DNA from: Aurantimicrobium minutum
Lineage (GTDB): Bacteria > Actinomycetota > Actinomycetes > Actinomycetales > Microbacteriaceae
DNA length: 64,000 nt
Direction: 5' to 3'
Assembly (NCBI RefSeq): GCF_029892845.1
Contig: NZ_JARXVT010000001.1
Span: 186,001-250,000 of the forward strand
Shown here: positions 1-64,000 of the stretch, in pieces
How positions within the stretch are numbered: the stretch's first letter is position 1
Layout of the letters: each line of letters starts with the position of its first letter
Notes under the pieces: model-generated
Told to the model about the DNA's origin: nothing
Seen by the model: the letters and a program-made list of their open reading frames with translations, nothing else
The model's database searches: none
Program-made: the position numbers and the translations under genes

Positions 1-1167
1 GCATCGACTTTCCCATTCAATGCTTGGGCTCAAACTCTGTATGCCGTTTGGGGAGTGTCAACAAGAACAGTGACATTCCATGCGGACTTTAATGGTGCGT
101 CTCCTGCCACAACAACACAGTCAGGTAACTCTGGTACCTCAGCTAATCTAAACGGCACGTTTACCCGTCCTGGTTACATGTTGAGTGGTTGGGCCACAAA
201 CTCAGGTGGCCCAACAACATATTCTCCGGTCCAAAACTTCACCTTTAACGCTGACACAGACCTCTATGCTTTGTGGACGGCAAACACAAACACAGTCACC
301 TATCACAGTGACCATGGTGTTGTACCTGGTAACGGATCCTTTTCCACGGGGGGAAATCTCACCCTGCCTTCACCTTTGTCCGCAGCGGGATATCGGTTCG
401 ATGGCTGGTTCGAGGCTTCGTCTGGAGGTTTAGCCCTTTCAAGCGGATATAACCCTTCAGCAACAAACAACATTGATATTTACGCTCATTGGACATCACT
501 TTTGCGGACCGTTAGTTTCAACGCAAATGGCGGTACTGGAATCATGCCAGATCAATCAGGCTTTGCAACCACAACCTTGAATACAAACACAATCGCTAGA
601 ACTGGTTATGGCTTCACTGGTTGGAACACCATTGCTAACGGTTCTGGTACTGCTTACGCAGTTGACGCAACCCACCCATTCACTTCAAGTGAAACCCTCT
701 ACGCACAGTGGCGGGCACTTCCAGCTACTCCAATTGCTGCAGTAGATATCCAAGTTCCAGTTGGATCGGCAATTGCTAACGCTCCTGTTGACCTCGATGT
801 AGACGGCCTCAAGGACCAGACCGGCTACACCGTAACCGTGTTCTCCACCCCTCAGATCATTGACCAGGGAACAATCTGGTCAGGACGCTTAAACACGACG
901 GTTCGTATTCCTTCGAACCTTGAAGCGGGTTGGCACCGATTGGTCATTGAGGGAACAGCAGCAGACGGAACTCCCTGGACTGAAGAGAACTTCTTCAAGG
1001 TTTCTCCAGGAGGCATCCTCCTGGCAACGAGTGAAGTTGTTCCTGCAGAACTCGCAATGACAGGTAGTCAGGCAGTTCCTGTGTTCTATAGCGCAGGCTT
1101 CCTAATTCTGCTGGGCTTCGGATTCCTTGCTGCGAATGTGACTCTTCGCCGTCGCAACAACAAGTAA
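1..1167 (+). CDS. Wall-anchored surface protein with InlB B-type repeats (5' end missing)
   Basis: The window opens inside this gene: the frame is open from base 1 and 388 residues are visible. They form Listeria-Bacteroides (InlB B / Flg_new) repeats of about 70 residues, each closing on a LYAxW signature (TLYAVW, DLYALW, DIYAHW, TLYAQW), so three full units and the tail of a fourth are present. A beta-rich segment follows, then a C-terminal sorting signal: LAMTG (bases 1051-1065), about 20 hydrophobic residues and a RRRNNK tail. LAxTG is the motif used by class E sortases of high-GC Gram-positives, so covalent display on peptidoglycan is inferred. The GTG at base 55 lies inside the repeats and is not the real start. 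Function is probably adhesion or scaffolding; the ligand is unknown. Confidence 0.85.
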   Translation, partial: ASTFPFNAWAQTLYAVWGVSTRTVTFHADFNGASPATTTQSGNSGTSANLNGTFTRPGYMLSGWATNSGGPTTYSPVQNFTFNADTDLYALWTANTNTVTYHSDHGVVPGNGSFSTGGNLTLPSPLSAAGYRFDGWFEASSGGLALSSGYNPSATNNIDIYAHWTSLLRTVSFNANGGTGIMPDQSGFATTTLNTNTIARTGYGFTGWNTIANGSGTAYAVDATHPFTSSETLYAQWRALPATPIAAVDIQVPVGSAIANAPVDLDVDGLKDQTGYTVTVFSTPQIIDQGTIWSGRLNTTVRIPSNLEAGWHRLVIEGTAADGTPWTEENFFKVSPGGILLATSEVVPAELAMTGSQAVPVFYSAGFLILLGFGFLAANVTLRRRNNK

Positions 1168-1217
1168 CAGCAGATCCGTCTGGGTCACACCGAGGACTTT
1201 CTCAACCTGACCTGCTT

Positions 1218-1248
1218 CGTGAGGCCCCGGCTATGCCGGGGCCTCACG
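1218..1248 (+). terminator. Rho-independent-like hairpin after the surface protein gene
   Basis: A perfect 13-bp GC-rich stem (CGTGAGGCCCCGG, bases 1218-1230; partner 1236-1248) encloses the loop CTATG. It lies 50 bases after the stop codon. There is no long T-run, which is common for actinobacterial terminators. Confidence 0.8.
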
Positions 1249-1367
1249 AGGTTAACAACATGTACTCCACAATTACTGAGAAGTAGTACTTATCCGCGAA
1301 TCCAGGGGATTGGAGAATGAACACCGCCAGGGTTTCTATATTCGTTCCATGACAACCACATATGCAC

Positions 1368-1392
1368 TTGTATATACTTTGGATATATACAA
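1368..1392. promoter_or_regulatory. Inverted repeat, probable VapBC autoregulatory operator
   Basis: A perfect 9-bp inverted repeat, TTGTATATA (1368-1376) and TATATACAA (1384-1392), is separated by 7 bases. Its right edge runs into the AAGGAG ribosome binding site of vapB, so a protein bound here would cover the promoter and leader. VapB-VapC complexes usually bind such palindromes in their own promoters; binding here is inferred. Confidence 0.65.
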
Positions 1393-1402
1393 GGAGCCAC
1401 CG

Positions 1403-1645
1403 GTGATTACAAGCAAACTATTTCTGAACAACACCACCCAAGCGGTGAGGTTGCCCAAAGAAGTTGCATTTCCCCCACATGTTTCAGAGGTTGAAATTAT
1501 TGTTCAGGGGAATAACAGACTTCTAGTACCCAAAAAAGACTTAATAAGTTGGATGCTTGAATCTCCTGGATTTACGGATGATTTCACTACTGACCCTCCT
1601 GAAAATGAACTTCCACCTAGAGAGTTCTCGTGGGACGAGGAATGA
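1403..1645 (+). CDS. vapB: VapB-type antitoxin (AbrB-like fold)
   Basis: An 80-residue protein begins ITSKLFLNNTTQAVRLPKEV after its start codon, the typical N-terminal swapped-hairpin (SpoVT/AbrB-like) DNA-binding segment of VapB antitoxins. The C-terminal half is acidic and Pro-rich (SPGFTDDFTTDPPENELPP) and ends in FSWDEE, as expected for the toxin-wrapping tail. I chose the GTG at 1403 because AAGGAG lies seven bases upstream and family similarity begins there; a longer open frame reaches back to 1310 but would include the operator. The stop overlaps the vapC start as ATGA. It should neutralise the downstream RNase and repress the operon. Confidence 0.85.
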   Translation: MITSKLFLNNTTQAVRLPKEVAFPPHVSEVEIIVQGNNRLLVPKKDLISWMLESPGFTDDFTTDPPENELPPREFSWDEE

Positions 1646-2046
1646 AATTTTTGGTAGATAGTGATGTTCTCATCGAACTCATCAGAATGAAAAAGATTGA
1701 TGTAGTTGAGAAATTTGAGACTCATTATTCAGATTGCGTTCTTTCCAGCGTGACGGTTGCAGAACTGGATTATGGGGTTAGGAAATCTCAAAAACAAGAG
1801 CATAATCGTGAACAGCTTGACCGAGTGCTGCAGGTTTTCAGGGTTATTGACTTCACTTATCAGGATGCGTTACATGCAGGTGAAATTCGTGCAGAGCTTG
1901 AAAGCACCGGACGACGAATTGGTGAGCACGATACTTTAATCGCTGCACAGGCTCGATCGAGGGAACTAACTCTCGTAACGGGAAATGTTCGAGAATTCGA
2001 ACGTGTACCAGGACTACGCGTGGAGAACTGGCTGGAAGCTCGTTAG
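1642..2046 (+). CDS. vapC: VapC-type PIN-domain ribonuclease toxin
   Basis: A 134-residue PIN-domain protein of normal VapC length. The acidic metal-site residues appear as D6 (FLVDSDVLIEL), E41 (VAELDYG) and D97 (GEHDTLIAAQA). The fourth position is in TGNVREFERVPGL, the usual VapC/FitB signature. Members cleave tRNA or rRNA with Mg2+ when freed from their antitoxin. The ATG at 1642 overlaps the vapB stop by four bases, which suggests translational coupling; an upstream in-frame GTG at 1630 is less likely. The stop overlaps by four bases the stop of the convergent gene on the other strand. Target RNA cannot be read from sequence. Confidence 0.9.
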   Translation: MKFLVDSDVLIELIRMKKIDVVEKFETHYSDCVLSSVTVAELDYGVRKSQKQEHNREQLDRVLQVFRVIDFTYQDALHAGEIRAELESTGRRIGEHDTLIAAQARSRELTLVTGNVREFERVPGLRVENWLEAR

Positions 2047-2888
2047 TTCTTGACAGGAGGGGTGCACTCTGCCCACAGTGCACTGTGAGGGAATGACTCC
2101 TCTAATACCTGCAGTGTTTCTTGGATAGGTACTGGTTCAAGTGTGGGGGTTCCAAATACTGGAGCCAGTGGGGCATCCAGCACTGTGAGCGCAAAGAGGA
2201 TGACGGCAAGCATGCCCCATGACATTCCTGCGGAGATGCGAGCCAGAAGTTTACGGTCAGCTAAGTGCATGGCCAAGAGCGCCGTCATGACAAAACTGGA
2301 GAAGTAGATCACCAGCCACACCACAAAAGGAATCAGCGCAGAGTTGCCCATGACGAGTTCTTCACGAGCACTGGTCAGTTCTGCAGCCCCAGAAGCCAAA
2401 ATGGGGAAGTTCTGCTGCTGCTGAATGGTGGTGAGATCCACATGTGCAACATCCGTGTTGAGCTTGAGGAGCCAGTCCGTGGTGATGGGTGATCCACCTC
2501 GTTGACCGTTGCCGATTTCAACCCAGTCATCGGTGGCGCTGGAGCGAAGTGCACAAGCCACATCTCGGCGAATCTCGAGGCGCTGGTCTTCTGCCAATGA
2601 TTCAGAGGCAGAGAAGATGGTGAGGCTGCTGCGCCCCATGCTTTGAATGCTGCCCTTGGTGTCGTCGAAATCTGCAACAGCAAAGCTGAGAAGGAGGCCC
2701 AGCAGAATTCCGACTGCACCTCCCACAAACGCCAGGGTGTCTGACAGGCGACCGAGTTCGTGACCCTTCAGGTCACCTTCTTTAAATCGCTTGTCAGCAA
2801 ATTTGTGGATTAGTCCACCAGCGAACCATCCCAAGAGCACACATCCGAGCAGGATGCCCTGAGTAATGAGGACTTGGGTGGTGAGCAT
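2043..2888 (-). CDS. DUF4239-like integral membrane protein
   Basis: A 281-residue protein with two hydrophobic helices near the N-terminus (about residues 6-25 and 50-75) and two near 185-210 and 217-240, enclosing a long soluble loop. The overall layout resembles the DUF4239 'bestrophin-like domain' family; I do not recognise a precise function. Its ATG lies five bases after the stop of the fructokinase gene, so it is probably the last gene of a gnd / kinase / membrane protein operon. The stop overlaps the vapC stop on the opposite strand by four bases. No catalytic motif was found. Confidence 0.7.
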   Translation of the reverse strand: MLTTQVLITQGILLGCVLLGWFAGGLIHKFADKRFKEGDLKGHELGRLSDTLAFVGGAVGILLGLLLSFAVADFDDTKGSIQSMGRSSLTIFSASESLAEDQRLEIRRDVACALRSSATDDWVEIGNGQRGGSPITTDWLLKLNTDVAHVDLTTIQQQQNFPILASGAAELTSAREELVMGNSALIPFVVWLVIYFSSFVMTALLAMHLADRKLLARISAGMSWGMLAVILFALTVLDAPLAPVFGTPTLEPVPIQETLQVLEESFPHSALWAECTPPVKN

Positions 2889-2893
2889 AAGAA

Positions 2894-3838
2894 TTACAAG
2901 CCTAGTTCCGCGAGCGTGGGTGGATTACACCCAGCTCGTGAACACGTAATGGCGCCCACCTCAGCTGCGAGGGTGAGGAGGTCGATCCACTCGTCCAGGG
3001 TGACCTTGGCCAAGAGTTCCTCTGCGTTGCCGCCGAGGGCACCACGCTGCTGGAGGCCATAGAGGGTTGCACCCAGGAACGAGTCTCCTGCTCCGACGGT
3101 GTCGACGAGCTCAATCACGGGGGCCTTCACGCTCACGGTGTCACCGGTTGGAGTGAACAGAGTTGCGCCATCGGCACCACGGGTCATGATGACGTGGTGG
3201 CCAGCACCTGCCCACAGGCGGGCGGTGTCAACGGGGGAGCGGTCAGGGTAGAGCCAGGCAAGGTCATCATCGGATGCCTTGACGATGTGGGCCAGCTTGA
3301 TTTGGCGCTCCACGCGCACCGTCTCGTTCTCGCGCTCAAAGCCGAGGCCGGGGCGGATGTTGAGGTCAATGACAACAGTGGAGTTCTCGGTGGAATGCAA
3401 GTGACCTGCGAGGTTCTCAATCACCGAAGCACCAGGCTCAATGGCGGTCGCTACAGAACCAATCACGAGAGCAGCAGGTGGTTCCACCTCGAGGTGAACG
3501 AAAGCTCCCAGGGTCCAACCCCAGTCAGCAGTTCCCTTGAGGTAAAAGCTGTAACTTGCCTTGCCCTGTTCATCTAGTGATGCCACGGCAAGCGAGGTGG
3601 GATCGCTGGTGCGCTCCACTAGGGAGAGGTCGATCTTCTCTGGCGAGAGCCAGTCGTGCAGCTTCTGGCCAAACTTGTCGTCACTCATGCGGCCAGCGAA
3701 GCTGACGTGTGCACCAAGACGAGCTAAAGCAATAGACACATTTGCGGGTGCTCCACCAGGCTTCGCCTGGTAGTTGCCATCTGGCTGCTGGATGAGGTCG
3801 ATTAACGCCTCACCAATGACCACAATGCGATCACTCAT
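2894..3838 (-). CDS. PfkB-family sugar kinase, probable fructokinase
   Basis: A 314-residue ribokinase/PfkB-family kinase. The N-terminal signature is VIGEALIDLI followed by PGGAPANVSIALARLG, which binds the sugar. The C-terminal signature DTVGAGDSF holds the catalytic Asp and the anion hole. Overall it looks most like bacterial fructokinases (EC 2.7.1.4), phosphorylating fructose to fructose-6-phosphate. AGGAG lies six to seven bases upstream of the ATG. It follows gnd by 42 bases on the same strand. The fructose could come from the amylosucrase encoded at 26475-28403; this link is inference. Other substrates (2-keto-3-deoxygluconate, ribose) are not excluded. Confidence 0.85.
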   Translation of the reverse strand: MSDRIVVIGEALIDLIQQPDGNYQAKPGGAPANVSIALARLGAHVSFAGRMSDDKFGQKLHDWLSPEKIDLSLVERTSDPTSLAVASLDEQGKASYSFYLKGTADWGWTLGAFVHLEVEPPAALVIGSVATAIEPGASVIENLAGHLHSTENSTVVIDLNIRPGLGFERENETVRVERQIKLAHIVKASDDDLAWLYPDRSPVDTARLWAGAGHHVIMTRGADGATLFTPTGDTVSVKAPVIELVDTVGAGDSFLGATLYGLQQRGALGGNAEELLAKVTLDEWIDLLTLAAEVGAITCSRAGCNPPTLAELGL

Positions 3839-3880
3839 GGATGTCTCCTTCGGGCGGGGGAGGGATTTCCCGCGAGTGAG

Positions 3881-5329
3881 TTAGTGGGTGCTGGGCTCAG
3901 CTTCGATCTCAGTGCGGTCACCAGACCACAGGGTGTGGAATGTGCCAGGCATGTCGATGCGCTTGTAGGTGTGTGCACCGAAGAAGTCGCGCTGTCCCTG
4001 AACAACAGAGGCAGGAAGACGCTCAGCACGCAGACCGTCGTAGTAGGACAGAGAGGATGCAAATGCGGGGATGGGGTAACCAGCCAGCGAAGCGCCAGCC
4101 ACAATGCGACGCCATGCGCCCAGTGACTTAGCAACAGCGTCGGTGAAGTAGCCATCGAGCAGCAGGGACAGCAGGTTGGCGTCCTTGCCGTAGGCCTCAG
4201 CAATGCGGTTGAGGAACTGAGCTCGGATGATGCAACCACCACGCCAGATCTTGGACACAGCGCCCAAGTCGATGTTCCAGTTGTATTCCTTGGCGCCGGC
4301 GCGAATAGCGTCGAAGCCCTGTGCGTAGGCAACAATCTTGGATGCATAGAGTGCACGGCGCACGTCTTCAACAAAAGCAGCCTTGTCTTCAACGTTGTAA
4401 GCAACGGTGTCAGCAGGCAGGTTGTTGGCAGCATCTCGCTGTGCACGCTGTGAAGAAAGCGAACGAGCGAAGACAGCTTCAGCAATTCCGGAAACAGGAA
4501 CGCCCAAGTTCAGTGAGGTCTGAACAGTCCAGACGCCGGTGCCCTTCGAGCCAGCCTCGTCGAGGATGACATCAACCAGTGGCTTACCGGTCTTGGCATC
4601 AACCTGCTTGAGAACCTCAGCTGTGATCTCGATCAGGTAGGACTCGAGCTCGCCCTTGTTCCATTCGGTGAAGATGTCTGCGATCTCGGCAGGAGCAAAG
4701 CCACCAATGTTGCGCAGCAGGTCGTATGCCTCAGCGATGAGCTGCATATCTGCATACTCAATACCGTTGTGAATCATCTTCACAAAGTGACCAGCACCGT
4801 CGGTGCCCACGTGAGTTACACAAGGCTCACCCTCAGCAACGGCAGCAATGGAAGAAAGGATGGGGCCGAGGGTCTTGTAGGACTCGGCTGAACCACCAGG
4901 CATGATGCTGGGGCCCTTGAGCGCACCCTCTTCACCACCGGAAATACCGGCACCAACAAAGTGAACGCCGGTGGGGGAGATAGCGGCCTCACGGCGCAAA
5001 GTGTCAGTGAAGAGTGCGTTTCCACCATCAACGATGATGTCGCCGGGCTCGAAACGCTCAGCCAGCTGGCTGATCACAGCGTCAGTTCCGGCACCGGCCT
5101 GAACCATGATGATCGCGGTGCGAGGCTGTGCCAGTGAGGCCACGAAATCATCGATGGTCTCGGACGCGATGAAACCTGCTTCTGGGTGCTCGGTGATGAG
5201 CTGCTCGGTGCGTGCATAGGAGCGGTTGTACACCGCAACGGTGTTGCCTTCGCGGCTGGCGAGGTTACGTGCCAAGTTCGAACCCATAACGGCGAGTCCA
5301 ACGACTCCGATGTTTGCCTTCGCGCTCAC
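3881..5329 (-). CDS. gnd: 6-phosphogluconate dehydrogenase, decarboxylating
   Basis: A 482-residue protein, the usual length of homodimeric 6PGDH. It converts 6-phosphogluconate to ribulose-5-phosphate and CO2 with NADP+ in the oxidative pentose phosphate pathway. The Rossmann loop GLAVMGSNLARNLA followed by YNRS indicates NADP binding. The signature KMIHNGIEYADMQ contains the catalytic Lys and substrate residues, and the all-alpha C-terminal part ends in the conserved HTLWSGDR-like tail. The start is GTG with AGGAG seven bases upstream. It heads a minus-strand operon with the fructokinase gene. Confidence 0.96.
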   Translation of the reverse strand: MSAKANIGVVGLAVMGSNLARNLASREGNTVAVYNRSYARTEQLITEHPEAGFIASETIDDFVASLAQPRTAIIMVQAGAGTDAVISQLAERFEPGDIIVDGGNALFTDTLRREAAISPTGVHFVGAGISGGEEGALKGPSIMPGGSAESYKTLGPILSSIAAVAEGEPCVTHVGTDGAGHFVKMIHNGIEYADMQLIAEAYDLLRNIGGFAPAEIADIFTEWNKGELESYLIEITAEVLKQVDAKTGKPLVDVILDEAGSKGTGVWTVQTSLNLGVPVSGIAEAVFARSLSSQRAQRDAANNLPADTVAYNVEDKAAFVEDVRRALYASKIVAYAQGFDAIRAGAKEYNWNIDLGAVSKIWRGGCIIRAQFLNRIAEAYGKDANLLSLLLDGYFTDAVAKSLGAWRRIVAGASLAGYPIPAFASSLSYYDGLRAERLPASVVQGQRDFFGAHTYKRIDMPGTFHTLWSGDRTEIEAEPSTH

Positions 5330-5622
5330 GAATGCGTCTCCTAGCTCAAGAAAAGAAAAAGTGGGAAAAGTAGAGGTATTCAGTCGTCTCTTAAGGAATA
5401 AAGTCTCTGCCTCAATCGTACCTGACCGCAGATTGGCTTCTTTCCCCGATTTCGCGCTGTTACGCCTTTGCCGATACAGTAAAGACGTACTTCGGCGAGG
5501 GATATCTCTTGGATATCCGTTATCGACGCGGTGGAATGTGGCTCTCGCCGTTTCCTCACGCTGACATGCGTTCGAGTTGAAATAACGATTGAGGCCACGG
5601 CCTCACAGATTAGGAGGCCATC
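5330..5622. promoter_or_regulatory. Divergent intergenic region between gnd and rplY, with an inverted repeat
   Basis: This 293-base gap must hold the promoters for gnd (left) and rplY-pth (right). A 7-bp inverted repeat, GGATATC (5500-5506) and GATATCC (5512-5518), sits about 105 bases before rplY. A weak -10-like TACAGT lies at 5475-5480. No small gene with a ribosome binding site was seen; the open frames crossing the gap are shadows. Confidence 0.45.
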
Positions 5623-6336
5623 ATGGCTGAAGTTGATAACAAGGTACCCGCAGAGGTACGTACCCAGTTCGGTAAGGGCTTTGCTCGCCGTCTGCGCGCT
5701 GCTGGTCAGATTCCTGCAGTTGTATACGGTCACGGTGCAGAGGTTCAGCACGTTGCTGTTCCAGCACACCAGGTTCGCCTTCTTCTTCGTAAGAAGAACG
5801 CAATCCTCGACCTTCAGATCGATGGCAAGAGCCAGCTGACTCTGGTGAAGGATGTCCAGAAGGACCCCGTACTCCAGATCATCGAGCACATCGACCTCGT
5901 TGTTGTGAACCAGGGTGAGAAGGTTCTCGTGAACGTTCCTCTCCACATCGTGGGAACCCAGCAGTCCGGTGCAGTTCTTGAGCTCGACGCTAAGACTGTT
6001 CCTCTTCTCGCTAACGCAACTCACATTCCTGAGTTCATCGAGATCAACATTGAGGGCAAGGCTCCTGGCTTCCGCGTAACCTTCGCTGAGCTTGAGCTTC
6101 CTTCGGACGCAATCATCGATGGCGACTCAACCCGCCTCGTTGTTCACGTTCACTCTCCTTCAGCTAAGGACCTCGCTGAGTCCGGCGACGAGCTCGCAGC
6201 AGAACTTGCTGACGACGCAGCACACGCTGAGCACAAGGCAGAAATCCACGCTGAGCAGCACGACGCAGAGAAGGCAGCAGCTGAAGCTGACGCTGAGCTC
6301 TCCGGTGCAGCTGCTGCAGCTGAGGCTGCTGAGTAA
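5623..6336 (+). CDS. rplY: 50S ribosomal protein L25 / general stress protein Ctc
   Basis: A 237-residue bL25 of the long CTC type. The N-terminal half is the 5S-rRNA-binding domain (RTQFGKGFARRLRAAGQIPAVVYG is the family opening), followed by the beta-rich TL5 domain. The last 50 residues are an Ala/Glu-rich acidic tail typical of actinobacterial versions. It binds 5S rRNA in the central protuberance. AGGAGG lies upstream of the ATG. pth follows eight bases later, an arrangement common in actinobacteria. Confidence 0.95.
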   Translation: MAEVDNKVPAEVRTQFGKGFARRLRAAGQIPAVVYGHGAEVQHVAVPAHQVRLLLRKKNAILDLQIDGKSQLTLVKDVQKDPVLQIIEHIDLVVVNQGEKVLVNVPLHIVGTQQSGAVLELDAKTVPLLANATHIPEFIEINIEGKAPGFRVTFAELELPSDAIIDGDSTRLVVHVHSPSAKDLAESGDELAAELADDAAHAEHKAEIHAEQHDAEKAAAEADAELSGAAAAAEAAE

Positions 6337-6344
6337 TAACTCAA

Positions 6345-6926
6345 TTGAGCACAACCTGGCTTGTAGTCGGGCTCGGTAACCCCGGGCCCGACTACGCCGG
6401 TCATCGCCACAATGTGGGACAGATGGCTGTGTCGCAGTTGGCCAGCGACATCGGTGCGACTTTCAAGTCGCACAAAGCAAATGCGCTTGTTGCAGAGGGT
6501 TGGGTGCGCCCCGGAGGCCCCAAACTCATCATTGCCAAGCCCAACACTTTTATGAACCTCTCAGGAGGGCCAGTGGCTAACCTGCTGAAGTTCTATGGCG
6601 TTGAGCCCGCCAACCTGATCGTTCTCCACGATGAGCTCGACATTGACTTTGACGTGATTCGTCTCAAGAGTAATGGCGGCCACGGCGGCCACAACGGCCT
6701 CCGCGACATCATCGCTGCCATTGGCACCAATGAGTTCAACCGCATTCGTATTGGTATTGGGCGCCCTCCTGGTCGTCAGGATGCCGCAGACTTCGTTCTC
6801 GCCAACTTCAACTCCTCTGAGCGCGAGATTCTGCCTCACGTTTTGGCGCATGCCACCGATGCAGTGGAGACCATCGCAGATGAGGGAATGCTTGCAGCGC
6901 AGCAGCGCTTCAATTCCCCTGCCTAG
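6345..6926 (+). CDS. pth: Peptidyl-tRNA hydrolase
   Basis: A 193-residue Pth1. It frees tRNA from peptidyl-tRNA released by stalled ribosomes. Visible motifs are VGLGNPGPDYAGHRHNVGQM with the catalytic His, KPNTFMNLSG, and LHDELDIDFDVIRLKSNGGHGGHNGLRDI with the catalytic Asp and substrate loop. The start is TTG eight bases after the rplY stop; no ATG exists before the family N-terminus. Co-transcription and translational coupling with rplY are likely. Confidence 0.95.
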   Translation: MSTTWLVVGLGNPGPDYAGHRHNVGQMAVSQLASDIGATFKSHKANALVAEGWVRPGGPKLIIAKPNTFMNLSGGPVANLLKFYGVEPANLIVLHDELDIDFDVIRLKSNGGHGGHNGLRDIIAAIGTNEFNRIRIGIGRPPGRQDAADFVLANFNSSEREILPHVLAHATDAVETIADEGMLAAQQRFNSPA

Positions 6927-6976
6927 TCTCAACAAACACTCAGCTGGCATCAAGAAAAACTGATTACCCTTAAATT

Positions 6977-8095
6977 ATGAAGTTCACCCCACGGGTTCAG
7001 ATGATTGCCGCTCTGGCTGTCAGTACAGTGCTGGTTGCCAGCACTGCCGTGGTTGTGGGCACCAACTTCGTCTCCACCCAGCAGAGTGCACAGGCTCAAG
7101 TCATCGACACTATTGCCACCGGTAATGAGCGTGTGCAGGCACTGACCGAGCGTGCTGCTGATCTTGAATTAGCAATCAAAAATGCCCAGACGATTCTCAC
7201 CGATTCCAGCGGCAAGGTTCTGGATGACGCATCTCGCCAAACCCTCGAGAAGTCCATCGTCCAGGCTCAAAAAACTCTGAAGATTCAAAAAGCCGAGCTG
7301 GTCAAACTCAAAGCCTCCGTCTCGAGTTTGAAAACTGCGGCTCCTTTGGATTTGTTGTGGCCTTATGGTCAGCAAGTTCGTGCAGAAGAAGTTCAGGCCA
7401 GCGACACCACCAGTGTTGAAGCACTGGTGAAAGCTGTGATGGCCTTGGGGACAGGCATTCAGAATGTCCAAACCGCTCAGTCTGCCTGGCAGGCAGAGCA
7501 AGACCGCATTGCTGCAGAACAAGCTGCTGCTGAAGCCGCCGCCGCAGCACAGGCTGCTGCTGCAGCCCGTCGTGCTGCGCAGGCCCAATCCCTGGAGCAA
7601 ACCGGTGGTTCCACCACCCCCACAGCTCCTTCCCCGCCCGTCACTGCTGCGGCCGCAGCACCCGTGAGCCAAGGTTTCAGTGCCGAGGCATATGTCACCG
7701 CACTAGCTCCCAACTCCTATGTCGTTTGGGAAAACGGCATGTGTGCCAGGCAGTTTGGCGCCAACGTCTATCTCTGTGGTTATGCCACGGTGAATCTCAA
7801 CGGCTCCAATACGGATCGTGTACCCATCACTCTGGATAGTTCGTTGACTGAGCGATACTCCAACAGCGTGGGAGTTTCCGTGCTAGTACACGAGGCCGCC
7901 CACGCCAGACAGTGGTGGAAATACGGTCCTTCCATCATGACCGCATACAACGCACTTGTTCCTGGTCAGACAGGATCGATGCCAGTGGAATGGATGGCGG
8001 ATTGCGCCACCATCGTGAAGTTGGGTTACAGCACCGGCTCGTACACTCGCAACTGCACGGCAGAACAACTCGCTGAGGCTGCCACGCTCTGGTGA
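6977..8095 (+). CDS. Secreted or membrane-anchored coiled-coil protein with an HEAAH metallopeptidase-like domain
   Basis: A 372-residue protein. An N-terminal hydrophobic segment (about residues 8-28) serves as signal or anchor. A long coiled coil follows (about 40-130), then a second helical stretch and an Ala/Gln-rich run (about 170-200). A Thr/Pro linker leads to a C-terminal domain of about 140 residues. That domain contains VLVHEAAHARQWWKYGP, a zincin-type HExxH, and 24 or so residues later EWMADC, which could give the third metal ligand. Cysteines in the domain suggest disulfides. I do not recognise the family. It may be a cell-surface metallopeptidase or an inactive fold. It sits 50 bases after pth and 18 bases before mfd. 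Confidence 0.7.
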   Translation: MKFTPRVQMIAALAVSTVLVASTAVVVGTNFVSTQQSAQAQVIDTIATGNERVQALTERAADLELAIKNAQTILTDSSGKVLDDASRQTLEKSIVQAQKTLKIQKAELVKLKASVSSLKTAAPLDLLWPYGQQVRAEEVQASDTTSVEALVKAVMALGTGIQNVQTAQSAWQAEQDRIAAEQAAAEAAAAAQAAAAARRAAQAQSLEQTGGSTTPTAPSPPVTAAAAAPVSQGFSAEAYVTALAPNSYVVWENGMCARQFGANVYLCGYATVNLNGSNTDRVPITLDSSLTERYSNSVGVSVLVHEAAHARQWWKYGPSIMTAYNALVPGQTGSMPVEWMADCATIVKLGYSTGSYTRNCTAEQLAEAATLW

Positions 8096-8113
8096 GCGCC
8101 ATAGACTAACGTC

Positions 8114-11100
8114 ATGGTATTTCAGGGGCTTTCGCGCGCCCTTTCGCGCACCCCAAATATCGCTGATGCACTCAGCTATGCCAACAAAGATGCTGATTTC
8201 TCAGTTGTTGAAGGCCTGAATGCCCCTCTTCTCTCGGCTCTGATTGAGGCCCGCATCTCTGCAGGATTACCTCCCGTTGTGTTGGCAGTGACGGCAACGA
8301 ACCGAGAGGCAGAACGCCTTGCTGCCGCGCTGTCCTCATTGATGCCCCATGCGCAACTCTGTGACTTCCCGGCATGGGAAACCTTGCCTCATGAGCGCCT
8401 GTCGCCCAGTCCAGAAATTGTGGGGCGCCGATTTGAAGCCTTGCGCCAGGCTCGTGATTGGGATGGTTCACTTCCCCTGATCATGATTACGTCTGTTCGT
8501 GGCGCTCTGCAGCCCATCGCCGACAACCTCGGCGATGTGGAGCCTATTGCCTTGAGCGTGGGCAGTCGAGGCAATGACCTGATGGCCATTGCTGCGTTGT
8601 TAGTGGACTTGGCTTATGTACGGGTGGACATGGTCACCCGCCGTGGTGAGTTCGCAGTGCGCGGTGGCATCTTGGATGTGTTCCCGCCTGTGGCTGATCA
8701 TCCCATTCGTGTGGACTTCTTCGGTGACGAAGTGGATTCCATTCGGGCCTTCTCTGTGGCAGACCAGCGTTCGCTGGACGGAGATATCCAGAACATTGCG
8801 CTGCCACCCAGCCGTGAGTTGCTGCTGACAGCTCCCGTGCGTCAGCGAGCACGCGAGATGGAACACGAGTTCCCTGGCATCAACCAGATGCTCTCCAAGA
8901 TCGCGGAAGGCATTGCTGTGGAGGGCATGGAGTCGTTGACTCCAGCATTGGTGGATCGTCTTGTTCCCATCACCAGCTATTTGCCCGATGGCGCTGCAGT
9001 GGCTCTTCTCTCTCCTGAACGAATTGCTACTCGTGCCATCAATCTGACTGAGACCAACCGTGAATTCCTGCATGCTGCCTGGAATGCCGCGAGTGCTGGA
9101 GCACAGTCACCTATCGATCTTTCTGCCGGTGACTTCCTCACCATTACTGAACTTCGATCCGCTTATCAGGGAGGTGCGTGGTGGACATTCAGTGCATTCC
9201 AGCACGGCCCTGATGCCTCCGAACCACTGCCCGAAGAACTCGACCTCGACGAGATTCTGGCTATCCGCATCAATGCGAAGGCCGTGCCCACCTTTGCTGG
9301 CAACGTCGATGGTGCTGTGGACCACGTGGAGGCGCTGCTCAAGCAGGACTGGACCGTCATCGTTGCGGCGGAAGGCCATGGTTTAGTTGAGCGTGCTGGT
9401 CAAGTACTAGCAGAGCGTAACCTTGCTGCACGCATGGTTGCCGAGCTTCCTTCTGAGCTCGAACCTGGAGTCGCCTATCTGGTCCAAGCCTCCGTTGAGG
9501 CAGGTTTCGAGCTCGAGGAGGCCAAGCTTGCAGTTATCTCAGAAGCTGAGTTTTATGGCCGTGCTGCTGGCTATGACGCCCGTGCACCTCGAAAGCTGGC
9601 GAGCCGTCGCAAGAACGTGGTCGACCCGCTCAAGCTTGAGGCTGGCGACATCGTTGTTCACGAAACCCACGGAATTGGAAAGTTCCTTGAACTCGTTCAG
9701 CGTGAAGTGTCCTCCGGTGGTCGCAATGCGGTGAAGACCACGCGTGAATACCTCGTCATTGAATACGCGCCGAGTAAACGTGGCTATCCCGGCGACAAGC
9801 TCTATGTCCCCACCGACCAGCTCGACCAGCTCACGAGGTATGTGGGCGGGGAAGCTCCTGCTCTGTCCAAGATGGGTGGCAGTGACTGGGGTCAAGCCAA
9901 GTCCAAGGCCCGCAAGGCCGTTCGCGACATCGCTGTGGAACTGGTCAAGCTCTATAGCGCGCGCATGGCAAGCCGTGGATTCTCGTTCAGTCCAGACACC
10001 CCATGGCAGCGAGAGCTTGAAGAAGCTTTCCCTTATGTGGAGACGATGGATCAGCTCACCACCATCGATGAAGTCAAAGCCGATATGGAGCGGGCCATCC
10101 CGATGGATCGCCTCATCTCCGGTGACGTGGGCTTTGGTAAGACAGAGATCGCGGTTCGCGCCGCGTTCAAGGCTGTCCAAGATGGCAAGCAAGTTGCCAT
10201 CTTGGTGCCCACCACGCTTCTGGTGAAGCAACACTTCGAGACCTTCCAGGAACGCTTCGCCGGTTTCCCTGTTCACCTGCGTGCACTGAGCCGCTTCCAA
10301 ACTGACAAGGAAGCCAAGGAAACTTTGGCGGGCATGGCGGATGGAACCGTGGACGTGGTCATCGGAACACATCGCCTACTGGCGCAGGGCGTCTCTTTCA
10401 AGGACTTGGGACTGGTCATCATCGATGAAGAGCAGCGCTTTGGCGTGGAGCACAAGGATGCGCTCAAGAAGCTAAAAACCAACGTTGACATCCTGGCTAT
10501 GAGTGCAACGCCCATTCCCCGTACGCTCGAGATGGCTGTGACCGGCATCCGCGAGATGTCGACCCTGGCCACCCCACCCGAGGACCGCCACCCCATCCTC
10601 ACCTTCGTGGGCCCCTTCTCCGAGAAGCAGGCTGCTGCCGCAATTCGCCGCGAGATTCTGCGCGAAGGACAGGTCTTCTTCGTCCACAACCGCGTCTCCA
10701 GCATCAACCGCGTGGCAGCGCAGATTGCTGAGCTCGTTCCCGAAGCGCGCGTGGGTGTTGCCCACGGTCAGTTGACCGAGCACCAGCTCGAGCAAGTCAT
10801 CATCGACTTCTGGGAACGCAAGTTCGATGTGTTGGTGTCCACCACCATCATTGAGACCGGCCTGGATATTGCCAACGCCAACACCTTGATCGTGGACCGA
10901 GCAGATAAGTATGGCCTGAGCCAGCTTCACCAGTTGCGTGGTCGTGTGGGCCGCGGACGTGAACGTGCCTATGCCTATCTCTTCTATGACGAGACCACTC
11001 CTTTGAGCGAAACAGCTCACGACCGCCTGAACGCACTCGCGATGAATAACGAGCTGGGCTCGGGTATTCAGATCGCGCTTAAGGACCTCGAAATTCGTGG

Positions 11101-11710
11101 AGCCGGAAATCTCCTCGGCGGTGAACAGTCTGGCCACATCGCAGGAGTCGGCTTCGACCTCTACCTGCGCATGATTGGCGAAGCCGTCTCTGCCTTCCGC
11201 GGCGACGTCGCTGAAGGCCAGACAGAGCTTCGTCTGGAGCTTCCCGTTGATGCTCGCATCCCTGACGACTACGTCGACAGCGAGCGTCTACGCCTGGAGG
11301 CATACCAAAAGCTTTCTGTTGCCAGCGGTCCGCTGTCGCGTGAAGAACAGATTGATCAGGTTCTGGAAGAACTGGCTGATCGCTATGGCGAACCCCCTGC
11401 TCAGGTTCACAACCTCATTGCTGTGTCACGCCTACGCAGGCGAGCACACAAGTCAGGTCTGAGCGAGGTTGTCGTGATGGGGTCCAACCTGCGTATTACT
11501 CCAGCAGATCTGCCTGATTCGATTCAGGTGAGATTAGCCAGGATGTATCCGGGAGCCAAGTACGTTCCGGCTGCCCGTGTGATCACGGTTCCTCTTCCCG
11601 AGGACACTGACCTCATTGCATGGACAGGAAGCCTGCTGGATGCAATTTTCCCGCTACCAAAGGCGGAAGAAGCTAGCGCTGCTTCCGGTAGTGGCGAGAG
11701 CGCCAGCTAA
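8114..11710 (+). CDS. mfd: Transcription-repair coupling factor Mfd
   Basis: A 1198-residue protein of normal Mfd length. It removes RNA polymerase stalled at DNA lesions and recruits UvrA. It has an N-terminal UvrB-like module, then the CarD-like RNAP interaction domain (around 490-600; GDIVVHETHGIGKFLEL). The SF2 translocase follows with Walker A GDVGFGKTE, DEEQRFG box, SATPIPRTLEM and the RecG-like RQLRGRVGRG-type motif VI (HQLRGRVGRGRERAYAY). The C-terminal TRCF domain binds UvrA. The last 38 bases overlap the 3' end of the convergent nhaA. Confidence 0.97.
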   Translation: MVFQGLSRALSRTPNIADALSYANKDADFSVVEGLNAPLLSALIEARISAGLPPVVLAVTATNREAERLAAALSSLMPHAQLCDFPAWETLPHERLSPSPEIVGRRFEALRQARDWDGSLPLIMITSVRGALQPIADNLGDVEPIALSVGSRGNDLMAIAALLVDLAYVRVDMVTRRGEFAVRGGILDVFPPVADHPIRVDFFGDEVDSIRAFSVADQRSLDGDIQNIALPPSRELLLTAPVRQRAREMEHEFPGINQMLSKIAEGIAVEGMESLTPALVDRLVPITSYLPDGAAVALLSPERIATRAINLTETNREFLHAAWNAASAGAQSPIDLSAGDFLTITELRSAYQGGAWWTFSAFQHGPDASEPLPEELDLDEILAIRINAKAVPTFAGNVDGAVDHVEALLKQDWTVIVAAEGHGLVERAGQVLAERNLAARMVAELPSELEPGVAYLVQASVEAGFELEEAKLAVISEAEFYGRAAGYDARAPRKLASRRKNVVDPLKLEAGDIVVHETHGIGKFLELVQREVSSGGRNAVKTTREYLVIEYAPSKRGYPGDKLYVPTDQLDQLTRYVGGEAPALSKMGGSDWGQAKSKARKAVRDIAVELVKLYSARMASRGFSFSPDTPWQRELEEAFPYVETMDQLTTIDEVKADMERAIPMDRLISGDVGFGKTEIAVRAAFKAVQDGKQVAILVPTTLLVKQHFETFQERFAGFPVHLRALSRFQTDKEAKETLAGMADGTVDVVIGTHRLLAQGVSFKDLGLVIIDEEQRFGVEHKDALKKLKTNVDILAMSATPIPRTLEMAVTGIREMSTLATPPEDRHPILTFVGPFSEKQAAAAIRREILREGQVFFVHNRVSSINRVAAQIAELVPEARVGVAHGQLTEHQLEQVIIDFWERKFDVLVSTTIIETGLDIANANTLIVDRADKYGLSQLHQLRGRVGRGRERAYAYLFYDETTPLSETAHDRLNALAMNNELGSGIQIALKDLEIRGAGNLLGGEQSGHIAGVGFDLYLRMIGEAVSAFRGDVAEGQTELRLELPVDARIPDDYVDSERLRLEAYQKLSVASGPLSREEQIDQVLEELADRYGEPPAQVHNLIAVSRLRRRAHKSGLSEVVVMGSNLRITPADLPDSIQVRLARMYPGAKYVPAARVITVPLPEDTDLIAWTGSLLDAIFPLPKAEEASAASGSGESAS

Positions 11711-12836
11711 CCAAGCTGCCACCAATCAGGATTGCAACCGCAGAGCCGACGAGTACGGCCAGCACTCCTTCGTCACGGATGGCATCGTCGCCAGCAAAGG
11801 CGAGCTCGTTCATGAGCAATGACACGGTGAACCCGATGCCTGCCACGGCCGCCACCGTGAGTAAATCCCAACCTCGAATAAGGGTCTCTGTTGCTTCACC
11901 GCGCTTGGCAATGAGCGCGACGATACTGCCGGCAATCATGATGCCGATGATCTTGCCCACGGGCAGGCCCACCGCAATACCCCAGAAAGCTGGGCTGAGC
12001 TCAGCGGGAGAGACCGCGGGGATCAACACCAGTGCAGAGGCGAACGCAAACAAAGGCAAGATCACCGCATTGGTCACGGGCTGCAGTGCGTGAGCTGCCT
12101 GGGCAGCAAGTCGTGGGTTCAGTACCAAGCCCAATGCAACACCGGCGATAGTGGCGTGAACGCCAGAAAGCACGGTGAAATACCAAGCAAACAAAGCAAC
12201 GAAGATCAACAGGGTTGTTCGAATAGCAGGGTTCTTGATCCGGCCCTGGCAGCCCAAGAAGCGGAAGAAGTAAACAGCAGTTGCCGCCATTCCCAAAGCA
12301 AGAATGTTGAGACTTTGGCTAAAGAACACCGCGATGATCACAATCGCGATGAGGTCATCAAGAACGGCAAGGGCCAGCAAGAAGACTCGAATGCGTCCGG
12401 GCAGTCCGCGCCCCACAAGTGCAATCAGCCCGAGTGCGAAAGCAATGTCTGTGGCCGTGGGGATGGGCCAACCTTGGGCAAAGTCTGGACCTGCAATGGC
12501 TAGATACAGGGCGGCAGGAACAATGACACCACCGACGGCAGCTATACCGGGAGCCAGTGCATGTTTGACCGTGTTTAGTTCCCCCACGGTCAGCTCATGG
12601 CGCAATTCAACCGCCACGATGAAGAAGAAGATGACGAGCAGGCCGTCAGTGATCCAGTGACCAATGCTGAGGTCGAGCTCAAGAGCGGGCAGACCGATGT
12701 GGCTGGAGAAGAGTTCAATCAGCCCAGGACCTGCAACCGAATTTGCAAGAACTAAGCCCAGGATCGCGGCAGCAGCAAGAGAGATTGCTGCATAGCGTTC
12801 GGAACGAAAGATCGTTCTCATACTGACTCGGGCCAT
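11673..12836 (-). CDS. nhaA: Na+/H+ antiporter NhaA
   Basis: A 387-residue membrane protein with about 12 hydrophobic helices. It exports Na+ in exchange for protons. Family landmarks are ATDIAFALGLIALVGRGLP (TM V, holding the paired transport-site aspartates together with VLDDLIAIVIIAVFF) and the C-terminal GIGFTVSLLMNELAF. The gene may start at the next Met (base 12821). It begins nine bases after the stop of the regulator gene upstream on the same strand, so the two may be co-transcribed. Its 3' end overlaps mfd by 38 bases. Confidence 0.93.
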   Translation of the reverse strand: MARVSMRTIFRSERYAAISLAAAAILGLVLANSVAGPGLIELFSSHIGLPALELDLSIGHWITDGLLVIFFFIVAVELRHELTVGELNTVKHALAPGIAAVGGVIVPAALYLAIAGPDFAQGWPIPTATDIAFALGLIALVGRGLPGRIRVFLLALAVLDDLIAIVIIAVFFSQSLNILALGMAATAVYFFRFLGCQGRIKNPAIRTTLLIFVALFAWYFTVLSGVHATIAGVALGLVLNPRLAAQAAHALQPVTNAVILPLFAFASALVLIPAVSPAELSPAFWGIAVGLPVGKIIGIMIAGSIVALIAKRGEATETLIRGWDLLTVAAVAGIGFTVSLLMNELAFAGDDAIRDEGVLAVLVGSAVAILIGGSLVSWRSRHYRKQR

Positions 12837-12845
12837 AGTTTCAGC

Positions 12846-14279
12846 CTATGCGCCAGCGTGACGTTCGAGGAATGTGAACAGCTCAGTGTCATCTACGCCA
12901 GGGAATGTTCCCGAGGGCAGCGGAGAGAGAACGTGTGCGTGCATTCGGGCACTCGGCCAGGCCTTGCCAGCCCAGCGGCTGGTGAGATCTTCAGCAGGAA
13001 CCTTGCAGCAGTTTTCACTGGGGCAGGTTGATACTTCTCGGTTGTCGGTGTCGCGACCTCGGAACCATTTAGCGTCATCGAAGGGAACACCCACACTAAT
13101 CGAGAAGACTTCCTTCTCGCCGGTTCCTGTTTGGGTCGAATCCCAGAAGGTTCCGCCGGGGGTGTCGGTGTATTGGTAGAACTCGTTGGTTCGGTTGGTG
13201 CGTTCGAATGCCACACGAGCTGGCCACTTGCGACACACAACCTGGCCTTCAATCGAACCGTTTGCGTCCGCGGGGATACGTAGGCCGTCATTGGCATAGC
13301 CACGGAAAATACCCTCACCTTGGTTCACTCGCAGGAAGTGAGTGCGCAGCCCTAAGTGCTCGGTGGCGAGGTTGGTAAAGCGCAGAGCGGCAGCTTCGTG
13401 GGTGACGCCAAAAGCATCACGGAAGTCCTCAATGGCAATGTTGCGTTCCTTCTTAGCGTTCTGCAAGAACGCGACCGAACGCGAGCGAGGCATGAGGCAG
13501 GCAGCAGCGAAGTAGTTGATCTCGAGGCGCTGCTTCAAAAACTCGGCATAGGTGTGGGGTTTTTCGTGGCCCAATACGCGGTGTGCCATTGCTTGGAGTG
13601 CCATGGCGCGCAGGCCATGACCGCCGGGGATAGAGGCAGGGGGTAAGTAGATACGACCGTTTGCCGTATCTGTGACGGAACGAGCCGAGCTGGGGAGGTC
13701 ATCCACGAAGATGAGCTCGAAACCTAGGAGGTTGGCCATTTCTGCGACGGTGCGGTGCATGAGTGCACCAGATTCGTGCCCGGTGCGCTTAACCAGATCT
13801 TCCGCGAGCTCATCGAGTTCGGGGAGGTAGTTGTTCTTCTCCCGCATGATGGCTTGCAACTCAGTGTTGGCGCGACGCGCCTCTTCTGGGGTAGCAATGG
13901 ATTGACGTGAACGACGTTCCATTTCTTTGTGCAGTCCCACGATGGCTTCGAGAGCATCATCGGTGAGACCCTTGGTGCTGCGCACCGCAGGCAAGTTGAG
14001 GGAGGTGTAGAGCTCAGTCTGTTGCAGGCGCTCAAGTTCAATTTCGAGCTCGGAACGTCGATCGGGGGCTTCGGTGCTGAGGAGTTCTGGAACGCTCACG
14101 CCCACAGAAGTGGCGATGGCGTTGAGCAGGGAGAGCTTGGGTTCGCGCTTACCGTTCTCAATCAGGGAAAGCTGGCTCGGCACAACGCCGACGGCGTCGC
14201 CGAGCTGCTCCAGGGTCATTCCGGCAGTAATGCGGAAATGTTTGATTCGTTTACCCAAAATCATCATGTCAGAGGCCAT
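12846..14279 (-). CDS. RamB-like XRE regulator with ImmA/IrrE (Zn-peptidase-like) domain
   Basis: A 477-residue protein. An N-terminal HTH (GKRIKHFRITAGMTLEQLGD, then SQLSLIENGKREPKLSLL) is followed by a coiled segment. Then comes an IrrE/ImmA-type domain; the usual HExxH helix is reduced to MAHRVLGH. A large C-terminal DUF2083-like, Cys-containing domain (TCPSENCCKVPAEDL) completes it. This layout is that of the 'short-chain fatty acyl transcriptional regulators' that include RamB, regulator of acetate metabolism in Corynebacterium. It is divergent from pckG with a 133-base gap, so control of PEP carboxykinase and of itself is inferred. Start chosen as the first Met next to the HTH; an upstream in-frame TTG/ATG extension to 14306 lacks family similarity. 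Confidence 0.85.
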   Translation of the reverse strand: MASDMMILGKRIKHFRITAGMTLEQLGDAVGVVPSQLSLIENGKREPKLSLLNAIATSVGVSVPELLSTEAPDRRSELEIELERLQQTELYTSLNLPAVRSTKGLTDDALEAIVGLHKEMERRSRQSIATPEEARRANTELQAIMREKNNYLPELDELAEDLVKRTGHESGALMHRTVAEMANLLGFELIFVDDLPSSARSVTDTANGRIYLPPASIPGGHGLRAMALQAMAHRVLGHEKPHTYAEFLKQRLEINYFAAACLMPRSRSVAFLQNAKKERNIAIEDFRDAFGVTHEAAALRFTNLATEHLGLRTHFLRVNQGEGIFRGYANDGLRIPADANGSIEGQVVCRKWPARVAFERTNRTNEFYQYTDTPGGTFWDSTQTGTGEKEVFSISVGVPFDDAKWFRGRDTDNREVSTCPSENCCKVPAEDLTSRWAGKAWPSARMHAHVLSPLPSGTFPGVDDTELFTFLERHAGA

Positions 14280-14412
14280 TTCTTTACAATACGAGAAAAA
14301 CAGCAAATATTTCTAGTGAAAACGGGGAACTTTTCTGTATACAAGGGTCAATACTTGAAATATCACCAAGTTTTACTTCCCTCGAAGCTTGGTCGAGACA
14401 AAGGAGACTCAG
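14280..14412. promoter_or_regulatory. Divergent promoter region between the RamB-like regulator and pckG
   Basis: This AT-rich gap contains, read on the minus strand at 14301-14312, AAATATTTGCTG. It loosely resembles the AAAATTTGCAAA-type site reported for RamB in C. glutamicum. An 8-base palindrome AAATATTT is part of it. A match this short could be chance. Confidence 0.35.
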
Positions 14413-16287
14413 ATGTCGATCGCAGACCTCACTCACACCGAGCCCATTGCTCAGTCTGAGGTGCCCATCGCTACTGACCTCAACGCACCCCCCTTCGTCA
14501 CTCAGCGTGCTCTGCTGCACTGGGTTGCCGACATTGCCAAGCTGACCAAGCCAGAGCGCATCGAATGGTGCGACGGTTCAGACGCTGAATGGCACCGACT
14601 CACTGCTCTTCTTGTTGATGCAGGATCGATGATTCCTCTCAACGCTGCGAAGCGCCCCAACTCTTTCCTGGTTCGCTCCGACCCCGATGACGTCGCTCGT
14701 GTGGAAGACCGCACCTTCATCTGCTCGGTCAACGAAGCAGATGCAGGCCCTACCAACAACTGGCGCGACCCCGACGAGATGAACGCTGAACTGCGTGGCC
14801 TCTTCGACGGTTCTATGCGTGGCCGCACGATGTACGTCGTTCCTTTCTCCATGGGTCCTTACGGTGGCCCCATCTCTCAGGTGGGTATCCAGCTCACTGA
14901 CTCTCCCTACGCTGTACTCAACCTGCGCATCATGACCCGCATGGGCTTTGACGCACTCGCGCAGATCGACGAGAAAACCCCCTGGGTTCCAGCTGTTCAC
15001 TCGGTTGGTATGCCTTTGGTTGATGCAACCGGTCGTCGTGTTGACGACATAGCCTGGCCTTCAAACTCCACCAAGTACATTTGCCACTTCCCCGAGACTC
15101 GCGAGATCTGGTCCTTTGGTTCTGGCTACGGCGGAAACGCACTGCTGTCCAAGAAGTGCTTCTCGCTCCGTATTGGTTCTTTCATGGGTCTGCAGGAAGG
15201 CTGGCTCGCTGAGCACATGCTGATCCTCAAGCTCACCTCACCCGAGGGCAAGGCGTACCACATGGCCGCTGCGTTCCCTTCGGCATGCGGCAAGACCAAC
15301 CTCGCCATGCTTCGCCCCACCGTTCCCGGCTGGAAGGCCGAGACCATCGGTGACGACATTGCATGGCTTCGCCCAGGAGCTGACGGTCGCCTCTTCGCGA
15401 TCAACCCTGAGGCTGGATTCTTCGGTGTTGCTCCTGGTACGGGAGAAAAGACCAACCCTGTCGCGATGGATACTGTGGCCTCCAACACCATCTTCACTAA
15501 CGTGGCACTCACCGATGACGGCGACGTCTGGTGGGAGGGCATGACCGAAGCAACTCCTGATCACCTGATCGACTGGCGCGGTGAAGAGTGGACTCCAGAT
15601 TCTGGCCGTCCCGCAGCTCACCCCAACTCGCGCTTCACGGTGCCCATCCAGCAGTGCCCCACCCTCTCTGAGGAATGGTACGAAAATGCAGGTGTTCCTC
15701 TCGACGCCATCATCTTCGGTGGTCGTCGCGCGACCAACATCCCACTCGTGGCTGAAGCATTCGACTGGCAGCACGGTGTCTTCATCGGTGCCACCATGTC
15801 GAGCGAGCAGACAGCAGCAGCAGAAGGAACCGTGGGCGATCTGCGTCGCGACCCCTTCGCCATGCTTCCCTTCTGTGGCTACAACATGGCTGACTACTGG
15901 GGTCACTGGCTCGAGATCGGTAAGACTCTCGGCGACAAGGCTCCCGCCATCTTCCAGGTCAACTGGTTCCGCAAGGATGCAGACGGATCTTTCCTGTGGC
16001 CTGGCTTCGGTGAGAACTCCCGTGTTCTCGAGTGGATTGCTCGTCGCGTAGACGGCGACGTTGCTACTGAGAACGCGCCCATGGGTCGCGTTCCTGCTGC
16101 TGGCACTTTCAACCTCGAAGGTCTCGACGTCACAGACGAGGCAATGGAGAAGCTTTTCCACGTAGACCGCAACATGTGGACTGCAGAGTGCGACCTCACT
16201 GAGGAGTACTTCGACAAGTTTGGTGACCGCGTTCCTGAGGCGCTCACTGATGAACTGGCTCAGCTACGAGGACGTCTCACCACGTAG
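14413..16287 (+). CDS. pckG: Phosphoenolpyruvate carboxykinase (GTP)
   Basis: A 624-residue GTP-dependent PEPCK, converting oxaloacetate and GTP to PEP, CO2 and GDP. The hallmark [13 protein letters not shown] (P-loop with the reactive Cys) is present near residue 290. Substrate loop [16 protein letters not shown] and the RRATNIPLV-type motif ([14 protein letters not shown]) are also visible. The ATG at 14413 has AAAGGAG six bases upstream; an in-frame TTG at 14389 is ignored. It provides gluconeogenesis from the C4 acids that aromatic and acetate catabolism would supply, consistent with the RamB-like neighbour. Confidence 0.97.
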
Positions 16288-16303
16288 AACTACTGAGCCA
16301 TTA

Positions 16304-16321
16304 CCGACAATTTATTGTCGG
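16304..16321 (+). terminator. Hairpin after pckG
   Basis: A 7-bp stem CCGACAA / TTGTCGG with loop TTTA lies 17 bases after the stop. A second weaker hairpin (ACCGAG...CTCGGT) follows. There is no T-run, so termination is only probable. Confidence 0.5.
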
Positions 16322-16390
16322 ACGAGTGAACCGAGCCATTGTCTCTATGACTCGGTGAGAGGATGGGGCTGAACATCTGGAGGGAAACTG

Positions 16391-17068
16391 ATGACCAGCC
16401 CCATCTTCTCCTCACTTCCTGAGGACCAACAACCTGCCACCAAGCTCGACGAGCTCGTCATGGTGATGGCAAAACTTCGTGCCCCCGGCGGATGTCCCTG
16501 GGATGCCGAGCAGACTCACGAGTCGCTGATCAAGTACTTGGTTGAAGAAACGTATGAGCTCATCGATGCCATTGAGTCAGGTGACCGTGACGAGATGATC
16601 GAAGAGCTCGGCGATGTGCTCTATCAAGTCATCTTCCACGCCGACCTTGCTTCGAACACCCCTGGTGAAGAATTCGACATCCAAGATGTCGCCGCTCACA
16701 TGACCGCCAAGATGGTGGGCCGTCACCCCCACGTCTTTGGCGAGAACAAGCTCGAAACCGCCGATGACGTCATGGCTGTGTGGGATGACCTGAAGAAGCA
16801 AGAAAAGCCCGGCAGAACCTCCACCCTAGATGGTATTCCTCAGTCCATGCCTGCCCTCGCGCTCGCCGAGAAGCTTCTGGGCAAGGCAGAGAAGGTGGGC
16901 TTGGAGAAGCAACACCTCCCGGATCCACCCATCTGGGCTGACGAAGATGAGGTCGGCAGCATTCTGCTGAGCATCGTTTCTTCAGCACGTGAACAAGGCT
17001 TTGATGCTGAGAAAGCACTGCGTGTGCGGCTGCGTGAACTGCAGGAAGACATTCGAGAGGCAGAATAG
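16391..17068 (+). CDS. mazG: MazG nucleoside triphosphate pyrophosphohydrolase
   Basis: A 225-residue all-alpha NTP pyrophosphatase. It hydrolyses NTP or dNTP to NMP and PPi, a house-cleaning role. The first MazG domain has GGCPWDAEQTHESL, then the metal-binding EETYEL and EELGDVLYQVIFH (E-x-x-E and E-x-x-D). A shorter second helical domain follows. GGAGGG lies upstream of the ATG. The gene ends five bases before hisS, so the two form an operon. Confidence 0.93.
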   Translation: MTSPIFSSLPEDQQPATKLDELVMVMAKLRAPGGCPWDAEQTHESLIKYLVEETYELIDAIESGDRDEMIEELGDVLYQVIFHADLASNTPGEEFDIQDVAAHMTAKMVGRHPHVFGENKLETADDVMAVWDDLKKQEKPGRTSTLDGIPQSMPALALAEKLLGKAEKVGLEKQHLPDPPIWADEDEVGSILLSIVSSAREQGFDAEKALRVRLRELQEDIREAE

Positions 17069-17072
17069 ATAC

Positions 17073-18380
17073 ATGGCTCGTGACGTATCTCCTCCCCGTG
17101 GCATGCGGGATTTCCTGCCTCTAGAGAAGGCAAAGCGCGAACGCGCTTTACGCGTTATCCGGGATGTGTACTCCAGCCATGGTTTTGAAGAGATCGAGAC
17201 TCCTGTTGTTGAGGACTTTGAGCGCCTGCACTCTGGCCTCGGCGGCGACAACGAGAAGCTTGCTTTCAGCGTGCTCAAGCGTGGTCTCGACAAGGAAGCG
17301 CTTGAAGCAGCGGCGAACTCAGGCGATGCTCACGATTTAGCAGACCTTGGTCTGCGGTTTGATTTGACCGTGCCTCTGGCCCGTTTCTATGCCACGCACC
17401 GTGCGGAACTACCTTCGGTGTTCCGTGCGATTCAGATTGCCCCTGTCTGGCGCGCTGAGCGTCCGCAGAAGGGTCGCTACCGCCAGTTTGTGCAGTGCGA
17501 CATCGACATCATTGGTGAAGCCGGTCAGCTCGCTGAGGTTGAGCTCATCACGGCCACCTCTGCTGTTCTCTCGATCCTGGGTCTTCAGGGTTGCACCATT
17601 CGCATCAATGACCGCCGCATCCTTGCGGGCATCCTGGATTACTGCGGATTCGCCGAAGAGCGTTTTGGTTCCGCCCTGATCTCGATTGACAAGCTCGACA
17701 AGATTGGCACCGAAGGCGTCGTCAAGGAGTTGTCGGAGACTGGCCCAGATGCGGCCGCTGTCCTGGGCGGACTGCTGAAGCGCATCGAACCACACCTGGC
17801 ATCCGGTGGCGTTCCGATGACCACTGCAGACATACTTTCTGTCCTGCCCGACGGCATCGATTCTGATGCAGTGGCAGATCTGGAGACCTTGGCCAAGGCG
17901 CTGACGAACTTGCCTTCGGGCGTTGAAGTTCGCTTCGACCCCACTCTGGTGCGCGGCATGGGTTACTACACCGGCACCATCTTTGAGATTGCTCACCCCG
18001 AGTCAGGTTCTTCTGTCGGTGGCGGTGGTCGCTATGACGGCATGATTGGTCGTTTCCTCGGCCAAGACGTTCCTGCAGCAGGCTTCTCTATTGGTTTCGA
18101 GCGCATTGTTGACCTCATTGAGGTCGACGACGCTGCGGCGTCAGACAGCGTCGTGCTGGTGCACGATGCTGTGTTGGATAGTGCTGATCTGAGTGTGTCT
18201 GCACTGATGGGCTTCAAGAGCGAGCTCATTGCTGCCGGCAAGCGTGTGCGCTTGGAAAAGCGTGCCAAGAACCTCACTCCTGTGCTCGATCGAGCTCGCG
18301 AAGCCGGATTTGGCTCATTTGCCTTTGTTTCTGCGGAGACTGCGAGCGCCAAGGACTTGGTCTTCAAGGACCTCGCCTAG
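17073..18380 (+). CDS. hisS: Histidyl-tRNA synthetase
   Basis: A 435-residue class II synthetase. The N-terminus ARDVSPPRGMRDFLP is typical. Motif 2 is around FRAIQIAPVWRAERPQKGRYRQF, the His-A box is MGYYTGTIFEI and motif 3 is in GAGGR-like form GGGGRYDGMI...GFSIGFERI. A C-terminal anticodon-binding domain is present. The ATG at 17073 was chosen because family similarity begins there; the frame is open 28 codons further upstream into mazG. It charges tRNA-His. Confidence 0.95.
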   Translation: MARDVSPPRGMRDFLPLEKAKRERALRVIRDVYSSHGFEEIETPVVEDFERLHSGLGGDNEKLAFSVLKRGLDKEALEAAANSGDAHDLADLGLRFDLTVPLARFYATHRAELPSVFRAIQIAPVWRAERPQKGRYRQFVQCDIDIIGEAGQLAEVELITATSAVLSILGLQGCTIRINDRRILAGILDYCGFAEERFGSALISIDKLDKIGTEGVVKELSETGPDAAAVLGGLLKRIEPHLASGGVPMTTADILSVLPDGIDSDAVADLETLAKALTNLPSGVEVRFDPTLVRGMGYYTGTIFEIAHPESGSSVGGGGRYDGMIGRFLGQDVPAAGFSIGFERIVDLIEVDDAAASDSVVLVHDAVLDSADLSVSALMGFKSELIAAGKRVRLEKRAKNLTPVLDRAREAGFGSFAFVSAETASAKDLVFKDLA

Positions 18381-18415
18381 AATTACTAGTAATTCCCTCC
18401 CTTTTTCTTATCTAA

Positions 18416-19720
<1,305 letters not shown>

Positions 19721-19737
19721 GGAACATTCGGCCCTTC

Positions 19738-20229
19738 ATGGCTAACAAAAACGTTCGCGTTCGTAAGGTTCCGGTGGCTCTAGTCACCGGAACCACGAAA
19801 GCGGGCGTCTGGCTCGGCAGCATTCGCTTGTCGGGCTTTTCCATTTTGATTATGAGCCTGACATTGTTGGGCATGCTGGTACTTGCGCCCAATATCAAGA
19901 TCTGGATTGAACAGCGTCAGGTTATTGCCGACTTGCAGGCAGAGGCTAATCTCAAAACCTCACAGATCAGTGATCTGGAAAAGCAGCGTGCTCGCTGGGA
20001 TGACCCTGCCTATGTCCGTGCTCAAGCCCGTGACCGTCTCTACTACGTCATGCCTGGTGAGATCAGCTACCTCGTGATCAATGACGCCACGATCGATGAT
20101 CTCAAGCGTGAGAAGGCCACTGCGTCACTCCAAGACACCAGCACAGACTGGGTCTCTGGCTTGCTCAAATCTTTCCTCATTGCCGGTTTGGGAACGCCCA
20201 CACCTGAGCAAGTGCAGCCCACCCCCTAA
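19738..20229 (+). CDS. DivIC/FtsB-like septum formation initiator
   Basis: A 163-residue bitopic membrane protein. A basic cytoplasmic N-terminus is followed by one TM helix (about residues 34-58), then a periplasmic-side coiled coil (about 60-90). RWDDPAYVRAQARDRLYYVMPGE is the hallmark of FtsB/DivIC proteins in actinobacteria. It is expected to join FtsL and FtsQ in the divisome. It lies 17 bases after eno. Confidence 0.9.
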   Translation: MANKNVRVRKVPVALVTGTTKAGVWLGSIRLSGFSILIMSLTLLGMLVLAPNIKIWIEQRQVIADLQAEANLKTSQISDLEKQRARWDDPAYVRAQARDRLYYVMPGEISYLVINDATIDDLKREKATASLQDTSTDWVSGLLKSFLIAGLGTPTPEQVQPTP

Positions 20230-20240
20230 GAAAGTTATCT

Positions 20241-20753
20241 ATGCGCCCGCCATTTGACCCCGCTACCGACGACGACATTCGCATTGTGTCGGCGCAGCTT
20301 GGTCGACCCGCGCGCGACGTTATCGGTATTCCTGCCCGCTGTGTCTGTGGTGCTCCGACAGTGGTCGCGACTGCGCCCAGACTGTCAGATGGAACTCCGT
20401 TCCCCACCTTCTATTACTTGACTCACCCTGCCGCCACTATTGCCATGTCCGACTTGGAAGCAACCCAGGTGATGGCAGAGTTCACGGATATTTTGAACGC
20501 CGATGAAGACATGCAGAAGCAGTACCTTGTCGCTCATGAGCAGTTCATTGCCGACCGTGAATCCATTGCTGTCGTTCCTGAGCTTGATGGAATCTCCGCT
20601 GGCGGCATGCCGGTCCGCGTGAAGTGCCTTCACGCCCTCGCCGGTCATGCCTTGGCAGCCGGTCCTGGCGTGAACCCCATTGGTGACCTTGCCCTGGCAC
20701 GTTCATCGTGGTCTCCTGAGGTGTGTCAGTGCATCGACTACGACGCGGTTTAG
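20241..20753 (+). CDS. DUF501 family protein
   Basis: A 170-residue soluble protein with no signal peptide, recognised as DUF501 from its position after DivIC and its pattern (RCVCGAPTVVATAPRL; FPTFYYLTHP; CLHALAGHALAAGPGVNPIGD). Conserved Cys and His residues are visible, but no function is established. It lies 11 bases after the DivIC gene and its 3' end overlaps the protease start by 31 bases, so translation is likely coupled. Confidence 0.88.
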   Translation: MRPPFDPATDDDIRIVSAQLGRPARDVIGIPARCVCGAPTVVATAPRLSDGTPFPTFYYLTHPAATIAMSDLEATQVMAEFTDILNADEDMQKQYLVAHEQFIADRESIAVVPELDGISAGGMPVRVKCLHALAGHALAAGPGVNPIGDLALARSSWSPEVCQCIDYDAV

Positions 20754-21994
20754 CCTCCATATCCGTTCTTGCCTTCACCTTGTTGGCGGTCTTCTCGGCA
20801 ACCCCTGCACGTGCTGACTACATTCGAGATCTTGAATACTGGCTTGGAGATTACAACTTCTATCAAGCCTGGGATGTGACCCAGGGTGACGGTGTGCTGG
20901 TCTCTGTCATTGACTCCGGTATTGGTTATGCCCCTGATATCAACGCAGCTGTTGTTGGAGGGGCAGACTTCTCAGGCATTGGTTCGCCTGATGGCCGCAC
21001 CCCGGTGGGGGAGTCACCCGATCACGGCACGCTCGTTGCTTCTGTGCTTGCTGGCCGCGGCACGGGTGGAAATAACGGCGTGATCGGTACTGCGCCACAA
21101 GCGCAGTTGCTGTCAGCTTCGGTGGCCTTCGGTGTTGAAACCGAGATCCCTTCAGATGAGCAGATTGCCAACGCCATTATCTGGTCTGTGGATCAGGGCG
21201 CGAAAGTGATCAATATGTCACTGACCCGCAACAGCCTGGAATGGCCCACCAGTTGGGATGACGCGTTTATGTATGCCTTTGACCACGATGTGGTCATTGT
21301 GGCGGCAGCCGGTAACCGTGGCACAGGAACTACTGAGGTCGGGGCTCCCGCAACCATTCCCGGTGTGCTGACAGTGGCTGGACTCGACGTCAACGGCGAA
21401 GCAAGCTACGACGCATCTAGCCAGGGCATCACCATTGGTGTCTCCGCGCCATCCGAAGCTCTTGTCGGTGTTGCTCCCGGTGGCGCTTATATGAAGTGGT
21501 CTGGCTCTAGTGGGGCAACGCCCATCGTCGCAGGTCTGGTTGCCCTTGTTCGTGCCTCGCACCCCGAACTCGATGCCAACAATGTGATCAACCGCATCAT
21601 CTCCACGGCAACCCCGGTTGGTGACGTCCCCAGTCCCATTTATGGCTACGGCAAGATCAACGCGTATGCCGCTGTCACGGCGGAAGTTCCCCTCGTGAAG
21701 GTGAACCCATTGGGTTCTCTGGCCGAGTGGATCAAGCTGTACCGCCGTGGAAGTTCCACCAACACAGCAGAGCCCTGGGACACTTCGGCTCCCACCCCAG
21801 CGCCCCTACCTTTCGATAGCGGGAATATTCCGGGACTTCCAACCCTGTATCAGCTGACCACGGTGGGTGTTCCGTTACTGTTTTTCGCTGGATTCGGTAC
21901 GATTGTAGTTATCGGGTACATCGTTGTTGCTCGAAGACTTCGTCCTGTTGTTCCGCGTGAAAGTTCCCTCCACGAAACAGACGAGACGCCCTAA
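20723..21994 (+). CDS. S8 serine protease, mycosin-like, membrane anchored
   Basis: A 423-residue subtilisin-family protease with an N-terminal signal peptide (about residues 1-32, ending ATPARA). The catalytic triad is D64 (VIDSGIG), H101 (DHGTLVASV) and S263 (GSSGATPIVAGL), with oxyanion Asn198 (AAAGN). A Pro/Thr linker and a C-terminal TM helix (about 375-400) with basic residues after it resemble mycosins of type VII secretion. No ESX gene lies in this window, and this gene is in the eno cluster, so an ESX role is not supported. The GTG start at 20723 lies inside DUF501. Confidence 0.88.
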   Translation: MSVHRLRRGLASISVLAFTLLAVFSATPARADYIRDLEYWLGDYNFYQAWDVTQGDGVLVSVIDSGIGYAPDINAAVVGGADFSGIGSPDGRTPVGESPDHGTLVASVLAGRGTGGNNGVIGTAPQAQLLSASVAFGVETEIPSDEQIANAIIWSVDQGAKVINMSLTRNSLEWPTSWDDAFMYAFDHDVVIVAAAGNRGTGTTEVGAPATIPGVLTVAGLDVNGEASYDASSQGITIGVSAPSEALVGVAPGGAYMKWSGSSGATPIVAGLVALVRASHPELDANNVINRIISTATPVGDVPSPIYGYGKINAYAAVTAEVPLVKVNPLGSLAEWIKLYRRGSSTNTAEPWDTSAPTPAPLPFDSGNIPGLPTLYQLTTVGVPLLFFAGFGTIVVIGYIVVARRLRPVVPRESSLHETDETP

Positions 21995-22025
21995 CCCCAC
22001 TTTGTCTAGCTGGAGACGTATTACT

Positions 22026-23456
22026 GTGCCCAAGATTCTTATTGTCGGTGCTGGTTACGCAGGTTTTTATACCGCGTGGAAGCTCGAAAAACTGCTCCGT
22101 AACGGAGAAGCAGAGGTCACTATTGTTGACCCACTGCCCTACATGACCTACCAGCCATTCCTGCCCGAAATTGCAGCTGGCTCCATCGAGGCACGTCACG
22201 CTGTTGTCGGTCACCGCTCACACCTCAAGAAGACCCGCATCATCTCGGGCAAGGTAGTTGGCATTGACCACAAGAAGAAGACTGCAACCATCGTTCCCAA
22301 CGCAGGCAAGGAATTTGCAGAGAAGTATGACCAGGTCATCTTCACCGCTGGTGCTGTTTCTCGCACCTTCCCCATCCCTGGCATTGCAGACAATGCAATC
22401 GGCCTGAAGACCATCGAAGAAGCAGTTGCGATCCGCGACCGCATCCTCTCCAACTTCGACAAGGCAGCTCAGCTTCCTGCAGGTCCTGAGCGTGACCGTC
22501 TACTCACCGTCACCGTCGTGGGTGGTGGCTTCGCAGGAATTGAAGTTTTCGCAGAGCTTCGCTCACTGGCCTCTGACCTGATCAAGGACTACCCAGAGCT
22601 CACCTTCGATGACACTCACTTCCACCTCATCGAGGCCATGGGTCGCATCATGCCTGAGGTTTCCCTCGAAACCAGCCACTGGGTTCTCAAGAACCTTGCT
22701 GAACGTGGTGCTCAGGTTCACCTCGACACCCAGCTTCAGTCGGCAGAAAACGGACTCATCCAGCTCTCCACCGGTGAGAAGTTCGAGTCGGACCTCATCA
22801 TCTGGACCGCTGGTGTCATGGCTAACCCCATGCTCCGTGCAACCGACTTCCCCCTCGACGAGCGTGGCCGTCTGCGCGTTCGCGCTGACCTGCGCGTTGA
22901 GGGCGACAAGGGTGTTATCGAAGGCGCCTGGGGTGCTGGAGACGCAACCGCATGCCCCGACCTTTCTGGTGGCGGCGTTGGCGGTTACTGCGTTCCTAAC
23001 GCTCAGCACGCTGTTCGTCAGGGCAAGCTCATGGCTCGCAACATCGTTGCAGTCTTGCGCGGCGAAGGCCCCACTGACTACTTCCACAAGAACCTCGGTG
23101 CAGTTGCAGGCCTCGGCCTCAACATCGGTGTGTTCCAGTCCGGCAAGATTGCCCTCAAGGGTTACATTGCCTGGCTTGCACACCGTGGTTACCACGGTCT
23201 GGCTATGCCTTCCTTCGAGCGCAAGTTCCGCGTCGTGGGTGGCTGGTGGAACAACTTCTGGTTGGGACGCGACATCGTTTCTTTGTCTGCACGTGAGACC
23301 CCTCGCGCAGCATTCGAAGAGTTCGCTTCACGCCCAGCACCAGCAGCAGCCAAGGTTGCCGCAAAGCCTGCAGCTAAGAAGCCCGTTGCCAAGCCTGCTG
23401 CAAAGAAGGCTGTCGCTAAGAAGGCTCCTGCAAAGAAGCCTGCGGCTAAGAAGTAA
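22026..23456 (+). CDS. ndh: Type II NADH dehydrogenase with a Lys/Ala-rich C-terminal tail
   Basis: A 476-residue NDH-2 that oxidises NADH and reduces quinone without proton pumping. It has an FAD-binding GxGxxG (ILIVGAGYAGFYTAWKLEK) at the N-terminus, a second NADH-binding Rossmann (TVVGGGFAGIEVFAELRS) and GAWGAGDATACPD as the FAD-contact motif. A membrane-association region follows. The last 40 or so residues are a low-complexity string of PAAKK, PVAKP and KKAVAKK units, like histone H1 or HU-type tails, which is not part of the standard enzyme. I chose the GTG at 22026 because the flavin motif starts directly after it. Confidence 0.92.
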   Translation: MPKILIVGAGYAGFYTAWKLEKLLRNGEAEVTIVDPLPYMTYQPFLPEIAAGSIEARHAVVGHRSHLKKTRIISGKVVGIDHKKKTATIVPNAGKEFAEKYDQVIFTAGAVSRTFPIPGIADNAIGLKTIEEAVAIRDRILSNFDKAAQLPAGPERDRLLTVTVVGGGFAGIEVFAELRSLASDLIKDYPELTFDDTHFHLIEAMGRIMPEVSLETSHWVLKNLAERGAQVHLDTQLQSAENGLIQLSTGEKFESDLIIWTAGVMANPMLRATDFPLDERGRLRVRADLRVEGDKGVIEGAWGAGDATACPDLSGGGVGGYCVPNAQHAVRQGKLMARNIVAVLRGEGPTDYFHKNLGAVAGLGLNIGVFQSGKIALKGYIAWLAHRGYHGLAMPSFERKFRVVGGWWNNFWLGRDIVSLSARETPRAAFEEFASRPAPAAAKVAAKPAAKKPVAKPAAKKAVAKKAPAKKPAAKK

Positions 23457-23473
23457 TTACTTCCAAAGCACGA

Positions 23474-23498
23474 GGGAGGCTGTCATAGCCTCCCTTTT
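23474..23498 (+). terminator. Rho-independent terminator after ndh
   Basis: A perfect 8-bp stem GGGAGGCT / AGCCTCCC with loop GTCAT is followed by TTTT (23495-23498), 17 bases after the ndh stop. Confidence 0.88.
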
Positions 23499-23521
23499 GC
23501 TTTGCTAGCCTGAGAAGGTAC

Positions 23522-23598
23522 GCCCCCATAGCCCAATCGGCAGAGGCAATCGACTTAAAATCGATCCAGTGTGGGTTCGAGTCCCACTGGGGGTACCA
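23522..23598 (+). tRNA. tRNA with anticodon UAA (Leu by anticodon), short variable loop, CCA encoded
   Basis: A 77-base cloverleaf can be drawn by eye. The acceptor stem is GCCCCCA / TGGGGGT with a G-U first pair, then ACCA. The D stem is GCC / GGC and the anticodon stem ATCGA / TCGAT around loop CTTAAAA (anticodon TAA). The variable region is CCAGT, and the T arm is GTGGG-TTCGAGT-CCCAC. The anticodon reads UUA (Leu), but only five bases separate the anticodon and T stems, so the long variable arm of ordinary tRNA-Leu is missing. The TAA assignment rests on the loop position. Confidence 0.9.
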
Positions 23599-23630
23599 AA
23601 TTTCCACAAAATAACAAAATACTTTGTAGT

Positions 23631-23648
23631 TTGCACTTATAAGTGCAA
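23631..23648. promoter_or_regulatory. 18-bp perfect palindrome before the excisionase-like/PIN operon
   Basis: TTGCACTTA and TAAGTGCAA abut with no spacer, 20 bases before the start of the first gene. The position fits an autorepressor operator for the downstream toxin-antitoxin pair. Confidence 0.65.
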
Positions 23649-23668
23649 TACTTTCTGTTACCTACAGA

Positions 23669-24124
23669 ATGGATTCCCACATGAAGTCTGCAGTACTTAG
23701 TGGAAATGACCTTGTTATAGATGAGGTCCAGAATGCACAAGCGCAAGATTTACTCGAAAAAACTAAAGATTGCCGCAAGCTTATTTTCTCCGTGTCGCTC
23801 GAGAACGGAGAAATTGTTGAACTGCCAACCCAGCTTTCTCGAGTTTTAGAAGCTGTGATTGAAACAGCGGCACAGGGTGGCAGAACTTCTTTTTCTTCTG
23901 TTCCTTCCGAACTTACCTCTGCGGCTGCTGCCAGGCTTTTGGGGCTGTCACGGCCCACTTTGATGAAACTAATCGCTGAGCGACAGATTCCATCTCACAA
24001 AGTGGGTACACACACGCGAATCAAAACCGATGATCTTCTTGCTTACAAAGCCAAGCGAGCTGATATGCAAGCTCGGGCAGTTGAAGAAATGCGAGAGCTG
24101 TCTGATCGCATCGGTGATCTTTAG
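23669..24124 (+). CDS. Excisionase-type HTH protein, probable antitoxin
   Basis: A 151-residue protein. The C-terminal half has an excisionase/MerR-like winged HTH: ELTSAAAARLLGLSRPTLMK, then IPSHKVGTHTRIKTDDLLAYKAKR, the usual 'excisionase family DNA-binding domain'. The N-terminal half (about 1-80) is a separate small domain without a name I can assign. It directly precedes a PIN-domain gene (11-base gap), the arrangement of Xis-like antitoxins with PIN toxins. The base composition is more AT-rich than neighbouring housekeeping genes. No clear ribosome binding site precedes the ATG, and the next Met at 23681 is an alternative. Confidence 0.8.
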   Translation: MDSHMKSAVLSGNDLVIDEVQNAQAQDLLEKTKDCRKLIFSVSLENGEIVELPTQLSRVLEAVIETAAQGGRTSFSSVPSELTSAAAARLLGLSRPTLMKLIAERQIPSHKVGTHTRIKTDDLLAYKAKRADMQARAVEEMRELSDRIGDL

Positions 24125-24135
24125 GCACAAAATAG

Positions 24136-24747
24136 ATGATGTTTACGGGAATGAGAATATTCGTTGACGCGAATGTTCTTATGTCGCGCACCATCAGAGA
24201 TTGGCTTTGCTTACTCAGAGTCGAATCTAAAGGTGGAATGTTTACCCTCGTCACATCTGAAGATGTATTGGCCGAAGTTGAATACCATTTGCGTCGAAAA
24301 ATTCCCGATGCCGATGGGGAAGTAATTGTTAGCCTCAGAGGAAAAATAGTTTCTAGTTTCGATGAAGTTCTTACTGGTTTTCCTGGAAATCTTCCTAACC
24401 CCACGAGTGACCCAAATGACCTGCACGTACATTGTGGAGCTATTTCATCTGGTGCAGAGATTTTATTGACTCTTGACTCCGGTTTTTTGGATTTAGAAGA
24501 GCAAGTACTTGACGTCTTGCCCTACGAAGTAATGACCCCAGATAGCTTGTTCCTGCTGATTGATGATTCTGCCTCACGAATAGTTCGACGAACTACTGTT
24601 AGACAACTCGCATATTGGCATGAAAAACGTCTGAGTAGCAGTCTGGCCAGCAAGCTTCGAAGCTCAAAGTGTGATCTTTTTGCCAATCGCGTCGAGGAGC
24701 ACCTCAAAAATCTTTCTGGGGTTTCTGCGAACAGGAAATCTAATTAG
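24136..24747 (+). CDS. PIN-domain protein with C-terminal extension, probable toxin
   Basis: A 203-residue protein. The N-terminal PIN core starts with IFVDANVLMSRTIRD (first catalytic Asp), continues through the acidic SEDVLAEVEYHLRR, then PTSDPNDLHVHCGAISSGAEILLTLD (third acid and TxD strand). A C-terminal 60-residue helical extension is longer than in VapC. Such proteins pair with excisionase-like antitoxins, as the upstream gene suggests. Either ATG at 24136 or the Met at 24151 can be the start. Ribonuclease activity is inferred from the fold, not proven. Confidence 0.8.
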   Translation: MMFTGMRIFVDANVLMSRTIRDWLCLLRVESKGGMFTLVTSEDVLAEVEYHLRRKIPDADGEVIVSLRGKIVSSFDEVLTGFPGNLPNPTSDPNDLHVHCGAISSGAEILLTLDSGFLDLEEQVLDVLPYEVMTPDSLFLLIDDSASRIVRRTTVRQLAYWHEKRLSSSLASKLRSSKCDLFANRVEEHLKNLSGVSANRKSN

Positions 24748-24823
24748 CTTAAGAGTTGTTCCTTGCGGATGGGATTCAACTTTCAGCATGAGCAGATCGA
24801 GGCATCTCATGAAATTGTTCTAT

Positions 24824-25054
24824 TTAGTTCGCAAATAATTCTGATGGACTTACGTCTAATGCAGATGCGATGCGATGAATGTTATCGAGGCTGACGTTTC
24901 TTTCCCCTCGCTCCACGCCGCCAATGTATGTGCGGTCAAGCCCTATCTCATGTGCAAATTCTTCCTGAGAGAGCCCCTGTTCGCTCCGCAAAGCACGGAT
25001 CCGGTCGCCGAAGGCTTTCCTCTGCTGAATCTCACGGACACCTGCGCTTGCCAT
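24824..25054 (-). CDS. Controller (C)-protein-like XRE regulator, orphan
   Basis: A 76-residue one-domain HTH protein. The sequence [20 protein letters not shown], then [20 protein letters not shown] and a final [10 protein letters not shown] closely follows the C proteins that time expression of type II restriction-modification systems. Immediately upstream is a site with the layout of a C-box (25078-25101). No restriction enzyme or methyltransferase gene is in the window, so this appears to be an orphan or recruited controller. Divergent from it is an MmpS-like gene that it might regulate. Lambda-repressor-type regulators in general are the alternative. Confidence 0.85.
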
Positions 25055-25077
25055 AATTCAAAGCTTTAGGAATACGC

Positions 25078-25101
25078 ACTATAAGTCCACGGACTATGAG
25101 T
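25078..25101. promoter_or_regulatory. C-box-like tandem operator
   Basis: Read on the minus strand, ACTCATAGT, then CCGTGG, then ACTTATAGT. This is the arrangement, including the 6-base CCGTGN spacer, that I recall for C-protein operators such as those of Esp1396I and PvuII. It lies 23-47 bases before the start of the controller-like gene, where autoregulation would be expected. Confidence 0.75.
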
Positions 25102-25160
25102 ATCATTAAGATTACTTGGGGGGTCAAGGGGGCCTCCCTCTCTATTTAGGGAGTAGTCAA

Positions 25161-25796
25161 ATGACTGAATCAGTGACTAACAACAAAGGCTCGGGGTTAG
25201 CAATCACTGCTCTCATCCTTGGCATTGTTGCAATTCTTTCCAGTTTCATCCCACTCGCGGGAATCTTCCTCGTGTGGGCGCCAGCGATTGTGGGCCTTAT
25301 TCTGGGCATTATCGGCTTGACCGGAGGGCGCCCTAGTCGTGTCATGGCTCTCATCGGCGTGATTCTTTCGGCACTTTCAATCGTTCTTGTGATTGCTTTT
25401 ACCGCGGCTGCAGTTGGAGCTGTGAGTTCTGCAATAGATGAAACTGCTGCGGTTTCTGAATCTTCTGAAGTTTCAGAAGAAGCTGCCGGAGCAAGCGAAT
25501 TCGTTTATGAAGTCACTGGCGATGGCGGTAGCGCAATGATTACTTACGCTTCTTACTCAGATGGAGAATATTCTTCACAGTCCGCTAATGGTGCACCATT
25601 GCCATTCAGCTACACGGGAACTCTCGCTGACGGTGGAATTCTTGACTTCTCAAGCCTCTCACTCGTTGCTATTGGAACAGACTCCACCACAACACTCAGC
25701 TGCAAAATTACTGTCGATGGTGAAGTTGTATCGGAAAACACATCAACTGGTGCTTACGCATCTGTTATGTGCAGTCAGTCTGACTCAGGTTTCTAA
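25161..25796 (+). CDS. DUF4190-like membrane protein with MmpS-type domain
   Basis: A 211-residue protein. Residues about 10-85 form three tight hydrophobic helices with small-residue motifs (LILGIVAILSSF...GLILGIIGLTGG), as in DUF4190 proteins. A Ser/Glu-rich linker follows. The last 95 residues (FVYEVTGDGGSAMITYAS..., LPFSYTGTL, LSCKITVDGEVVSENTSTGAYASVMC) resemble the extracytoplasmic domain of MmpS lipid-transport accessory proteins. GGGAG lies nine bases before the ATG. There is no MmpL transporter here, so its partner is unknown. It faces the C-protein-like gene across the C-box. Confidence 0.75.
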   Translation: MTESVTNNKGSGLAITALILGIVAILSSFIPLAGIFLVWAPAIVGLILGIIGLTGGRPSRVMALIGVILSALSIVLVIAFTAAAVGAVSSAIDETAAVSESSEVSEEAAGASEFVYEVTGDGGSAMITYASYSDGEYSSQSANGAPLPFSYTGTLADGGILDFSSLSLVAIGTDSTTTLSCKITVDGEVVSENTSTGAYASVMCSQSDSGF

Positions 25797-25807
25797 ATAA
25801 CCAATTA

Positions 25808-25850
25808 AAAGAATCCTCTTTTGCTGACTAGCAAAAGAGGATTCTTTGTT
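25808..25850. terminator. Strong bidirectional terminator
   Basis: A perfect 18-bp stem (arms 25808-25825 and 25830-25847, loop GACT), with A-runs on the left and T-runs on the right, stands between two convergent genes. It can serve both. Confidence 0.92.
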
Positions 25851-25868
25851 TTGTGGAACAAGTAGAAA

Positions 25869-26144
25869 TTATCGTCGCCGATAGGTAGTTCTGCGATGTG
25901 AGACCAAGACAATCTCAATCATGATTTCATTCTCGAAGATTTCATAAATCACTCGGTATTCACCACGTCTGGCAACCATCATGCCTGCGAGATCCCCTCT
26001 GAGGAGTTTGCCTATCCGATGTGGGTTCTCAGCAAGCGGCCCGTAAATGAACTCAACGACTGCGGCAGCTACCTTCTGGGGGAGCTGGATTTCAATGGCA
26101 ACTCGTGCAGCGGGAAGTATTTTGACGGAATAGGTCTGTTTCAT
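25869..26144 (-). CDS. RelE/ParE-type toxin
   Basis: A 91-residue basic protein with the RelE fold pattern: YSVKILPAARVAIEIQLPQK, PHRIGKLLRGDLAGMMVARRGEYRVIYEI and the C-terminal VLVSHRRTTYRR. RelE-type toxins cut mRNA in the ribosomal A site; ParE relatives hit gyrase, and sequence does not separate them here (the RGEYRVIYEI strand and terminal HRRxxYRR favour RelE). Its start overlaps the antitoxin stop by four bases. Confidence 0.9.
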   Translation of the reverse strand: MKQTYSVKILPAARVAIEIQLPQKVAAAVVEFIYGPLAENPHRIGKLLRGDLAGMMVARRGEYRVIYEIFENEIMIEIVLVSHRRTTYRRR

Positions 26145-26425
26145 TCGGGCATTCTGGCAGCGATGCTCGCAAGCAGTGTTTCTTTATCCACAGCCATACT
26201 CAGCCCTGCTTTTTGCTGGGCCAATGCCACGCGAAGTTGAACCATGGTTTCCTCGTCGCCAAGGATGTCGATGGTCTCAACCAGAGAGTCATACTCATCA
26301 GCACTCATGAGCACAGCATCTCTGGCCCCGTTGCGAGTGATTTCAAAGATTTCTTGAGTGGTGACAGCTGCCTCAACGAGTTTGGAGAGGTTAGCTCTGG
26401 CTTCAGCAAGGGGAAGAGTTGTCAT
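26141..26425 (-). CDS. Phd/YefM-type antitoxin
   Basis: A 94-residue antitoxin. The N-terminal PLAEARANLSKLVEAAVTTQ and ITRNGARDAVLMSADEYDSL motifs are standard for Phd/YefM/RelB-type dimeric DNA-binding domains. The acidic/hydrophobic C-terminal part should bind the downstream RelE-like toxin. The pair overlaps by four bases, so translation is coupled. It would repress its own promoter in the short gap before the amylosucrase gene's 3' end. Confidence 0.9.
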   Translation of the reverse strand: MTTLPLAEARANLSKLVEAAVTTQEIFEITRNGARDAVLMSADEYDSLVETIDILGDEETMVQLRVALAQQKAGLSMAVDKETLLASIAARMPE

Positions 26426-26474
26426 GTACAGAATTCTAGCGTTAATGAACTATGCCCGACAGAGGTGTGAATAA

Positions 26475-28403
26475 CTACCCTTGCGTGAACCAACGCATCT
26501 CGTAGGGTGCCAGGGGAACGCCCGCTCCGATACTGAAGCTGTGGCCGGTGAGATGATCGGTCACATTTCCGGTGAGGCTACCCAGTTCTGTTGCTGTGAG
26601 CCAGCGCGGGCTGTCGGAGAGGTTGTAGACCTGGACTATGTCGCCTGCGGGGTGAACTCGGTCAAAGATGACCACACCTTGTCCAGTGCCCTTGCGCACC
26701 TTCGTGGCAACGCTGGCATGGAGTGAAGGCAACGTCTTTCTCACCTCGATGACGTGCTTGAGGCGGTTATAAATCATGCCCGCTGCTGTGTCATCGAGCT
26801 CGCCAGCTGCTGCCGCGTCGGCAACTTTCCAGTTCATCTTGGGGCGATGTAACCAGCGGTTATCTTCGGCCTTTGTTTCGTCCTTGAGATAGCTGTGGTC
26901 ATTGAGTAGACCAATCTCATCACCCATATAGAGCAGGGGGATTCCGCCGAAACCAAAGACCATTGTGTAGGCGCACAGGTAGCGCTCAATGGCAAGGGAG
27001 AGCTGTTTCTCGTCCTTGAGCTTGAGTGCCTTCTCAATACCCGCCAGGCTGGCTCCGGTGCCCGAGGTTCTCCGCTCACCGCTGACGGGGTCTGGCATAA
27101 ATGCTTCACCTGTGGCGAGGGAGCCATAGAAACTGCCTTCAAAGTATTCGGCCAAGAACATGCGGTGGTCGTGACCGTTCAGGCCCACTTCGTGGGCATC
27201 GGTGTCATCGATGGCCCAGCCAATGTCATCGTGACAACGCAGATAGACGCCCCAGGCGGTGGTGCTAGGCAGACCTGCAAAGCGGGACATGGTGTGAACC
27301 ATGAGGGTGGCATCCTTGGCCGCGATAGCCGACCAAATCTGCACCATCAAGCTGTTGTGATACGCCAGGTCAGACACCTTGCCGGCGTGCTTTCCTTCAC
27401 CGAAGTAAGCACCGACCTGTGCGGGGCCCACGATTGCTTCTGCTTTGAAAATCATGGCAGGTGAGAAGATCTTGGTGAATGCACGCAGGGCCTGGGTAAT
27501 GACGTGAACCTCGGGTTCACCCTGACAGATAGTCCCCATCCGCTTCCACATAAATGCAATGGCATCTAAGCGAATGCAATCAATGCCGTGATTTGCCAGG
27601 TTGGAAATGATGTCGGCGTATTCGCAGAACACGGCAGGGTTCGACCAGTTCACGTCCCATTGGTAAGAGTTGAATGTGGTCCAGACCCAGCCCTTGAGGT
27701 CGTCGTCCCAGGTGAAGTTTCCAGGAGCAAAGTCAGGGAAGACCTCGAGCAGGCTCTTCTCGAATTGATCTGGGATGGTTCGGTCCGGATAGACATAGAA
27801 ATAGTCGCGATAGGTGGCATCGCCAGAGCGTGCTTTCTCTGCCCATTCGTGCTCGAGGGCCACATGGTTGAGCACCAGGTCCAGAGTTAAGGAAATGCCG
27901 GAGTCATGAAGTTTGTCTGCTGTGGTGCGCAGTTCCTTCATTGAGCCGAGATCGTCCCGAAGAGAGCGGTAATCCATGACGGCATAGCCGCCATCGTTGG
28001 CGCCTGGGCGGGGCTTCAAGATGGGAAGCAGGTGGAGGTAGGTCACACCCAGGTTCTCAAGATACGGAATTCGTTTGGTGATTCCCTTGAGATTCTTTGC
28101 AAAGAGATCTGCATAGGCGACATAGCCAATAGTTTCGGGGCTTTGGAACCAGTCTTGTTCCAGCACGCGCTCGCGGTCCCGCTGCTGCAAAGACTCATCT
28201 CGCTGCAGGTGGGCCGCAGCCATCACCTCGATGAGCTGGGGCAGTGCCGTCTCGATCGGATAAATCTCAGCTAGGGCATCAACGAGGTCCCCACCCCAAC
28301 GATCGAAGCGGTCAAGCAGGTCTTGCGCGCCACGAGTACTGGTGCCTACTAATCCTTGGAGCTGCACGCGTGCAGCATCGACAAGGTCGGGGAAGTGTTG
28401 CAT
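26475..28403 (-). CDS. Amylosucrase (GH13)
   Basis: A 642-residue GH13 enzyme, the length of amylosucrases (EC 2.4.1.4). These turn sucrose into alpha-1,4-glucan plus fructose without nucleotide sugars. An N-terminal helical domain is followed by the barrel with ANDGGYAVMDY and LTLDLVLNHVA (region I). RLDAIAFMWK gives nucleophile D280, FKAEAIV acid/base E322, and LRCHDDIGW the transition-state Asp near 392-393. These positions are within a few residues of those known for the Neisseria enzyme. The released fructose could be handled by the PfkB kinase at 2894-3838. Sucrose hydrolase is a close alternative. Confidence 0.9.
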   Translation of the reverse strand: MQHFPDLVDAARVQLQGLVGTSTRGAQDLLDRFDRWGGDLVDALAEIYPIETALPQLIEVMAAAHLQRDESLQQRDRERVLEQDWFQSPETIGYVAYADLFAKNLKGITKRIPYLENLGVTYLHLLPILKPRPGANDGGYAVMDYRSLRDDLGSMKELRTTADKLHDSGISLTLDLVLNHVALEHEWAEKARSGDATYRDYFYVYPDRTIPDQFEKSLLEVFPDFAPGNFTWDDDLKGWVWTTFNSYQWDVNWSNPAVFCEYADIISNLANHGIDCIRLDAIAFMWKRMGTICQGEPEVHVITQALRAFTKIFSPAMIFKAEAIVGPAQVGAYFGEGKHAGKVSDLAYHNSLMVQIWSAIAAKDATLMVHTMSRFAGLPSTTAWGVYLRCHDDIGWAIDDTDAHEVGLNGHDHRMFLAEYFEGSFYGSLATGEAFMPDPVSGERRTSGTGASLAGIEKALKLKDEKQLSLAIERYLCAYTMVFGFGGIPLLYMGDEIGLLNDHSYLKDETKAEDNRWLHRPKMNWKVADAAAAGELDDTAAGMIYNRLKHVIEVRKTLPSLHASVATKVRKGTGQGVVIFDRVHPAGDIVQVYNLSDSPRWLTATELGSLTGNVTDHLTGHSFSIGAGVPLAPYEMRWFTQG

Positions 28404-28426
28404 AGGGGTGGGACTCCATTGTCTCT

Positions 28427-28450
28427 AACCTGTCCGTCTCTTAACAGGTT
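28427..28450. promoter_or_regulatory. Inverted repeat upstream of amylosucrase
   Basis: AACCTGT (28427-28433) and ACAGGTT (28444-28450) form a 7-bp inverted repeat, 24 bases before the amylosucrase start and after the MFS gene stop. It could be an operator or the terminator of the MFS gene. Confidence 0.4.
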
Positions 28451-28516
28451 GAGAAAAGTGTATTCCTGCGGATGCTCCAATAGGAACCGTTGGATTGAAT
28501 CGTGACCGAACAGAAA

Positions 28517-29797
28517 CTAGTTGGTTGGTGCGGGGACTTTGCGAATGCGGAAGCTGATCCACGCTGCCACTGCACACAGTGCAGCAGCTCCGAACCAGGC
28601 CAGGGTGTATTCACCGGTCTGGTCACGAATGATTCCCGCAGTCAAAGCGGCGATGGACGCACCCACCTGGTGTGAAGCAAAGACCCACCCAAAGACAATG
28701 GGCCCCTTCTTCCCGAAGACTTCATTACAAATAGCAATGGTCGGGGGAACAGTGGCAACCCAGTCCAAGCCATAGACCACGATGAAAATAATCAAACTGG
28801 GCTGGATGGTTGCCGAGAGTAAAACTGGCAGAAGAAGCAGAGAAATCCCGCGACCGAAGTAGTAAATACCTAACAGGATGCGTGGGTTGACGCGGTCGGT
28901 GAGCCAACCAGAAGCGATGGTTCCTACGATGTCGAAAATGCCCACTGCGGCTAAGAGCCCAGCGGCTGTCGTCTCGGGCATCCCATGATCATGCGCCGAA
29001 GGGATGAAGTGCACGCCAATGAGACCGTTGGTTGTTGCTCCGCAGATGGCAAAGCCTGCTGCCAACGCCCAAAAGGTGCGGGTCTTGGCTGCTTCGCGGA
29101 GGACGGTCAGGGCATATTTTGCAGGGTTGCCGGTGGGGGGAGCTTCGGCGGCTTCTGCAGCAACCTTGGCTGCTGCTGCTTCACTCTCGCCGTAGCGACG
29201 AACTCCTAGCTCCGCGGGGGAGTTGCGCATAAAGAGCAAGATCAGTGGCACAACTGCCAGAGATGCTCCAGCAATCACGAGTGACGCTGCACGCCAACCG
29301 GAGGTGGTGACCAGCCCCGCCATCACGGGCAAGAAGACAAGCTGTCCGGTTGCACTACCAGCGGAGAGAATTCCAGAAACAAGGCCTCGTCGGGCCACAA
29401 ACCAGGTGTTGGTGATCGTTGCGGCGAAGACCAATGCCATCGAGCCTGAGCCCAAGCCGATCAGGATGCCCCACGTAAGAATGAGCACGAATGGGGTTGT
29501 TGCAAAAATGCTGAGGGCACTGCCGGCAGAAATCAGAAGAAGAGCACCAGTAGTTACTTTCCTAATTCCAAACCGGTTCATCAGTGCGGCAGCAAAAGGT
29601 GCGGTGAGGCCGAACAGCAAGATATTGATAGAAATGGCCAGTGAAATGGTGGCACTACCCCAGCCGAATTCTTCTTGGAGCGGCACCATCATCACGCCCG
29701 GAGCTGAGCGGAAACCAGCGGCACCCACCAGGGCGAGGAAGCCTACCGCGGCTACGATCCACGCGGGGTGAATCAGGCGCTTGCGCTGAGAAGACAT
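28517..29797 (-). CDS. MFS transporter (oxalate/formate- or monocarboxylate-antiporter-like)
   Basis: A 426-residue protein with 12 predicted TM helices. The opening GFRSAPGVMMVPLQEEFGWGSATISLAISIN is typical of the OFA/MCT-like branch of the major facilitator superfamily, and there is a long central loop (about 190-220). It moves small carboxylates or related solutes in characterised members; the substrate here is unknown. It ends 113 bases before the amylosucrase gene on the same strand, so sugar transport by association is only a guess. Confidence 0.85.
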   Translation of the reverse strand: MSSQRKRLIHPAWIVAAVGFLALVGAAGFRSAPGVMMVPLQEEFGWGSATISLAISINILLFGLTAPFAAALMNRFGIRKVTTGALLLISAGSALSIFATTPFVLILTWGILIGLGSGSMALVFAATITNTWFVARRGLVSGILSAGSATGQLVFLPVMAGLVTTSGWRAASLVIAGASLAVVPLILLFMRNSPAELGVRRYGESEAAAAKVAAEAAEAPPTGNPAKYALTVLREAAKTRTFWALAAGFAICGATTNGLIGVHFIPSAHDHGMPETTAAGLLAAVGIFDIVGTIASGWLTDRVNPRILLGIYYFGRGISLLLLPVLLSATIQPSLIIFIVVYGLDWVATVPPTIAICNEVFGKKGPIVFGWVFASHQVGASIAALTAGIIRDQTGEYTLAWFGAAALCAVAAWISFRIRKVPAPTN

Positions 29798-29893
29798 TGC
29801 ACAAGCCTACTGAGATTCCATCCCGTCATTGAGGGAAAAAGTATTCACGATTCTCTCGGCAGACATCCAGCTTTCTCGTCGTAACATGGAGGC

Positions 29894-30463
29894 ATGGATG
29901 TACTGCTCCCCGTACTTGGTCTCATTGTCGTTATTGCCGCTGTCGTAGGTATTTACCTGTGGTCTACCTACAACGCACTGGTCACCCTCAACGTTCGGGT
30001 TGATGAAGCATGGAGCGACATTACTGTCCAGCTCAAGCGTCGAGCAGACCTCATTCCCAACCTGATTGAAACGGTGAAGGGATATGCCGCCCATGAGAAG
30101 GGCGTCTTTGAAGCTGTCACCAAAGCTCGTGCTGAGACCCTTTCCGCCAGCACTCCTGCTGCCGCAGCTGAGGCTGAAGGCCACATGCAGTCTGCACTCA
30201 AGAGCATCTTTGCTGTTGCTGAGGCCTACCCCCAGCTGCATGCGAGTGAAAACTTCCTCCAGCTCCAAGGTGAGCTCGTCGACACCGAGGACAAAATCCA
30301 GGCAGCTCGTCGTTTCTATAACGGAGGCGTGCGTGAGTTCAACACCAAGATCCTCACCTTCCCCAACAATATGTGGGCAAACAAGTTGAAGTTCGACAAG
30401 CGCGACTTCTTCGATGTTGCGGATGCTGCAGCAATCGCTGAGCCTCCCCGTATTCAGTTCTAA
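29894..30463 (+). CDS. LemA family protein
   Basis: A 189-residue LemA homologue. One N-terminal TM helix (about 1-22) is followed by a helical bundle carrying YNALVTLNVRVDEAWSDI, VQLKRRADLIPNLIETVKGYA and DTEDKIQAARRFYNGGVREFNT, the family signature. It sits 26 bases before an HtpX-like protease, a pairing seen in many bacteria; together they are thought to act in membrane protein quality control. Confidence 0.92.
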   Translation: MDVLLPVLGLIVVIAAVVGIYLWSTYNALVTLNVRVDEAWSDITVQLKRRADLIPNLIETVKGYAAHEKGVFEAVTKARAETLSASTPAAAAEAEGHMQSALKSIFAVAEAYPQLHASENFLQLQGELVDTEDKIQAARRFYNGGVREFNTKILTFPNNMWANKLKFDKRDFFDVADAAAIAEPPRIQF

Positions 30464-30489
30464 TCAGAACCCTCGAGAGCTAGAGCTCT

Positions 30490-31377
30490 ATGTATTCCGC
30501 TATTGCTGCGAATAAGCGCAACACCATCTTCATCATGTTGGTGTTCCTTGTGATTATTGGTGGCTTGGGCTGGTTCGCTGCCTATATGTATGGCGATATC
30601 AACATTGCCATCTTTACTGTGGTCATCGCTGCTGCCTACGCCTGGTTCCAGTACTACCTTGCTGGGTCGCAGGCGCTCTCTATGGCGGGTGCCATCGAGA
30701 TTCAGAAAGCTGACAACCCCAGGTTGTTCCGCATTGTGGAGAACCTCTGCATTTCCACCGGCACTCCCATGCCCAAGGTGTACATCATCAATGATCAAGC
30801 CCCCAATGCTTTTGCCACGGGACGCGACCCACAGCATGCCTCAGTTGCTGCCACCTCTGGCCTTCTTGACCTCATGGATGACGCAGAGCTCGAAGGCATC
30901 ATGGCTCACGAGCTCGGTCACGTGCGCAACTATGACATTCGCGTCTCCATGATTGTGTTTGGCTTAGTTGTCGCCGTCGGTTTTCTGGCAGACATGCTTG
31001 TACGGATGTCCTTCTTTGCCGGCAACCGCCGAGACGATAACGGCGGGGGCGGAAACCCCGTGGTGATGATTTTTGGCCTTGTGGCCATGATCATTGCCCC
31101 TTTGGTTGCCACCATGGTTCAGCTCGCGATTTCCCGCCAGCGTGAATACCTTGCAGATGCAACGGGAGCCCTCACCACCCGTCATCCCGAAGCACTTGCA
31201 AGCGCCCTGCAGAAGCTGGGCGCTTATGGCCGACCCATGCAAAAGCAGAGCTCGAGCATGGCTCATATGTGGATTGCAGACCCCGAGAAGCCAGGTCTAG
31301 CTGAGCGGATGCTCTCAACCCACCCACCCATCGCGGAACGCATTGAGCGTCTCCACGAAATGGGTGGAAAGTTCTAG
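30490..31377 (+). CDS. htpX: HtpX-like M48 membrane metalloprotease
   Basis: A 295-residue protein with two N-terminal TM helices (about 15-35, 38-57). The zinc site HELGH is in GIMAHELGHVRNYD; the third ligand Glu lies in SRQREYLADATGALTTRHP. Two more hydrophobic segments come between. Normal HtpX length. It degrades damaged membrane proteins. It forms an operon with lemA. Confidence 0.93.
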   Translation: MYSAIAANKRNTIFIMLVFLVIIGGLGWFAAYMYGDINIAIFTVVIAAAYAWFQYYLAGSQALSMAGAIEIQKADNPRLFRIVENLCISTGTPMPKVYIINDQAPNAFATGRDPQHASVAATSGLLDLMDDAELEGIMAHELGHVRNYDIRVSMIVFGLVVAVGFLADMLVRMSFFAGNRRDDNGGGGNPVVMIFGLVAMIIAPLVATMVQLAISRQREYLADATGALTTRHPEALASALQKLGAYGRPMQKQSSSMAHMWIADPEKPGLAERMLSTHPPIAERIERLHEMGGKF

Positions 31378-31394
31378 TGCCCTAAGATTTGGTT

Positions 31395-32639
31395 ATGACC
31401 TCGAAGCGCATCGCTGGCCCCACTCTGGAAGAGTTTGAGGCTGCCCGCGCCACCGTGGCCAAGGTGGCGCAGTCCACCCCGATGGAAACTTCTCGTTACC
31501 TCAGCAGCGTTCTGGGTTCAGAAGTCTTCCTCAAGTGCGAAAACCTGCAGCGCACCGGAAGCTACAAGCTCCGTGGTGCCTATAACCGTCTTTCCCAGCT
31601 CACCGCCGAAGAGCGAGCAAAGGGCGTCATTGCAGCTTCCGCAGGCAACCACGCTCAGGGTGTTGCTCTGGCTGCCCGTGAACTGGGTATCAAGGCCACC
31701 ATTTTTATGCCGTTGGGCGTAGCTCTTCCCAAGCTCGAAGCAACTCGTGAATACGGTGCTGAGGTCGTTCTCACCGGCAACATCTTCAACGAGTCGCTCA
31801 AGGCTGCCAAAGAGTTCGCTGCAGAGTCTGGCGCCATCTTCATTGCTCCGTTTGATCACGAGCATGTGGTTGCTGGTCAAGGAACTCTCGGCCTTGAAAT
31901 CCTGGACGAAGTTCCTGACGTGGACACCATCATTGTTCCTATCGGTGGCGGTGGCCTCATCTCTGGCGTTGCCTCTGCTGTCAAGCAGAAAGCTGCCAAG
32001 CTGGGCCGCACTGTGCGCATCATTGGTGTGCAGGCAGAAAATGCTTCGGCCTATCCCGCATCGCTTGCTGCTGGTGAACCCGTCACTGTGGATGTTCACC
32101 CCACGATCTGTGACGGTATTGCTGTTGCGCGCCCGGGAACATTGAACTTTGACATCATCAAGGACACCGTCGATGAAGTCGTCACCGTCTCCGACGATGA
32201 CACCGCACGTGCATTAGTCATGCTGCTCGAGCGAGCAAAGCTCGTCGTCGAGCCAGCTGGTGCTGTGGGCGTTGCTGCCATCATGGCGAAGAAAATCAAG
32301 AAATCTGGAAAGACCGTAGCCATCCTTTCCGGTGGAAACATTGACCCTCTACTGCTTCAGCGCATCGTGGGACACGGTCTTGCAGCGTCTGAGCGTTACC
32401 TCAAGCTCCGCGTCATGCTTCCTGACCGCCCCGGTCAGCTTGCTCGCACAGCAGAGATCGTGTCTGAGCAGAACGCGAACGTTGTTGAGGTACTTCACAC
32501 TCGTCACGGCCGTGGTTTGCAGATCAGTGAAGTCGAGCTCGAACTCCACATCGAAACCCGTGGCAAGGAACACCGCAAGCAGGTCGTCAAGGCACTGCGC
32601 GACGAGGGTTTCAAGGTTCGCATCAGCGACGACATCTAG
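31395..32639 (+). CDS. ilvA: Threonine ammonia-lyase with ACT domain
   Basis: A 414-residue PLP enzyme converting threonine to 2-oxobutyrate and ammonia, the first step toward isoleucine. The PLP Lys lies in TGSYKLRGAYNRLS, the phosphate-binding loop is GGGGLISGVAS, and the C-terminal 75 residues (LRVMLPDRPGQLARTAEIV) form an ACT regulatory domain. The size and single ACT domain fit the actinobacterial type. ATG at 31395 was preferred to a TTG six bases upstream. Confidence 0.93.
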   Translation: MTSKRIAGPTLEEFEAARATVAKVAQSTPMETSRYLSSVLGSEVFLKCENLQRTGSYKLRGAYNRLSQLTAEERAKGVIAASAGNHAQGVALAARELGIKATIFMPLGVALPKLEATREYGAEVVLTGNIFNESLKAAKEFAAESGAIFIAPFDHEHVVAGQGTLGLEILDEVPDVDTIIVPIGGGGLISGVASAVKQKAAKLGRTVRIIGVQAENASAYPASLAAGEPVTVDVHPTICDGIAVARPGTLNFDIIKDTVDEVVTVSDDDTARALVMLLERAKLVVEPAGAVGVAAIMAKKIKKSGKTVAILSGGNIDPLLLQRIVGHGLAASERYLKLRVMLPDRPGQLARTAEIVSEQNANVVEVLHTRHGRGLQISEVELELHIETRGKEHRKQVVKALRDEGFKVRISDDI

Positions 32640-32650
32640 ACTTAACGAAC

Positions 32651-32682
32651 AACGCCTCCCCATTGGGGAGGCGTTGTTGTTT
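32651..32682. terminator. Terminator shared by ilvA and greA
   Basis: A perfect 11-bp stem AACGCCTCCCC / GGGGAGGCGTT with loop ATT lies between convergent genes. GTTGTTT follows the right arm. Confidence 0.85.
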
Positions 32683-32691
32683 AAAGCTCTG

Positions 32692-33183
32692 TTAGCCGGT
32701 GAACGTGGCCACGTTGATGACCTCAATAGCAATGTCCTTGCCGTTAGGGGCGGTGAAGACAGTCTTCTCGCCGACCTTGAGGCCCAGGATGGCAGCGCCC
32801 ATGGGGCTGCTCTCGCTGTAGACGGTGTAGTCAGTGCCGGCAGCGATCTCACGGTTACCGAGGAGGAAGACAGATTCTTCGCCTGCGATGGTGGCGGTGA
32901 TGACCGTCCCGGTTTCAACAATTCCGGAGCTCTCAGGGGCTTCGCCTACTTTGACGTCCTTGAGGAGTGCCGTCAGAGTGCGAATACGAGCTTCAATCTT
33001 TCCCTGCTCGTCCTTGGCGGCGTGGTAGCCACCGTTCTCCTTGAGGTCACCCTCTTCGCGGGCAGCTTCAATACGCTTGGCAATGTCTGCGCGACCATCA
33101 ACGCTGAGGGAGTCGAGCTCTCCCTTAAGGCGGTCATACGCCTCTTGGGTGAGCCATATTTCTTTGGTTTCTTCGCTAGCCAT
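32692..33183 (-). CDS. greA: Transcription elongation factor GreA
   Basis: A 163-residue GreA. The N-terminal coiled coil carries the acidic tip (IEAAREEGDLKENGGYHAAKDEQ) that enters the RNA polymerase secondary channel. The C-terminal FKBP-like domain has SPMGAAILGLKVGEKTVF. It stimulates cleavage of backtracked RNA. I took the Met at 33183 as start because the family N-terminus begins there. The DUF4307 gene lies ten bases upstream on the same strand, a common actinobacterial neighbourhood. Confidence 0.95.
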   Translation of the reverse strand: MASEETKEIWLTQEAYDRLKGELDSLSVDGRADIAKRIEAAREEGDLKENGGYHAAKDEQGKIEARIRTLTALLKDVKVGEAPESSGIVETGTVITATIAGEESVFLLGNREIAAGTDYTVYSESSPMGAAILGLKVGEKTVFTAPNGKDIAIEVINVATFTG

Positions 33184-33193
33184 AAGTTTCAGC

Positions 33194-33601
33194 CTAGGTG
33201 AGCCAACAACGGTAAACCAAACCCGTGGTGGCGGGTTGGCTGGTGATGATGGTCTCTGAAATATCGCGGATGCGCTGCTCGGATGGCGGGTAGACAAAAA
33301 CCTTCCACCCCACAATGGCAAAGGCAGTGTTCTGCGCTTGAATAGCGCAGGCCACTTCGTGGCCTGGTGTTGCCGTCAGCTCGAATTCCACGGTCACGCT
33401 CGTGTCCGTCAGGCTGTTGTAGCCGAGGTCTCTAGCTTCTGCTTTGGGGCCAAAGCCCAGAGCGTCGGTGGTGATGCCCCAAACTATGACAGCGATGATG
33501 ATGACCGCTGATGTGATGATCACACCGAGGTTACGGCGGATGGGTCCCCGAGGAGTCGCTGGACGACCGTAGCGGTCAGCGAGAGTGTTCTCGGTGCTCA
33601 T
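33194..33601 (-). CDS. DUF4307 family membrane protein
   Basis: A 135-residue protein with a DRYGRPATPRGPIRRN cytoplasmic start, one TM helix (about 30-52), then an extracytoplasmic beta domain ending in VYRCWLT. This layout and position beside greA identify DUF4307. It has two conserved cysteines (in ACAIQ and YRCWL). GGAG lies six bases upstream of the chosen ATG. Function unknown. Confidence 0.88.
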   Translation of the reverse strand: MSTENTLADRYGRPATPRGPIRRNLGVIITSAVIIIAVIVWGITTDALGFGPKAEARDLGYNSLTDTSVTVEFELTATPGHEVACAIQAQNTAFAIVGWKVFVYPPSEQRIRDISETIITSQPATTGLVYRCWLT

Positions 33602-33687
33602 GGGACTCCTTGTGCAAAGCGGGCTCACAGGTTTTCGGCGGTACGCTCTATATCAAGGCTATTGGCTAGAAACCCCTCGGAGGAACC

Positions 33688-33891
33688 GTGCTGTTTGCAG
33701 AAGAAACCATTGACCCACAGTTGGTCTCACCTGGTCCTGTAGGTTTCTTTGCCACCATCTTGGTCGCCGGCCTCACCCTGGTCCTGTTGTTGGACATGGT
33801 TCGTCGGATGCGCAAAGTAAACTTGCGTGCCGACATCAAAGCCAAGCTCGATGCTGAAGAAGCTGCAGAAGGCTCGGCTTCAGAGAAGTAG
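33688..33891 (+). CDS. Small single-span membrane protein
   Basis: A 67-residue protein with a short acidic N-terminus, one TM helix (about 18-37, PVGFFATILVAGLTLVLLLDM) and a basic then acidic cytoplasmic tail. The GTG start has GGAGG five bases upstream, which supports expression. It ends four bases before the TipAS-domain gene. I do not recognise it beyond a small actinobacterial membrane protein. Confidence 0.72.
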   Translation: MLFAEETIDPQLVSPGPVGFFATILVAGLTLVLLLDMVRRMRKVNLRADIKAKLDAEEAAEGSASEK

Positions 33892-33895
33892 GCCT

Positions 33896-34234
33896 ATGTC
33901 CAACCAGTTTGGAATGTATTCAGAGCAATACAACAACGACTACTCCCAAGAGCAGAACGAACAATTCACTGCCGCTTTTGACGCCATTACACAGCAGTTT
34001 GTGGCTGGCATGAACGAAGGACTGCCAGCGAGCGCTGAGGCACTCCAAGAAGCAGTGCGACAGCATTACGTGTTCACTTCCCAGTTCTGGAAGCCCACTC
34101 GCGAGGCCTACAAGAACTTGGCACTGAGTTACATCATGCCTTCGCCCTATCGGGACACCTATGAAGGTATTGCCGAAGGTTTAGGTAAGTATCACTACGA
34201 CGCGATTGTCGTCTGGGCGGACAACAACCTCTAA
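33896..34234 (+). CDS. Stand-alone TipAS-like domain protein
   Basis: A 112-residue protein whose helical pattern resembles the TipAS antibiotic-recognition domain: FDAITQQFVAGMNEGLPASAEALQEAVRQHYVF, then FWKPTREAYKNLALSYIMPSPYRDTYEGIAEGLGKYHYDAI. In TipA this domain follows a MerR HTH and binds thiopeptides; here there is no HTH. It follows the small membrane protein gene by four bases and overlaps the convergent hemolysin III gene by four. Drug binding or haem-like ligand binding is possible but not shown. Confidence 0.75.
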   Translation: MSNQFGMYSEQYNNDYSQEQNEQFTAAFDAITQQFVAGMNEGLPASAEALQEAVRQHYVFTSQFWKPTREAYKNLALSYIMPSPYRDTYEGIAEGLGKYHYDAIVVWADNNL

Positions 34235-34917
34235 GCGTTGTAAGCGGGGTGCAGAGCAATCAGCAAGATTGCCGTCCAGTGGCACATAAATGCCACCACC
34301 GTGAGGGTGTGGAAGATCTCGTGGAAGCCGAAAACTCCAGGAATGGGGTTGGGCTTCTTCATTCCATAGATCACAGCACCCGCTGTGTAGGCAAGACCAC
34401 CCAGGATGACGAGCACCATCATGGCCACGTTGGCTTGGAAGAGGTCAACCACGTACATCATGGCTGCCCAGCCAAGCAGGATGTACAGCGCCACATAAAG
34501 CCAACGTGGAGCGTGCACCCAGAACACTCGGAACAAGATTCCTAGAGTCGCACCAATCCACACCAGCACCAGGAGTAAGACTCCCTTACTGGGGGGCAGT
34601 GCCAGCACGGCTAGAGGCGTGTAAGTACCAGCAATAAGAAGGAAGATGTTGGCGTGGTCAAAGCGCTTGAGCATGACCTTGGTCTTCGGGCTCCAGTTGA
34701 ACCGGTGATAGAGCGCAGAGATACCAAACAGCAAGAGAGAGGTGGTCATGAAGACCGCCGAGCTCCACTTAGCGGCCGGGCCATCAGCCAACACGATCAA
34801 GACAACGCCGGCAGCAATCGCCAGGGGGAAGGTGCCGGTGTGAATCCAGCCACGCCACGTGGGCTTCACCTCAACATGAGGAAAGGATTCAGCATCTTCA
34901 ATCAGCGGCAAGCTCAT
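34231..34917 (-). CDS. Hemolysin III (YqfA/PAQR) family membrane protein
   Basis: A seven-TM protein of 228 residues with the family pattern LFGISALYHRFNWSPKTKVMLKRFDHANIFLLIAGTYTPLA and the C-terminal FGFHEIFHTLTVVAFMCHW. The conserved Ser, His and Asp residues (LYHR, FDHANI, HEIFH...CHW) form the metal site of PAQR-type hydrolases. Enzymatic role in bacteria is uncertain. The start at 34917 is the second of two close Mets; 34929 is an alternative. Divergent from uppS. Confidence 0.9.
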   Translation of the reverse strand: MSLPLIEDAESFPHVEVKPTWRGWIHTGTFPLAIAAGVVLIVLADGPAAKWSSAVFMTTSLLLFGISALYHRFNWSPKTKVMLKRFDHANIFLLIAGTYTPLAVLALPPSKGVLLLVLVWIGATLGILFRVFWVHAPRWLYVALYILLGWAAMMYVVDLFQANVAMMVLVILGGLAYTAGAVIYGMKKPNPIPGVFGFHEIFHTLTVVAFMCHWTAILLIALHPAYNA

Positions 34918-35004
34918 GATTTTTAGCATACGCCTCTTGTTTGTGACGTTGCTGGGCGTAGACCCTGATGTTTGGGCGTTTGATTCGGTAAAGTCGGGGA
35001 CGTG

Positions 35005-35781
35005 ATGTCGCGCGCCAATAAGACAGGTCTGCTCTATGGCCTGTACCAAAAGCGTCTGCGTCGGGGGCTCAACAAGGACAATCTTCCGCACCACATTGGA
35101 ATGATTGTCGATGGCAACCGGCGGTGGGCCAGAGAGCGGTTTTTAGAGAACCCTTCCCACGGTCATCGTGCTGGTGCGCAGAAGGTTCCTGAGTTCCTGG
35201 TGTGGTGTGATGAAATCGGCATCGGAATGGTCACGCTCTACCTGCTCTCCACCGACAACCTCACCGGTCGTGACCAGGGAGAGCTCGGAGAGCTCTACGG
35301 CATCATTGGCGAACTGGCTGAGGGCCTGTCCCATTTCCGCAACTGGAAGATCAACCACGTGGGCAAAGATGACGTCCTGCCCCAGGATCTGCTTGCCACA
35401 CTGCTTGCTGCTGAGGAGCGCACGAAGAACAACACTGGCCTGCACGTGAACCTCGCTATTGGTTACGGCGGGCGTGCAGAAATCGCTGACGCGGTGCGCA
35501 GCATCATCTCCGAACACCAAGGTCATGGCGGCAGTTTGGACCAGCTTGCAGACAAGCTCACACCTGAACTCATCAGCGATCACCTCTACACCGGCGGACT
35601 GCCAGACCCAGACCTCGTGATCCGCACCTCGGGCGAACAGCGCCTATCTGACTTCATGCTGTGGCAGAGTGCCCACTCTGAGTTCTACTTTGTGGAAGCC
35701 CTTTACCCCGACCTGCGCGAGGTGGATTTCCTTCGTGCGATGCGTGACTACTCGCGTCGCGAGCGCCGCTTCGGCGGATAG
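35005..35781 (+). CDS. uppS: Isoprenyl (polyprenyl) diphosphate synthase, cis type
   Basis: A 258-residue cis-prenyltransferase, adding isoprene units to make the lipid carrier for cell wall synthesis. The catalytic HIGMIVDGNRRWARER and the IPP-binding LVIRTSGEQRLSDFMLWQSAHSEFYF are present, followed by the C-terminal RERRFGG. The ATG at 35005 is preceded in frame by a GTG at 35002; either may be used. Whether the product is C50 or C55 cannot be told. Confidence 0.94.
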   Translation: MSRANKTGLLYGLYQKRLRRGLNKDNLPHHIGMIVDGNRRWARERFLENPSHGHRAGAQKVPEFLVWCDEIGIGMVTLYLLSTDNLTGRDQGELGELYGIIGELAEGLSHFRNWKINHVGKDDVLPQDLLATLLAAEERTKNNTGLHVNLAIGYGGRAEIADAVRSIISEHQGHGGSLDQLADKLTPELISDHLYTGGLPDPDLVIRTSGEQRLSDFMLWQSAHSEFYFVEALYPDLREVDFLRAMRDYSRRERRFGG

Positions 35782-35796
35782 AAACTCCCTCTTAAC

Positions 35797-35871
35797 CGAC
35801 CGAACATTTCGCTCCGGTGACACTTAGATGAACACAGGGCGTGTCGTCACTGAAGTGTGTCTCCTCGGTCG
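35797..35871 (+). promoter_or_regulatory. Structured leader upstream of phoH (possible)
   Basis: Nested complementary arms can be drawn: CGACCGA (35797-35803) with TCGGTCG (35865-35871) outside, and ACACTT (35820-35825) with AAGTGT (35853-35858) inside. A competing stem GTGAC (35817-35821) / GTCAC (35846-35850) excludes the inner one. It ends 12 bases before the phoH start. Chance pairing is not excluded. Confidence 0.35.
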
Positions 35872-35883
35872 TACTTTCATCAC

Positions 35884-37245
35884 ATGAGCCCACAAAGTAG
35901 TGGCGCAAAGACTGGTCAGTCCGGTCAGCGCCAGAAGTCCACTTCCTCATCCACAACCGAGCGTGTCTATGTCTTAGATACCTCGGTTTTGTTGTCTGAC
36001 CCCCAGGCACTTTTCCGCTTTGCGGAGCATGCAGTGGTCATTCCCGTGGTGGTGATTAGTGAGCTCGAGAAGAAACGCCATGATCCCGAGATCGGTTACT
36101 TCGCTCGTCAGGCACTGCGCATCCTTGACGATCTGCGCGTCAAGCACGAACGTCTCGACTTCCCCATCCCCATCGGAGAGGGTGGTTCGCTTCGCGTTGA
36201 ACTGAACCACTCCAATCAGGCCGTGCTTCCTTCGGGTCTGCAGCTCGGGGACAATGACAGCCGCATCTTGGCTGTCGCCATGAACCTCGCCAACGATGGC
36301 CTCAACGTCACCGTGGTGTCCAAAGACCTCCCCATGCGCGTCAAGGCATCCTCCATTGGTATGAGTGCCGAGGAATACCGAGCAGAGCTCGCTGTCGACA
36401 GTGGCTGGACCGGCATGGAAGAGATCACCCTCAGCGCAGATGAGATGGCAGTTCTCTATGAAGAAGAAGTCATTCGCACCAGTGTTGTGAAAGACACCCC
36501 CATTAATACAGGGCTCGTTATCCACTCCGACCGGGGCTCTGCACTGGGTCGTGTGACAGATCGCGGGGAGATCAACCTCATCCGTGCTGACCGCGACCTC
36601 TTTGGACTGCACGGCCGTTCGGCCGAGCAGCGCCTCGCTATCGACATGTTGCTAGACCCCAGCATGGGAATCATCTCCATGGGTGGTTCTGCAGGAACTG
36701 GTAAATCAGCACTGGCACTGTGTGCCGGGCTGGAAGCAGTCCTCGAGCGCCAACAGCACAAGAAGATCATTGTGTTCCGTCCTCTCTACGCAGTTGGCGG
36801 CCAAGAACTTGGTTACCTCCCCGGAGACAAGGACGAAAAGATGAATCCTTGGGGTCAAGCAATCTTTGACACCCTCGGTGCTCTCGTCTCAGACAACGTC
36901 ATGAACGAAGTCGTGGACCGCGGCATCCTCGAGGTGCTTCCACTGACCCACATCCGTGGTCGCTCTCTCCACGATGCCTTCGTCATCGTGGATGAGGCAC
37001 AATCACTTGAACGCAATGTTCTCCTGACAGTGCTCAGCCGTATTGGTCAGAACTCCCGCGTGATCTTGACCCACGATGTTGCCCAGCGAGACAACCTGCG
37101 GGTTGGTCGCCACGACGGTATCGCCAGCGTGATTGAAAGCCTCAAGGGTCAAACCCTCTTTGGTCACATCACCTTGACCCGCTCAGAGCGCTCCGCAATC
37201 GCCGCGCTCGTCACCGACCTCCTGGAGCGCCAGGAAGTCCTCTAA
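35884..37245 (+). CDS. PIN-PhoH fusion (PhoH2-like RNase/ATPase)
   Basis: A 453-residue protein. The PIN domain comes first ([19 protein letters not shown] ... [19 protein letters not shown], then [11 protein letters not shown]). A PhoH ATPase domain follows with Walker [13 protein letters not shown] and Walker [12 protein letters not shown]. Known PhoH2 proteins unwind and cleave RNA. The ATG at 35884 was preferred over an upstream GTG because of the structured leader and low-complexity N-terminus. Confidence 0.92.
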
Positions 37246-37303
37246 ACGCCACGCGAACAGTCGGGGAGGAGAACACTCTTCGTCGGCTCACCCGCGGACT
37301 GTG

Positions 37304-37330
37304 GAAAGCCCTCGCCAAGCGGGGGCTTTC
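37304..37330 (+). terminator. Rho-independent-like terminator after phoH
   Basis: A 12-bp stem (GAAAGCCCTCGC / GCGGGGGCTTTC, one G-T pair) with loop CAA lies 58 bases after the stop and 17 before the next gene. Confidence 0.8.
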
Positions 37331-37347
37331 TGCATTAGTGTCTGGGC

Positions 37348-37848
37348 ATGACGCTGTGGCAAATCATTCCCCTCGCTTACCTCGCGGTGGTGACGATTCC
37401 GTTGGTGCGGATCGACTGGAAGACCCACAAGCTGCCCAATGTGTGGGTGATGCCTGGTTATGTGGCACTGGTCATTGCGTGGATAGGCGTCTGGATGACC
37501 ACGGGTGAATACCCGATGATTCCTGCCATTTCTGCCGCCGGCTACTTCACCTTCATGCTGCTGCTGAGTTTTGGCGGAGGAATGGGCATGGGAGACGTGA
37601 AGCTCGCTGGGTTACTGGGAGGAACAGCAGGTCTGATTAGCGTCCCTGCGGCCATTCTCTCGCCTGTTCTGGCCTTTGTTGCCGGGGGAGTGGCATCTGT
37701 GGTGGTACTTATTGTTACTTTCTCCAGACGCTCAGATTTGCCTCTGAAACAAGCGTGGGCAGTGACCAAGCAAACCCGCATTCCTTTTGGGCCTTTTATG
37801 TTGCTTGGGTTCTGGGTAGCGGCAGCCCTGATCTTTTTCGTTGAATGA
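37348..37848 (+). CDS. Type IV prepilin peptidase (A24) family protein
   Basis: A 166-residue, five- to six-TM protein with both aspartates of A24 peptidases: DWKTHKLPN in the first cytoplasmic loop and the GMGMGDVKLAGLLG (GxGD) motif. It lacks the N-terminal methylase domain, as many short TadV/CpaA-type peptidases do. No pilin or Tad gene is in the window. The last bases of the gene coincide with an operator-like palindrome. Confidence 0.88.
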   Translation: MTLWQIIPLAYLAVVTIPLVRIDWKTHKLPNVWVMPGYVALVIAWIGVWMTTGEYPMIPAISAAGYFTFMLLLSFGGGMGMGDVKLAGLLGGTAGLISVPAAILSPVLAFVAGGVASVVVLIVTFSRRSDLPLKQAWAVTKQTRIPFGPFMLLGFWVAAALIFFVE

Positions 37849-37850
37849 AA
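37836..37850. promoter_or_regulatory. Operator-like palindrome (site 1 of shared motif)
   Basis: TTTCGTTGAATGAAA lies 53 bases before the first IclR gene, overlapping the end of the prepilin peptidase gene. It matches the pattern at 38711-38727 and 52612-52630 (TYTCrTTsArTGArA). Confidence 0.5.
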
Positions 37851-37865
37851 TGAGCACGTCTCATT
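37849..37865. promoter_or_regulatory. Inverted repeat AATGAG-N5-CTCATT before the first IclR gene
   Basis: A perfect 6-bp inverted repeat (AATGAG 37849-37854, CTCATT 37860-37865) abuts the site above. Its half-site TGAG/CTCA recurs in the palindrome before the P450 gene. Confidence 0.45.
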
Positions 37866-37902
37866 ACACTGAAGGTGCGGGTTACAAATAGGAGGTGACC
37901 GC

Positions 37903-38673
37903 ATGGGTGACGCAGAGATTCGCGAGAGCGGGCAGTCAGTTACCTCGCGCGCGCTGAGTATTCTCGCTGCCTTTGAAAACACCACCGGTTCTCTCTCTGT
38001 CTCGCGTATTGCTCAGCGAGCTCATTTGCCTCTGTCGACTACTTACCGCCTGATTGCGGAGTTGGAAGAGTGGGGTGGGCTACGCCGCGGTTCTGATGGC
38101 AAGTATCAGATTGGCTTCCGCATTTGGGAGCTGGGACAGATGGCGGGACGTCGCTTGCGCGACCGTGCCCACCCTTTCTTGCAGGACTTGTTTGAACTTG
38201 CTCACGAGAACGTTCACATGGCTATTCGTGAGGGTGTTCAGTCTCTCTACGTCGACAAGATTTATGGCACCAAGCACATGCCGAAGATTTCTCGTCTCGG
38301 CGGCCGTTTACCTCTCCACGCCACTGCAGTGGGCAGGCTTTTGCTGGCTTCCCAGCCCGACTGGTTCGTTGATGCTTATCTCGAGCGTGAACTCGAAGCG
38401 CCTACGCCCAAGACGGTGACCGATCCAGTTGAACTGCGCGCCATCATCGAAGAAGTGCGTGCAACCAACTACTCCGTGACAAACGAACAGATGCGCCTGG
38501 ATGCTATGTCCTTGGCGGTTCCTGTGGTCTTCAACGGGGGAGTTGTGGCGGCCGTGGGCCTTGTATTTGACTCACACCGCTCGCGAGAAGTGCCACGCCT
38601 ACTTCCCATGCTGCGAGGCACGGTGGAGCGCATTGAAAACGTCATGCGCGGCGGCACTGCAGGCCTGCACTAA
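37903..38673 (+). CDS. IclR-family regulator, probable controller of the Cre-like operon
   Basis: A 256-residue IclR protein. The N-terminal winged HTH includes TSRALSILAAFENTTGSLSVSRIAQRAHLPLSTTYRLIAELEEWGGL, and the C-terminal ligand domain has GGRLPLHATAVGRLLLA. AGGAGG lies eight bases upstream. It directly precedes the P450-kinase operon on the same strand, with an operator-like palindrome in between. IclR proteins such as PcaR and PobR respond to aromatic acids; the ligand here is unknown. Confidence 0.92.
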   Translation: MGDAEIRESGQSVTSRALSILAAFENTTGSLSVSRIAQRAHLPLSTTYRLIAELEEWGGLRRGSDGKYQIGFRIWELGQMAGRRLRDRAHPFLQDLFELAHENVHMAIREGVQSLYVDKIYGTKHMPKISRLGGRLPLHATAVGRLLLASQPDWFVDAYLERELEAPTPKTVTDPVELRAIIEEVRATNYSVTNEQMRLDAMSLAVPVVFNGGVVAAVGLVFDSHRSREVPRLLPMLRGTVERIENVMRGGTAGLH

Positions 38674-38710
38674 CGCCCGTTTTTCCACTTCCACAAACAG
38701 ACATTCCACT

Positions 38711-38727
38711 TTCTCATTCAATGAGAA
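38711..38727. promoter_or_regulatory. Operator-like palindrome before the P450 operon (site 2)
   Basis: A perfect inverted repeat, TTCTCAT-TCA-ATGAGAA, lies 69 bases before the P450 start in a 122-base gap. Its inner 15 bases share the shape of the sites at 37836 and 52614. Confidence 0.7.
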
Positions 38728-38795
38728 GATTTTGTATACGCCACTTGATATTCGTTACAAGATGAATTCAAACGTATTCAAGGAGGAATGTGTTT

Positions 38796-40043
38796 ATGTC
38801 GAACACAGTTGTAGATGAAGTCCAGATGGGTAAGAACTACCACGGATTTGTGCCATTCAAACTGACTGATCCCTTCCCTGCGTGTGAAGAACTCCGCGCT
38901 GAAGCCCCTGTCATGTGGGATGACCGCATCAACATGTTCGTTGTCTCGCGCTACGAAGACGTCAAGTACGTCTTTGACAACTGGGAGCTTTTCTCCTCCA
39001 AGGACGCACAGGCCCCCATTCGCCCTCTCGGCGCATCTGCCAAGAAGGTCATGGAAGAGGGTAAGTTCACCACTTACTCCGGCCTTTCTGCTCGCATTCC
39101 GCCAGAGCACACCCGCATTCGTGAGGTCGCCACCAAGGCATTCACCCCTCGTCGCTACAAGGTTCTGGAGCCCTTTATTCGTGAGAACGCTGTTCGTCTC
39201 ATCGAAGGAATGAAGGCCAAGGGCACCAACTCTGGCGATATTCTTCCTGAACTCGCCTGGGACCTCCCTACTCTCACCATCTTTGCTCTGATTGGTGTCC
39301 CTATGGACATGATTGAGCAGGTCAAGGAATGGGCCAGTTCTCGCGCCACTTTGACGTGGGGTGACCTGAGCGATGAAGAACAGATTCCTCACGCCCACAA
39401 CATGGTTGCCTATTGGAACTTCTGCCAGAAGCTCGTTGCTGAAGCCAAGATCACCCCGGGGGACAACCTGGTAACTGACTTGGTCAACCTGCAAGCAGCT
39501 GGCGATGACATCTCTGATCACGAGATTGCTTCTTTCCTCTACAGCCTGCTCTTCGCAGGTCACGAGACAACCACCACCTTGATCTCCAACTCAGTCGTTC
39601 AGCTGATGCAGAACCCCACCGCATGGGAAGCAATCAAGGCAGACCCTTCGAAGATCCCAGGTGCGGTGGAAGAAGTACTGCGCACCGCAGGCTCGATTTT
39701 CTCCTGGCGACGCACCGCCATGGTCGACACTGAAATCAACGGTGTGGCTATCCCCAAGGAAGGCCAGCTTTTGCTGCTGATGGGTTCTGCCAATCGCGAC
39801 CCTGAGATGTTCGCCAACCCTGACGATTTCGACATCACTCGTCAGAATGCTCGTCAGCACCTGTCTTTCGGATTCGGTATTCATTACTGCATCGGAAACA
39901 TGCTCGGAAAGCTTCAAACCAAGGTCGCTCTCGAAGAATTGGTCAACAATGTGCCAACTATGCAACTCGCGCCCGGAACTGACATTGAATTCGGAGACAA
40001 CCTCTCCTTCCGCGTTCCCGCCTCAGTACCCGTCGTCTTCTAA
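38796..40043 (+). CDS. Cytochrome P450, CreJ-like (phosphoalkylphenol methyl oxidation)
   Basis: A 415-residue class I bacterial P450. The I-helix motif is AGHETTTT, the ExxR pair is EEVLR, and the haem loop FGFGIHYCIG has ligand Cys365. AGGAGG is nine bases upstream. Its ferredoxin and ferredoxin reductase are encoded at 44512-44835 and 44840-46078 in the same operon. The operon also encodes an aryl-kinase pair, two HD hydrolases and dehydrogenases, as in the Cre system of Corynebacterium, where CreJ oxidises the methyl group of 4-methylphenyl phosphate. That substrate is inferred from context. Confidence 0.92.
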   Translation: MSNTVVDEVQMGKNYHGFVPFKLTDPFPACEELRAEAPVMWDDRINMFVVSRYEDVKYVFDNWELFSSKDAQAPIRPLGASAKKVMEEGKFTTYSGLSARIPPEHTRIREVATKAFTPRRYKVLEPFIRENAVRLIEGMKAKGTNSGDILPELAWDLPTLTIFALIGVPMDMIEQVKEWASSRATLTWGDLSDEEQIPHAHNMVAYWNFCQKLVAEAKITPGDNLVTDLVNLQAAGDDISDHEIASFLYSLLFAGHETTTTLISNSVVQLMQNPTAWEAIKADPSKIPGAVEEVLRTAGSIFSWRRTAMVDTEINGVAIPKEGQLLLLMGSANRDPEMFANPDDFDITRQNARQHLSFGFGIHYCIGNMLGKLQTKVALEELVNNVPTMQLAPGTDIEFGDNLSFRVPASVPVVF

Positions 40044-40071
40044 ACATCACAACTCTCTAAGGAATCAAGCA

Positions 40072-41145
40072 ATGTCGCTTTACTCTTTCCCGTTTGACAG
40101 CACGGAAACCCCTGAACACGACCGCCTTGGCGGTAAGTGCACCTCGTTGGTCATCATGACTAATGCGGGTATGCCCGTTCCTCCCGGATTTGCCGTGACT
40201 ACGGACGCTTTTGACGCCGTCATGAACGACACCAAGCTGCACGACCAAATCGCAGCTCACCTCAAGGGCCTGGACTACAACAGCCCAGCAGAGCTGGACC
40301 GTCAGGCAGCACTCATTCGTGAACTCATCCTGACCCAGGAAGTTCCTGAAGCAGTGCGCCTCGAAGTTGTTGCCGCTTACAACCGCCTGATGGAGATCTG
40401 CGGCGGAGAAGTACCTGTTGCCGTTCGTTCCTCCGCAACCGCGGAAGACCTCCCTGACGCGAGCTTTGCTGGCCAGCAGGACACTTACCTCTGGATCATT
40501 GGTGAGCACAATGTGATGCAGAAGGTCCGCGAATGCTGGGCTTCTCTCTACACCGCACGTGCCATCAGCTACCGCGAAGCAAACAACATCCCCAGCGAAG
40601 GCCTTTCTATCGCTGTGGCTGTGCAGAAGATGGTCAACTCACGTTCTTCAGGAGTTGCCATGACCATCGACCCCACCACCGGTGACCGCACCAAGATCGT
40701 GATCGACTCCAGCTGGGGCCTCGGCGAAATGGTTGTTTCTGGTGAAGTTACCCCCGACAACTACGTCGTGGACAAGGTCATGCTCTCTGTGGTTCGCCGC
40801 ATTGTTTCTGACAAGCACGAAGAGCTCGTTCCCAACGGCCGTGGCGGCATCGTCCGCCGCGAGGTTGAAGAAGAGCGTCGTAACTCTCCCAGCTTGAGCG
40901 AAGAAGAGATCGTCTCTGTCGCCAAGCTCGCTAAGGCAGCCGACAAGCACTATGGCTGCGTTCAAGACGTCGAATGGGCGATCGATGCCGATCTGCCCGA
41001 TGGCGCAAATGTTCTTCTTCTGCAAAGCCGCCCCGAAACGGTGTGGTCACAGAAGGAGACGCCGGTAGCAAATCTTTCTGGCGGAGCAGGAATCGAGGCC
41101 ATCACGCGCTCGCTTCTGGCTTCGATAGAAAAAAACAAAAAGTAG
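40072..41145 (+). CDS. PEP-synthase-like ATP-grasp subunit of an aryl kinase (CreH/HpeH-type)
   Basis: A 357-residue protein consisting only of the nucleotide-binding domain of PEP synthase / PPDK: LGGKCTSLVIMTNAGMPVPPGF, AVRSSATAEDLPDASFAGQQ, then SRSSGVAMTIDPTTGDRTK and a final LLLQSRPETVW. ATP is bound here and phosphate is passed to a His on the partner (41191-43014). The split layout matches phenylphosphate synthase and the CreH/CreI and HpeH/HpeI kinases of phenolic catabolism. The ATG at 40072 was chosen 28 bases after the P450 stop; a long upstream extension within the P450 gene is a shadow. Confidence 0.9.
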   Translation: MSLYSFPFDSTETPEHDRLGGKCTSLVIMTNAGMPVPPGFAVTTDAFDAVMNDTKLHDQIAAHLKGLDYNSPAELDRQAALIRELILTQEVPEAVRLEVVAAYNRLMEICGGEVPVAVRSSATAEDLPDASFAGQQDTYLWIIGEHNVMQKVRECWASLYTARAISYREANNIPSEGLSIAVAVQKMVNSRSSGVAMTIDPTTGDRTKIVIDSSWGLGEMVVSGEVTPDNYVVDKVMLSVVRRIVSDKHEELVPNGRGGIVRREVEEERRNSPSLSEEEIVSVAKLAKAADKHYGCVQDVEWAIDADLPDGANVLLLQSRPETVWSQKETPVANLSGGAGIEAITRSLLASIEKNKK

Positions 41146-41190
41146 TACTACTTCACCACCCACCTCGAGAAAAGAAGAAAGGTCGTCGCA

Positions 41191-43014
41191 ATGTCGCCAC
41201 GTGCCGCTAAGAGCTTCCCCTCGCCATACTCACTCAAGACCCCTAAGGGTGCTGAGGGATGGCAAGAGCTCTACCCCTATTACCTGGTATTCCAGGACAG
41301 CCAGCGCAAGGAAGAGGAAGCCAAGTTCTGGTTCTGCGATTCCCAGCACTGGCCCAACGTGTTCAAGCCTTTCGAGGTTATTGGTGTGGAGTTCGCTTCT
41401 CGCTGCCTCGGTACTTACAACACTCGCCACTACATTGTTCCCCCTGCAAACGGTATCGACTTCCGTATCCACATGGGTTACAACTACTTCAGCCCCGTCG
41501 GTGTAGCTCCTGAGCTCATCGGTGACCGCGTTCCTCACTTCATGGAGCGTGCTGGTCACTACTTCCAGAACTGGGACTCCCTGCTGGAGAACTGGAAGAA
41601 GAAGGTTCTCAAGAACATCGAAGAGATCGACTCGATCAACTTCGAAGCTCTTCCTGACATGGTTCCTCTTGAAGACATCAAGAGCGGTAAGGGTATGGAC
41701 CCATCCGTTCAGCTCTTCGAGGACTATGACCGTCTGATCAACCTCGTGTACCGCAACTGGGAGCACCACTTCGAGTTCCTCAACCTCGGTTACGTTGCTT
41801 ACCTTGACTTCTTCGGTTTCTGCAAGGAAGCATTCCCTGGAATCCCCGACCTCGCTATCGCCAAGATGGTTATGGGTGTGGACTCGGTACTCTTCCGTCC
41901 AGATGACGAGCTCAAGAACCTTGCTGACCTTGCTGTGAAGCTGGGCCTCACCGCACAGTTCGCAGGTCACATCAACGCTGAGAAGACTCTTGCAGCAATT
42001 GCAGCAGCCCCCAAGGGTGCTGAATGGCTCAAGGCATTCGAAGACGCTAAGGACCCTTGGTTCAACTACACCGTAGGTAACGGTTTCTATGGAACCGACG
42101 TTTACTGGCGTGACAACCTCGACTTGCCAGTGGGATACATCGCTGACTACGTTGAGCGCGCAGCAAAGGGCGAGCAGCTCCACCGCCCCAAGGATGCACT
42201 CATCATTGAGCGCGACCGTATCGCTGGCGAATATGCTGAGGCACTCTCGGGCGAAGCTATGGAGACCTTCCAGGGCAAGCTTGGTCTTGCACGCGCTGTC
42301 TACCCTTACGTAGAAGACCACAACTTCTACATCGAGCACTGGACCATGGGTGTCTTCTGGCGCAAGGTTCGTCAGCTCGGACAGCTCCTTGCTGATAACG
42401 GTTTCTGGGAGAACGCAGAAGACATTCTGTACATCGACCGCAACCGTGTTCGCGAAGTCCTCTTCGACTACGCAAACGCATGGGGTGTCGGCACAGAGCC
42501 AATTGGTCCTAAGTACTGGCCTGCAGAAATTGCTCGCCGTGCAAAGATCATCAACGCTCTGGCGCAGAACCGTCCCGCACCTGCGTTCAATGAGCCTCCA
42601 GCTGAGATCAGCGAGCCCTTCACCGTCATGCTGTGGGGTATCACTACTGATCAAGTTCAGCAGTGGCTTGGTTCCGACTCAGGAAACAAGAACGAACTCA
42701 AGGGTATGGCTGCATCTGGTGGTGTGGCAGAAGGTAAGGCTCGCGTTATCTTCAACCCAGACCAGCTCAGCGAACTACAGCAGGGTGAAATCTTGGTCGC
42801 ACCCGTTACAGCTCCCTCATGGGGTCCTGTCTTCGGCAAGATCAGCGCCACCGTTACCGACATCGGCGGCATGATGTCTCACGCAGCTATTGTCTGCCGT
42901 GAGTACGGACTGCCTGCTGTGACCGGTACCGGTAACGCTTCGACCACCATCAAGACGGGAATGTTGCTCCGCGTTGACGGAACCAACGGAACTGTTGAGA
43001 TCCTGAAGAAGTAA
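41191..43014 (+). CDS. PEP-utilising (phosphohistidine) subunit of an aryl kinase (CreI/HpeI-type)
   Basis: A 607-residue protein. The N-terminal 480 residues form a large domain I cannot place outside this family, rich in aromatic residues (WFCDSQHWP, RNWEHHFEFLNLGYVAYLDF). The C-terminal swivelling domain has TDIGGMMSHAAIVCREYGLP, with His564 as the phosphate carrier. There is no PEP/pyruvate-binding barrel, so phosphate cannot go to pyruvate; in related enzymes a phenol is the acceptor, bound by the N-terminal domain. With the previous gene it should make an aryl phosphate from ATP and a 4-alkylphenol or 4-hydroxyphenyl ketone. Confidence 0.88.
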   Translation: MSPRAAKSFPSPYSLKTPKGAEGWQELYPYYLVFQDSQRKEEEAKFWFCDSQHWPNVFKPFEVIGVEFASRCLGTYNTRHYIVPPANGIDFRIHMGYNYFSPVGVAPELIGDRVPHFMERAGHYFQNWDSLLENWKKKVLKNIEEIDSINFEALPDMVPLEDIKSGKGMDPSVQLFEDYDRLINLVYRNWEHHFEFLNLGYVAYLDFFGFCKEAFPGIPDLAIAKMVMGVDSVLFRPDDELKNLADLAVKLGLTAQFAGHINAEKTLAAIAAAPKGAEWLKAFEDAKDPWFNYTVGNGFYGTDVYWRDNLDLPVGYIADYVERAAKGEQLHRPKDALIIERDRIAGEYAEALSGEAMETFQGKLGLARAVYPYVEDHNFYIEHWTMGVFWRKVRQLGQLLADNGFWENAEDILYIDRNRVREVLFDYANAWGVGTEPIGPKYWPAEIARRAKIINALAQNRPAPAFNEPPAEISEPFTVMLWGITTDQVQQWLGSDSGNKNELKGMAASGGVAEGKARVIFNPDQLSELQQGEILVAPVTAPSWGPVFGKISATVTDIGGMMSHAAIVCREYGLPAVTGTGNASTTIKTGMLLRVDGTNGTVEILKK

Positions 43015-43027
43015 GACTCACCACACC

Positions 43028-43756
43028 ATGAAGCGCGTATCCCGTTCCCCCGTCAACCACCTTGGTCGTGACGTCTCCCACAAGATTCCTGTGTGGCAGA
43101 ACGTCCCCGGCCTGGTGGCCATGGGGGAGCGGGATGCTCGCATCTGGGAGCTCGCAACTCCCTACCTGCAAACCCGCGATAACGATGTGCACACCCTGTA
43201 CTCGTTCGCTATTGCGAACCAGTTAGTTACCCGCATCCCTGAGGCTAACGAACACATCGTGCTTCCGGCGATCATTTTGCACGACACCGGTTGGTCCACC
43301 GTGGACGAGCAGATCGCCTTCCAGGCGATTGCTCCTGACCGCGATGGTACCTACACCTGGGCTGTGTACCAGCACGAAAAAGAGGGTGCTCGCATTGCCC
43401 GGGAAATTCTGAGTGAGGTCGGATATGCCCAAGCGGATATTGATGAAATCTGCGAGATCATTGACGGCCACGACACTCGTCTGACGTCTCTGAGCATCAA
43501 TGACTCCTGCGTGAAAGACGCAGACAAGATTTGGCGAGTCTCACCCCACGGCATCGATGTTGCGATGCCACGGTTTGGACTCGACCGGGATGAATCCCTG
43601 CGGATCAATGCCTTCCGCGCCTATGACGACCTATTCACTGATGCGGGTAAAGCCATGTCCTTGGCAATTATTGCCCTGGAGTCCATGGACATCAGCATTC
43701 AGATGAAAGAGATGCAAGAAAGAGGACGTGCCAATGTCACAACAACTGACTGGTAA
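43028..43756 (+). CDS. HD-domain phosphohydrolase, CreD-like (copy 1)
   Basis: A 242-residue HD protein. Metal-ligand candidates are H55 (DVHTLYSF), the H85-D86 pair in IILHDTGW, H116, H148 in DGHDT and D164/D166 in KDADKIWR. A likely role is removal of the phosphate from an oxidised aryl phosphate such as 4-hydroxybenzyl phosphate, as described for CreD. It starts 13 bases after the kinase subunit and overlaps the dehydrogenase gene by 23 bases. A paralogue lies at 46088-46744. Confidence 0.8.
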   Translation: MKRVSRSPVNHLGRDVSHKIPVWQNVPGLVAMGERDARIWELATPYLQTRDNDVHTLYSFAIANQLVTRIPEANEHIVLPAIILHDTGWSTVDEQIAFQAIAPDRDGTYTWAVYQHEKEGARIAREILSEVGYAQADIDEICEIIDGHDTRLTSLSINDSCVKDADKIWRVSPHGIDVAMPRFGLDRDESLRINAFRAYDDLFTDAGKAMSLAIIALESMDISIQMKEMQERGRANVTTTDW

Positions 43757-44483
43757 AACTGTCATCATCACCGGTGCCGCCGGTGGGCTAGGCCGTGCAT
43801 TCGCACTCGGCTTTGCCCGCGAAGGTGCGAACCTAGTGATTGCAGACATGAACGCCGCCGGTGCTGCAGAGACAGTTGCTCTGGTTGAAGCAGAAGGCGT
43901 GAAGGCGATTGCGGTTTCGGTGAACGTCGCAGATAAGGCCAGCTGTGAAGCCATGGTGCAGTCCACACTGGACGCTTTTGGTTCAGTTGATGTACTCATC
44001 AACAACGCTGCAATTTATGCCACCCTCGAACGCAGTGACTTCTGGGACATTGACCCCGACGAATGGGACAAGGTCATGGCTGTCAACGTCAAGGGTCCCT
44101 GGCTTGCTTCCGCTGCCTGCTACAAGCACATGGATGGCGGAGCCATCATCAACATTGCGTCTGCTACCTTCTTCAGCGGTTCACCACTGTGGATGCACTA
44201 CGTGACCTCTAAGGGTGCACTCGTAGGTATGACTCGAGTCATGGCCCGCGAAGCAGGGGCCAAGAACGTCACCGTGAATGCGATTGCTCCTGGCTTTACC
44301 CTCACCGAGGCAAGCCTGGCTCAAATCGATGACGCTGCCAACTACGGTGTGAGTAGCCGCTCTATCAAGCGCGCCAGCCAGCCTGAAGACATCGTGGGCA
44401 CCGCCCTTTTCCTAGCCAGTAGCAATGCCGGCTACATCACAGGCCAGACCATCATCGTTGATGGTGGCAAGCAGTTCATCTAA
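43734..44483 (+). CDS. Short-chain dehydrogenase/reductase, CreG-like alcohol dehydrogenase
   Basis: A 249-residue classical SDR. The cofactor loop is TGAAGGLGRAF, the Asp after the second strand (VIADMN) favours NAD, NNAA follows, and the catalytic set is Ser (NIASATF), Tyr-x3-Lys (HYVTSKGAL). In the Cre pathway this position is taken by 4-hydroxybenzyl alcohol dehydrogenase. AGAGGA lies upstream of the ATG at 43734; an in-frame GTG at 43728 is an alternative. Its start lies inside the HD gene. Confidence 0.88.
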   Translation: MSQQLTGKTVIITGAAGGLGRAFALGFAREGANLVIADMNAAGAAETVALVEAEGVKAIAVSVNVADKASCEAMVQSTLDAFGSVDVLINNAAIYATLERSDFWDIDPDEWDKVMAVNVKGPWLASAACYKHMDGGAIINIASATFFSGSPLWMHYVTSKGALVGMTRVMAREAGAKNVTVNAIAPGFTLTEASLAQIDDAANYGVSSRSIKRASQPEDIVGTALFLASSNAGYITGQTIIVDGGKQFI

Positions 44484-44511
44484 ACCCTCCAGAAAGACAA
44501 GAAGACACATC

Positions 44512-44835
44512 ATGCCCTCAGTTACCTATATCTCCCCAGACGGAACCGAAACCACTCTCGAAGCACGCGTGGGCGACTCTGTCATGGACACTGCTGTGAA
44601 GAACGGCGTCAAGGGCATCGTTGCTGAGTGCGGTGGCGCATGTGCATGTGCAACCTGCCACGTTTACGTTGATGAAGCTTTCTTGGCGGAGGCCGGCGAA
44701 GCTGGCCCTCTCGAGGATGACATGCTCGACGGTGCTGCTTCGGAGCGCACCAACTGCTCTCGCCTGAGCTGCCAGATCAAGATGAGCGACGCGCTCGATG
44801 GTCTCAAGGTGACCATCGCTCCCGAACAGGTCTAA
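44512..44835 (+). CDS. [2Fe-2S] ferredoxin, putidaredoxin/adrenodoxin type (CreF-like)
   Basis: A 107-residue ferredoxin. Cluster ligands are CGGACACATC (C-x5-C-x2-C, plus one extra Cys) and a final Cys near RLSCQI. THDP- or P450-type ferredoxins of this class pass electrons one at a time to a P450. The reductase gene follows after four bases. The ATG at 44512 starts the family N-terminus (PSVTYISPDG). Confidence 0.95.
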   Translation: MPSVTYISPDGTETTLEARVGDSVMDTAVKNGVKGIVAECGGACACATCHVYVDEAFLAEAGEAGPLEDDMLDGAASERTNCSRLSCQIKMSDALDGLKVTIAPEQV

Positions 44836-44839
44836 TTCC

Positions 44840-46078
44840 ATGTCAGAGCACATACTCATCATTGGTGGCGGCCAGGCAGGAATGCAGATTGCCGTCACGC
44901 TCCGTGAGGAAGGCTTTGACGGCTCCGTCACCATTGTCGGAGAAGAACACCACGGTCCGTATCAGCGCCCGCCCCTCTCTAAGGCATACCTTGCTGGAGA
45001 GGCTGACGCTGAGACTCTGGAGCTGCGTAATCCCCAGTTCTATGTCGACAACAATATTGTCGTCATCCCTTCGGAGAAGGTTGTTTCACTCGCGTGGGGT
45101 GAAAAGCACGGTGTTGCCACGACCGAAACCGGTCGTGAGCTGCCCTTTGACAAGCTCGCACTTGCTACCGGCTCCGACCCCAAGCGGTTGACCTGCGAGG
45201 GTGCAGACCTCGATGGTGTGCTTTACATGCGTGGGCTGGATGACGCAAACGAGTTGAAAGCCCGCTGGGAGAAGATCCACAACATCGTGGTCATCGGTGG
45301 CGGCTTTATTGGTCTTGAAGTTGCTGCTGTAGCTCGCAAATATAACAAGCACGTCACTGTGGTTCACTCGCGCGACCGATTAATGTCTCGTGCTGTAGGT
45401 CCTGTGGTGAGTGAATTCTTCCTCGAAGCCCACATCAAGCGTGGTGCCGAGGTACTTCTTGACTCCAAGGTCACCAAGCTTCACGGTGAGAGCGGCACTG
45501 TCTCTGGAGTTGAACTCGCAGATGGCACCGTCATCCCCGCTGATGCAGTGATGGTTGGCATTGGTGTTTCCCCTCGCGGTGAACTTGCTACCCAGCTAGG
45601 CCTAGAAGTCAGCGATAACGGAGCCATTGTGGTCGACTCTCACGCTCGAACCTCAGACCCTCGTGTTGTTGCCTGCGGTGACGTTGCGTTGCTTCCTCAC
45701 CCGTTGACTGGTGAGAACATGGTCATGCTCGAGTCCGTTCAGAACGCGGTGGACCAAGCAAAGCTTGCAGCAAAGTCATTACTCGGTGGCTCGGAGGAAT
45801 ATCACGCTGTTCCGTGGTTCTGGAGTGACCAGGCAGAGCTGAAGCTCCAGATGGCTGGCCTTTCGCAAGGATTTGACCAGCAGGTTGTCCGCGGAAACCC
45901 TGACGAAGACAAGTTCAGCGTTCTGTATTACAAGAATGGCCGCATCATCGCCGTTGATGCCGTCAACGACGTTCTCGACTATATGGCGGTGCGCCGTGCA
46001 TTGACCGCCGGCCAGAACATCCCTGCCGATTTAGCAGCAGACTCCTCTGTTGCATTGAAGACACTCGTCACTGACTAA
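44840..46078 (+). CDS. NAD(P)H-dependent ferredoxin reductase (CreE-like)
   Basis: A 412-residue FAD-dependent reductase like putidaredoxin reductase: ILIIGGGQAGMQIA (FAD), PYQRPPLSKAYL, ATGSDPK, a second Rossmann IVVIGGGFIGLEVAAVA (NAD) and VACGDVALLPHP. A C-terminal domain follows. It reduces the neighbouring ferredoxin to drive the P450. Operon position between ferredoxin and second HD gene. Confidence 0.95.
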   Translation: MSEHILIIGGGQAGMQIAVTLREEGFDGSVTIVGEEHHGPYQRPPLSKAYLAGEADAETLELRNPQFYVDNNIVVIPSEKVVSLAWGEKHGVATTETGRELPFDKLALATGSDPKRLTCEGADLDGVLYMRGLDDANELKARWEKIHNIVVIGGGFIGLEVAAVARKYNKHVTVVHSRDRLMSRAVGPVVSEFFLEAHIKRGAEVLLDSKVTKLHGESGTVSGVELADGTVIPADAVMVGIGVSPRGELATQLGLEVSDNGAIVVDSHARTSDPRVVACGDVALLPHPLTGENMVMLESVQNAVDQAKLAAKSLLGGSEEYHAVPWFWSDQAELKLQMAGLSQGFDQQVVRGNPDEDKFSVLYYKNGRIIAVDAVNDVLDYMAVRRALTAGQNIPADLAADSSVALKTLVTD

Positions 46079-46087
46079 CGAAGGCGC

Positions 46088-46744
46088 ATGATGGAATTCA
46101 CACACTCCCTGAAGGATGTTCCCACTTTGGGTAACGGGGCACTCCCCACTGGCACCTATGACAGCGTCGACAACATCTGGAAAGCCGTTGAGCCCTACAC
46201 CCGCTCACGCATGAATGACATCCACTTGCCGCTGACACTCCTCTTTGCAGAGTTCTTGCTCGACGTTCACCCGGAGGCTGATCCACAGGTCACCCGCGTT
46301 GCAGCGATGCTGCATGACGCAGGTTGGGCTCGAGTCGATGAGGACAAGATTCTCTCCGAAGGTTTCCGCAGCGAAAACTTTATGACCAGCGATGTTCGTG
46401 TTCAGCACGAAATCTTTGGTTGTGACATTGCCCGTGAAATTCTTCCTGGCTGTGGCTATGACGATGAGTTCATCAAGAAAGTGACCGACATCATTGACGG
46501 TCACGACACTCGTCCCGTCAGCCACAGTATCGAGGACTCGATCATGCGCGACGCAGACCGCCTCTGGCGCTTCAACCCTGTCGGTCTGGGATTCTCGGCT
46601 GAATGGTTCGGTAAGACTCCTCAGCAGATTCGACTCAAGCTGGAACAAGACATCATGCCCGAGATGATTACCCCCACCGGCCGCGCCATGGCCGAAGCCG
46701 AGTTGCAGCACTCCATTCGTGTGCTCTGCCTCGACGTTCTCTAA
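46088..46744 (+). CDS. HD-domain phosphohydrolase, CreD-like (copy 2)
   Basis: A 218-residue paralogue of the HD protein at 43028. Equivalent residues are H46, H76-D77 (AAMLHDAGW), H107 (VQHEIFGCDIAREI), H139-D140 (IDGHDTRPVS) and D155/D157 (MRDADRLWR). The two share layout and motifs but are clearly diverged outside them. Two phosphatases would be sensible if the operon handles two aryl phosphates; this is inference. Confidence 0.8.
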   Translation: MMEFTHSLKDVPTLGNGALPTGTYDSVDNIWKAVEPYTRSRMNDIHLPLTLLFAEFLLDVHPEADPQVTRVAAMLHDAGWARVDEDKILSEGFRSENFMTSDVRVQHEIFGCDIAREILPGCGYDDEFIKKVTDIIDGHDTRPVSHSIEDSIMRDADRLWRFNPVGLGFSAEWFGKTPQQIRLKLEQDIMPEMITPTGRAMAEAELQHSIRVLCLDVL

Positions 46745-46776
46745 AACTTCAGAAACACAATCGAAACGGATTCCCC

Positions 46777-48243
46777 ATGACTGCATTAGAGATGTACACC
46801 GACGACCTGTTTTATGGTGGCCAATGGGTCAAGTCTGGTTCCGGTGTCTTCGTTGATGTGACCGACCCTGCGACGGAAGAAATCTGGGCACAGGTTCCCG
46901 CAGCAGACGAAGCCGACATCAACAAGGCAGTTGCTGCGGCATCTGCTGCATTCCGAGGTAAGGGATGGCGCGATATCAGCGCCGACGAGCGTGGAAACTA
47001 CATGCGCAAGCTCGCTGATGAGTTCGAAGCTCGCGCAGAGGCACTCGCCAACATCATCACCAGCGAAAATGGAACACCCATTTCTGAGACCCGCTTGGCG
47101 GCTGGTCACGGTGCTGGTCTTCTTCGTTACTACGCAGGTCTGGGTGACTTTGTCGATAAGACAGACTCCCGCCCTTACCCTGACCGTCCAGGACACTACA
47201 CGGAGGTTCACCGCCACCCACGTGGCGTTGCGGCACTTATTGCTCCCTGGAACTACCCCGTTGCTTTGGTCATGATCAAGCTGGCTCCCGCACTCATTGC
47301 TGGCTGCACCGTCGTGATTAAGCCTGCAAGTGAAACACCTCTCGATCTGCGCATCCTGATGGAAGCATCTGTTGCTGCAGGACTTCCAGAAGGTGTCATT
47401 AACCTGGTTACTTGTACTCGTCACACCGTGGGCGCTCTCGTGGAGCACCCTGACGTGGCAAAGGTTGCCTTCACCGGTTCAACCGAGGTCGGTCGCTTCC
47501 TGGCAGAGCAGTGCGGACGTCTCCTCAAGCCTGTGACCTTGGAACTTGGTGGCAAGTCGGCCAGCATCGTGCTGGAAGACGCTGACATGGAGTTCTTTGC
47601 CAAGTCGGTAACCCGTACCAGCCTTCGCAACACGGGCCAGACCTGTTACAACGCCACACGTATTCTTGCTCCCCAGTCTCGCTATGACGAGGTTGTGGAC
47701 GCGGTTGCTAGTGCAGTCAAGAGTACTCAGCAGGGCGATCCTTTCGATGAAAAGACTGTCTTTGGTCCTTCTGCCTCCAAGAAGCAGTTCGACACGGTCA
47801 CCAACTACATCAAGATTGGCCAAGAAGAGGGTGCCCGCGTGGCTACCGGAGGCTCAGGCCGCCCCGAGGGTCTCGACCGCGGTTACTTCGCTAAGCCCAC
47901 TGTCTTTGCCAACGTGGATAACTCCATGCGTGTGGCACAGGAAGAAATCTTTGGTCCTGTTCTCGTTGTTGTTCCTTACAAGGATGAGCAGGATGCTGTG
48001 CGCATTGCGAATCAGTCGCCCTACGGCCTGGGTGGAAATATCTTCACCACCGACACTGACCACGGTGCTGAGCTTGCAGCTCAGATCGAGACTGGATCGA
48101 TGGGAATTAACTTCTACGCATCTAACCTGGCAGCACCGTTCGGTGGTTGGAAGGATTCAGGTGTGGGTATGGAATACGGTCCCGAAGGCATCAATGCCTA
48201 CACTCGCCTGCAGTCCATTCACCGCGTGGGTGAAGCCAAATAA
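46777..48243 (+). CDS. Aldehyde dehydrogenase, CreC-like (4-hydroxybenzaldehyde)
   Basis: A 488-residue NAD(P)-dependent ALDH. The catalytic Glu is in LELGGKS, the nucleophile Cys in NTGQTCYN, and the Asn in APWNYPV. It is the last gene of the Cre-like operon. Converting 4-hydroxybenzaldehyde to 4-hydroxybenzoate is the fitting role, since pobA for the next step is in the window. Its stop lies three bases before the convergent HAD gene stop. Confidence 0.9.
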   Translation: MTALEMYTDDLFYGGQWVKSGSGVFVDVTDPATEEIWAQVPAADEADINKAVAAASAAFRGKGWRDISADERGNYMRKLADEFEARAEALANIITSENGTPISETRLAAGHGAGLLRYYAGLGDFVDKTDSRPYPDRPGHYTEVHRHPRGVAALIAPWNYPVALVMIKLAPALIAGCTVVIKPASETPLDLRILMEASVAAGLPEGVINLVTCTRHTVGALVEHPDVAKVAFTGSTEVGRFLAEQCGRLLKPVTLELGGKSASIVLEDADMEFFAKSVTRTSLRNTGQTCYNATRILAPQSRYDEVVDAVASAVKSTQQGDPFDEKTVFGPSASKKQFDTVTNYIKIGQEEGARVATGGSGRPEGLDRGYFAKPTVFANVDNSMRVAQEEIFGPVLVVVPYKDEQDAVRIANQSPYGLGGNIFTTDTDHGAELAAQIETGSMGINFYASNLAAPFGGWKDSGVGMEYGPEGINAYTRLQSIHRVGEAK

Positions 48244-48246
48244 TTC

Positions 48247-49122
48247 TTAGCTGTTGTCAGCCTGTGTAAACAGATCAACCAGTTCTGTCATGCTGTTCAC
48301 GATCAGTTCTGGCTGAACGGATGGGTCTGCATTCTCGGCATCTTCACGTGAGCTTGTGCCGGTAAGAACCAGGCCTGCCAAAGCGCCTGCATTGCGCGCC
48401 ATGGTGGATTCGAGCTTGATGTCGTCACCGATAACCAGGATGTTCTCCTGAGGAGTACCCAAGACACGGCTGACCACATTCATCGAGTGCTGAGAAGGCT
48501 TACCTAGGATCTCGAAGTCCTTCTTGCCTGTGACGAACATGAGGCCAGAGGTAATAAAGCCAGAGACGCCCACGTTCAGGCGGTCAGCAGAAGCAAACAT
48601 AGGCGCATAGCTGGTGCAGTAGAGCTCTGCACCATCACGGATAGCTTCAGCAGCGAGCTGGATCTTGTCCTTGCCGAAGTTGGTGTCCCACCCAATCACC
48701 ACGGCAACTGCTCCGTGCTTGGCACCTCTGATGGCGGCAGGAACATCAACGACGTTCACGCCGCGCTCGCGGAAGTCTTCCAACATGCCTTCAGCGGCAA
48801 AGACAAGGATGGGCTGGTCGCCATACTTTTCCTTCATGACCTCGGCTGCGACAACTGCAGGGGTGAAGACGAGCTCATCTGGAATGTTAAAGCCCATGTC
48901 ACGCAGGTGGTGAGCAATCTCCTTGGGACGCTGTGCTGTTCCGTTGGTGAACACACAATATGCACGGCCAGTGTCTTGGGCGAGCTTGATGGATTCAATG
49001 GCGCCCGGAAGCACACTTCCGCCAGCGCCGCTGGGGCCATCTGAGATGACAAGGCAGCCATCAATGTCGAACATGATGCCCTGGGTTGCCTTGAGGCGGG
49101 GGAGAAGGCTGCTGTTGGTCAT
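48247..49122 (-). CDS. HAD-IIA family phosphatase (candidate HpeD-type aryl phosphatase)
   Basis: A 291-residue HAD hydrolase of the NagD/p-nitrophenylphosphatase subfamily: nucleophile D19 and D21 in MFDIDGCLV, FTNGT (motif II), LGKPSQ (Lys) and VIGDDIKLE (motif IV). This subfamily often acts on aryl or small sugar phosphates. It is the last gene of the carboxylase operon, 15 bases after its neighbour. Removal of a phosphate after carboxylation of a phosphorylated hydroxyphenyl ketone is a good candidate role. General phosphoglycolate phosphatase activity is the main alternative. Confidence 0.82.
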   Translation of the reverse strand: MTNSSLLPRLKATQGIMFDIDGCLVISDGPSGAGGSVLPGAIESIKLAQDTGRAYCVFTNGTAQRPKEIAHHLRDMGFNIPDELVFTPAVVAAEVMKEKYGDQPILVFAAEGMLEDFRERGVNVVDVPAAIRGAKHGAVAVVIGWDTNFGKDKIQLAAEAIRDGAELYCTSYAPMFASADRLNVGVSGFITSGLMFVTGKKDFEILGKPSQHSMNVVSRVLGTPQENILVIGDDIKLESTMARNAGALAGLVLTGTSSREDAENADPSVQPELIVNSMTELVDLFTQADNS

Positions 49123-49137
49123 GAGTATTCCTAGGTG

Positions 49138-50682
49138 TTATCGAGAGAGGGAAACAGTTGCGCCATCGCGCTGGACGGACAGGGATTTCCACGTTGGTAA
49201 CGCATTTGCGGCATCGATGAACTCCTGAACGGAGTTCACAGAACCCGTTCCAGAAGACACACGAGCACCGGGTGACCACGCAGGAGCTGGTGCTGCGTTG
49301 ATGGCAATCTCTGCTTGGTCGTGAGGCATCACGATGCGCAGAAGAAGATCTTCTTCGCTGAGCTTCTTGCCAAACTTACCGGTGTATTCGGTGTGAAGTT
49401 CTTCGAGGGTGCGCTCACGCTGTGCTGCCTTGAGCTCAGCAACGCGAGGGTTATCTGCCACGCGCTGCAAGATCTCAGGGATGATTTCGCCTTCGGGGGT
49501 GCCGAAGTCGCCAATGACAAACTTCACAACTTCGTCAGGGATGCGGCTGTATCGTTCCTGGCCGCTCTTTGCTGCCAAGACGTTCATCAGTGCCTGGCTT
49601 CCCACGAACTGGCTGAACGGGGTCACCATGATGGGATATCCCAAATCTGCACGCACCTGACCGGCTTCTTCAATCACGGCAGGAAGAGCATCGCTCATTC
49701 CGATTTCAGCCAGCTGGCGCTTGAGGGTTCCCATCATGCCGCCAGGAACCTGGTGACTGTGGAAGCTGAGGTCATACTCATTAGGGGTGCCAGGAAGAAG
49801 CTTTTGCTTCTTAGCGAAGTCCCAAAGCAGAGCAGAGCCTTCCGCGGCTGCATCGCGGTCGAGATCCACTTGAATACCGAGGGCATCGAGGTTAGCCAGA
49901 ACATGCTCCAAGCTGGGCTGGGCAGTTCCGTTAGAGAGTGGCCCCATACCGGTGTGAAGAACATCCACGCCGAGCTCGGCTGCCACGAGGTAGAGATGCG
50001 GTGCGGCGCCGGTGGTGCAGTGGCTGTGGAGTTCGAAGGTCTTGGTGCCCAGTGCTGCACGCATTTTCGGAACGAGTTCCTTGGTGCGCTCTGCGGTCAG
50101 CAGGCCACCGGGGTCTTTGAGGTAGACCGAGTCAATGTCAGCGCAGTTCGCGTATGCCGTGGTCGCTGCCAAGAACTTCTCATCGGTGTGTACTGGGCTG
50201 GTTGTGTAAACCACACCGGCAAGCACATCAGTGATGCCCTCCTCTTTTGCCCAGCGAGCAACCTTCATGGTCTGCTCGATGTCATTTCCAGGCTCGGCAA
50301 TCATGATGCGACTGAGGCCATGGCGAGCCATCACACGCAGCGACATTCGATACACCGACTCTTCAGCCTTCTCCCACGACATGAAGCGCATGCCGGTGGT
50401 GATGCAGGACAGGTGAGTGTTGGGGGCAGCTGCACGAACGCGACTAATGCGCTCCCACGGATTTTCACCGTGGAACTTGGTTCCCATCACCAGGTGAGTG
50501 GAGCTGGTGAAGTCCAGGGCGTGCAGACCCATGCGCTCATAGATAGGTGCCATGGCTTCGGCCATGCCGGTGGTGATGCCAGTGGCAGCCCAGAGGCTCT
50601 GGTTGCCGTCTCGAATACTGGTGTCAACGATCTTGACGGGACCCTGGCGACGCTTTTCGCCAGTCAAACTCATCTCAGTCAT
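49138..50682 (-). CDS. Biotin-dependent carboxyltransferase subunit (candidate ketone carboxylase, Hpe-type)
   Basis: A 514-residue protein of the pyruvate carboxylase B / transcarboxylase 5S / oxaloacetate decarboxylase alpha family. Aligned landmarks: IVDTSIRDGNQSLWAAT (metal Asp), SVYLKDPGGLL (the Lys that is carbamylated), ELHSHCTTG (metal His pair) and SHQVPGGMMGTLKRQL. The barrel motif normally WGGATFD, which binds pyruvate, is replaced by FTSSTHLV, so pyruvate is not the expected substrate. The C-terminal biotin domain is absent. It overlaps the biotin carboxylase gene by eight bases. With that and the carrier it forms a three-subunit carboxylase, as in the HpeCBA carboxylase of Rhodococcus. 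Confidence 0.82.
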   Translation of the reverse strand: MTEMSLTGEKRRQGPVKIVDTSIRDGNQSLWAATGITTGMAEAMAPIYERMGLHALDFTSSTHLVMGTKFHGENPWERISRVRAAAPNTHLSCITTGMRFMSWEKAEESVYRMSLRVMARHGLSRIMIAEPGNDIEQTMKVARWAKEEGITDVLAGVVYTTSPVHTDEKFLAATTAYANCADIDSVYLKDPGGLLTAERTKELVPKMRAALGTKTFELHSHCTTGAAPHLYLVAAELGVDVLHTGMGPLSNGTAQPSLEHVLANLDALGIQVDLDRDAAAEGSALLWDFAKKQKLLPGTPNEYDLSFHSHQVPGGMMGTLKRQLAEIGMSDALPAVIEEAGQVRADLGYPIMVTPFSQFVGSQALMNVLAAKSGQERYSRIPDEVVKFVIGDFGTPEGEIIPEILQRVADNPRVAELKAAQRERTLEELHTEYTGKFGKKLSEEDLLLRIVMPHDQAEIAINAAPAPAWSPGARVSSGTGSVNSVQEFIDAANALPTWKSLSVQRDGATVSLSR

Positions 50683-52048
50683 TGTTCGCTGCCTTTCGTT
50701 CTTCCCAAATCGGTCCAAACCAGCTGGTGGGGACTTCTCCGGCAATGAAATCATCGTGGGAGAGTACGTATTCGAGCATGGGGAGTGTTGTTTTGAGCCC
50801 TGCAATCGTCGTGTTTTGGGCTGCGGCAAGTGCGCCTGCGACGGCGGCCTTGCGGTCGTGTGCTCGCACAATCAACTTGGCCATCAGGCTGTCGTAATAG
50901 GGAGGGAAGCTGTAACCAGTCTCCACCTGAGTATCAATACGAATACCAGGACCCTTGGGCCAGGTGACTTCAGTCAAAACACCGGAGTTCGGCATGAAGT
51001 TGTTGTCAGGGTCTTCCGAGTTGATGCGCAGCTCAATCACGCTGACTGGTGGAACGGGGCCCACTGTTGGCAGCTCAGGATCCATGCCTAAAGCCAAACG
51101 AAGTTGAGCAGCAACCAAGTCCACGCCGAATGCTTCTTCGGTCACAGGGTGTTCAACCTGAATGCGGGCGTTGACCTCGAGGAAGACCACGTCTTCACTC
51201 TGGGTGTCGACGAGGAACTCCACGGTGCCTGCACCGCGATACTTCAATGCCTTCACCAAACGGCGTGAAGAGTCATGCAAAATCTTGCGGCGTGCTTCGC
51301 TGAGACCCGGGGCTGGGCATTCTTCAATGAGCTTTTGGTGGCGACGCTGCACAGAGCAGTCGCGGTCGCCGAAGATCCAGGCGTTGCCTTCACCGTCGCC
51401 GAAAACCTGTACTTCCACGTGACGTGCCAGACCGTAGTAGCGCTCGAGATAGAGAGCCCCATTGCCAAAGGCAACCTCTGCTTCTTGTGCGGCCTGCGGG
51501 GCAAGCTCTTCGAGCTCGTCGAGGTTAGTTACCAAGCGAATACCGCGACCGCCACCGCCGTGGATTGCTTTGATGAGCAGAGGGAAGCCGAGTTTCTCCC
51601 CCAGTGCGCGCACTTCGCTGGGGTCATTGATCTCAATACCCTGTGCAACAGGAACATCTGCATCAATGGCAACCAGTCGAGCACTTCCCTTATCTCCAAC
51701 TGCACGCAATGTTTCAGGGCGAGGGCCTGCAAAGGCAATGCCTTCTTCTTCAAGAAGTTCACACAGCTTAGGTTGTTCACTCAAGAAGCCATAGCCCGGG
51801 TGAACAACGGCTGCGCCGGCGTTCACGGCGGCCTGCGCCACTTGCTCTGGGCGCAGGTAAGAGAGGTTGGCCTGAGCGGCACCAATCACGATGACCCGGT
51901 CAGCTGCCTTGGCGGCAGGGGAGTTGGCGTCAGCAACGCTGGCGGCAAGAACAGGAGATGCGCCAATGCGGCGAGCAGCCGCGATGATGCGCATCGCAAT
52001 CTCGCCGCGGTTTGCGACGAGGACGACGGGCTTATCTGTGGTGGTCAT
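50675..52048 (-). CDS. Biotin carboxylase subunit
   Basis: A 457-residue ATP-grasp enzyme that carboxylates biotin on the carrier protein with ATP and bicarbonate. The N-terminus is VLVANRGEIAMRII, the glycine loop is HGGGGRGIR, then ERDCSVQRRHQKLIEE (as DRDCSVQRRHQKLIEECP) and FLEVNARIQVEHPVTE. It is encoded between the carrier and transferase genes. It could be the housekeeping enzyme, but the operon context and separate transferase suggest a dedicated one. Confidence 0.92.
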   Translation of the reverse strand: MTTTDKPVVLVANRGEIAMRIIAAARRIGASPVLAASVADANSPAAKAADRVIVIGAAQANLSYLRPEQVAQAAVNAGAAVVHPGYGFLSEQPKLCELLEEEGIAFAGPRPETLRAVGDKGSARLVAIDADVPVAQGIEINDPSEVRALGEKLGFPLLIKAIHGGGGRGIRLVTNLDELEELAPQAAQEAEVAFGNGALYLERYYGLARHVEVQVFGDGEGNAWIFGDRDCSVQRRHQKLIEECPAPGLSEARRKILHDSSRRLVKALKYRGAGTVEFLVDTQSEDVVFLEVNARIQVEHPVTEEAFGVDLVAAQLRLALGMDPELPTVGPVPPVSVIELRINSEDPDNNFMPNSGVLTEVTWPKGPGIRIDTQVETGYSFPPYYDSLMAKLIVRAHDRKAAVAGALAAAQNTTIAGLKTTLPMLEYVLSHDDFIAGEVPTSWFGPIWEERKAANND

Positions 52049-52056
52049 GGCCGTGA

Positions 52057-52524
52057 TTAGTTCAGTGTGATCTGAACGAGGGGCTGACCGAACTCCACAG
52101 CGTGGGAGTCTTCAACCAAGAACTCACCGAGTACTCCTGCCTTACCTGCCACGACGGGGTTCATCAGCTTCATAATCTCGATGATGCCGATGGTGGTCTC
52201 TGCGGTGACAGTGTCACCGGGCTTCACGAATTCGTCAGCACCAGGTGAAGGGCGGCGGTAGAAGACACCAATCATGGGTGCATCAACGGTGTCACCAGCA
52301 GGCGCAGCTGGCGCAGCGGTAACCACAACTGCAGGTGTGGCCGGAGCGGCAACAACCGGAGCTGCAACTGGTGCAACCGCAGTAGCGGGGGCCTCGGTGA
52401 AATTCTCATTCTTTGAGAGGCGAACTGAGACGCTCCCAAACTGAACGCTGGCGTTCTCGTAGTCGCTGTTGTTGAGCTGTTCAACCAGATCAAGTAGTTC
52501 TTGCCAGCTAGGAGTTTCAGACAT
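52057..52524 (-). CDS. Biotin carboxyl carrier protein
   Basis: A 155-residue carrier. A helical N-terminal part is followed by a Pro/Ala linker, then the 80-residue biotinyl domain with EIMKLMNPVVAGKAG, where the Lys carries biotin (Ile in place of the more usual Ala or Val). The layout is that of AccB. It is the first gene of the minus-strand operon, facing an IclR gene across an operator-like palindrome. Confidence 0.9.
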   Translation of the reverse strand: MSETPSWQELLDLVEQLNNSDYENASVQFGSVSVRLSKNENFTEAPATAVAPVAAPVVAAPATPAVVVTAAPAAPAGDTVDAPMIGVFYRRPSPGADEFVKPGDTVTAETTIGIIEIMKLMNPVVAGKAGVLGEFLVEDSHAVEFGQPLVQITLN

Positions 52525-52611
52525 GAGGACCTCGTATTCGGTGGTGTCGACGATGACAACGTTGTAAACCTGTCCTCAGTTTCCCCGGTATTACAGTGCA
52601 GTGCAACTAAT

Positions 52612-52630
52612 TTTTTCATTCAGTGAAAAA
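52612..52630. promoter_or_regulatory. Operator-like palindrome in the divergent carboxylase/IclR promoter (site 3)
   Basis: TTTTTCA-TTCAG-TGAAAAA, a perfect 7-bp inverted repeat, sits between the carrier gene (minus) and the IclR gene (plus). Its core resembles TTCTCATTCAATGAGAA at 38711. Confidence 0.72.
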
Positions 52631-52675
52631 CTATTACTGACATTTCTTACTGTTCTGACTTAGAGTGAAACCACG

Positions 52676-53461
52676 ATGTCCACCACGAGCTCAACTCCGC
52701 CCACTCCCTCGAAGTCCGTCACGGCGAGGGCGTTGAGTGTGCTTGGCGCTTTTAGTGCAGTGACGCCCAGGCTGAACCTGAGTCAGATCTCCCGAGCAAC
52801 GGGTTTACCCGTGGCAACAGTTTTCCGTTTGGCGGGTGAGCTCGAAGACGGTGGCTTCCTGCAGCGTGACGGTTCTAACTTTTACAGCTTGGGTATCAAG
52901 CTGTGGGAGATGGGTTTACTCACTCCTGTGCACGGTCGTCTGCGCGAAATAGCAATGCCGTTCCTTCTGAACCTGCAGTACCGAACCAGAGAAACGGTGC
53001 AGCTTGCCGTGCTGGATGGTTTAGACGCTGTCTATGTGGAGAAGCTCACGAGCGAAGTTAGTGTTCCCATTCAAAGCAGGATTGGCTCGCGTATTCCTCT
53101 GCATGCCACCGCTGTGGGACAAGTTCTTTTGGCATATTCAGATTCAGGTCTCATCGATCAGGTCGTAGATTCACCCTTGACCAAATACACCGAGGAGACC
53201 ATCACCTCGAAGCGGACACTTCTTCGTGAGCTTTCCAACGTTCGTGACCGCGGTTATGCCTACTCGGCAAGTGAATATCTCCCGGGAGCTGTTGCAATCG
53301 CGGCACCGGTCTTTGTCGGCGGCAAGATTGAAGCCGCCTGCGGTGTCGTCAACTACGACAACCGAGCAGATATCGAGGAGTGCTACTCCTCTCTTCAGGA
53401 AGCGTGCACGGGTTTTGCTGCGCGTTTAGAAGAACTCAAGAAGTCAGGCCAGAGCTACTAA
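52676..53461 (+). CDS. IclR-family regulator of the carboxylase/ligase operons
   Basis: A 261-residue IclR protein. The HTH is TARALSVLGAFSAVTPRLNL...ISRATGLPVATVFRLAGELE, and the ligand domain has SRIPLHATAVGQVLLAY. It is first in the plus-strand operon with the ligase, hydrolase and lyase genes and divergent from the carboxylase. No clear ribosome binding site precedes the ATG. It probably controls both operons through the palindrome between them. Confidence 0.92.
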   Translation: MSTTSSTPPTPSKSVTARALSVLGAFSAVTPRLNLSQISRATGLPVATVFRLAGELEDGGFLQRDGSNFYSLGIKLWEMGLLTPVHGRLREIAMPFLLNLQYRTRETVQLAVLDGLDAVYVEKLTSEVSVPIQSRIGSRIPLHATAVGQVLLAYSDSGLIDQVVDSPLTKYTEETITSKRTLLRELSNVRDRGYAYSASEYLPGAVAIAAPVFVGGKIEAACGVVNYDNRADIEECYSSLQEACTGFAARLEELKKSGQSY

Positions 53462-53489
53462 CGCTCTGGAGTTACTGGAAGGAACGTCA

Positions 53490-55472
53490 ATGACGACAAC
53501 ACTGGGAACTGAACTTCGCCCTGCCCTGCCCCGTGATCTGTGGAACACCACTGAGATGGGTCGTTTCCTTGAACAGGTCGAGGCTCAACATGGCGTTCAC
53601 TTCGACACCTACGACCAGGCATGGGCTTGGTCTGTGGCGAACCTTGAAGACTTCTGGCAGTCCATCTGGGACCACTTCGAGATTATTTCCCACGCTCCGC
53701 ACACGGCAGTGTTGGGCAAGAAGACAATGCCGGGAGCCGAATGGTTCCCTGGTGCTCGGCTGAACTTTGCCGAGCACATCCACCGCGCACTGGTGCAGCA
53801 CGCAGACGCCCCCATCTTGATCAACCGCAGCCAAACGACGGGCTCTTCCGAGTGGACGGGCCAACGTCTACTGGATGAGATTGCTGCGCAGCGAACTGGT
53901 TTGATCGCACAAGGAATCGGCGAAGGTGACCGCGTCGTGGGCTATTTGCCCAATATTCCCCAGACAGTGGCACTGTATTTCGCAACAGCATCTCTGGGAG
54001 CTATCTGGTGTTCTGTTCCCCCTGAGATGGGGCCACAGAGCGTGCTCGACCGTATTGAGCAGCTCGAACCCAGCCTGCTTATAGCCATTGATGGGTATAA
54101 GTGGGGCGCAAAGGAGGTTTCTCGCACAGAGGAGCTCTCACGTATTCGCACCGCCCTTCCCGCGATGAAGGTCGTACTGCTGCCATATCTGGATCAGGAT
54201 TGTGAGATTCCTGCAGGCGTCACCTCCTATGCAGAGTTCACGTCGAAAACGTCCGCGCTCGAGTTCGCTGCTGTTGCATTTGATCACCCTCTCGTGATCC
54301 TCTTCTCCTCTGGCACCACCGGTAAGCCCAAAGCGATCGTGCACTGCCACGGAGGACTACTTCTGGAGCACTACAAAGACATTGCTCTCCAGTTCGATAT
54401 TTCTAACCGTGACCGCACGTTCTGGTATTCCACCACTGGCTGGATGGTGTGGACACTCAGCGTCTCCTCCCTTCTCGTGGGTGCCGCGATGGTGATCATG
54501 GATGGCGATCCTGGCTGGCCGGCTCTTGATGGGGAATGGTCACAGTGGGCCGTGCTCGCAGAAACCAAGTCCACCTACCTCACCACTGGTTCTGCCTACC
54601 TGGCTGTGTGTGCGCACTCAGGTCTAACTCCCGGTAAGACATGGGACCTTTCTCGCCTTCGTGAGATTCAATGTTCTGGTTCGCCTCTGGCAGCAGATGT
54701 TGCCGGCTGGGTCTATGCCGAGGTGAAATCTGACCTCGAACTCGCCCCGGCTTCTGGCGGCACAGATATCTGCAGTGGATTTGTGTGTGGTTCGCCCCTT
54801 TCTCCCGTCAATGCAGGCGAAATGGCCGTGCGCCCTCTGGGCGCAGCGGTCTATAGCTGGGGACCTGACGGTCAAGAAGTATCTGGCGAACCCGGTGAAC
54901 TTGTTTGTGTGGCACCGCTGCCGTCGATGCCTGCCTTCTTCTGGGGAGATAAAGACTTTGAGCGATATTCCGCCAGCTACTTCGATACCTGGCCTGGAGT
55001 GTGGCGTCACGGCGACTGGTTAATCCACACTGAGCGCAACACCTGGGCGATTACAGGCCGCAGTGATGCCACCCTCAATCGTGGTGGTGTTCGTTTGGGA
55101 ACAGCTGAGTTCTATGCGATTCTCGATCCGAGACCTGAGCTTAAAGACACTCTCGTGCTCCACTTCGAAGATCCAGATGGTGGCATGGGCGTCCTTGCAC
55201 TTTTAGCCGTTGCTGCAGGAGACCTGGACACCTCCGCGGCCGAGAAGGAACTTAAGGCCTTCATCCGCACTGAGCTCTCTCCACGTCACGTTCCCGATGT
55301 CATCGTGTGGGTTCCCAGCGTTCCTCGAACAGCCACGGGCAAGCGTCTCGAAATTCCTCTGAAACGCCTTGTTCAGGGCATCGACACCGGCAACACCATT
55401 GATCGAGGTGTCCTGGTTCACCCTGAGGATCTCGATGGCATTGTTGCCGCACTCAAAGACGTAGTGAAGTAG
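53490..55472 (+). CDS. Acetoacetyl-CoA-synthetase-like acyl-CoA ligase
   Basis: A 660-residue ANL-family ligase of the AacS subfamily. The P-loop is ILFSSGTTGKPKAIVHCHGG, the core GGTDICSGFVCG and WRHGDWL are present, and the catalytic Lys is in ATGKRLEIPLK. Ordinary AacS activates acetoacetate. In this neighbourhood it could activate a beta-keto acid formed by carboxylation of an aromatic ketone, for example 4-hydroxybenzoylacetate; this is inference. GAAGGA lies seven bases upstream. Confidence 0.88.
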   Translation: MTTTLGTELRPALPRDLWNTTEMGRFLEQVEAQHGVHFDTYDQAWAWSVANLEDFWQSIWDHFEIISHAPHTAVLGKKTMPGAEWFPGARLNFAEHIHRALVQHADAPILINRSQTTGSSEWTGQRLLDEIAAQRTGLIAQGIGEGDRVVGYLPNIPQTVALYFATASLGAIWCSVPPEMGPQSVLDRIEQLEPSLLIAIDGYKWGAKEVSRTEELSRIRTALPAMKVVLLPYLDQDCEIPAGVTSYAEFTSKTSALEFAAVAFDHPLVILFSSGTTGKPKAIVHCHGGLLLEHYKDIALQFDISNRDRTFWYSTTGWMVWTLSVSSLLVGAAMVIMDGDPGWPALDGEWSQWAVLAETKSTYLTTGSAYLAVCAHSGLTPGKTWDLSRLREIQCSGSPLAADVAGWVYAEVKSDLELAPASGGTDICSGFVCGSPLSPVNAGEMAVRPLGAAVYSWGPDGQEVSGEPGELVCVAPLPSMPAFFWGDKDFERYSASYFDTWPGVWRHGDWLIHTERNTWAITGRSDATLNRGGVRLGTAEFYAILDPRPELKDTLVLHFEDPDGGMGVLALLAVAAGDLDTSAAEKELKAFIRTELSPRHVPDVIVWVPSVPRTATGKRLEIPLKRLVQGIDTGNTIDRGVLVHPEDLDGIVAALKDVVK

Positions 55473-55496
55473 TTCCGCTCTGGCTAAGGTGAAGCT

Positions 55497-56279
55497 ATGA
55501 CTGTTCCTGCCCTCTTTACTGTTTCCGAGAAGCCTGTTGCCGAGCTCACCGGCGCAGACAATGTTTTGTTCCTCGGCAACGCCCTCGGCACAGACACCCA
55601 CCTCTGGGATTTAGCGCTGCCCACACTGGCAGCGAAGTACTCCGTGGTGCGCTTCGATATGCCAGGACACGGACAGTCTCCAGTTCCTTCCGATTCCTAC
55701 ACGCTTGAAGAGATCGCAGATGCACTTGTTGCCAAGGCAGATGAGCTTGGGGTGGAGAAGTTTGACTATGCGGGCGTCTCGGTTTCCGGGGCAATCGCAC
55801 TCGAATTGGCACACAAATACCCCGAGCGCATCAAGCACTCGATTGTGGTGTGTTCTGCTGCCTATATGGGTGGACCAGAAGGCTGGGCAGAGCGAATTGC
55901 TCAGGTGAGCAACTCAGGAACCGCTTCACTGGTTCCGATGCTTCCACCTCGCTGGTTCTCAGATGACTTCATCGCTAAGTCGCCAGAGGCAGTGAAGAAG
56001 GTTCTGAACATGGTGGTCGCCACAGATGACGCCAGCTATATCAAGACCTGTGAAGCACTCGGAAACTTCGATGCTCGCCCTTTCTTGACAGGCATTTCCG
56101 TGCCCGTGTTAGCTATCTCCGGTGAGATTGACCCGGGCGCACCCGTCTCAGCAGGAGCTTTCATTGCTGAACAAGTTCCCGGTGCGAGTTTGGTTGTGAT
56201 TCCGGGCGCATCTCACATCGCTGTCGTGGAATCTCCCCTGGAAATGGCGAAGAACATTACTGACTTCCTCTCGAAGTAG
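55497..56279 (+). CDS. Alpha/beta hydrolase, 3-oxoadipate enol-lactonase-like
   Basis: A 260-residue hydrolase resembling PcaD: FLGNALGTDTHLWDLALP, RFDMPGHGQSP, and a nucleophile elbow GVSVSG where Ser is within G-x-S-x-S rather than the usual G-x-S-x-G. The acid is in ISGEIDPGAPVS and the His in GASHIAVVESP. Ring-cleavage lactonase is one possibility; hydrolysis of a beta-keto acid or ester in the operon's own pathway is another. It follows the ligase by 24 bases. Confidence 0.75.
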   Translation: MTVPALFTVSEKPVAELTGADNVLFLGNALGTDTHLWDLALPTLAAKYSVVRFDMPGHGQSPVPSDSYTLEEIADALVAKADELGVEKFDYAGVSVSGAIALELAHKYPERIKHSIVVCSAAYMGGPEGWAERIAQVSNSGTASLVPMLPPRWFSDDFIAKSPEAVKKVLNMVVATDDASYIKTCEALGNFDARPFLTGISVPVLAISGEIDPGAPVSAGAFIAEQVPGASLVVIPGASHIAVVESPLEMAKNITDFLSK

Positions 56280-56288
56280 GGTTGAGGA

Positions 56289-57104
56289 ATGGTTTCCGCA
56301 GAAATTTCCCGCTCCTGGATGCTCGTCAACGGTTCACATTCCGAAGAGTTCGATGCAGCAGCTGCCACCAAGGCAGATCAGATCGTCCTCGACATCGAAG
56401 ATGCCGTTGACCCCTCGCAGAAGGCTGCTTCTCGCGATGAGGTTGCAAAGTGGTTGGAAACCAATGAAGCGTGGGTTCGCATCAACGATCGCTCCTCCGA
56501 CTTCTGGTCAGATGACATTGACCAGCTGCGTGATATCCCAGGTCTTCTCGGTGTGATGCTCGCTAAGACCGAAGACGGCTCACACGTCACAGAAACCTTT
56601 GACCGCTTAGGTGGCAAGACTCGCGTGCTTGCACTCGTGGAGTCGGCTCTGGGTATTGAGGAAGCAAGAGAGATTGCCTGCGCTCGCGGCGCATTCCGCC
56701 TCGCTTTCGGCAGCGGCGACTACCGCCGCGACACTGGCACCAGCGTGGAAGATATCGCCATGGCATACCCACGCTCACGCCTCGTTGTTGCAAGCCGTAT
56801 TGGAAACCTGCCCGGGCCAATTGACGGACCAACTGTGGGAACTAGCTACGGCATCCTGCGTGAGAAGTCTGAGCACGCTGTCGCACTTGGCATGACGGGC
56901 AAGCTCTGCTTGAACCACGACCAGATCCCCGTCATCAACGAAGCCATTAGCCCCACACAGTCTGATGTTGCCTGGGCGCGGACCTTCTTGGCTGACTTCG
57001 AAGCACGCGGACGCGTGGTTCGTGACGGAAGTGACCTGCCTCGTTTGGGCCGTGCAGAGAAAATCGAGAAGTTGGCTGTTGCCTTCGGCATCAACCCTTC
57101 CTAG
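56289..57104 (+). CDS. CitE / HpcH-HpaI-like aldolase (CoA-ester lyase family)
   Basis: A 271-residue TIM-barrel protein. RSWMLVNGSHSEEFDAAAATKADQIVLDIEDAVDP starts the CitE-like pattern, followed by VRINDR, ALVESALGIEEAREI (metal Glu) and RLAFGSGDYRRDTG (metal Asp). Family members cleave C-C bonds of CoA esters or keto acids. It is the last gene of the IclR-ligase operon, ten bases after the hydrolase. A C-C cleavage of the carboxylated ketone is plausible. Confidence 0.82.
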   Translation: MVSAEISRSWMLVNGSHSEEFDAAAATKADQIVLDIEDAVDPSQKAASRDEVAKWLETNEAWVRINDRSSDFWSDDIDQLRDIPGLLGVMLAKTEDGSHVTETFDRLGGKTRVLALVESALGIEEAREIACARGAFRLAFGSGDYRRDTGTSVEDIAMAYPRSRLVVASRIGNLPGPIDGPTVGTSYGILREKSEHAVALGMTGKLCLNHDQIPVINEAISPTQSDVAWARTFLADFEARGRVVRDGSDLPRLGRAEKIEKLAVAFGINPS

Positions 57105-57344
57105 TTAGTTCTTCTGGCTCTTCTTGGAGCTGAGTTTCACGTAGAGGCCCAGAAGCCTGGGGACGATGACGTAAACCGCAAGGGGAACCACAATCAAGGT
57201 CAAGATCAGTGCTTTGAGGATCGGGTGCATGTCTCCCAAAGCTGGCATGAGGAACGTCAGCCCCAGTGCCACCAGGGGAAAGATTGTCAGCCACGTAATG
57301 AACGCACGAACGTGGACGGAAACTTGCTGGGGAGGGTGAGCCAT
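57105..57344 (-). CDS. Small two-TM membrane protein (DUF2798-like)
   Basis: A 79-residue protein with two hydrophobic helices (about 12-32 and 42-65) and a basic tail. The pattern FITWLTIFPLVALGLTF with VYVIVPRLLGLYVKL resembles DUF2798. Its stop is directly next to the convergent lyase gene stop. Function unknown. Confidence 0.75.
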   Translation of the reverse strand: MAHPPQQVSVHVRAFITWLTIFPLVALGLTFLMPALGDMHPILKALILTLIVVPLAVYVIVPRLLGLYVKLSSKKSQKN

Positions 57345-57434
57345 TTCTCTAGGCTAGCTCTTATATTTCTCACAGCTGACGCATAGGTTCTCTGGATACC
57401 GTGGAAACACAACATCCCCTTATTGGAGAACATG

Positions 57435-57977
57435 ATGGCTAAGTCCACCCCCACTACTTTTGATCCAGCTGAAGAGCCCGCAGCATCGAAGGCAGCAGCT
57501 GCAAAAGCAGCAGCGCCCAAGACTGAAGCACCCACCGTTACTGAAGTAGCTCACACCACTTACCCAGGTCAGACCCTCGGTATCGTTGCGCTCGTCTTCT
57601 CATTCTTCTTCCAAGTCCCTGCACTTGCCATGGGTATTGTCGCGTGGGTTTGGTCCCACAAATCAGGTAAGAATAACCTTCCTGCCAAGATCTCTGTTTA
57701 TGTCAGCGGTGCGCTGATCATCATTGGCACTTTCTTCTTCGCCATCTGGATTGCCCTCGTGGGCAGCCTTGCTGGTGGCTTCGACCGCGGTCATGACGGT
57801 GGCTTCGAAGGTGGCCCAATGCCAGTTGAAATCATGCCCGGCCAGGACGGAATGTTGATGCCCGGTGACATGGACGACATGATGCGTGACCTCGAGCACA
57901 ACATGGAAGACATGCAGGGCGGCAAGATGATGCCGACTCCTTCTGATCTGCCGTCTGATGCAACAGTGACCAACTAG
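57435..57977 (+). CDS. Two-TM protein with Ala/Lys-rich N-terminus and Met/Asp-rich C-terminus
   Basis: A 180-residue protein. The N-terminal 40 residues are Ala/Lys/Pro-rich. Two TM helices (about 48-75, 90-118) with QTLGIVALVFSFFFQVPALAMGIVAWVW resemble DUF4190. The last 55 residues are rich in Met, Asp and Gly (for example MLMPGDMDDMMRD and MEDMQGGKMMP), a composition that could bind metal such as copper. GGAG sits six bases upstream of the ATG at 57435. Specific function unknown. Confidence 0.72.
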   Translation: MAKSTPTTFDPAEEPAASKAAAAKAAAPKTEAPTVTEVAHTTYPGQTLGIVALVFSFFFQVPALAMGIVAWVWSHKSGKNNLPAKISVYVSGALIIIGTFFFAIWIALVGSLAGGFDRGHDGGFEGGPMPVEIMPGQDGMLMPGDMDDMMRDLEHNMEDMQGGKMMPTPSDLPSDATVTN

Positions 57978-57992
57978 TTCTCCTCAAAGACG

Positions 57993-58024
57993 AAGTGACC
58001 CTGGCCCCAAGGCCGGGGTCACTT
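57993..58024 (+). terminator. Rho-independent-like terminator
   Basis: A 14-bp stem AAGTGACCCTGGCC / GGCCGGGGTCACTT (one G-T pair) with loop CCAA lies 15 bases after the stop codon. Confidence 0.85.
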
Positions 58025-58061
58025 TCGTTAACAAGAAAGAGTTACCGCCTACCCTAGAGAT

Positions 58062-59042
58062 ATGACTCACCACACGCATAAGCCGTTGATGGCTGCGTGG
58101 GTGGCGATTGCTTTAGCTGTTCTTGCCGGGGTTCTCCGCACGAGTCAAGCGCGTATCAACGGGGCTTTTGCACAAGAAATCCAAGATGCGTTTCTCTCTG
58201 GCGTGATTAGCTTCGGCTCAGGCTTCTTGATTTTGCTCGTCATCATTTCTTTCAACAAAAAGGGCCAACAAGGCTGGCGCCAACTCATTACCGCTCTTCG
58301 TGCCGGCGGAATCACCCCGTGGTTCACTCTGGCTGGCAGCGCAGGTGCCGCCTATGTGCTGTCTCAGACTTTGGTCGTCGGGATTACAGGTGTTGCGCTC
58401 TATACCGTTGCCTTTGTTGCTGGCTTGTCTATGGGCGGATTGTTCTTGGACGTGTGGGGGATTGGGCCGGCAGGGAAGAAACCACTGAGTATCAATCGTG
58501 TGGGTGGTGCTGTTCTCGGCATTGGCGCTGTTGCGCTGTCATTAGTTGGCCACTCCACCGCTGCAGAATCATTACTTCCCTTGCTACTTCCGCTTGTGTG
58601 TGGAGTTCTCGTGGCCTGGCAAGACGCAGCAAACGGTCGAATGACGGTTATTGCGGGCACACCCCTGACCTCCACCTTCCTCAACTTCATGGTGGGAACC
58701 GGTGTGCTGTTGATCGCCACAGCTTTCAATTCTTTCTCTGCTGGACTGCCTGCGGCTTTGCCTTCTCAGCCTTACTTCTATCTCGGTGGGGCTATTGGTG
58801 TGGTCTTCATCGGAATCACCGCTGTCGTGGTTCGGGAAATTGGTGTCCTGTTGATGGGCCTAGGTTCCATTGCGGGCCAGCTCTTCATGGCGTTGATCTT
58901 GGACTACTTCTTCCCCAGCGCCCAGGTCACCGGCGTGATGATCTTGATCGGCGCCAGCCTGGCCTTTGTGGCGGCAGCGTGGGCGGCCTGGCCGAAGAAG
59001 AAACCGCATGCTCATGCGGCAGTGCCACCCGTGGGCAACTGA
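58062..59042 (+). CDS. DMT-superfamily transporter (YdcZ/DUF606, duplicated)
   Basis: A 326-residue protein with about ten TM helices in two similar halves: GVLRTSQARINGAFAQEI in the first and GVLVAWQDAANGRMTVIAG in the second both carry the xxxNG motif of YdcZ-type transporters. A His-rich, Pro-rich tail ends the protein. Substrate unknown. It lies between the aromatic operons and the amidohydrolase gene, 31 bases before the latter, so it might move an aromatic compound; no direct evidence. Confidence 0.85.
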   Translation: MTHHTHKPLMAAWVAIALAVLAGVLRTSQARINGAFAQEIQDAFLSGVISFGSGFLILLVIISFNKKGQQGWRQLITALRAGGITPWFTLAGSAGAAYVLSQTLVVGITGVALYTVAFVAGLSMGGLFLDVWGIGPAGKKPLSINRVGGAVLGIGAVALSLVGHSTAAESLLPLLLPLVCGVLVAWQDAANGRMTVIAGTPLTSTFLNFMVGTGVLLIATAFNSFSAGLPAALPSQPYFYLGGAIGVVFIGITAVVVREIGVLLMGLGSIAGQLFMALILDYFFPSAQVTGVMILIGASLAFVAAAWAAWPKKKPHAHAAVPPVGN

Positions 59043-59073
59043 ACTAGCCAAACATCCAGAGGATAATGAAGAC

Positions 59074-59955
59074 ATGAGCTATGAATACGGTCTCGACGTC
59101 GAGAACCTCGTTGCCCTCGATATGCACGTCCACATCGAGGTTGACTCGCACGGTCACACGTCTCTCCCGCAGAAGCTCATCGAAGCAGCAACGGCCTACT
59201 TCCGCTCCGAGCCAGCACGTCCCACGCTGGACGAGGTCGCTGACTACTACCGAGAACGCAAGATGGCCGCTGTTGTCTTTACGGTGGATGCACAGACTGC
59301 TTTGGGTCACAACCCCATTGACAGCTTCGAAATCGCAGCAGGCGCAGCCAAGAACAATGACGTGCTCATTCCCTTTGGTTCAGTAGACCCTCTCCAGCCA
59401 AATAAGGCCGTGGAAACCGCTAAGAAGCTCATTGGTGACGCAGGGGTCAAGGGCTTCAAGTTCCACCCCACTGTGCAGAACTTTGCGCCCAATGACGAGT
59501 CTGTCTTTCCGATCTATGAAGTACTCCAAGAAGCAGGAGTCCCTGCTCTCTTTCACACCGGCCAGACAGGTATCGGAGCCGGAACCCCAGGTGGTTCAGG
59601 CATGGTTATTGGGCTGTCTAACCCCCTACTGCTCGATGAAGTTGCCGCAAAGTTTCCTGAACTCCAGATCATCATGGCTCACCCTTCCGTGCCGTGGCAG
59701 GACGAAGCAATTGCCGTTGCCACTCACAAGGCCAACACCTGGATAGACCTTTCTGGATGGTCACCCAAGTACTTCCCCGAGGCTCTCGTTCGTCAGGCAA
59801 ACTCGTTGCTCCGGAACAAGGTTCTCTTCGGATCTGACTACCCTCTGCTCACCCCAGATCGCTGGATGAGTGATTTTGAGAATGCGCCATTCAAGGATGA
59901 AGTTCGTCCCTTGATTATGCGTGAAAATGCCCTGCGTTTATTGGGCTTGAGCTAA
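59074..59955 (+). CDS. Amidohydrolase family protein, possible 4-hydroxyphenyl-beta-ketoacyl-CoA hydrolase
   Basis: A 293-residue amidohydrolase_2 protein. The metal motif is DMHVHIEVD, followed by GFKFHPTVQNFAPND, LFHTGQTGIG, MAHPSVPWQ and GSDYPLLTPDRW (metal Asp). Overall it resembles enzymes described as 4-hydroxyphenyl-beta-ketoacyl-CoA hydrolases from p-hydroxycinnamate catabolism in Rhodococcus, which release 4-hydroxybenzoate. That fits the ligase upstream and pobA downstream. Other family members are decarboxylases and lactonases (LigI, LigJ), which remain possible. AGAGGA lies ten bases before the ATG. Confidence 0.8.
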   Translation: MSYEYGLDVENLVALDMHVHIEVDSHGHTSLPQKLIEAATAYFRSEPARPTLDEVADYYRERKMAAVVFTVDAQTALGHNPIDSFEIAAGAAKNNDVLIPFGSVDPLQPNKAVETAKKLIGDAGVKGFKFHPTVQNFAPNDESVFPIYEVLQEAGVPALFHTGQTGIGAGTPGGSGMVIGLSNPLLLDEVAAKFPELQIIMAHPSVPWQDEAIAVATHKANTWIDLSGWSPKYFPEALVRQANSLLRNKVLFGSDYPLLTPDRWMSDFENAPFKDEVRPLIMRENALRLLGLS

Positions 59956-59968
59956 AACTCTTAAACAG

Positions 59969-60005
59969 TTCGAGGCCCCCAACCTGCTGGTGTGGGGGCC
60001 TCGAA
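59969..60005. terminator. Bidirectional terminator between amidohydrolase and pobA
   Basis: A perfect 13-bp stem TTCGAGGCCCCCA / TGGGGGCCTCGAA (59969-59981, 59993-60005) stands between convergent genes. Confidence 0.85.
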
Positions 60006-60020
60006 GTTTATAGCTGTTCT

Positions 60021-61214
60021 TTAGCGCCAGTCGTCTGCGCTGTAGTCCCAACCCACATAGCCTTCGGCAATGTAGGTCTGGCCTGCCTCAGACTCAGTGA
60101 ACGAGTAAAGGTCAGCAACCTGACGCTTCTTGTCGAACTCGGTAGCATCGGGTGCGATGTGAAGCATGGTGGTCATCATGTAGGAGTAGTTGGTGGCCTT
60201 CCAGATGCGCTTGAGAGCGTCTTCCTGGTAGGTGTCCAAGAACTTCTCGGAACCAGAGCGGTAGTACTCGCGCAGTGCGCGGTTGAGCCACAGAACATCG
60301 CTAAATGCGAGGTTGAGGCCCTTAGCTCCGGTGGGGGGAACAGTGTGTGCTGCGTCGCCCATGAGGAAGACTTTGTTCTTGCGCAGGCTGTCGTGGACGT
60401 AGCTGCGGAACTTGAGAACGTCCTTACGGAAGATGGGGCCGCGCTTGAGCTCAGCGTTGGAAACGCCTGCCTGGAGCTTGTCCCAGATCTGCTCGTCAGT
60501 AACAGCGTTGACATCCATGTTGGGATCGCACTGGAAGTACATGCGCTGGATGTTCTCATCACGGGTGGAGATGAGCACGAAGCCTTCTTCAGAGCGGCTG
60601 TAAATGAGTTCTTCGGAGCTTGGTGGTGCTTCCACGAGGATGCCGTACCAACCGAAGGGGTATTCACGGGCCATACCGCTGAAGCGGTCACCGGTGACGT
60701 ATTCACGAGCAATGCTCATTGAACCGTCAGCACCAATAACGAAGTCTGCGGAGATTTCGAATGCTTCGCCGTTCACTGTTTTGCCCACGATCATGGGGCC
60801 ATTGGGTCCATCCACGACCTTGTCAGCGAGGTGCTCGAACAAGGGAGTCACACCAGCAGCAACACGTGCCTTGATCTGGTCCTTCAGCACTTCGTGCTGG
60901 GGGTAGAGGTAGACACCCTTACCGGTGAGCTTGGGGAAGTCGAAGCGGTGTGCGTGACCATCAAAGTGGAACTCAACGCCGTCGTGACGCATGGTCTCGA
61001 CATAGTCGCGAGAAACAACGCCGGTTTCGACCAACACCTCAACTGCGGGGGATTCCAGGATGCCGGCCTTGACGGTTCCTTCGATGTCTTCGCGGCTGCG
61101 GCCGTCGATCACGACAGAGTCGATGCCTGCGCGCTGGAGGAGGTGAGCGAGCTGCAAGCCTGCGGGGCCTGCGCCCAAAATGCCGACCTGAGTGCGGATT
61201 GTTGTGGTCATCAT
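60021..61214 (-). CDS. pobA: 4-hydroxybenzoate 3-monooxygenase
   Basis: A 397-residue flavoprotein hydroxylase converting 4-hydroxybenzoate to protocatechuate with NAD(P)H and O2. It has GILGAGPAGLQLAHLLQRAGI (FAD), the conserved DGVEFHFDGHAHRFDFP substrate region, VIGADGSMSIAR (DG motif) and FLMGDAAHTVPPTGAKGLN (second FAD motif). It is the junction of both proposed upstream branches. The gene is divergent from an IclR regulator with a 106-base gap. It begins with two adjacent ATGs. Confidence 0.95.
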   Translation of the reverse strand: MMTTTIRTQVGILGAGPAGLQLAHLLQRAGIDSVVIDGRSREDIEGTVKAGILESPAVEVLVETGVVSRDYVETMRHDGVEFHFDGHAHRFDFPKLTGKGVYLYPQHEVLKDQIKARVAAGVTPLFEHLADKVVDGPNGPMIVGKTVNGEAFEISADFVIGADGSMSIAREYVTGDRFSGMAREYPFGWYGILVEAPPSSEELIYSRSEEGFVLISTRDENIQRMYFQCDPNMDVNAVTDEQIWDKLQAGVSNAELKRGPIFRKDVLKFRSYVHDSLRKNKVFLMGDAAHTVPPTGAKGLNLAFSDVLWLNRALREYYRSGSEKFLDTYQEDALKRIWKATNYSYMMTTMLHIAPDATEFDKKRQVADLYSFTESEAGQTYIAEGYVGWDYSADDWR

Positions 61215-61285
61215 TGAACCTTTTCGATAGCGGTGAACGTCTAGGTCTATTCAGGCTTATGCGGAAGGCGCCAACAAGACTAAAG

Positions 61286-61300
61286 TTTCATGGGATGGAA
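61286..61300. promoter_or_regulatory. Operator-like imperfect palindrome in the pobA/IclR promoter (site 4)
   Basis: TTTCAT-GGG-ATGGAA, one mismatch from an inverted repeat, 21 bases before the IclR start in the divergent pobA region. It partly matches the TTTCATTCAGTGAAA pattern of the other sites. Confidence 0.45.
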
Positions 61301-61320
61301 GTTTCTGATTGGAGCAACTC

Positions 61321-62082
61321 ATGAGCCCTGCACGAGTCGAAAGTGGTGCCCCCACGGCGCTGCTGGAGCGCGCCATGGAGATCCTCAGTTGCTTTGATCC
61401 CAAGCACAGTGCCTTGACGCTGACTCAAATCGCTGAGCTGACCAAGCTTCCTATGTCTACCTGCCACCGCATTGTCGGAACTCTTGAAGCTGGTGGGTTC
61501 TTGAGTAAGGGAAGTGACCGCAAGTTTCGGGTTGGCACCAAGCTCTGGACCATCGCGCAACACGCTCCCTTGAGTGAGCGCCTGCGCGAAAGCGCACTTC
61601 CTACTCTGGCTCGTCTCTATGAAGAGACTGGGGAGAACGTCACTCTGGCCGTGCTTGACCGCGGACAGGCACTTTATGTTGACCGCCTGGTGGGGGAGAG
61701 AAGCATCCCCACCATCAGCCGTGCTGGTGGCCACCTTCCTCTCCACACCACAGGTGTGGGAAAGGTGTTGTTGGCGTATCAATCAGAGAAAGCCATCGAG
61801 CAATACTTGGCCCAACCTCTCCCCAAGCCAACGCCTCAATCGATTACTCAACCTGATGCACTCCGTAGGGATCTAGCGGATGTGCGAAAGAACGGTTATT
61901 CCATTACTCGCCAAGAGATGACACGGGGAAGCGGTTCTATTGCGGTTCCCATCATGCGCAACGGGCGTTGTGTGGCAGCTGTAGGCGTGATTGTGCACTT
62001 GAACAGGCTTGATACCAACCGCTTGGTATCGACGCTGACAGATGCTGCAGCCTCGATTGCGGCCGAACTCGACGGTCACTAG
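61321..62082 (+). CDS. IclR-family regulator divergent from pobA (PobR-like)
   Basis: A 253-residue IclR protein: ALLERAMEILSCFDPKHSAL...LTKLPMSTCHRIVGTLEAGGFL (HTH) and GGHLPLHTTGVGKVLLAYQ (ligand domain). GGAG precedes the ATG at 61321 by six bases; a TTG at 61309 is open in frame but lies before that site. It is placed to regulate pobA, as PobR does in other bacteria. Confidence 0.92.
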   Translation: MSPARVESGAPTALLERAMEILSCFDPKHSALTLTQIAELTKLPMSTCHRIVGTLEAGGFLSKGSDRKFRVGTKLWTIAQHAPLSERLRESALPTLARLYEETGENVTLAVLDRGQALYVDRLVGERSIPTISRAGGHLPLHTTGVGKVLLAYQSEKAIEQYLAQPLPKPTPQSITQPDALRRDLADVRKNGYSITRQEMTRGSGSIAVPIMRNGRCVAAVGVIVHLNRLDTNRLVSTLTDAAASIAAELDGH

Positions 62083-62134
62083 TACCTCCGGAGTTCCATG
62101 TGGATAGTGCTCTATCTATGATTGTGTATAACTG

Positions 62135-62148
62135 ATAGCATTTGCTAT
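62135..62148. promoter_or_regulatory. Inverted repeat before the MntA-HepT pair
   Basis: ATAGCA-TT-TGCTAT ends directly at the mntA ATG (62149). An HTH on the antitoxin could bind it. Confidence 0.55.
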
Positions 62149-62634
62149 ATGTCTACCGTTTCAACTGTCGAACAGCTGCAGGCTGAAGCCCGCGCTGCTG
62201 ACCTGCTCTATGCCAGGTCGAGGAAGATCTTGGTGGATGCGGTTCGGGCGGGAATCAAGGCGGGCCTGAGTCAGCGAGACATTGCTACTGCTGTGGGCAG
62301 AAGTCAACCGGAGGTTTCGAGACTGGTTCGTTTCCATGGGCAAACGCCTTTGGGAAAGAAACTTCGCCAGCACCGCAGTGAGGTCATCAAGATTGCGAAG
62401 TCTCATGGGGCTCGGGACCTCAAAGTCTTCGGAAGTGTTGTGACTGGCAAGGAGCATGAAGGCTCAGATATTGACCTGTTAGTAACTTTCGATAAGGGTG
62501 TCACCCTTATGGGTATCGTTCGCCTGGAATTCGCACTCGGCGAATTGTTAGGAGTCGAAGTAGATGTTGTTGGAGAGAAAAGCCTCAGACCTTTTCTTCG
62601 TGATCGTGTGCTGGGGGAAGCGGTCCCTCTGTGA
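62149..62634 (+). CDS. MntA-type nucleotidyltransferase antitoxin with an N-terminal HTH
   Basis: A 161-residue protein. Residues 30-65 are a helix-turn-helix (KAGLSQRDIATAVGRSQPEV, then SRLV). The C-terminal part is a minimal nucleotidyltransferase with G95-S96 (KVFGSVVTGKEHEGSDIDLLV) and metal residues D107 and D109. In the HepT-MntA systems this enzyme adds AMP to the HEPN toxin to silence it. The HTH fusion could make it self-regulating through the palindrome just upstream. The HepT gene overlaps its stop by four bases. Confidence 0.88.
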   Translation: MSTVSTVEQLQAEARAADLLYARSRKILVDAVRAGIKAGLSQRDIATAVGRSQPEVSRLVRFHGQTPLGKKLRQHRSEVIKIAKSHGARDLKVFGSVVTGKEHEGSDIDLLVTFDKGVTLMGIVRLEFALGELLGVEVDVVGEKSLRPFLRDRVLGEAVPL

Positions 62635-62963
62635 GTAGGACCGATGAGGAACTAGTCCTGGACGCATTGAATCATTTAGATATGTTGAAGTACCACCTGG
62701 CACAGGGGCCTTTTGAAGATCCGACCATATCTGATGCTGTGAATATGAGACTTGCTGCTGCGTTAGAGACAATTTCTCACACAAGCACTGTGCTTCGAGA
62801 AACATATTTCAGTGATGATTGGCGCCATATGAAATCAATGAGAAACAGAATTTCTCATGGGTATTCACTGCTCGATTTAGAACTCGTCCAAGGCACGATT
62901 GAATTAGATGTGCCGCACTTCGAGCTCCAACTCCGTAAGGCACTGGCCGAAATTTCAACCTAG
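62631..62963 (+). CDS. HepT-type HEPN toxin
   Basis: A 110-residue helical HEPN protein. R71-N-R-I-S-H76-G-Y78 matches the Rx4HxY motif: Arg and His are the RNase residues and the Tyr is the site that MntA AMPylates. GTG start overlaps the mntA stop (GTGA). When not modified it should cleave RNA. It lies between two IclR regulators inside the aromatic island. Confidence 0.9.
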   Translation: MSRTDEELVLDALNHLDMLKYHLAQGPFEDPTISDAVNMRLAAALETISHTSTVLRETYFSDDWRHMKSMRNRISHGYSLLDLELVQGTIELDVPHFELQLRKALAEIST

Positions 62964-62969
62964 GCTGGA

Positions 62970-63761
62970 ATGGTGACCGAGAAGAGCGTTCCGACCCGCA
63001 CCGTGACTGGTCGCGCGCTCGCTGTGTTGGACACATTCGATGTGAAGCATCGCAGACAGTCACTTGCCTCCATCTCGCGTCGTGCTGATCTCCCTCTGAC
63101 CACCGTTCACCGTTTGGTGCACGAGTTGGAGAAGCAGAACGCTCTAGTTCGCGGCTCTGATGGGGACTATGAAATCGGCAGCAAGATTTGGCGCCTGGGC
63201 CTGTTGGCATCAGTTCACTCTGACCTCCGTGAAGTCGCGCTGCCCTATATGGAAGACGTCTACCAACTCCACAACGATGCCGTCCAGATTGCCGTGCTGG
63301 ATGGGTTGCGCTGTTTGATTGTGGAGCGCATTGCGGGCTCTAGAACCCTAGAAGTCATGAGTAAGCCGGGTTCTAGGCTTGCTCTTCACGCCACAGGAGT
63401 GGGAAAAGTGTTGCTGGCGCATGGTGACGCGGAACTGCAGAAAGCAGTTCTGAATTCTCTTGATCGTTTCACCGACCAGACCATTACAGACCCAGGGGTT
63501 CTCGAAACTCAGTTGAAGACCATCAAGGTTCAGGGCTTTGCCAAGACCCAGGAAGAGCTCGCGGAAGGTGCGGTTTCCATTGCTGTGCCCTTGCGAGGCA
63601 AGGGCGGCAATGTCATCGCCGCACTGGGTATTGTGGCGCCCAGCGATGGTCGTGACCTGGGCAAGTTGGTGCCCGTCATGCAGGTCACGGGAGCGGCATT
63701 GTCCAAGAAGCTGGTTGAAGCCGGCCTGGGTGACGCTGCTCGCCTACAGGCGAGCACCTAA
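62970..63761 (+). CDS. IclR-family regulator upstream of the aldolase gene
   Basis: A 263-residue IclR protein: TGRALAVLDTFDVKHRRQSLASISRRADLPLTTVHRLVHELEKQ (HTH) and GSRLALHATGVGKVLLAHG. It begins six bases after hepT. Its likely targets are the genes starting at 63867, perhaps the protocatechuate cleavage operon. Confidence 0.92.
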   Translation: MVTEKSVPTRTVTGRALAVLDTFDVKHRRQSLASISRRADLPLTTVHRLVHELEKQNALVRGSDGDYEIGSKIWRLGLLASVHSDLREVALPYMEDVYQLHNDAVQIAVLDGLRCLIVERIAGSRTLEVMSKPGSRLALHATGVGKVLLAHGDAELQKAVLNSLDRFTDQTITDPGVLETQLKTIKVQGFAKTQEELAEGAVSIAVPLRGKGGNVIAALGIVAPSDGRDLGKLVPVMQVTGAALSKKLVEAGLGDAARLQAST

Positions 63762-63765
63762 GCAC

Positions 63766-63791
63766 CCGGATATTGCCCTTCCACTATCCGG
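63766..63791. promoter_or_regulatory. Hairpin between the IclR gene and the aldolase gene
   Basis: CCGGATA (63766-63772) and TATCCGG (63785-63791) form a perfect 7-bp stem. It could be a terminator or an operator. Confidence 0.45.
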
Positions 63792-63866
63792 AAGGCTCCT
63801 TGGTTTTCTCCTCTGAAATGCAGTTGTCTAGGAACAGGCATATTTGCGCAATTTCGAAGGAGAATC

Positions 63867-64000
63867 ATGGCACGCGTCGTTCGAGGAACACCACGAACCC
63901 CACTTGAGATTGTGGACGGCCTTGCCGCTCTCGGATCTGCCACCGTGCACGAGGCTCAGGGCCGTATCGGTCTACTGAACCGTCGTCTTCGCCCTATCTT
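63867..64000 (+). CDS. RraA-like 4-carboxy-4-hydroxy-2-oxoadipate aldolase (3' end missing)
   Basis: Only 44 codons are in the window. The start has AAGGAG six bases upstream. The sequence [27 protein letters not shown] matches the N-terminus of RraA-fold aldolases that split 4-carboxy-4-hydroxy-2-oxoadipate to pyruvate and oxaloacetate in the protocatechuate 4,5-cleavage and gallate pathways. If correct, ring cleavage here is meta (4,5), not the beta-ketoadipate route. A generic RraA-like protein is the alternative. Confidence 0.75.

What the first reader, a model, noticed from the sequence alone, without database searches (positions are those of the whole stretch)
48247..57104. Hpe-like carboxylase module beside the Cre-like operon
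A three-subunit biotin carboxylase operon with a HAD phosphatase, facing an operon of IclR, AacS-like ligase, hydrolase and CitE-like lyase, has the parts expected for ketone degradation by phosphorylation, carboxylation, dephosphorylation and C-C cleavage. That scheme is known as the hydroxyphenylethanone (Hpe) pathway in Rhodococcus, giving 4-hydroxybenzoate or vanillate. The kinase needed is not in these operons but is a few kilobases away.
Basis: partly seen in the sequence, partly recalled or inferred. Interest (0 to 1): 0.8.

Follow-up and report, generated by a model that had tools for sequence, protein, structure and literature searches.

The report
Ketone-carboxylating pathway sharing the cresol kinase
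A tiny freshwater bacterium carries a nearly complete set of genes for breaking down lignin-type hydroxyphenyl ketones by adding phosphate and then CO2, but it lacks that pathway's own kinase and probably borrows the one kinase of the neighbouring cresol pathway, an economy that has arisen at least three times.

Summary
The window is from an Aurantimicrobium (1.76 Mb genome). The carboxylase at 48247-52524 belongs to the HpeB clade: its carboxyltransferase is 64% identical to that of Actinomadura macra, whose hpe genes convert acetovanillone when moved into Rhodococcus. It is far from pyruvate/oxaloacetate enzymes and lacks their pyruvate-binding residues. The AacS-like ligase matches HpeE. 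PobA and a protocatechuate 4,5-cleavage operon follow, so 4-hydroxyacetophenone to central metabolites is encoded.

Two corrections. The alpha/beta-hydrolase and CitE-like genes are genus backbone, present also in congeners without the carboxylase. And no HpeHI kinase was found in the genome: the only such kinase is CreHI of the cresol operon. Relatives show a series: own HpeHI; HpeH without HpeI; neither. Complete loss occurred independently in Aurantimicrobium, Microbacterium sp. BR1 (carboxylase under a cre-type operator) and Klenkia soli (carboxylase and cre kinase in one gene row).

Best explanation: an Hpe-type pathway for 4-hydroxyphenyl ketones fed by a kinase shared with the cresol pathway. 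Kinase sharing is inferred, not assayed. New variant of a known kind.

The parts
48247..49122 (-). HpeD-like HAD-IIA phosphatase
   Evidence: Pfam PF13344/PF13242; 52% to the A. macra homologue in the same position; absent from the hpe- congener compared
49138..50682 (-). HpeB-like carboxyltransferase
   Evidence: PF00682 HMGL-like + PF02436 PYC_OADA; 64% to A. macra HpeB; HpeB clade in tree; pyruvate-binding residues replaced
50675..52048 (-). HpeA-like biotin carboxylase
   Evidence: PF00289, PF02786, PF02785; 74% to A. macra HpeA
52057..52524 (-). HpeC-like biotin carboxyl carrier protein
   Evidence: PF00364, TIGR00531 over cut-off
52612..52630 (.). putative operator of the hpe regulator, TTTTTCATTCAGTGAAAAA
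   Evidence: exact match once in window, expected 0.03 with 3 mismatches allowed; same motif upstream of the hpe operon across the HpeB clade
52676..53461 (+). IclR-type regulator of the hpe module (PcaR/PobR-like)
   Evidence: PF09339/PF01614; 58% to the IclR beside A. macra hpe
53490..55472 (+). HpeE-like acyl-CoA ligase of the acetoacetate-CoA ligase family
   Evidence: NF002937 748 bits, TIGR01217 644 bits, both over cut-off; 41% to A. macra ligase; in 3/3 hpe+ and 0/5 hpe- genomes of the genus
59074..59955 (+). HpeF-like beta-ketoacyl-CoA hydrolase (Amidohydro_2); ORF opens at 58966
   Evidence: PF04909; 54-60% to A. macra/Rhodococcus HpeF; in 3/3 hpe+ and 0/5 hpe- genomes of the genus
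40072..41145 (+). CreI-like ATP-grasp component of the two-component phenol kinase (shared)
   Evidence: PF01326; best PDB match 9GOJ = HpeI (entry named); only such gene in the genome
41191..43014 (+). CreH-like swivel/substrate component of the kinase (shared)
   Evidence: PF00391; catalytic motif TDIGGMMSH; in CreH clade; only such gene in the genome
37903..38673 (+). IclR-type regulator of the cre operon
38711..38727 (.). putative cre operator TTCTCATTCAATGAGAA
   Evidence: exact; conserved before cre P450 in close relatives
38790..40043 (+). CreJ-like cytochrome P450
   Evidence: best PDB matches 5XJN/7CCF/5GWE, 540 bits against 234 for the next (identity of these entries as CreJ is from memory)
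43028..43756 (+). HD-domain phosphohydrolase of the cre operon
   Evidence: PF01966
43734..44483 (+). SDR alcohol dehydrogenase of the cre operon
   Evidence: PF13561
44509..44835 (+). 2Fe-2S ferredoxin for the P450
   Evidence: TIGR02007, below cut-off
44840..46078 (+). ferredoxin reductase for the P450
46088..46744 (+). second HD-domain phosphohydrolase of the cre operon
   Evidence: PF01966
46777..48243 (+). aldehyde dehydrogenase, end of cre operon
60021..61214 (-). PobA, 4-hydroxybenzoate 3-monooxygenase
   Evidence: NF006091 448 bits over cut-off

Best explanation
This is an Hpe-type catabolic module for 4-hydroxyphenyl methyl ketones (first of all 4-hydroxyacetophenone) that has lost its own kinase and uses the kinase of the adjoining 4-cresol (Cre) operon. 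Inferred steps: CreHI phosphorylates the phenol; the three-subunit biotin carboxylase adds CO2 to the methyl of 4-phosphoacetophenone; the HAD phosphatase removes the phosphate; the AacS-type ligase makes 4-hydroxybenzoylacetyl-CoA; the HpeF homologue at 59074-59955 cleaves it to 4-hydroxybenzoate and acetyl-CoA; PobA and the protocatechuate 4,5-cleavage operon just past the window finish the job. Shown here: gene identity, clade membership, genomic co-occurrence, a single kinase in the genome, operators. Inferred: the reactions in this organism, and that CreHI accepts the ketone.
For: Carboxyltransferase 64-65%, biotin carboxylase 74%, phosphatase 52%, regulator 58-62%, HpeF 54-60% identical to the A. 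macra and Rhodococcus hpe clusters; A. macra's pathway works in RHA1 (PMC13101465). Carboxyltransferase in the HpeB clade, 100/99 support. Ligands of pyruvate in pyruvate carboxylase (Asp, Arg, Tyr) are Val, Thr, Trp in the window and the Asp and Arg are lost in 85/85 Hpe-type sequences, while catalytic Thr, Lys and His are kept. Module genes appear and vanish together in the genus: carboxyltransferase, ligase and HpeF in the same 3 of 8 genomes. One H and one I kinase gene in each of those 3 genomes, of Cre type. Same state in Microbacterium BR1 and Klenkia soli, and one common origin of these kinase-less lineages is rejected (p-AU 7e-41, 9e-5). In Microbacterium BR1 the carboxylase operon carries the cre-type operator, 2 sites found, 0 expected; in Klenkia the carboxylase and kinase genes lie in one row. 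HpeHI itself turns over cresol at about a quarter of its rate on 4-hydroxyacetophenone (PMC12167813 Table 3), so one kinase of this family can serve both.
Against: No biochemical test. CreHI activity on 4-hydroxyacetophenone was not found in the papers held. No sign of convergent change in the shared CreH proteins (0 shared-only columns). Genomes are drafts (the window's is 99.96% complete, 12 contigs). An unrelated kinase family could do the step. The ligase is only 41% identical to A. macra's and could have another beta-keto acid as substrate.
Confidence: 0.78

Rival explanations
1. Integrated 4-ethylphenol route: the phosphate put on by CreHI stays on through benzylic oxidation by the CreJ-like P450 and alcohol oxidation by the SDR, so that 4-phosphoacetophenone is made inside the cre pathway and passed straight to the carboxylase; no second kinase is ever needed.
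For: Cre operon and carboxylase adjoin in all three kinase-less lineages, in one gene row in Klenkia and under one operator type in Microbacterium BR1. P450 is the closest relative of 5XJN/7CCF/5GWE, which from memory are CreJ structures studied with phosphorylated ethylphenols.
Against: The SDR and P450 are equally present in cre operons without hpe, so they are explained by cresol alone. Plain kinase sharing explains the same neighbourhoods. No paper held describes this route.
Confidence: 0.25
2. Pyruvate carboxylase, oxaloacetate decarboxylase or acyl-CoA carboxylase of ordinary metabolism.
For: Generic Pfam and NCBIfam hits name pyruvate carboxylase subunit B and acetyl-CoA carboxylase subunits.
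Against: All such hits are below curated cut-offs for the carboxyltransferase and biotin carboxylase; the tree separates OAD/PC-type enzymes with support 100; pyruvate ligands lost; the carboxyltransferase co-occurs with HpeE and HpeF and is absent from 5 of 8 congeners, which speaks against a housekeeping role.
Confidence: 0.03
3. The whole set named by the reader, including the alpha/beta-hydrolase and CitE-like lyase, forms the pathway, with CitE doing the C-C cleavage.
For: The two genes directly follow the ligase on the same strand.
Against: ABH-CitE sit beside the prepilin peptidase gene in hpe-less congeners, CitE at 93-97% identity, and no CitE was found in the hpe loci of other genera. 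HpeF, the known cleavage enzyme, co-occurs perfectly.
Confidence: 0.06
4. An unrelated or single-component kinase elsewhere in the genome phosphorylates the ketone, and CreHI serves cresol only.
For: N. aromaticivorans uses a single-component kinase, MarK (PMC13101465).
Against: A search with the ATP-grasp component finds one gene only in this genome, while the same search does find longer single-chain dikinases in other genomes; this excludes only relatives of this family.
Confidence: 0.1

Closest known systems
Hpe pathway of Rhodococcus rhodochrous GD02 and Actinomadura macra (hpeHICBADEF; PMC9618137, PMC13101465)
   Same: Carboxylase triad, HAD phosphatase, AacS-family ligase and amidohydrolase-type hydrolase are homologous and co-occurring; IclR neighbour and operator-like palindrome; product 4-hydroxybenzoate feeds PobA.
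   Different: No HpeHI found in the genome; hpe genes split over two strands, HpeF 3.6 kb away behind backbone genes; lower pathway is protocatechuate 4,5-cleavage, not beta-ketoadipate; no VanA.
Cre (4-cresol) pathway of Corynebacterium glutamicum
   Same: IclR, P450 with ferredoxin and reductase, CreHI kinase, HD phosphohydrolases, SDR, aldehyde dehydrogenase in one gene row (assignments by homology; pathway from PMC12167813 and memory).
   Different: Here it stands beside, and probably lends its kinase to, an hpe module.
Xcc carboxylase of Aromatoleum aromaticum EbN1 (4-ethylphenol/4-hydroxyacetophenone, anaerobic)
   Same: Same three-subunit type (HpeCBA is 45-51% identical to it, PMC9618137).
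   Different: Sequence not available here, so not placed in the tree; anaerobic context.
Acv/Vce pathway of Sphingobium SYK-6 and MarK pathway of Novosphingobium
   Same: Phosphorylation, carboxylation, dephosphorylation logic.
   Different: Own kinases (AcvAB, MarK); in SYK-6 the last steps are encoded elsewhere and use VceA and VceB.

Membership tests
Hpe pathway | HpeCBA carboxylase clade | tested here: met
   64% to A. macra HpeB, clade support 100/99
Hpe pathway | HpeD HAD phosphatase in the carboxylase operon | tested here: met
   52% to A. macra, same operon position
Hpe pathway | HpeE ligase and HpeF hydrolase | tested here: met
   41% and 54-60%; both co-occur with the carboxylase, 3/3 against 0/5
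Hpe pathway | dedicated two-component kinase HpeHI | tested here: not met
   the only H and I in the genome are of the Cre type; hence filed as a kinase-less variant, not as a canonical hpe cluster
Hpe pathway | carboxylation of 4-phosphoacetophenone, not of the free ketone | not testable with these tools
   needs an enzyme assay
Cre pathway | CreHI kinase pair with P450, ferredoxin, reductase, phosphohydrolase and dehydrogenases in one gene row | tested here: met
Pyruvate carboxylase / oxaloacetate decarboxylase | pyruvate-binding Asp/Arg/Tyr in the carboxyltransferase and clade membership | tested here: not met
   replaced by Val/Thr/Trp; outside the clade; residue roles from memory of the R. 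etli enzyme
Xcc carboxylase of EbN1 | clade membership with XccC | not tested
   the EbN1 sequence did not appear among the 80 loci returned

The most novel reading that the evidence does not exclude
One phosphate carries the substrate through two pathways: 4-ethylphenol is phosphorylated by CreHI, oxidised at the benzylic carbon by the CreJ-like P450 and a dehydrogenase while still phosphorylated, and the resulting 4-phosphoacetophenone enters the carboxylase directly, giving an aerobic counterpart of the anaerobic 4-ethylphenol route of Aromatoleum.
Probability: 0.25. Interest if true: 0.7.

Novelty: new variant of a known kind. Interest (0 to 1): 0.55.

Why it matters
The Hpe pathway was reported as rare and with its own kinase, which its discoverers suggest plays an important role in setting the pathway's specificity (PMC12167813). 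Here a streamlined freshwater bacterium and at least two other actinobacterial lineages have dropped that kinase and kept the rest beside a cresol operon, with relatives showing the intermediate state (HpeH kept, HpeI lost). That predicts kinases able to serve two pathways, an ATP-grasp subunit shared between two substrate subunits, and possibly a direct 4-ethylphenol route. All three can be tested with a few purified proteins. It also extends lignin-ketone catabolism to tiny lake bacteria and offers a compact gene set for engineering.

Tried and rejected
Pyruvate/oxaloacetate/acyl-CoA carboxylase identity: rejected by tree and residues. CitE-like lyase and alpha/beta-hydrolase as pathway enzymes: rejected by their presence in hpe-less congeners. 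Protocatechuate 3,4-dioxygenase: none in the genome; a LigB-type 4,5-enzyme was found instead. Vanillate O-demethylase: none. Base composition as a sign of transfer: no anomaly. Convergent residues in the shared CreH proteins: none. Literature on CreJ and phosphorylated ethylphenols was not found in the held library; the MarK paper is not held. Two separate losses of HpeI in the small-genome genera: only marginal (p-AU 0.044), so not claimed.
Full report
WHAT IS THERE. The window is G000:C1:186001-250000 of a 1.76 Mb, 99.96% complete genome. Close matches in named genomes (99% and 96% identical carboxyltransferases) are Aurantimicrobium, a genus of Microbacteriaceae. The carboxyltransferase starts at 50682, overlapping the biotin carboxylase gene by 8 bp.

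IDENTITY OF THE CARBOXYLASE. The described Hpe pathway of Rhodococcus rhodochrous GD02 consists of kinase HpeHI, carboxylase HpeCBA, phosphatase HpeD, ligase HpeE (closest characterised relative: AcsA2 of Sinorhizobium) and hydrolase HpeF (CouO-like) (PMC9618137). Against the Actinomadura macra hpe cluster, whose genes convert acetovanillone when placed in RHA1 (PMC13101465), the window proteins are 64% (carboxyltransferase), 74% (biotin carboxylase), 48% (carrier), 52% (phosphatase), 58% (IclR), 41% (ligase) and 54% (HpeF) identical. In trees of 100 and 35 carboxyltransferases the window falls in the clade of the A. macra and Rhodococcus proteins with 100/99 support, far from oxaloacetate-decarboxylase-type enzymes. 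The residues that bind pyruvate in pyruvate carboxylase (Asp590, Arg621, Tyr628 of the R. etli enzyme; roles and numbering from memory) align with Val, Thr and Trp in the window; the Asp and Arg are lost in all 85 Hpe-type sequences, while the metal-binding Asp and two His, the carbamylated Lys and the catalytic Thr are kept in all 85 (alignment to 5KS8). Arg99, Arg125 and Arg322 are invariant in Hpe-type enzymes and absent from the others: candidate phosphate ligands, an inference.

CORRECTION 1: HpeF AND THE CitE-LIKE GENE. The HpeF homologue is at 59074-59955 (Amidohydro_2; ORF; start). Across eight genomes of the genus the carboxyltransferase, the ligase and HpeF are present in the same three (G000, G398, G402) and absent from the same five. 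The alpha/beta-hydrolase and the CitE-like gene behave otherwise: hpe-less congeners carry them (CitE 93-97% identical) between the prepilin-peptidase gene and the cre operon. They are backbone, and the module lies against them.

THE ISLAND. PobA is at 61214-60021 (448 bits, over cut-off). Just past the window end come LigK, 4-oxalomesaconate tautomerase, two amidohydrolases, LigB and a LigC-like dehydrogenase. No intradiol dioxygenase and no VanA were found. 4-Hydroxyacetophenone to 4-hydroxybenzoate to protocatechuate to 4,5-cleavage is therefore encoded; acetovanillone through VanAB is not. In most hpe-less congeners the cre operon ends directly before PobA. The cre genes of the window are only 59-76% identical to those of an hpe-less congener, while most backbone genes are 94-95%, and its CreH groups with other genera: the cre+hpe block probably came in as one piece.

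CORRECTION 2: THE KINASE. Searches of 24 genomes with CreI and CreH and 10 more with CreH give a series. Rubrobacter-like genomes and Alpinimonas: HpeH and HpeI beside the carboxylase. Two small-genome genera (g283, g249; several drafts of g249 are incomplete): HpeH beside the carboxylase but no HpeI there, and one I gene in the genome, CreI. Aurantimicrobium: one H and one I, both of the cre operon. Window H lies in a CreH clade of 21 rows (support 100) and has Ser before the catalytic His as CreH does, while HpeH of the A. macra clade has Cys (motif from PMC12167813). The same state occurs in Microbacterium sp. BR1 and Klenkia soli, whose genomes each give one H, of Cre type. One origin of the kinase-less lineages is rejected (p-AU 7e-41 with Klenkia, 9e-5 within Microbacteriaceae). 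In Klenkia the order is carrier, carboxylase, carboxyltransferase, phosphatase, ligase, HpeF, CreI, CreH, SDR, ferredoxin, reductase, aldehyde dehydrogenase on one strand.

OPERATORS. A palindrome TTTTTCAYTSARTGAAAAA stands before the hpe operon in the window (52612-52630, exact; 0.03 matches expected with 3 mismatches) and across much of the HpeB clade, including clusters with HpeHI. The cre operon has TTCTCA-N5-TGAGAA (38711-38727). In Microbacterium BR1 the carboxylase operon carries the cre-type palindrome: exactly two copies in the locus, one before each operon, none expected. That ties the carboxylase to the cre kinase in an independent lineage. Binding of IclR proteins to these sites is inferred.

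MECHANISM. Shown: gene identities, clades, co-occurrence, single kinase, conserved operators, purifying selection on all module genes (dN/dS 0.03-0.13). Inferred: CreHI phosphorylates 4-hydroxyacetophenone; the rest proceeds as in GD02. Plausibility: HpeHI turns over cresol at 0.18 against 0.69 U/mg for 4-hydroxyacetophenone (PMC12167813 Table 3), so the family is not strict. A further possibility is that the phosphate is put on 4-ethylphenol and kept through P450 oxidation to 4-phosphoacetophenone; the neighbourhoods fit, but plain sharing explains them too.

VERDICT. Real, mostly as read, with two corrections. The pathway kind is known; the kinase-less, kinase-sharing form was not found described in the papers held, which do not cover most subscription journals.

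Noticed in passing
L161:1868-7746 (about 2 kb before to 6 kb after the window end in genome terms; window end is L161:2001): A protocatechuate 4,5-cleavage operon (LigK, oxalomesaconate tautomerase, two amidohydrolases, LigB, LigC-like) follows at the window end.
   Followed up: yes
37903-48243: The cre operon of hpe+ Aurantimicrobium is a foreign-looking allele: 59-76% identical to an hpe-less congener's cre genes while most flanking backbone genes are 94-95%.
   Followed up: partly
L112, L118, L126, L109; L122, L148: Hpe-like clusters in Thermomicrobium-type and some proteobacterial genomes have carrier, carboxyltransferase and phosphatase but no biotin carboxylase detected beside them; L112, L118 and L126 also lack a detectable HpeI.
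   Followed up: no
L110, L111, L114-L117, L120, L121, L123-L125, L128, L130, L131, L133: A 15-row clade of Burkholderiales clusters with the carboxylase, often with phosphatase and AacS-like ligase, has no dikinase motif in the loci checked (up to 10 kb each side); UPF0261 genes follow in two of them.
   Followed up: partly
L061:18056-18814 and equivalents in L065, L067, L070: An SDR dehydrogenase directly follows the hpe phosphatase in related small-genome genera but is missing from the window; possibly a 1-(4-hydroxyphenyl)ethanol dehydrogenase.
   Followed up: no
37834-37852: A degenerate hpe-like palindrome (3 mismatches) before the cre IclR gene.
   Followed up: no
55497-56279: The backbone alpha/beta-hydrolase evolves fast (70-71% between congeners) beside a 93-94% conserved CitE-like gene; function unknown.
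   Followed up: no
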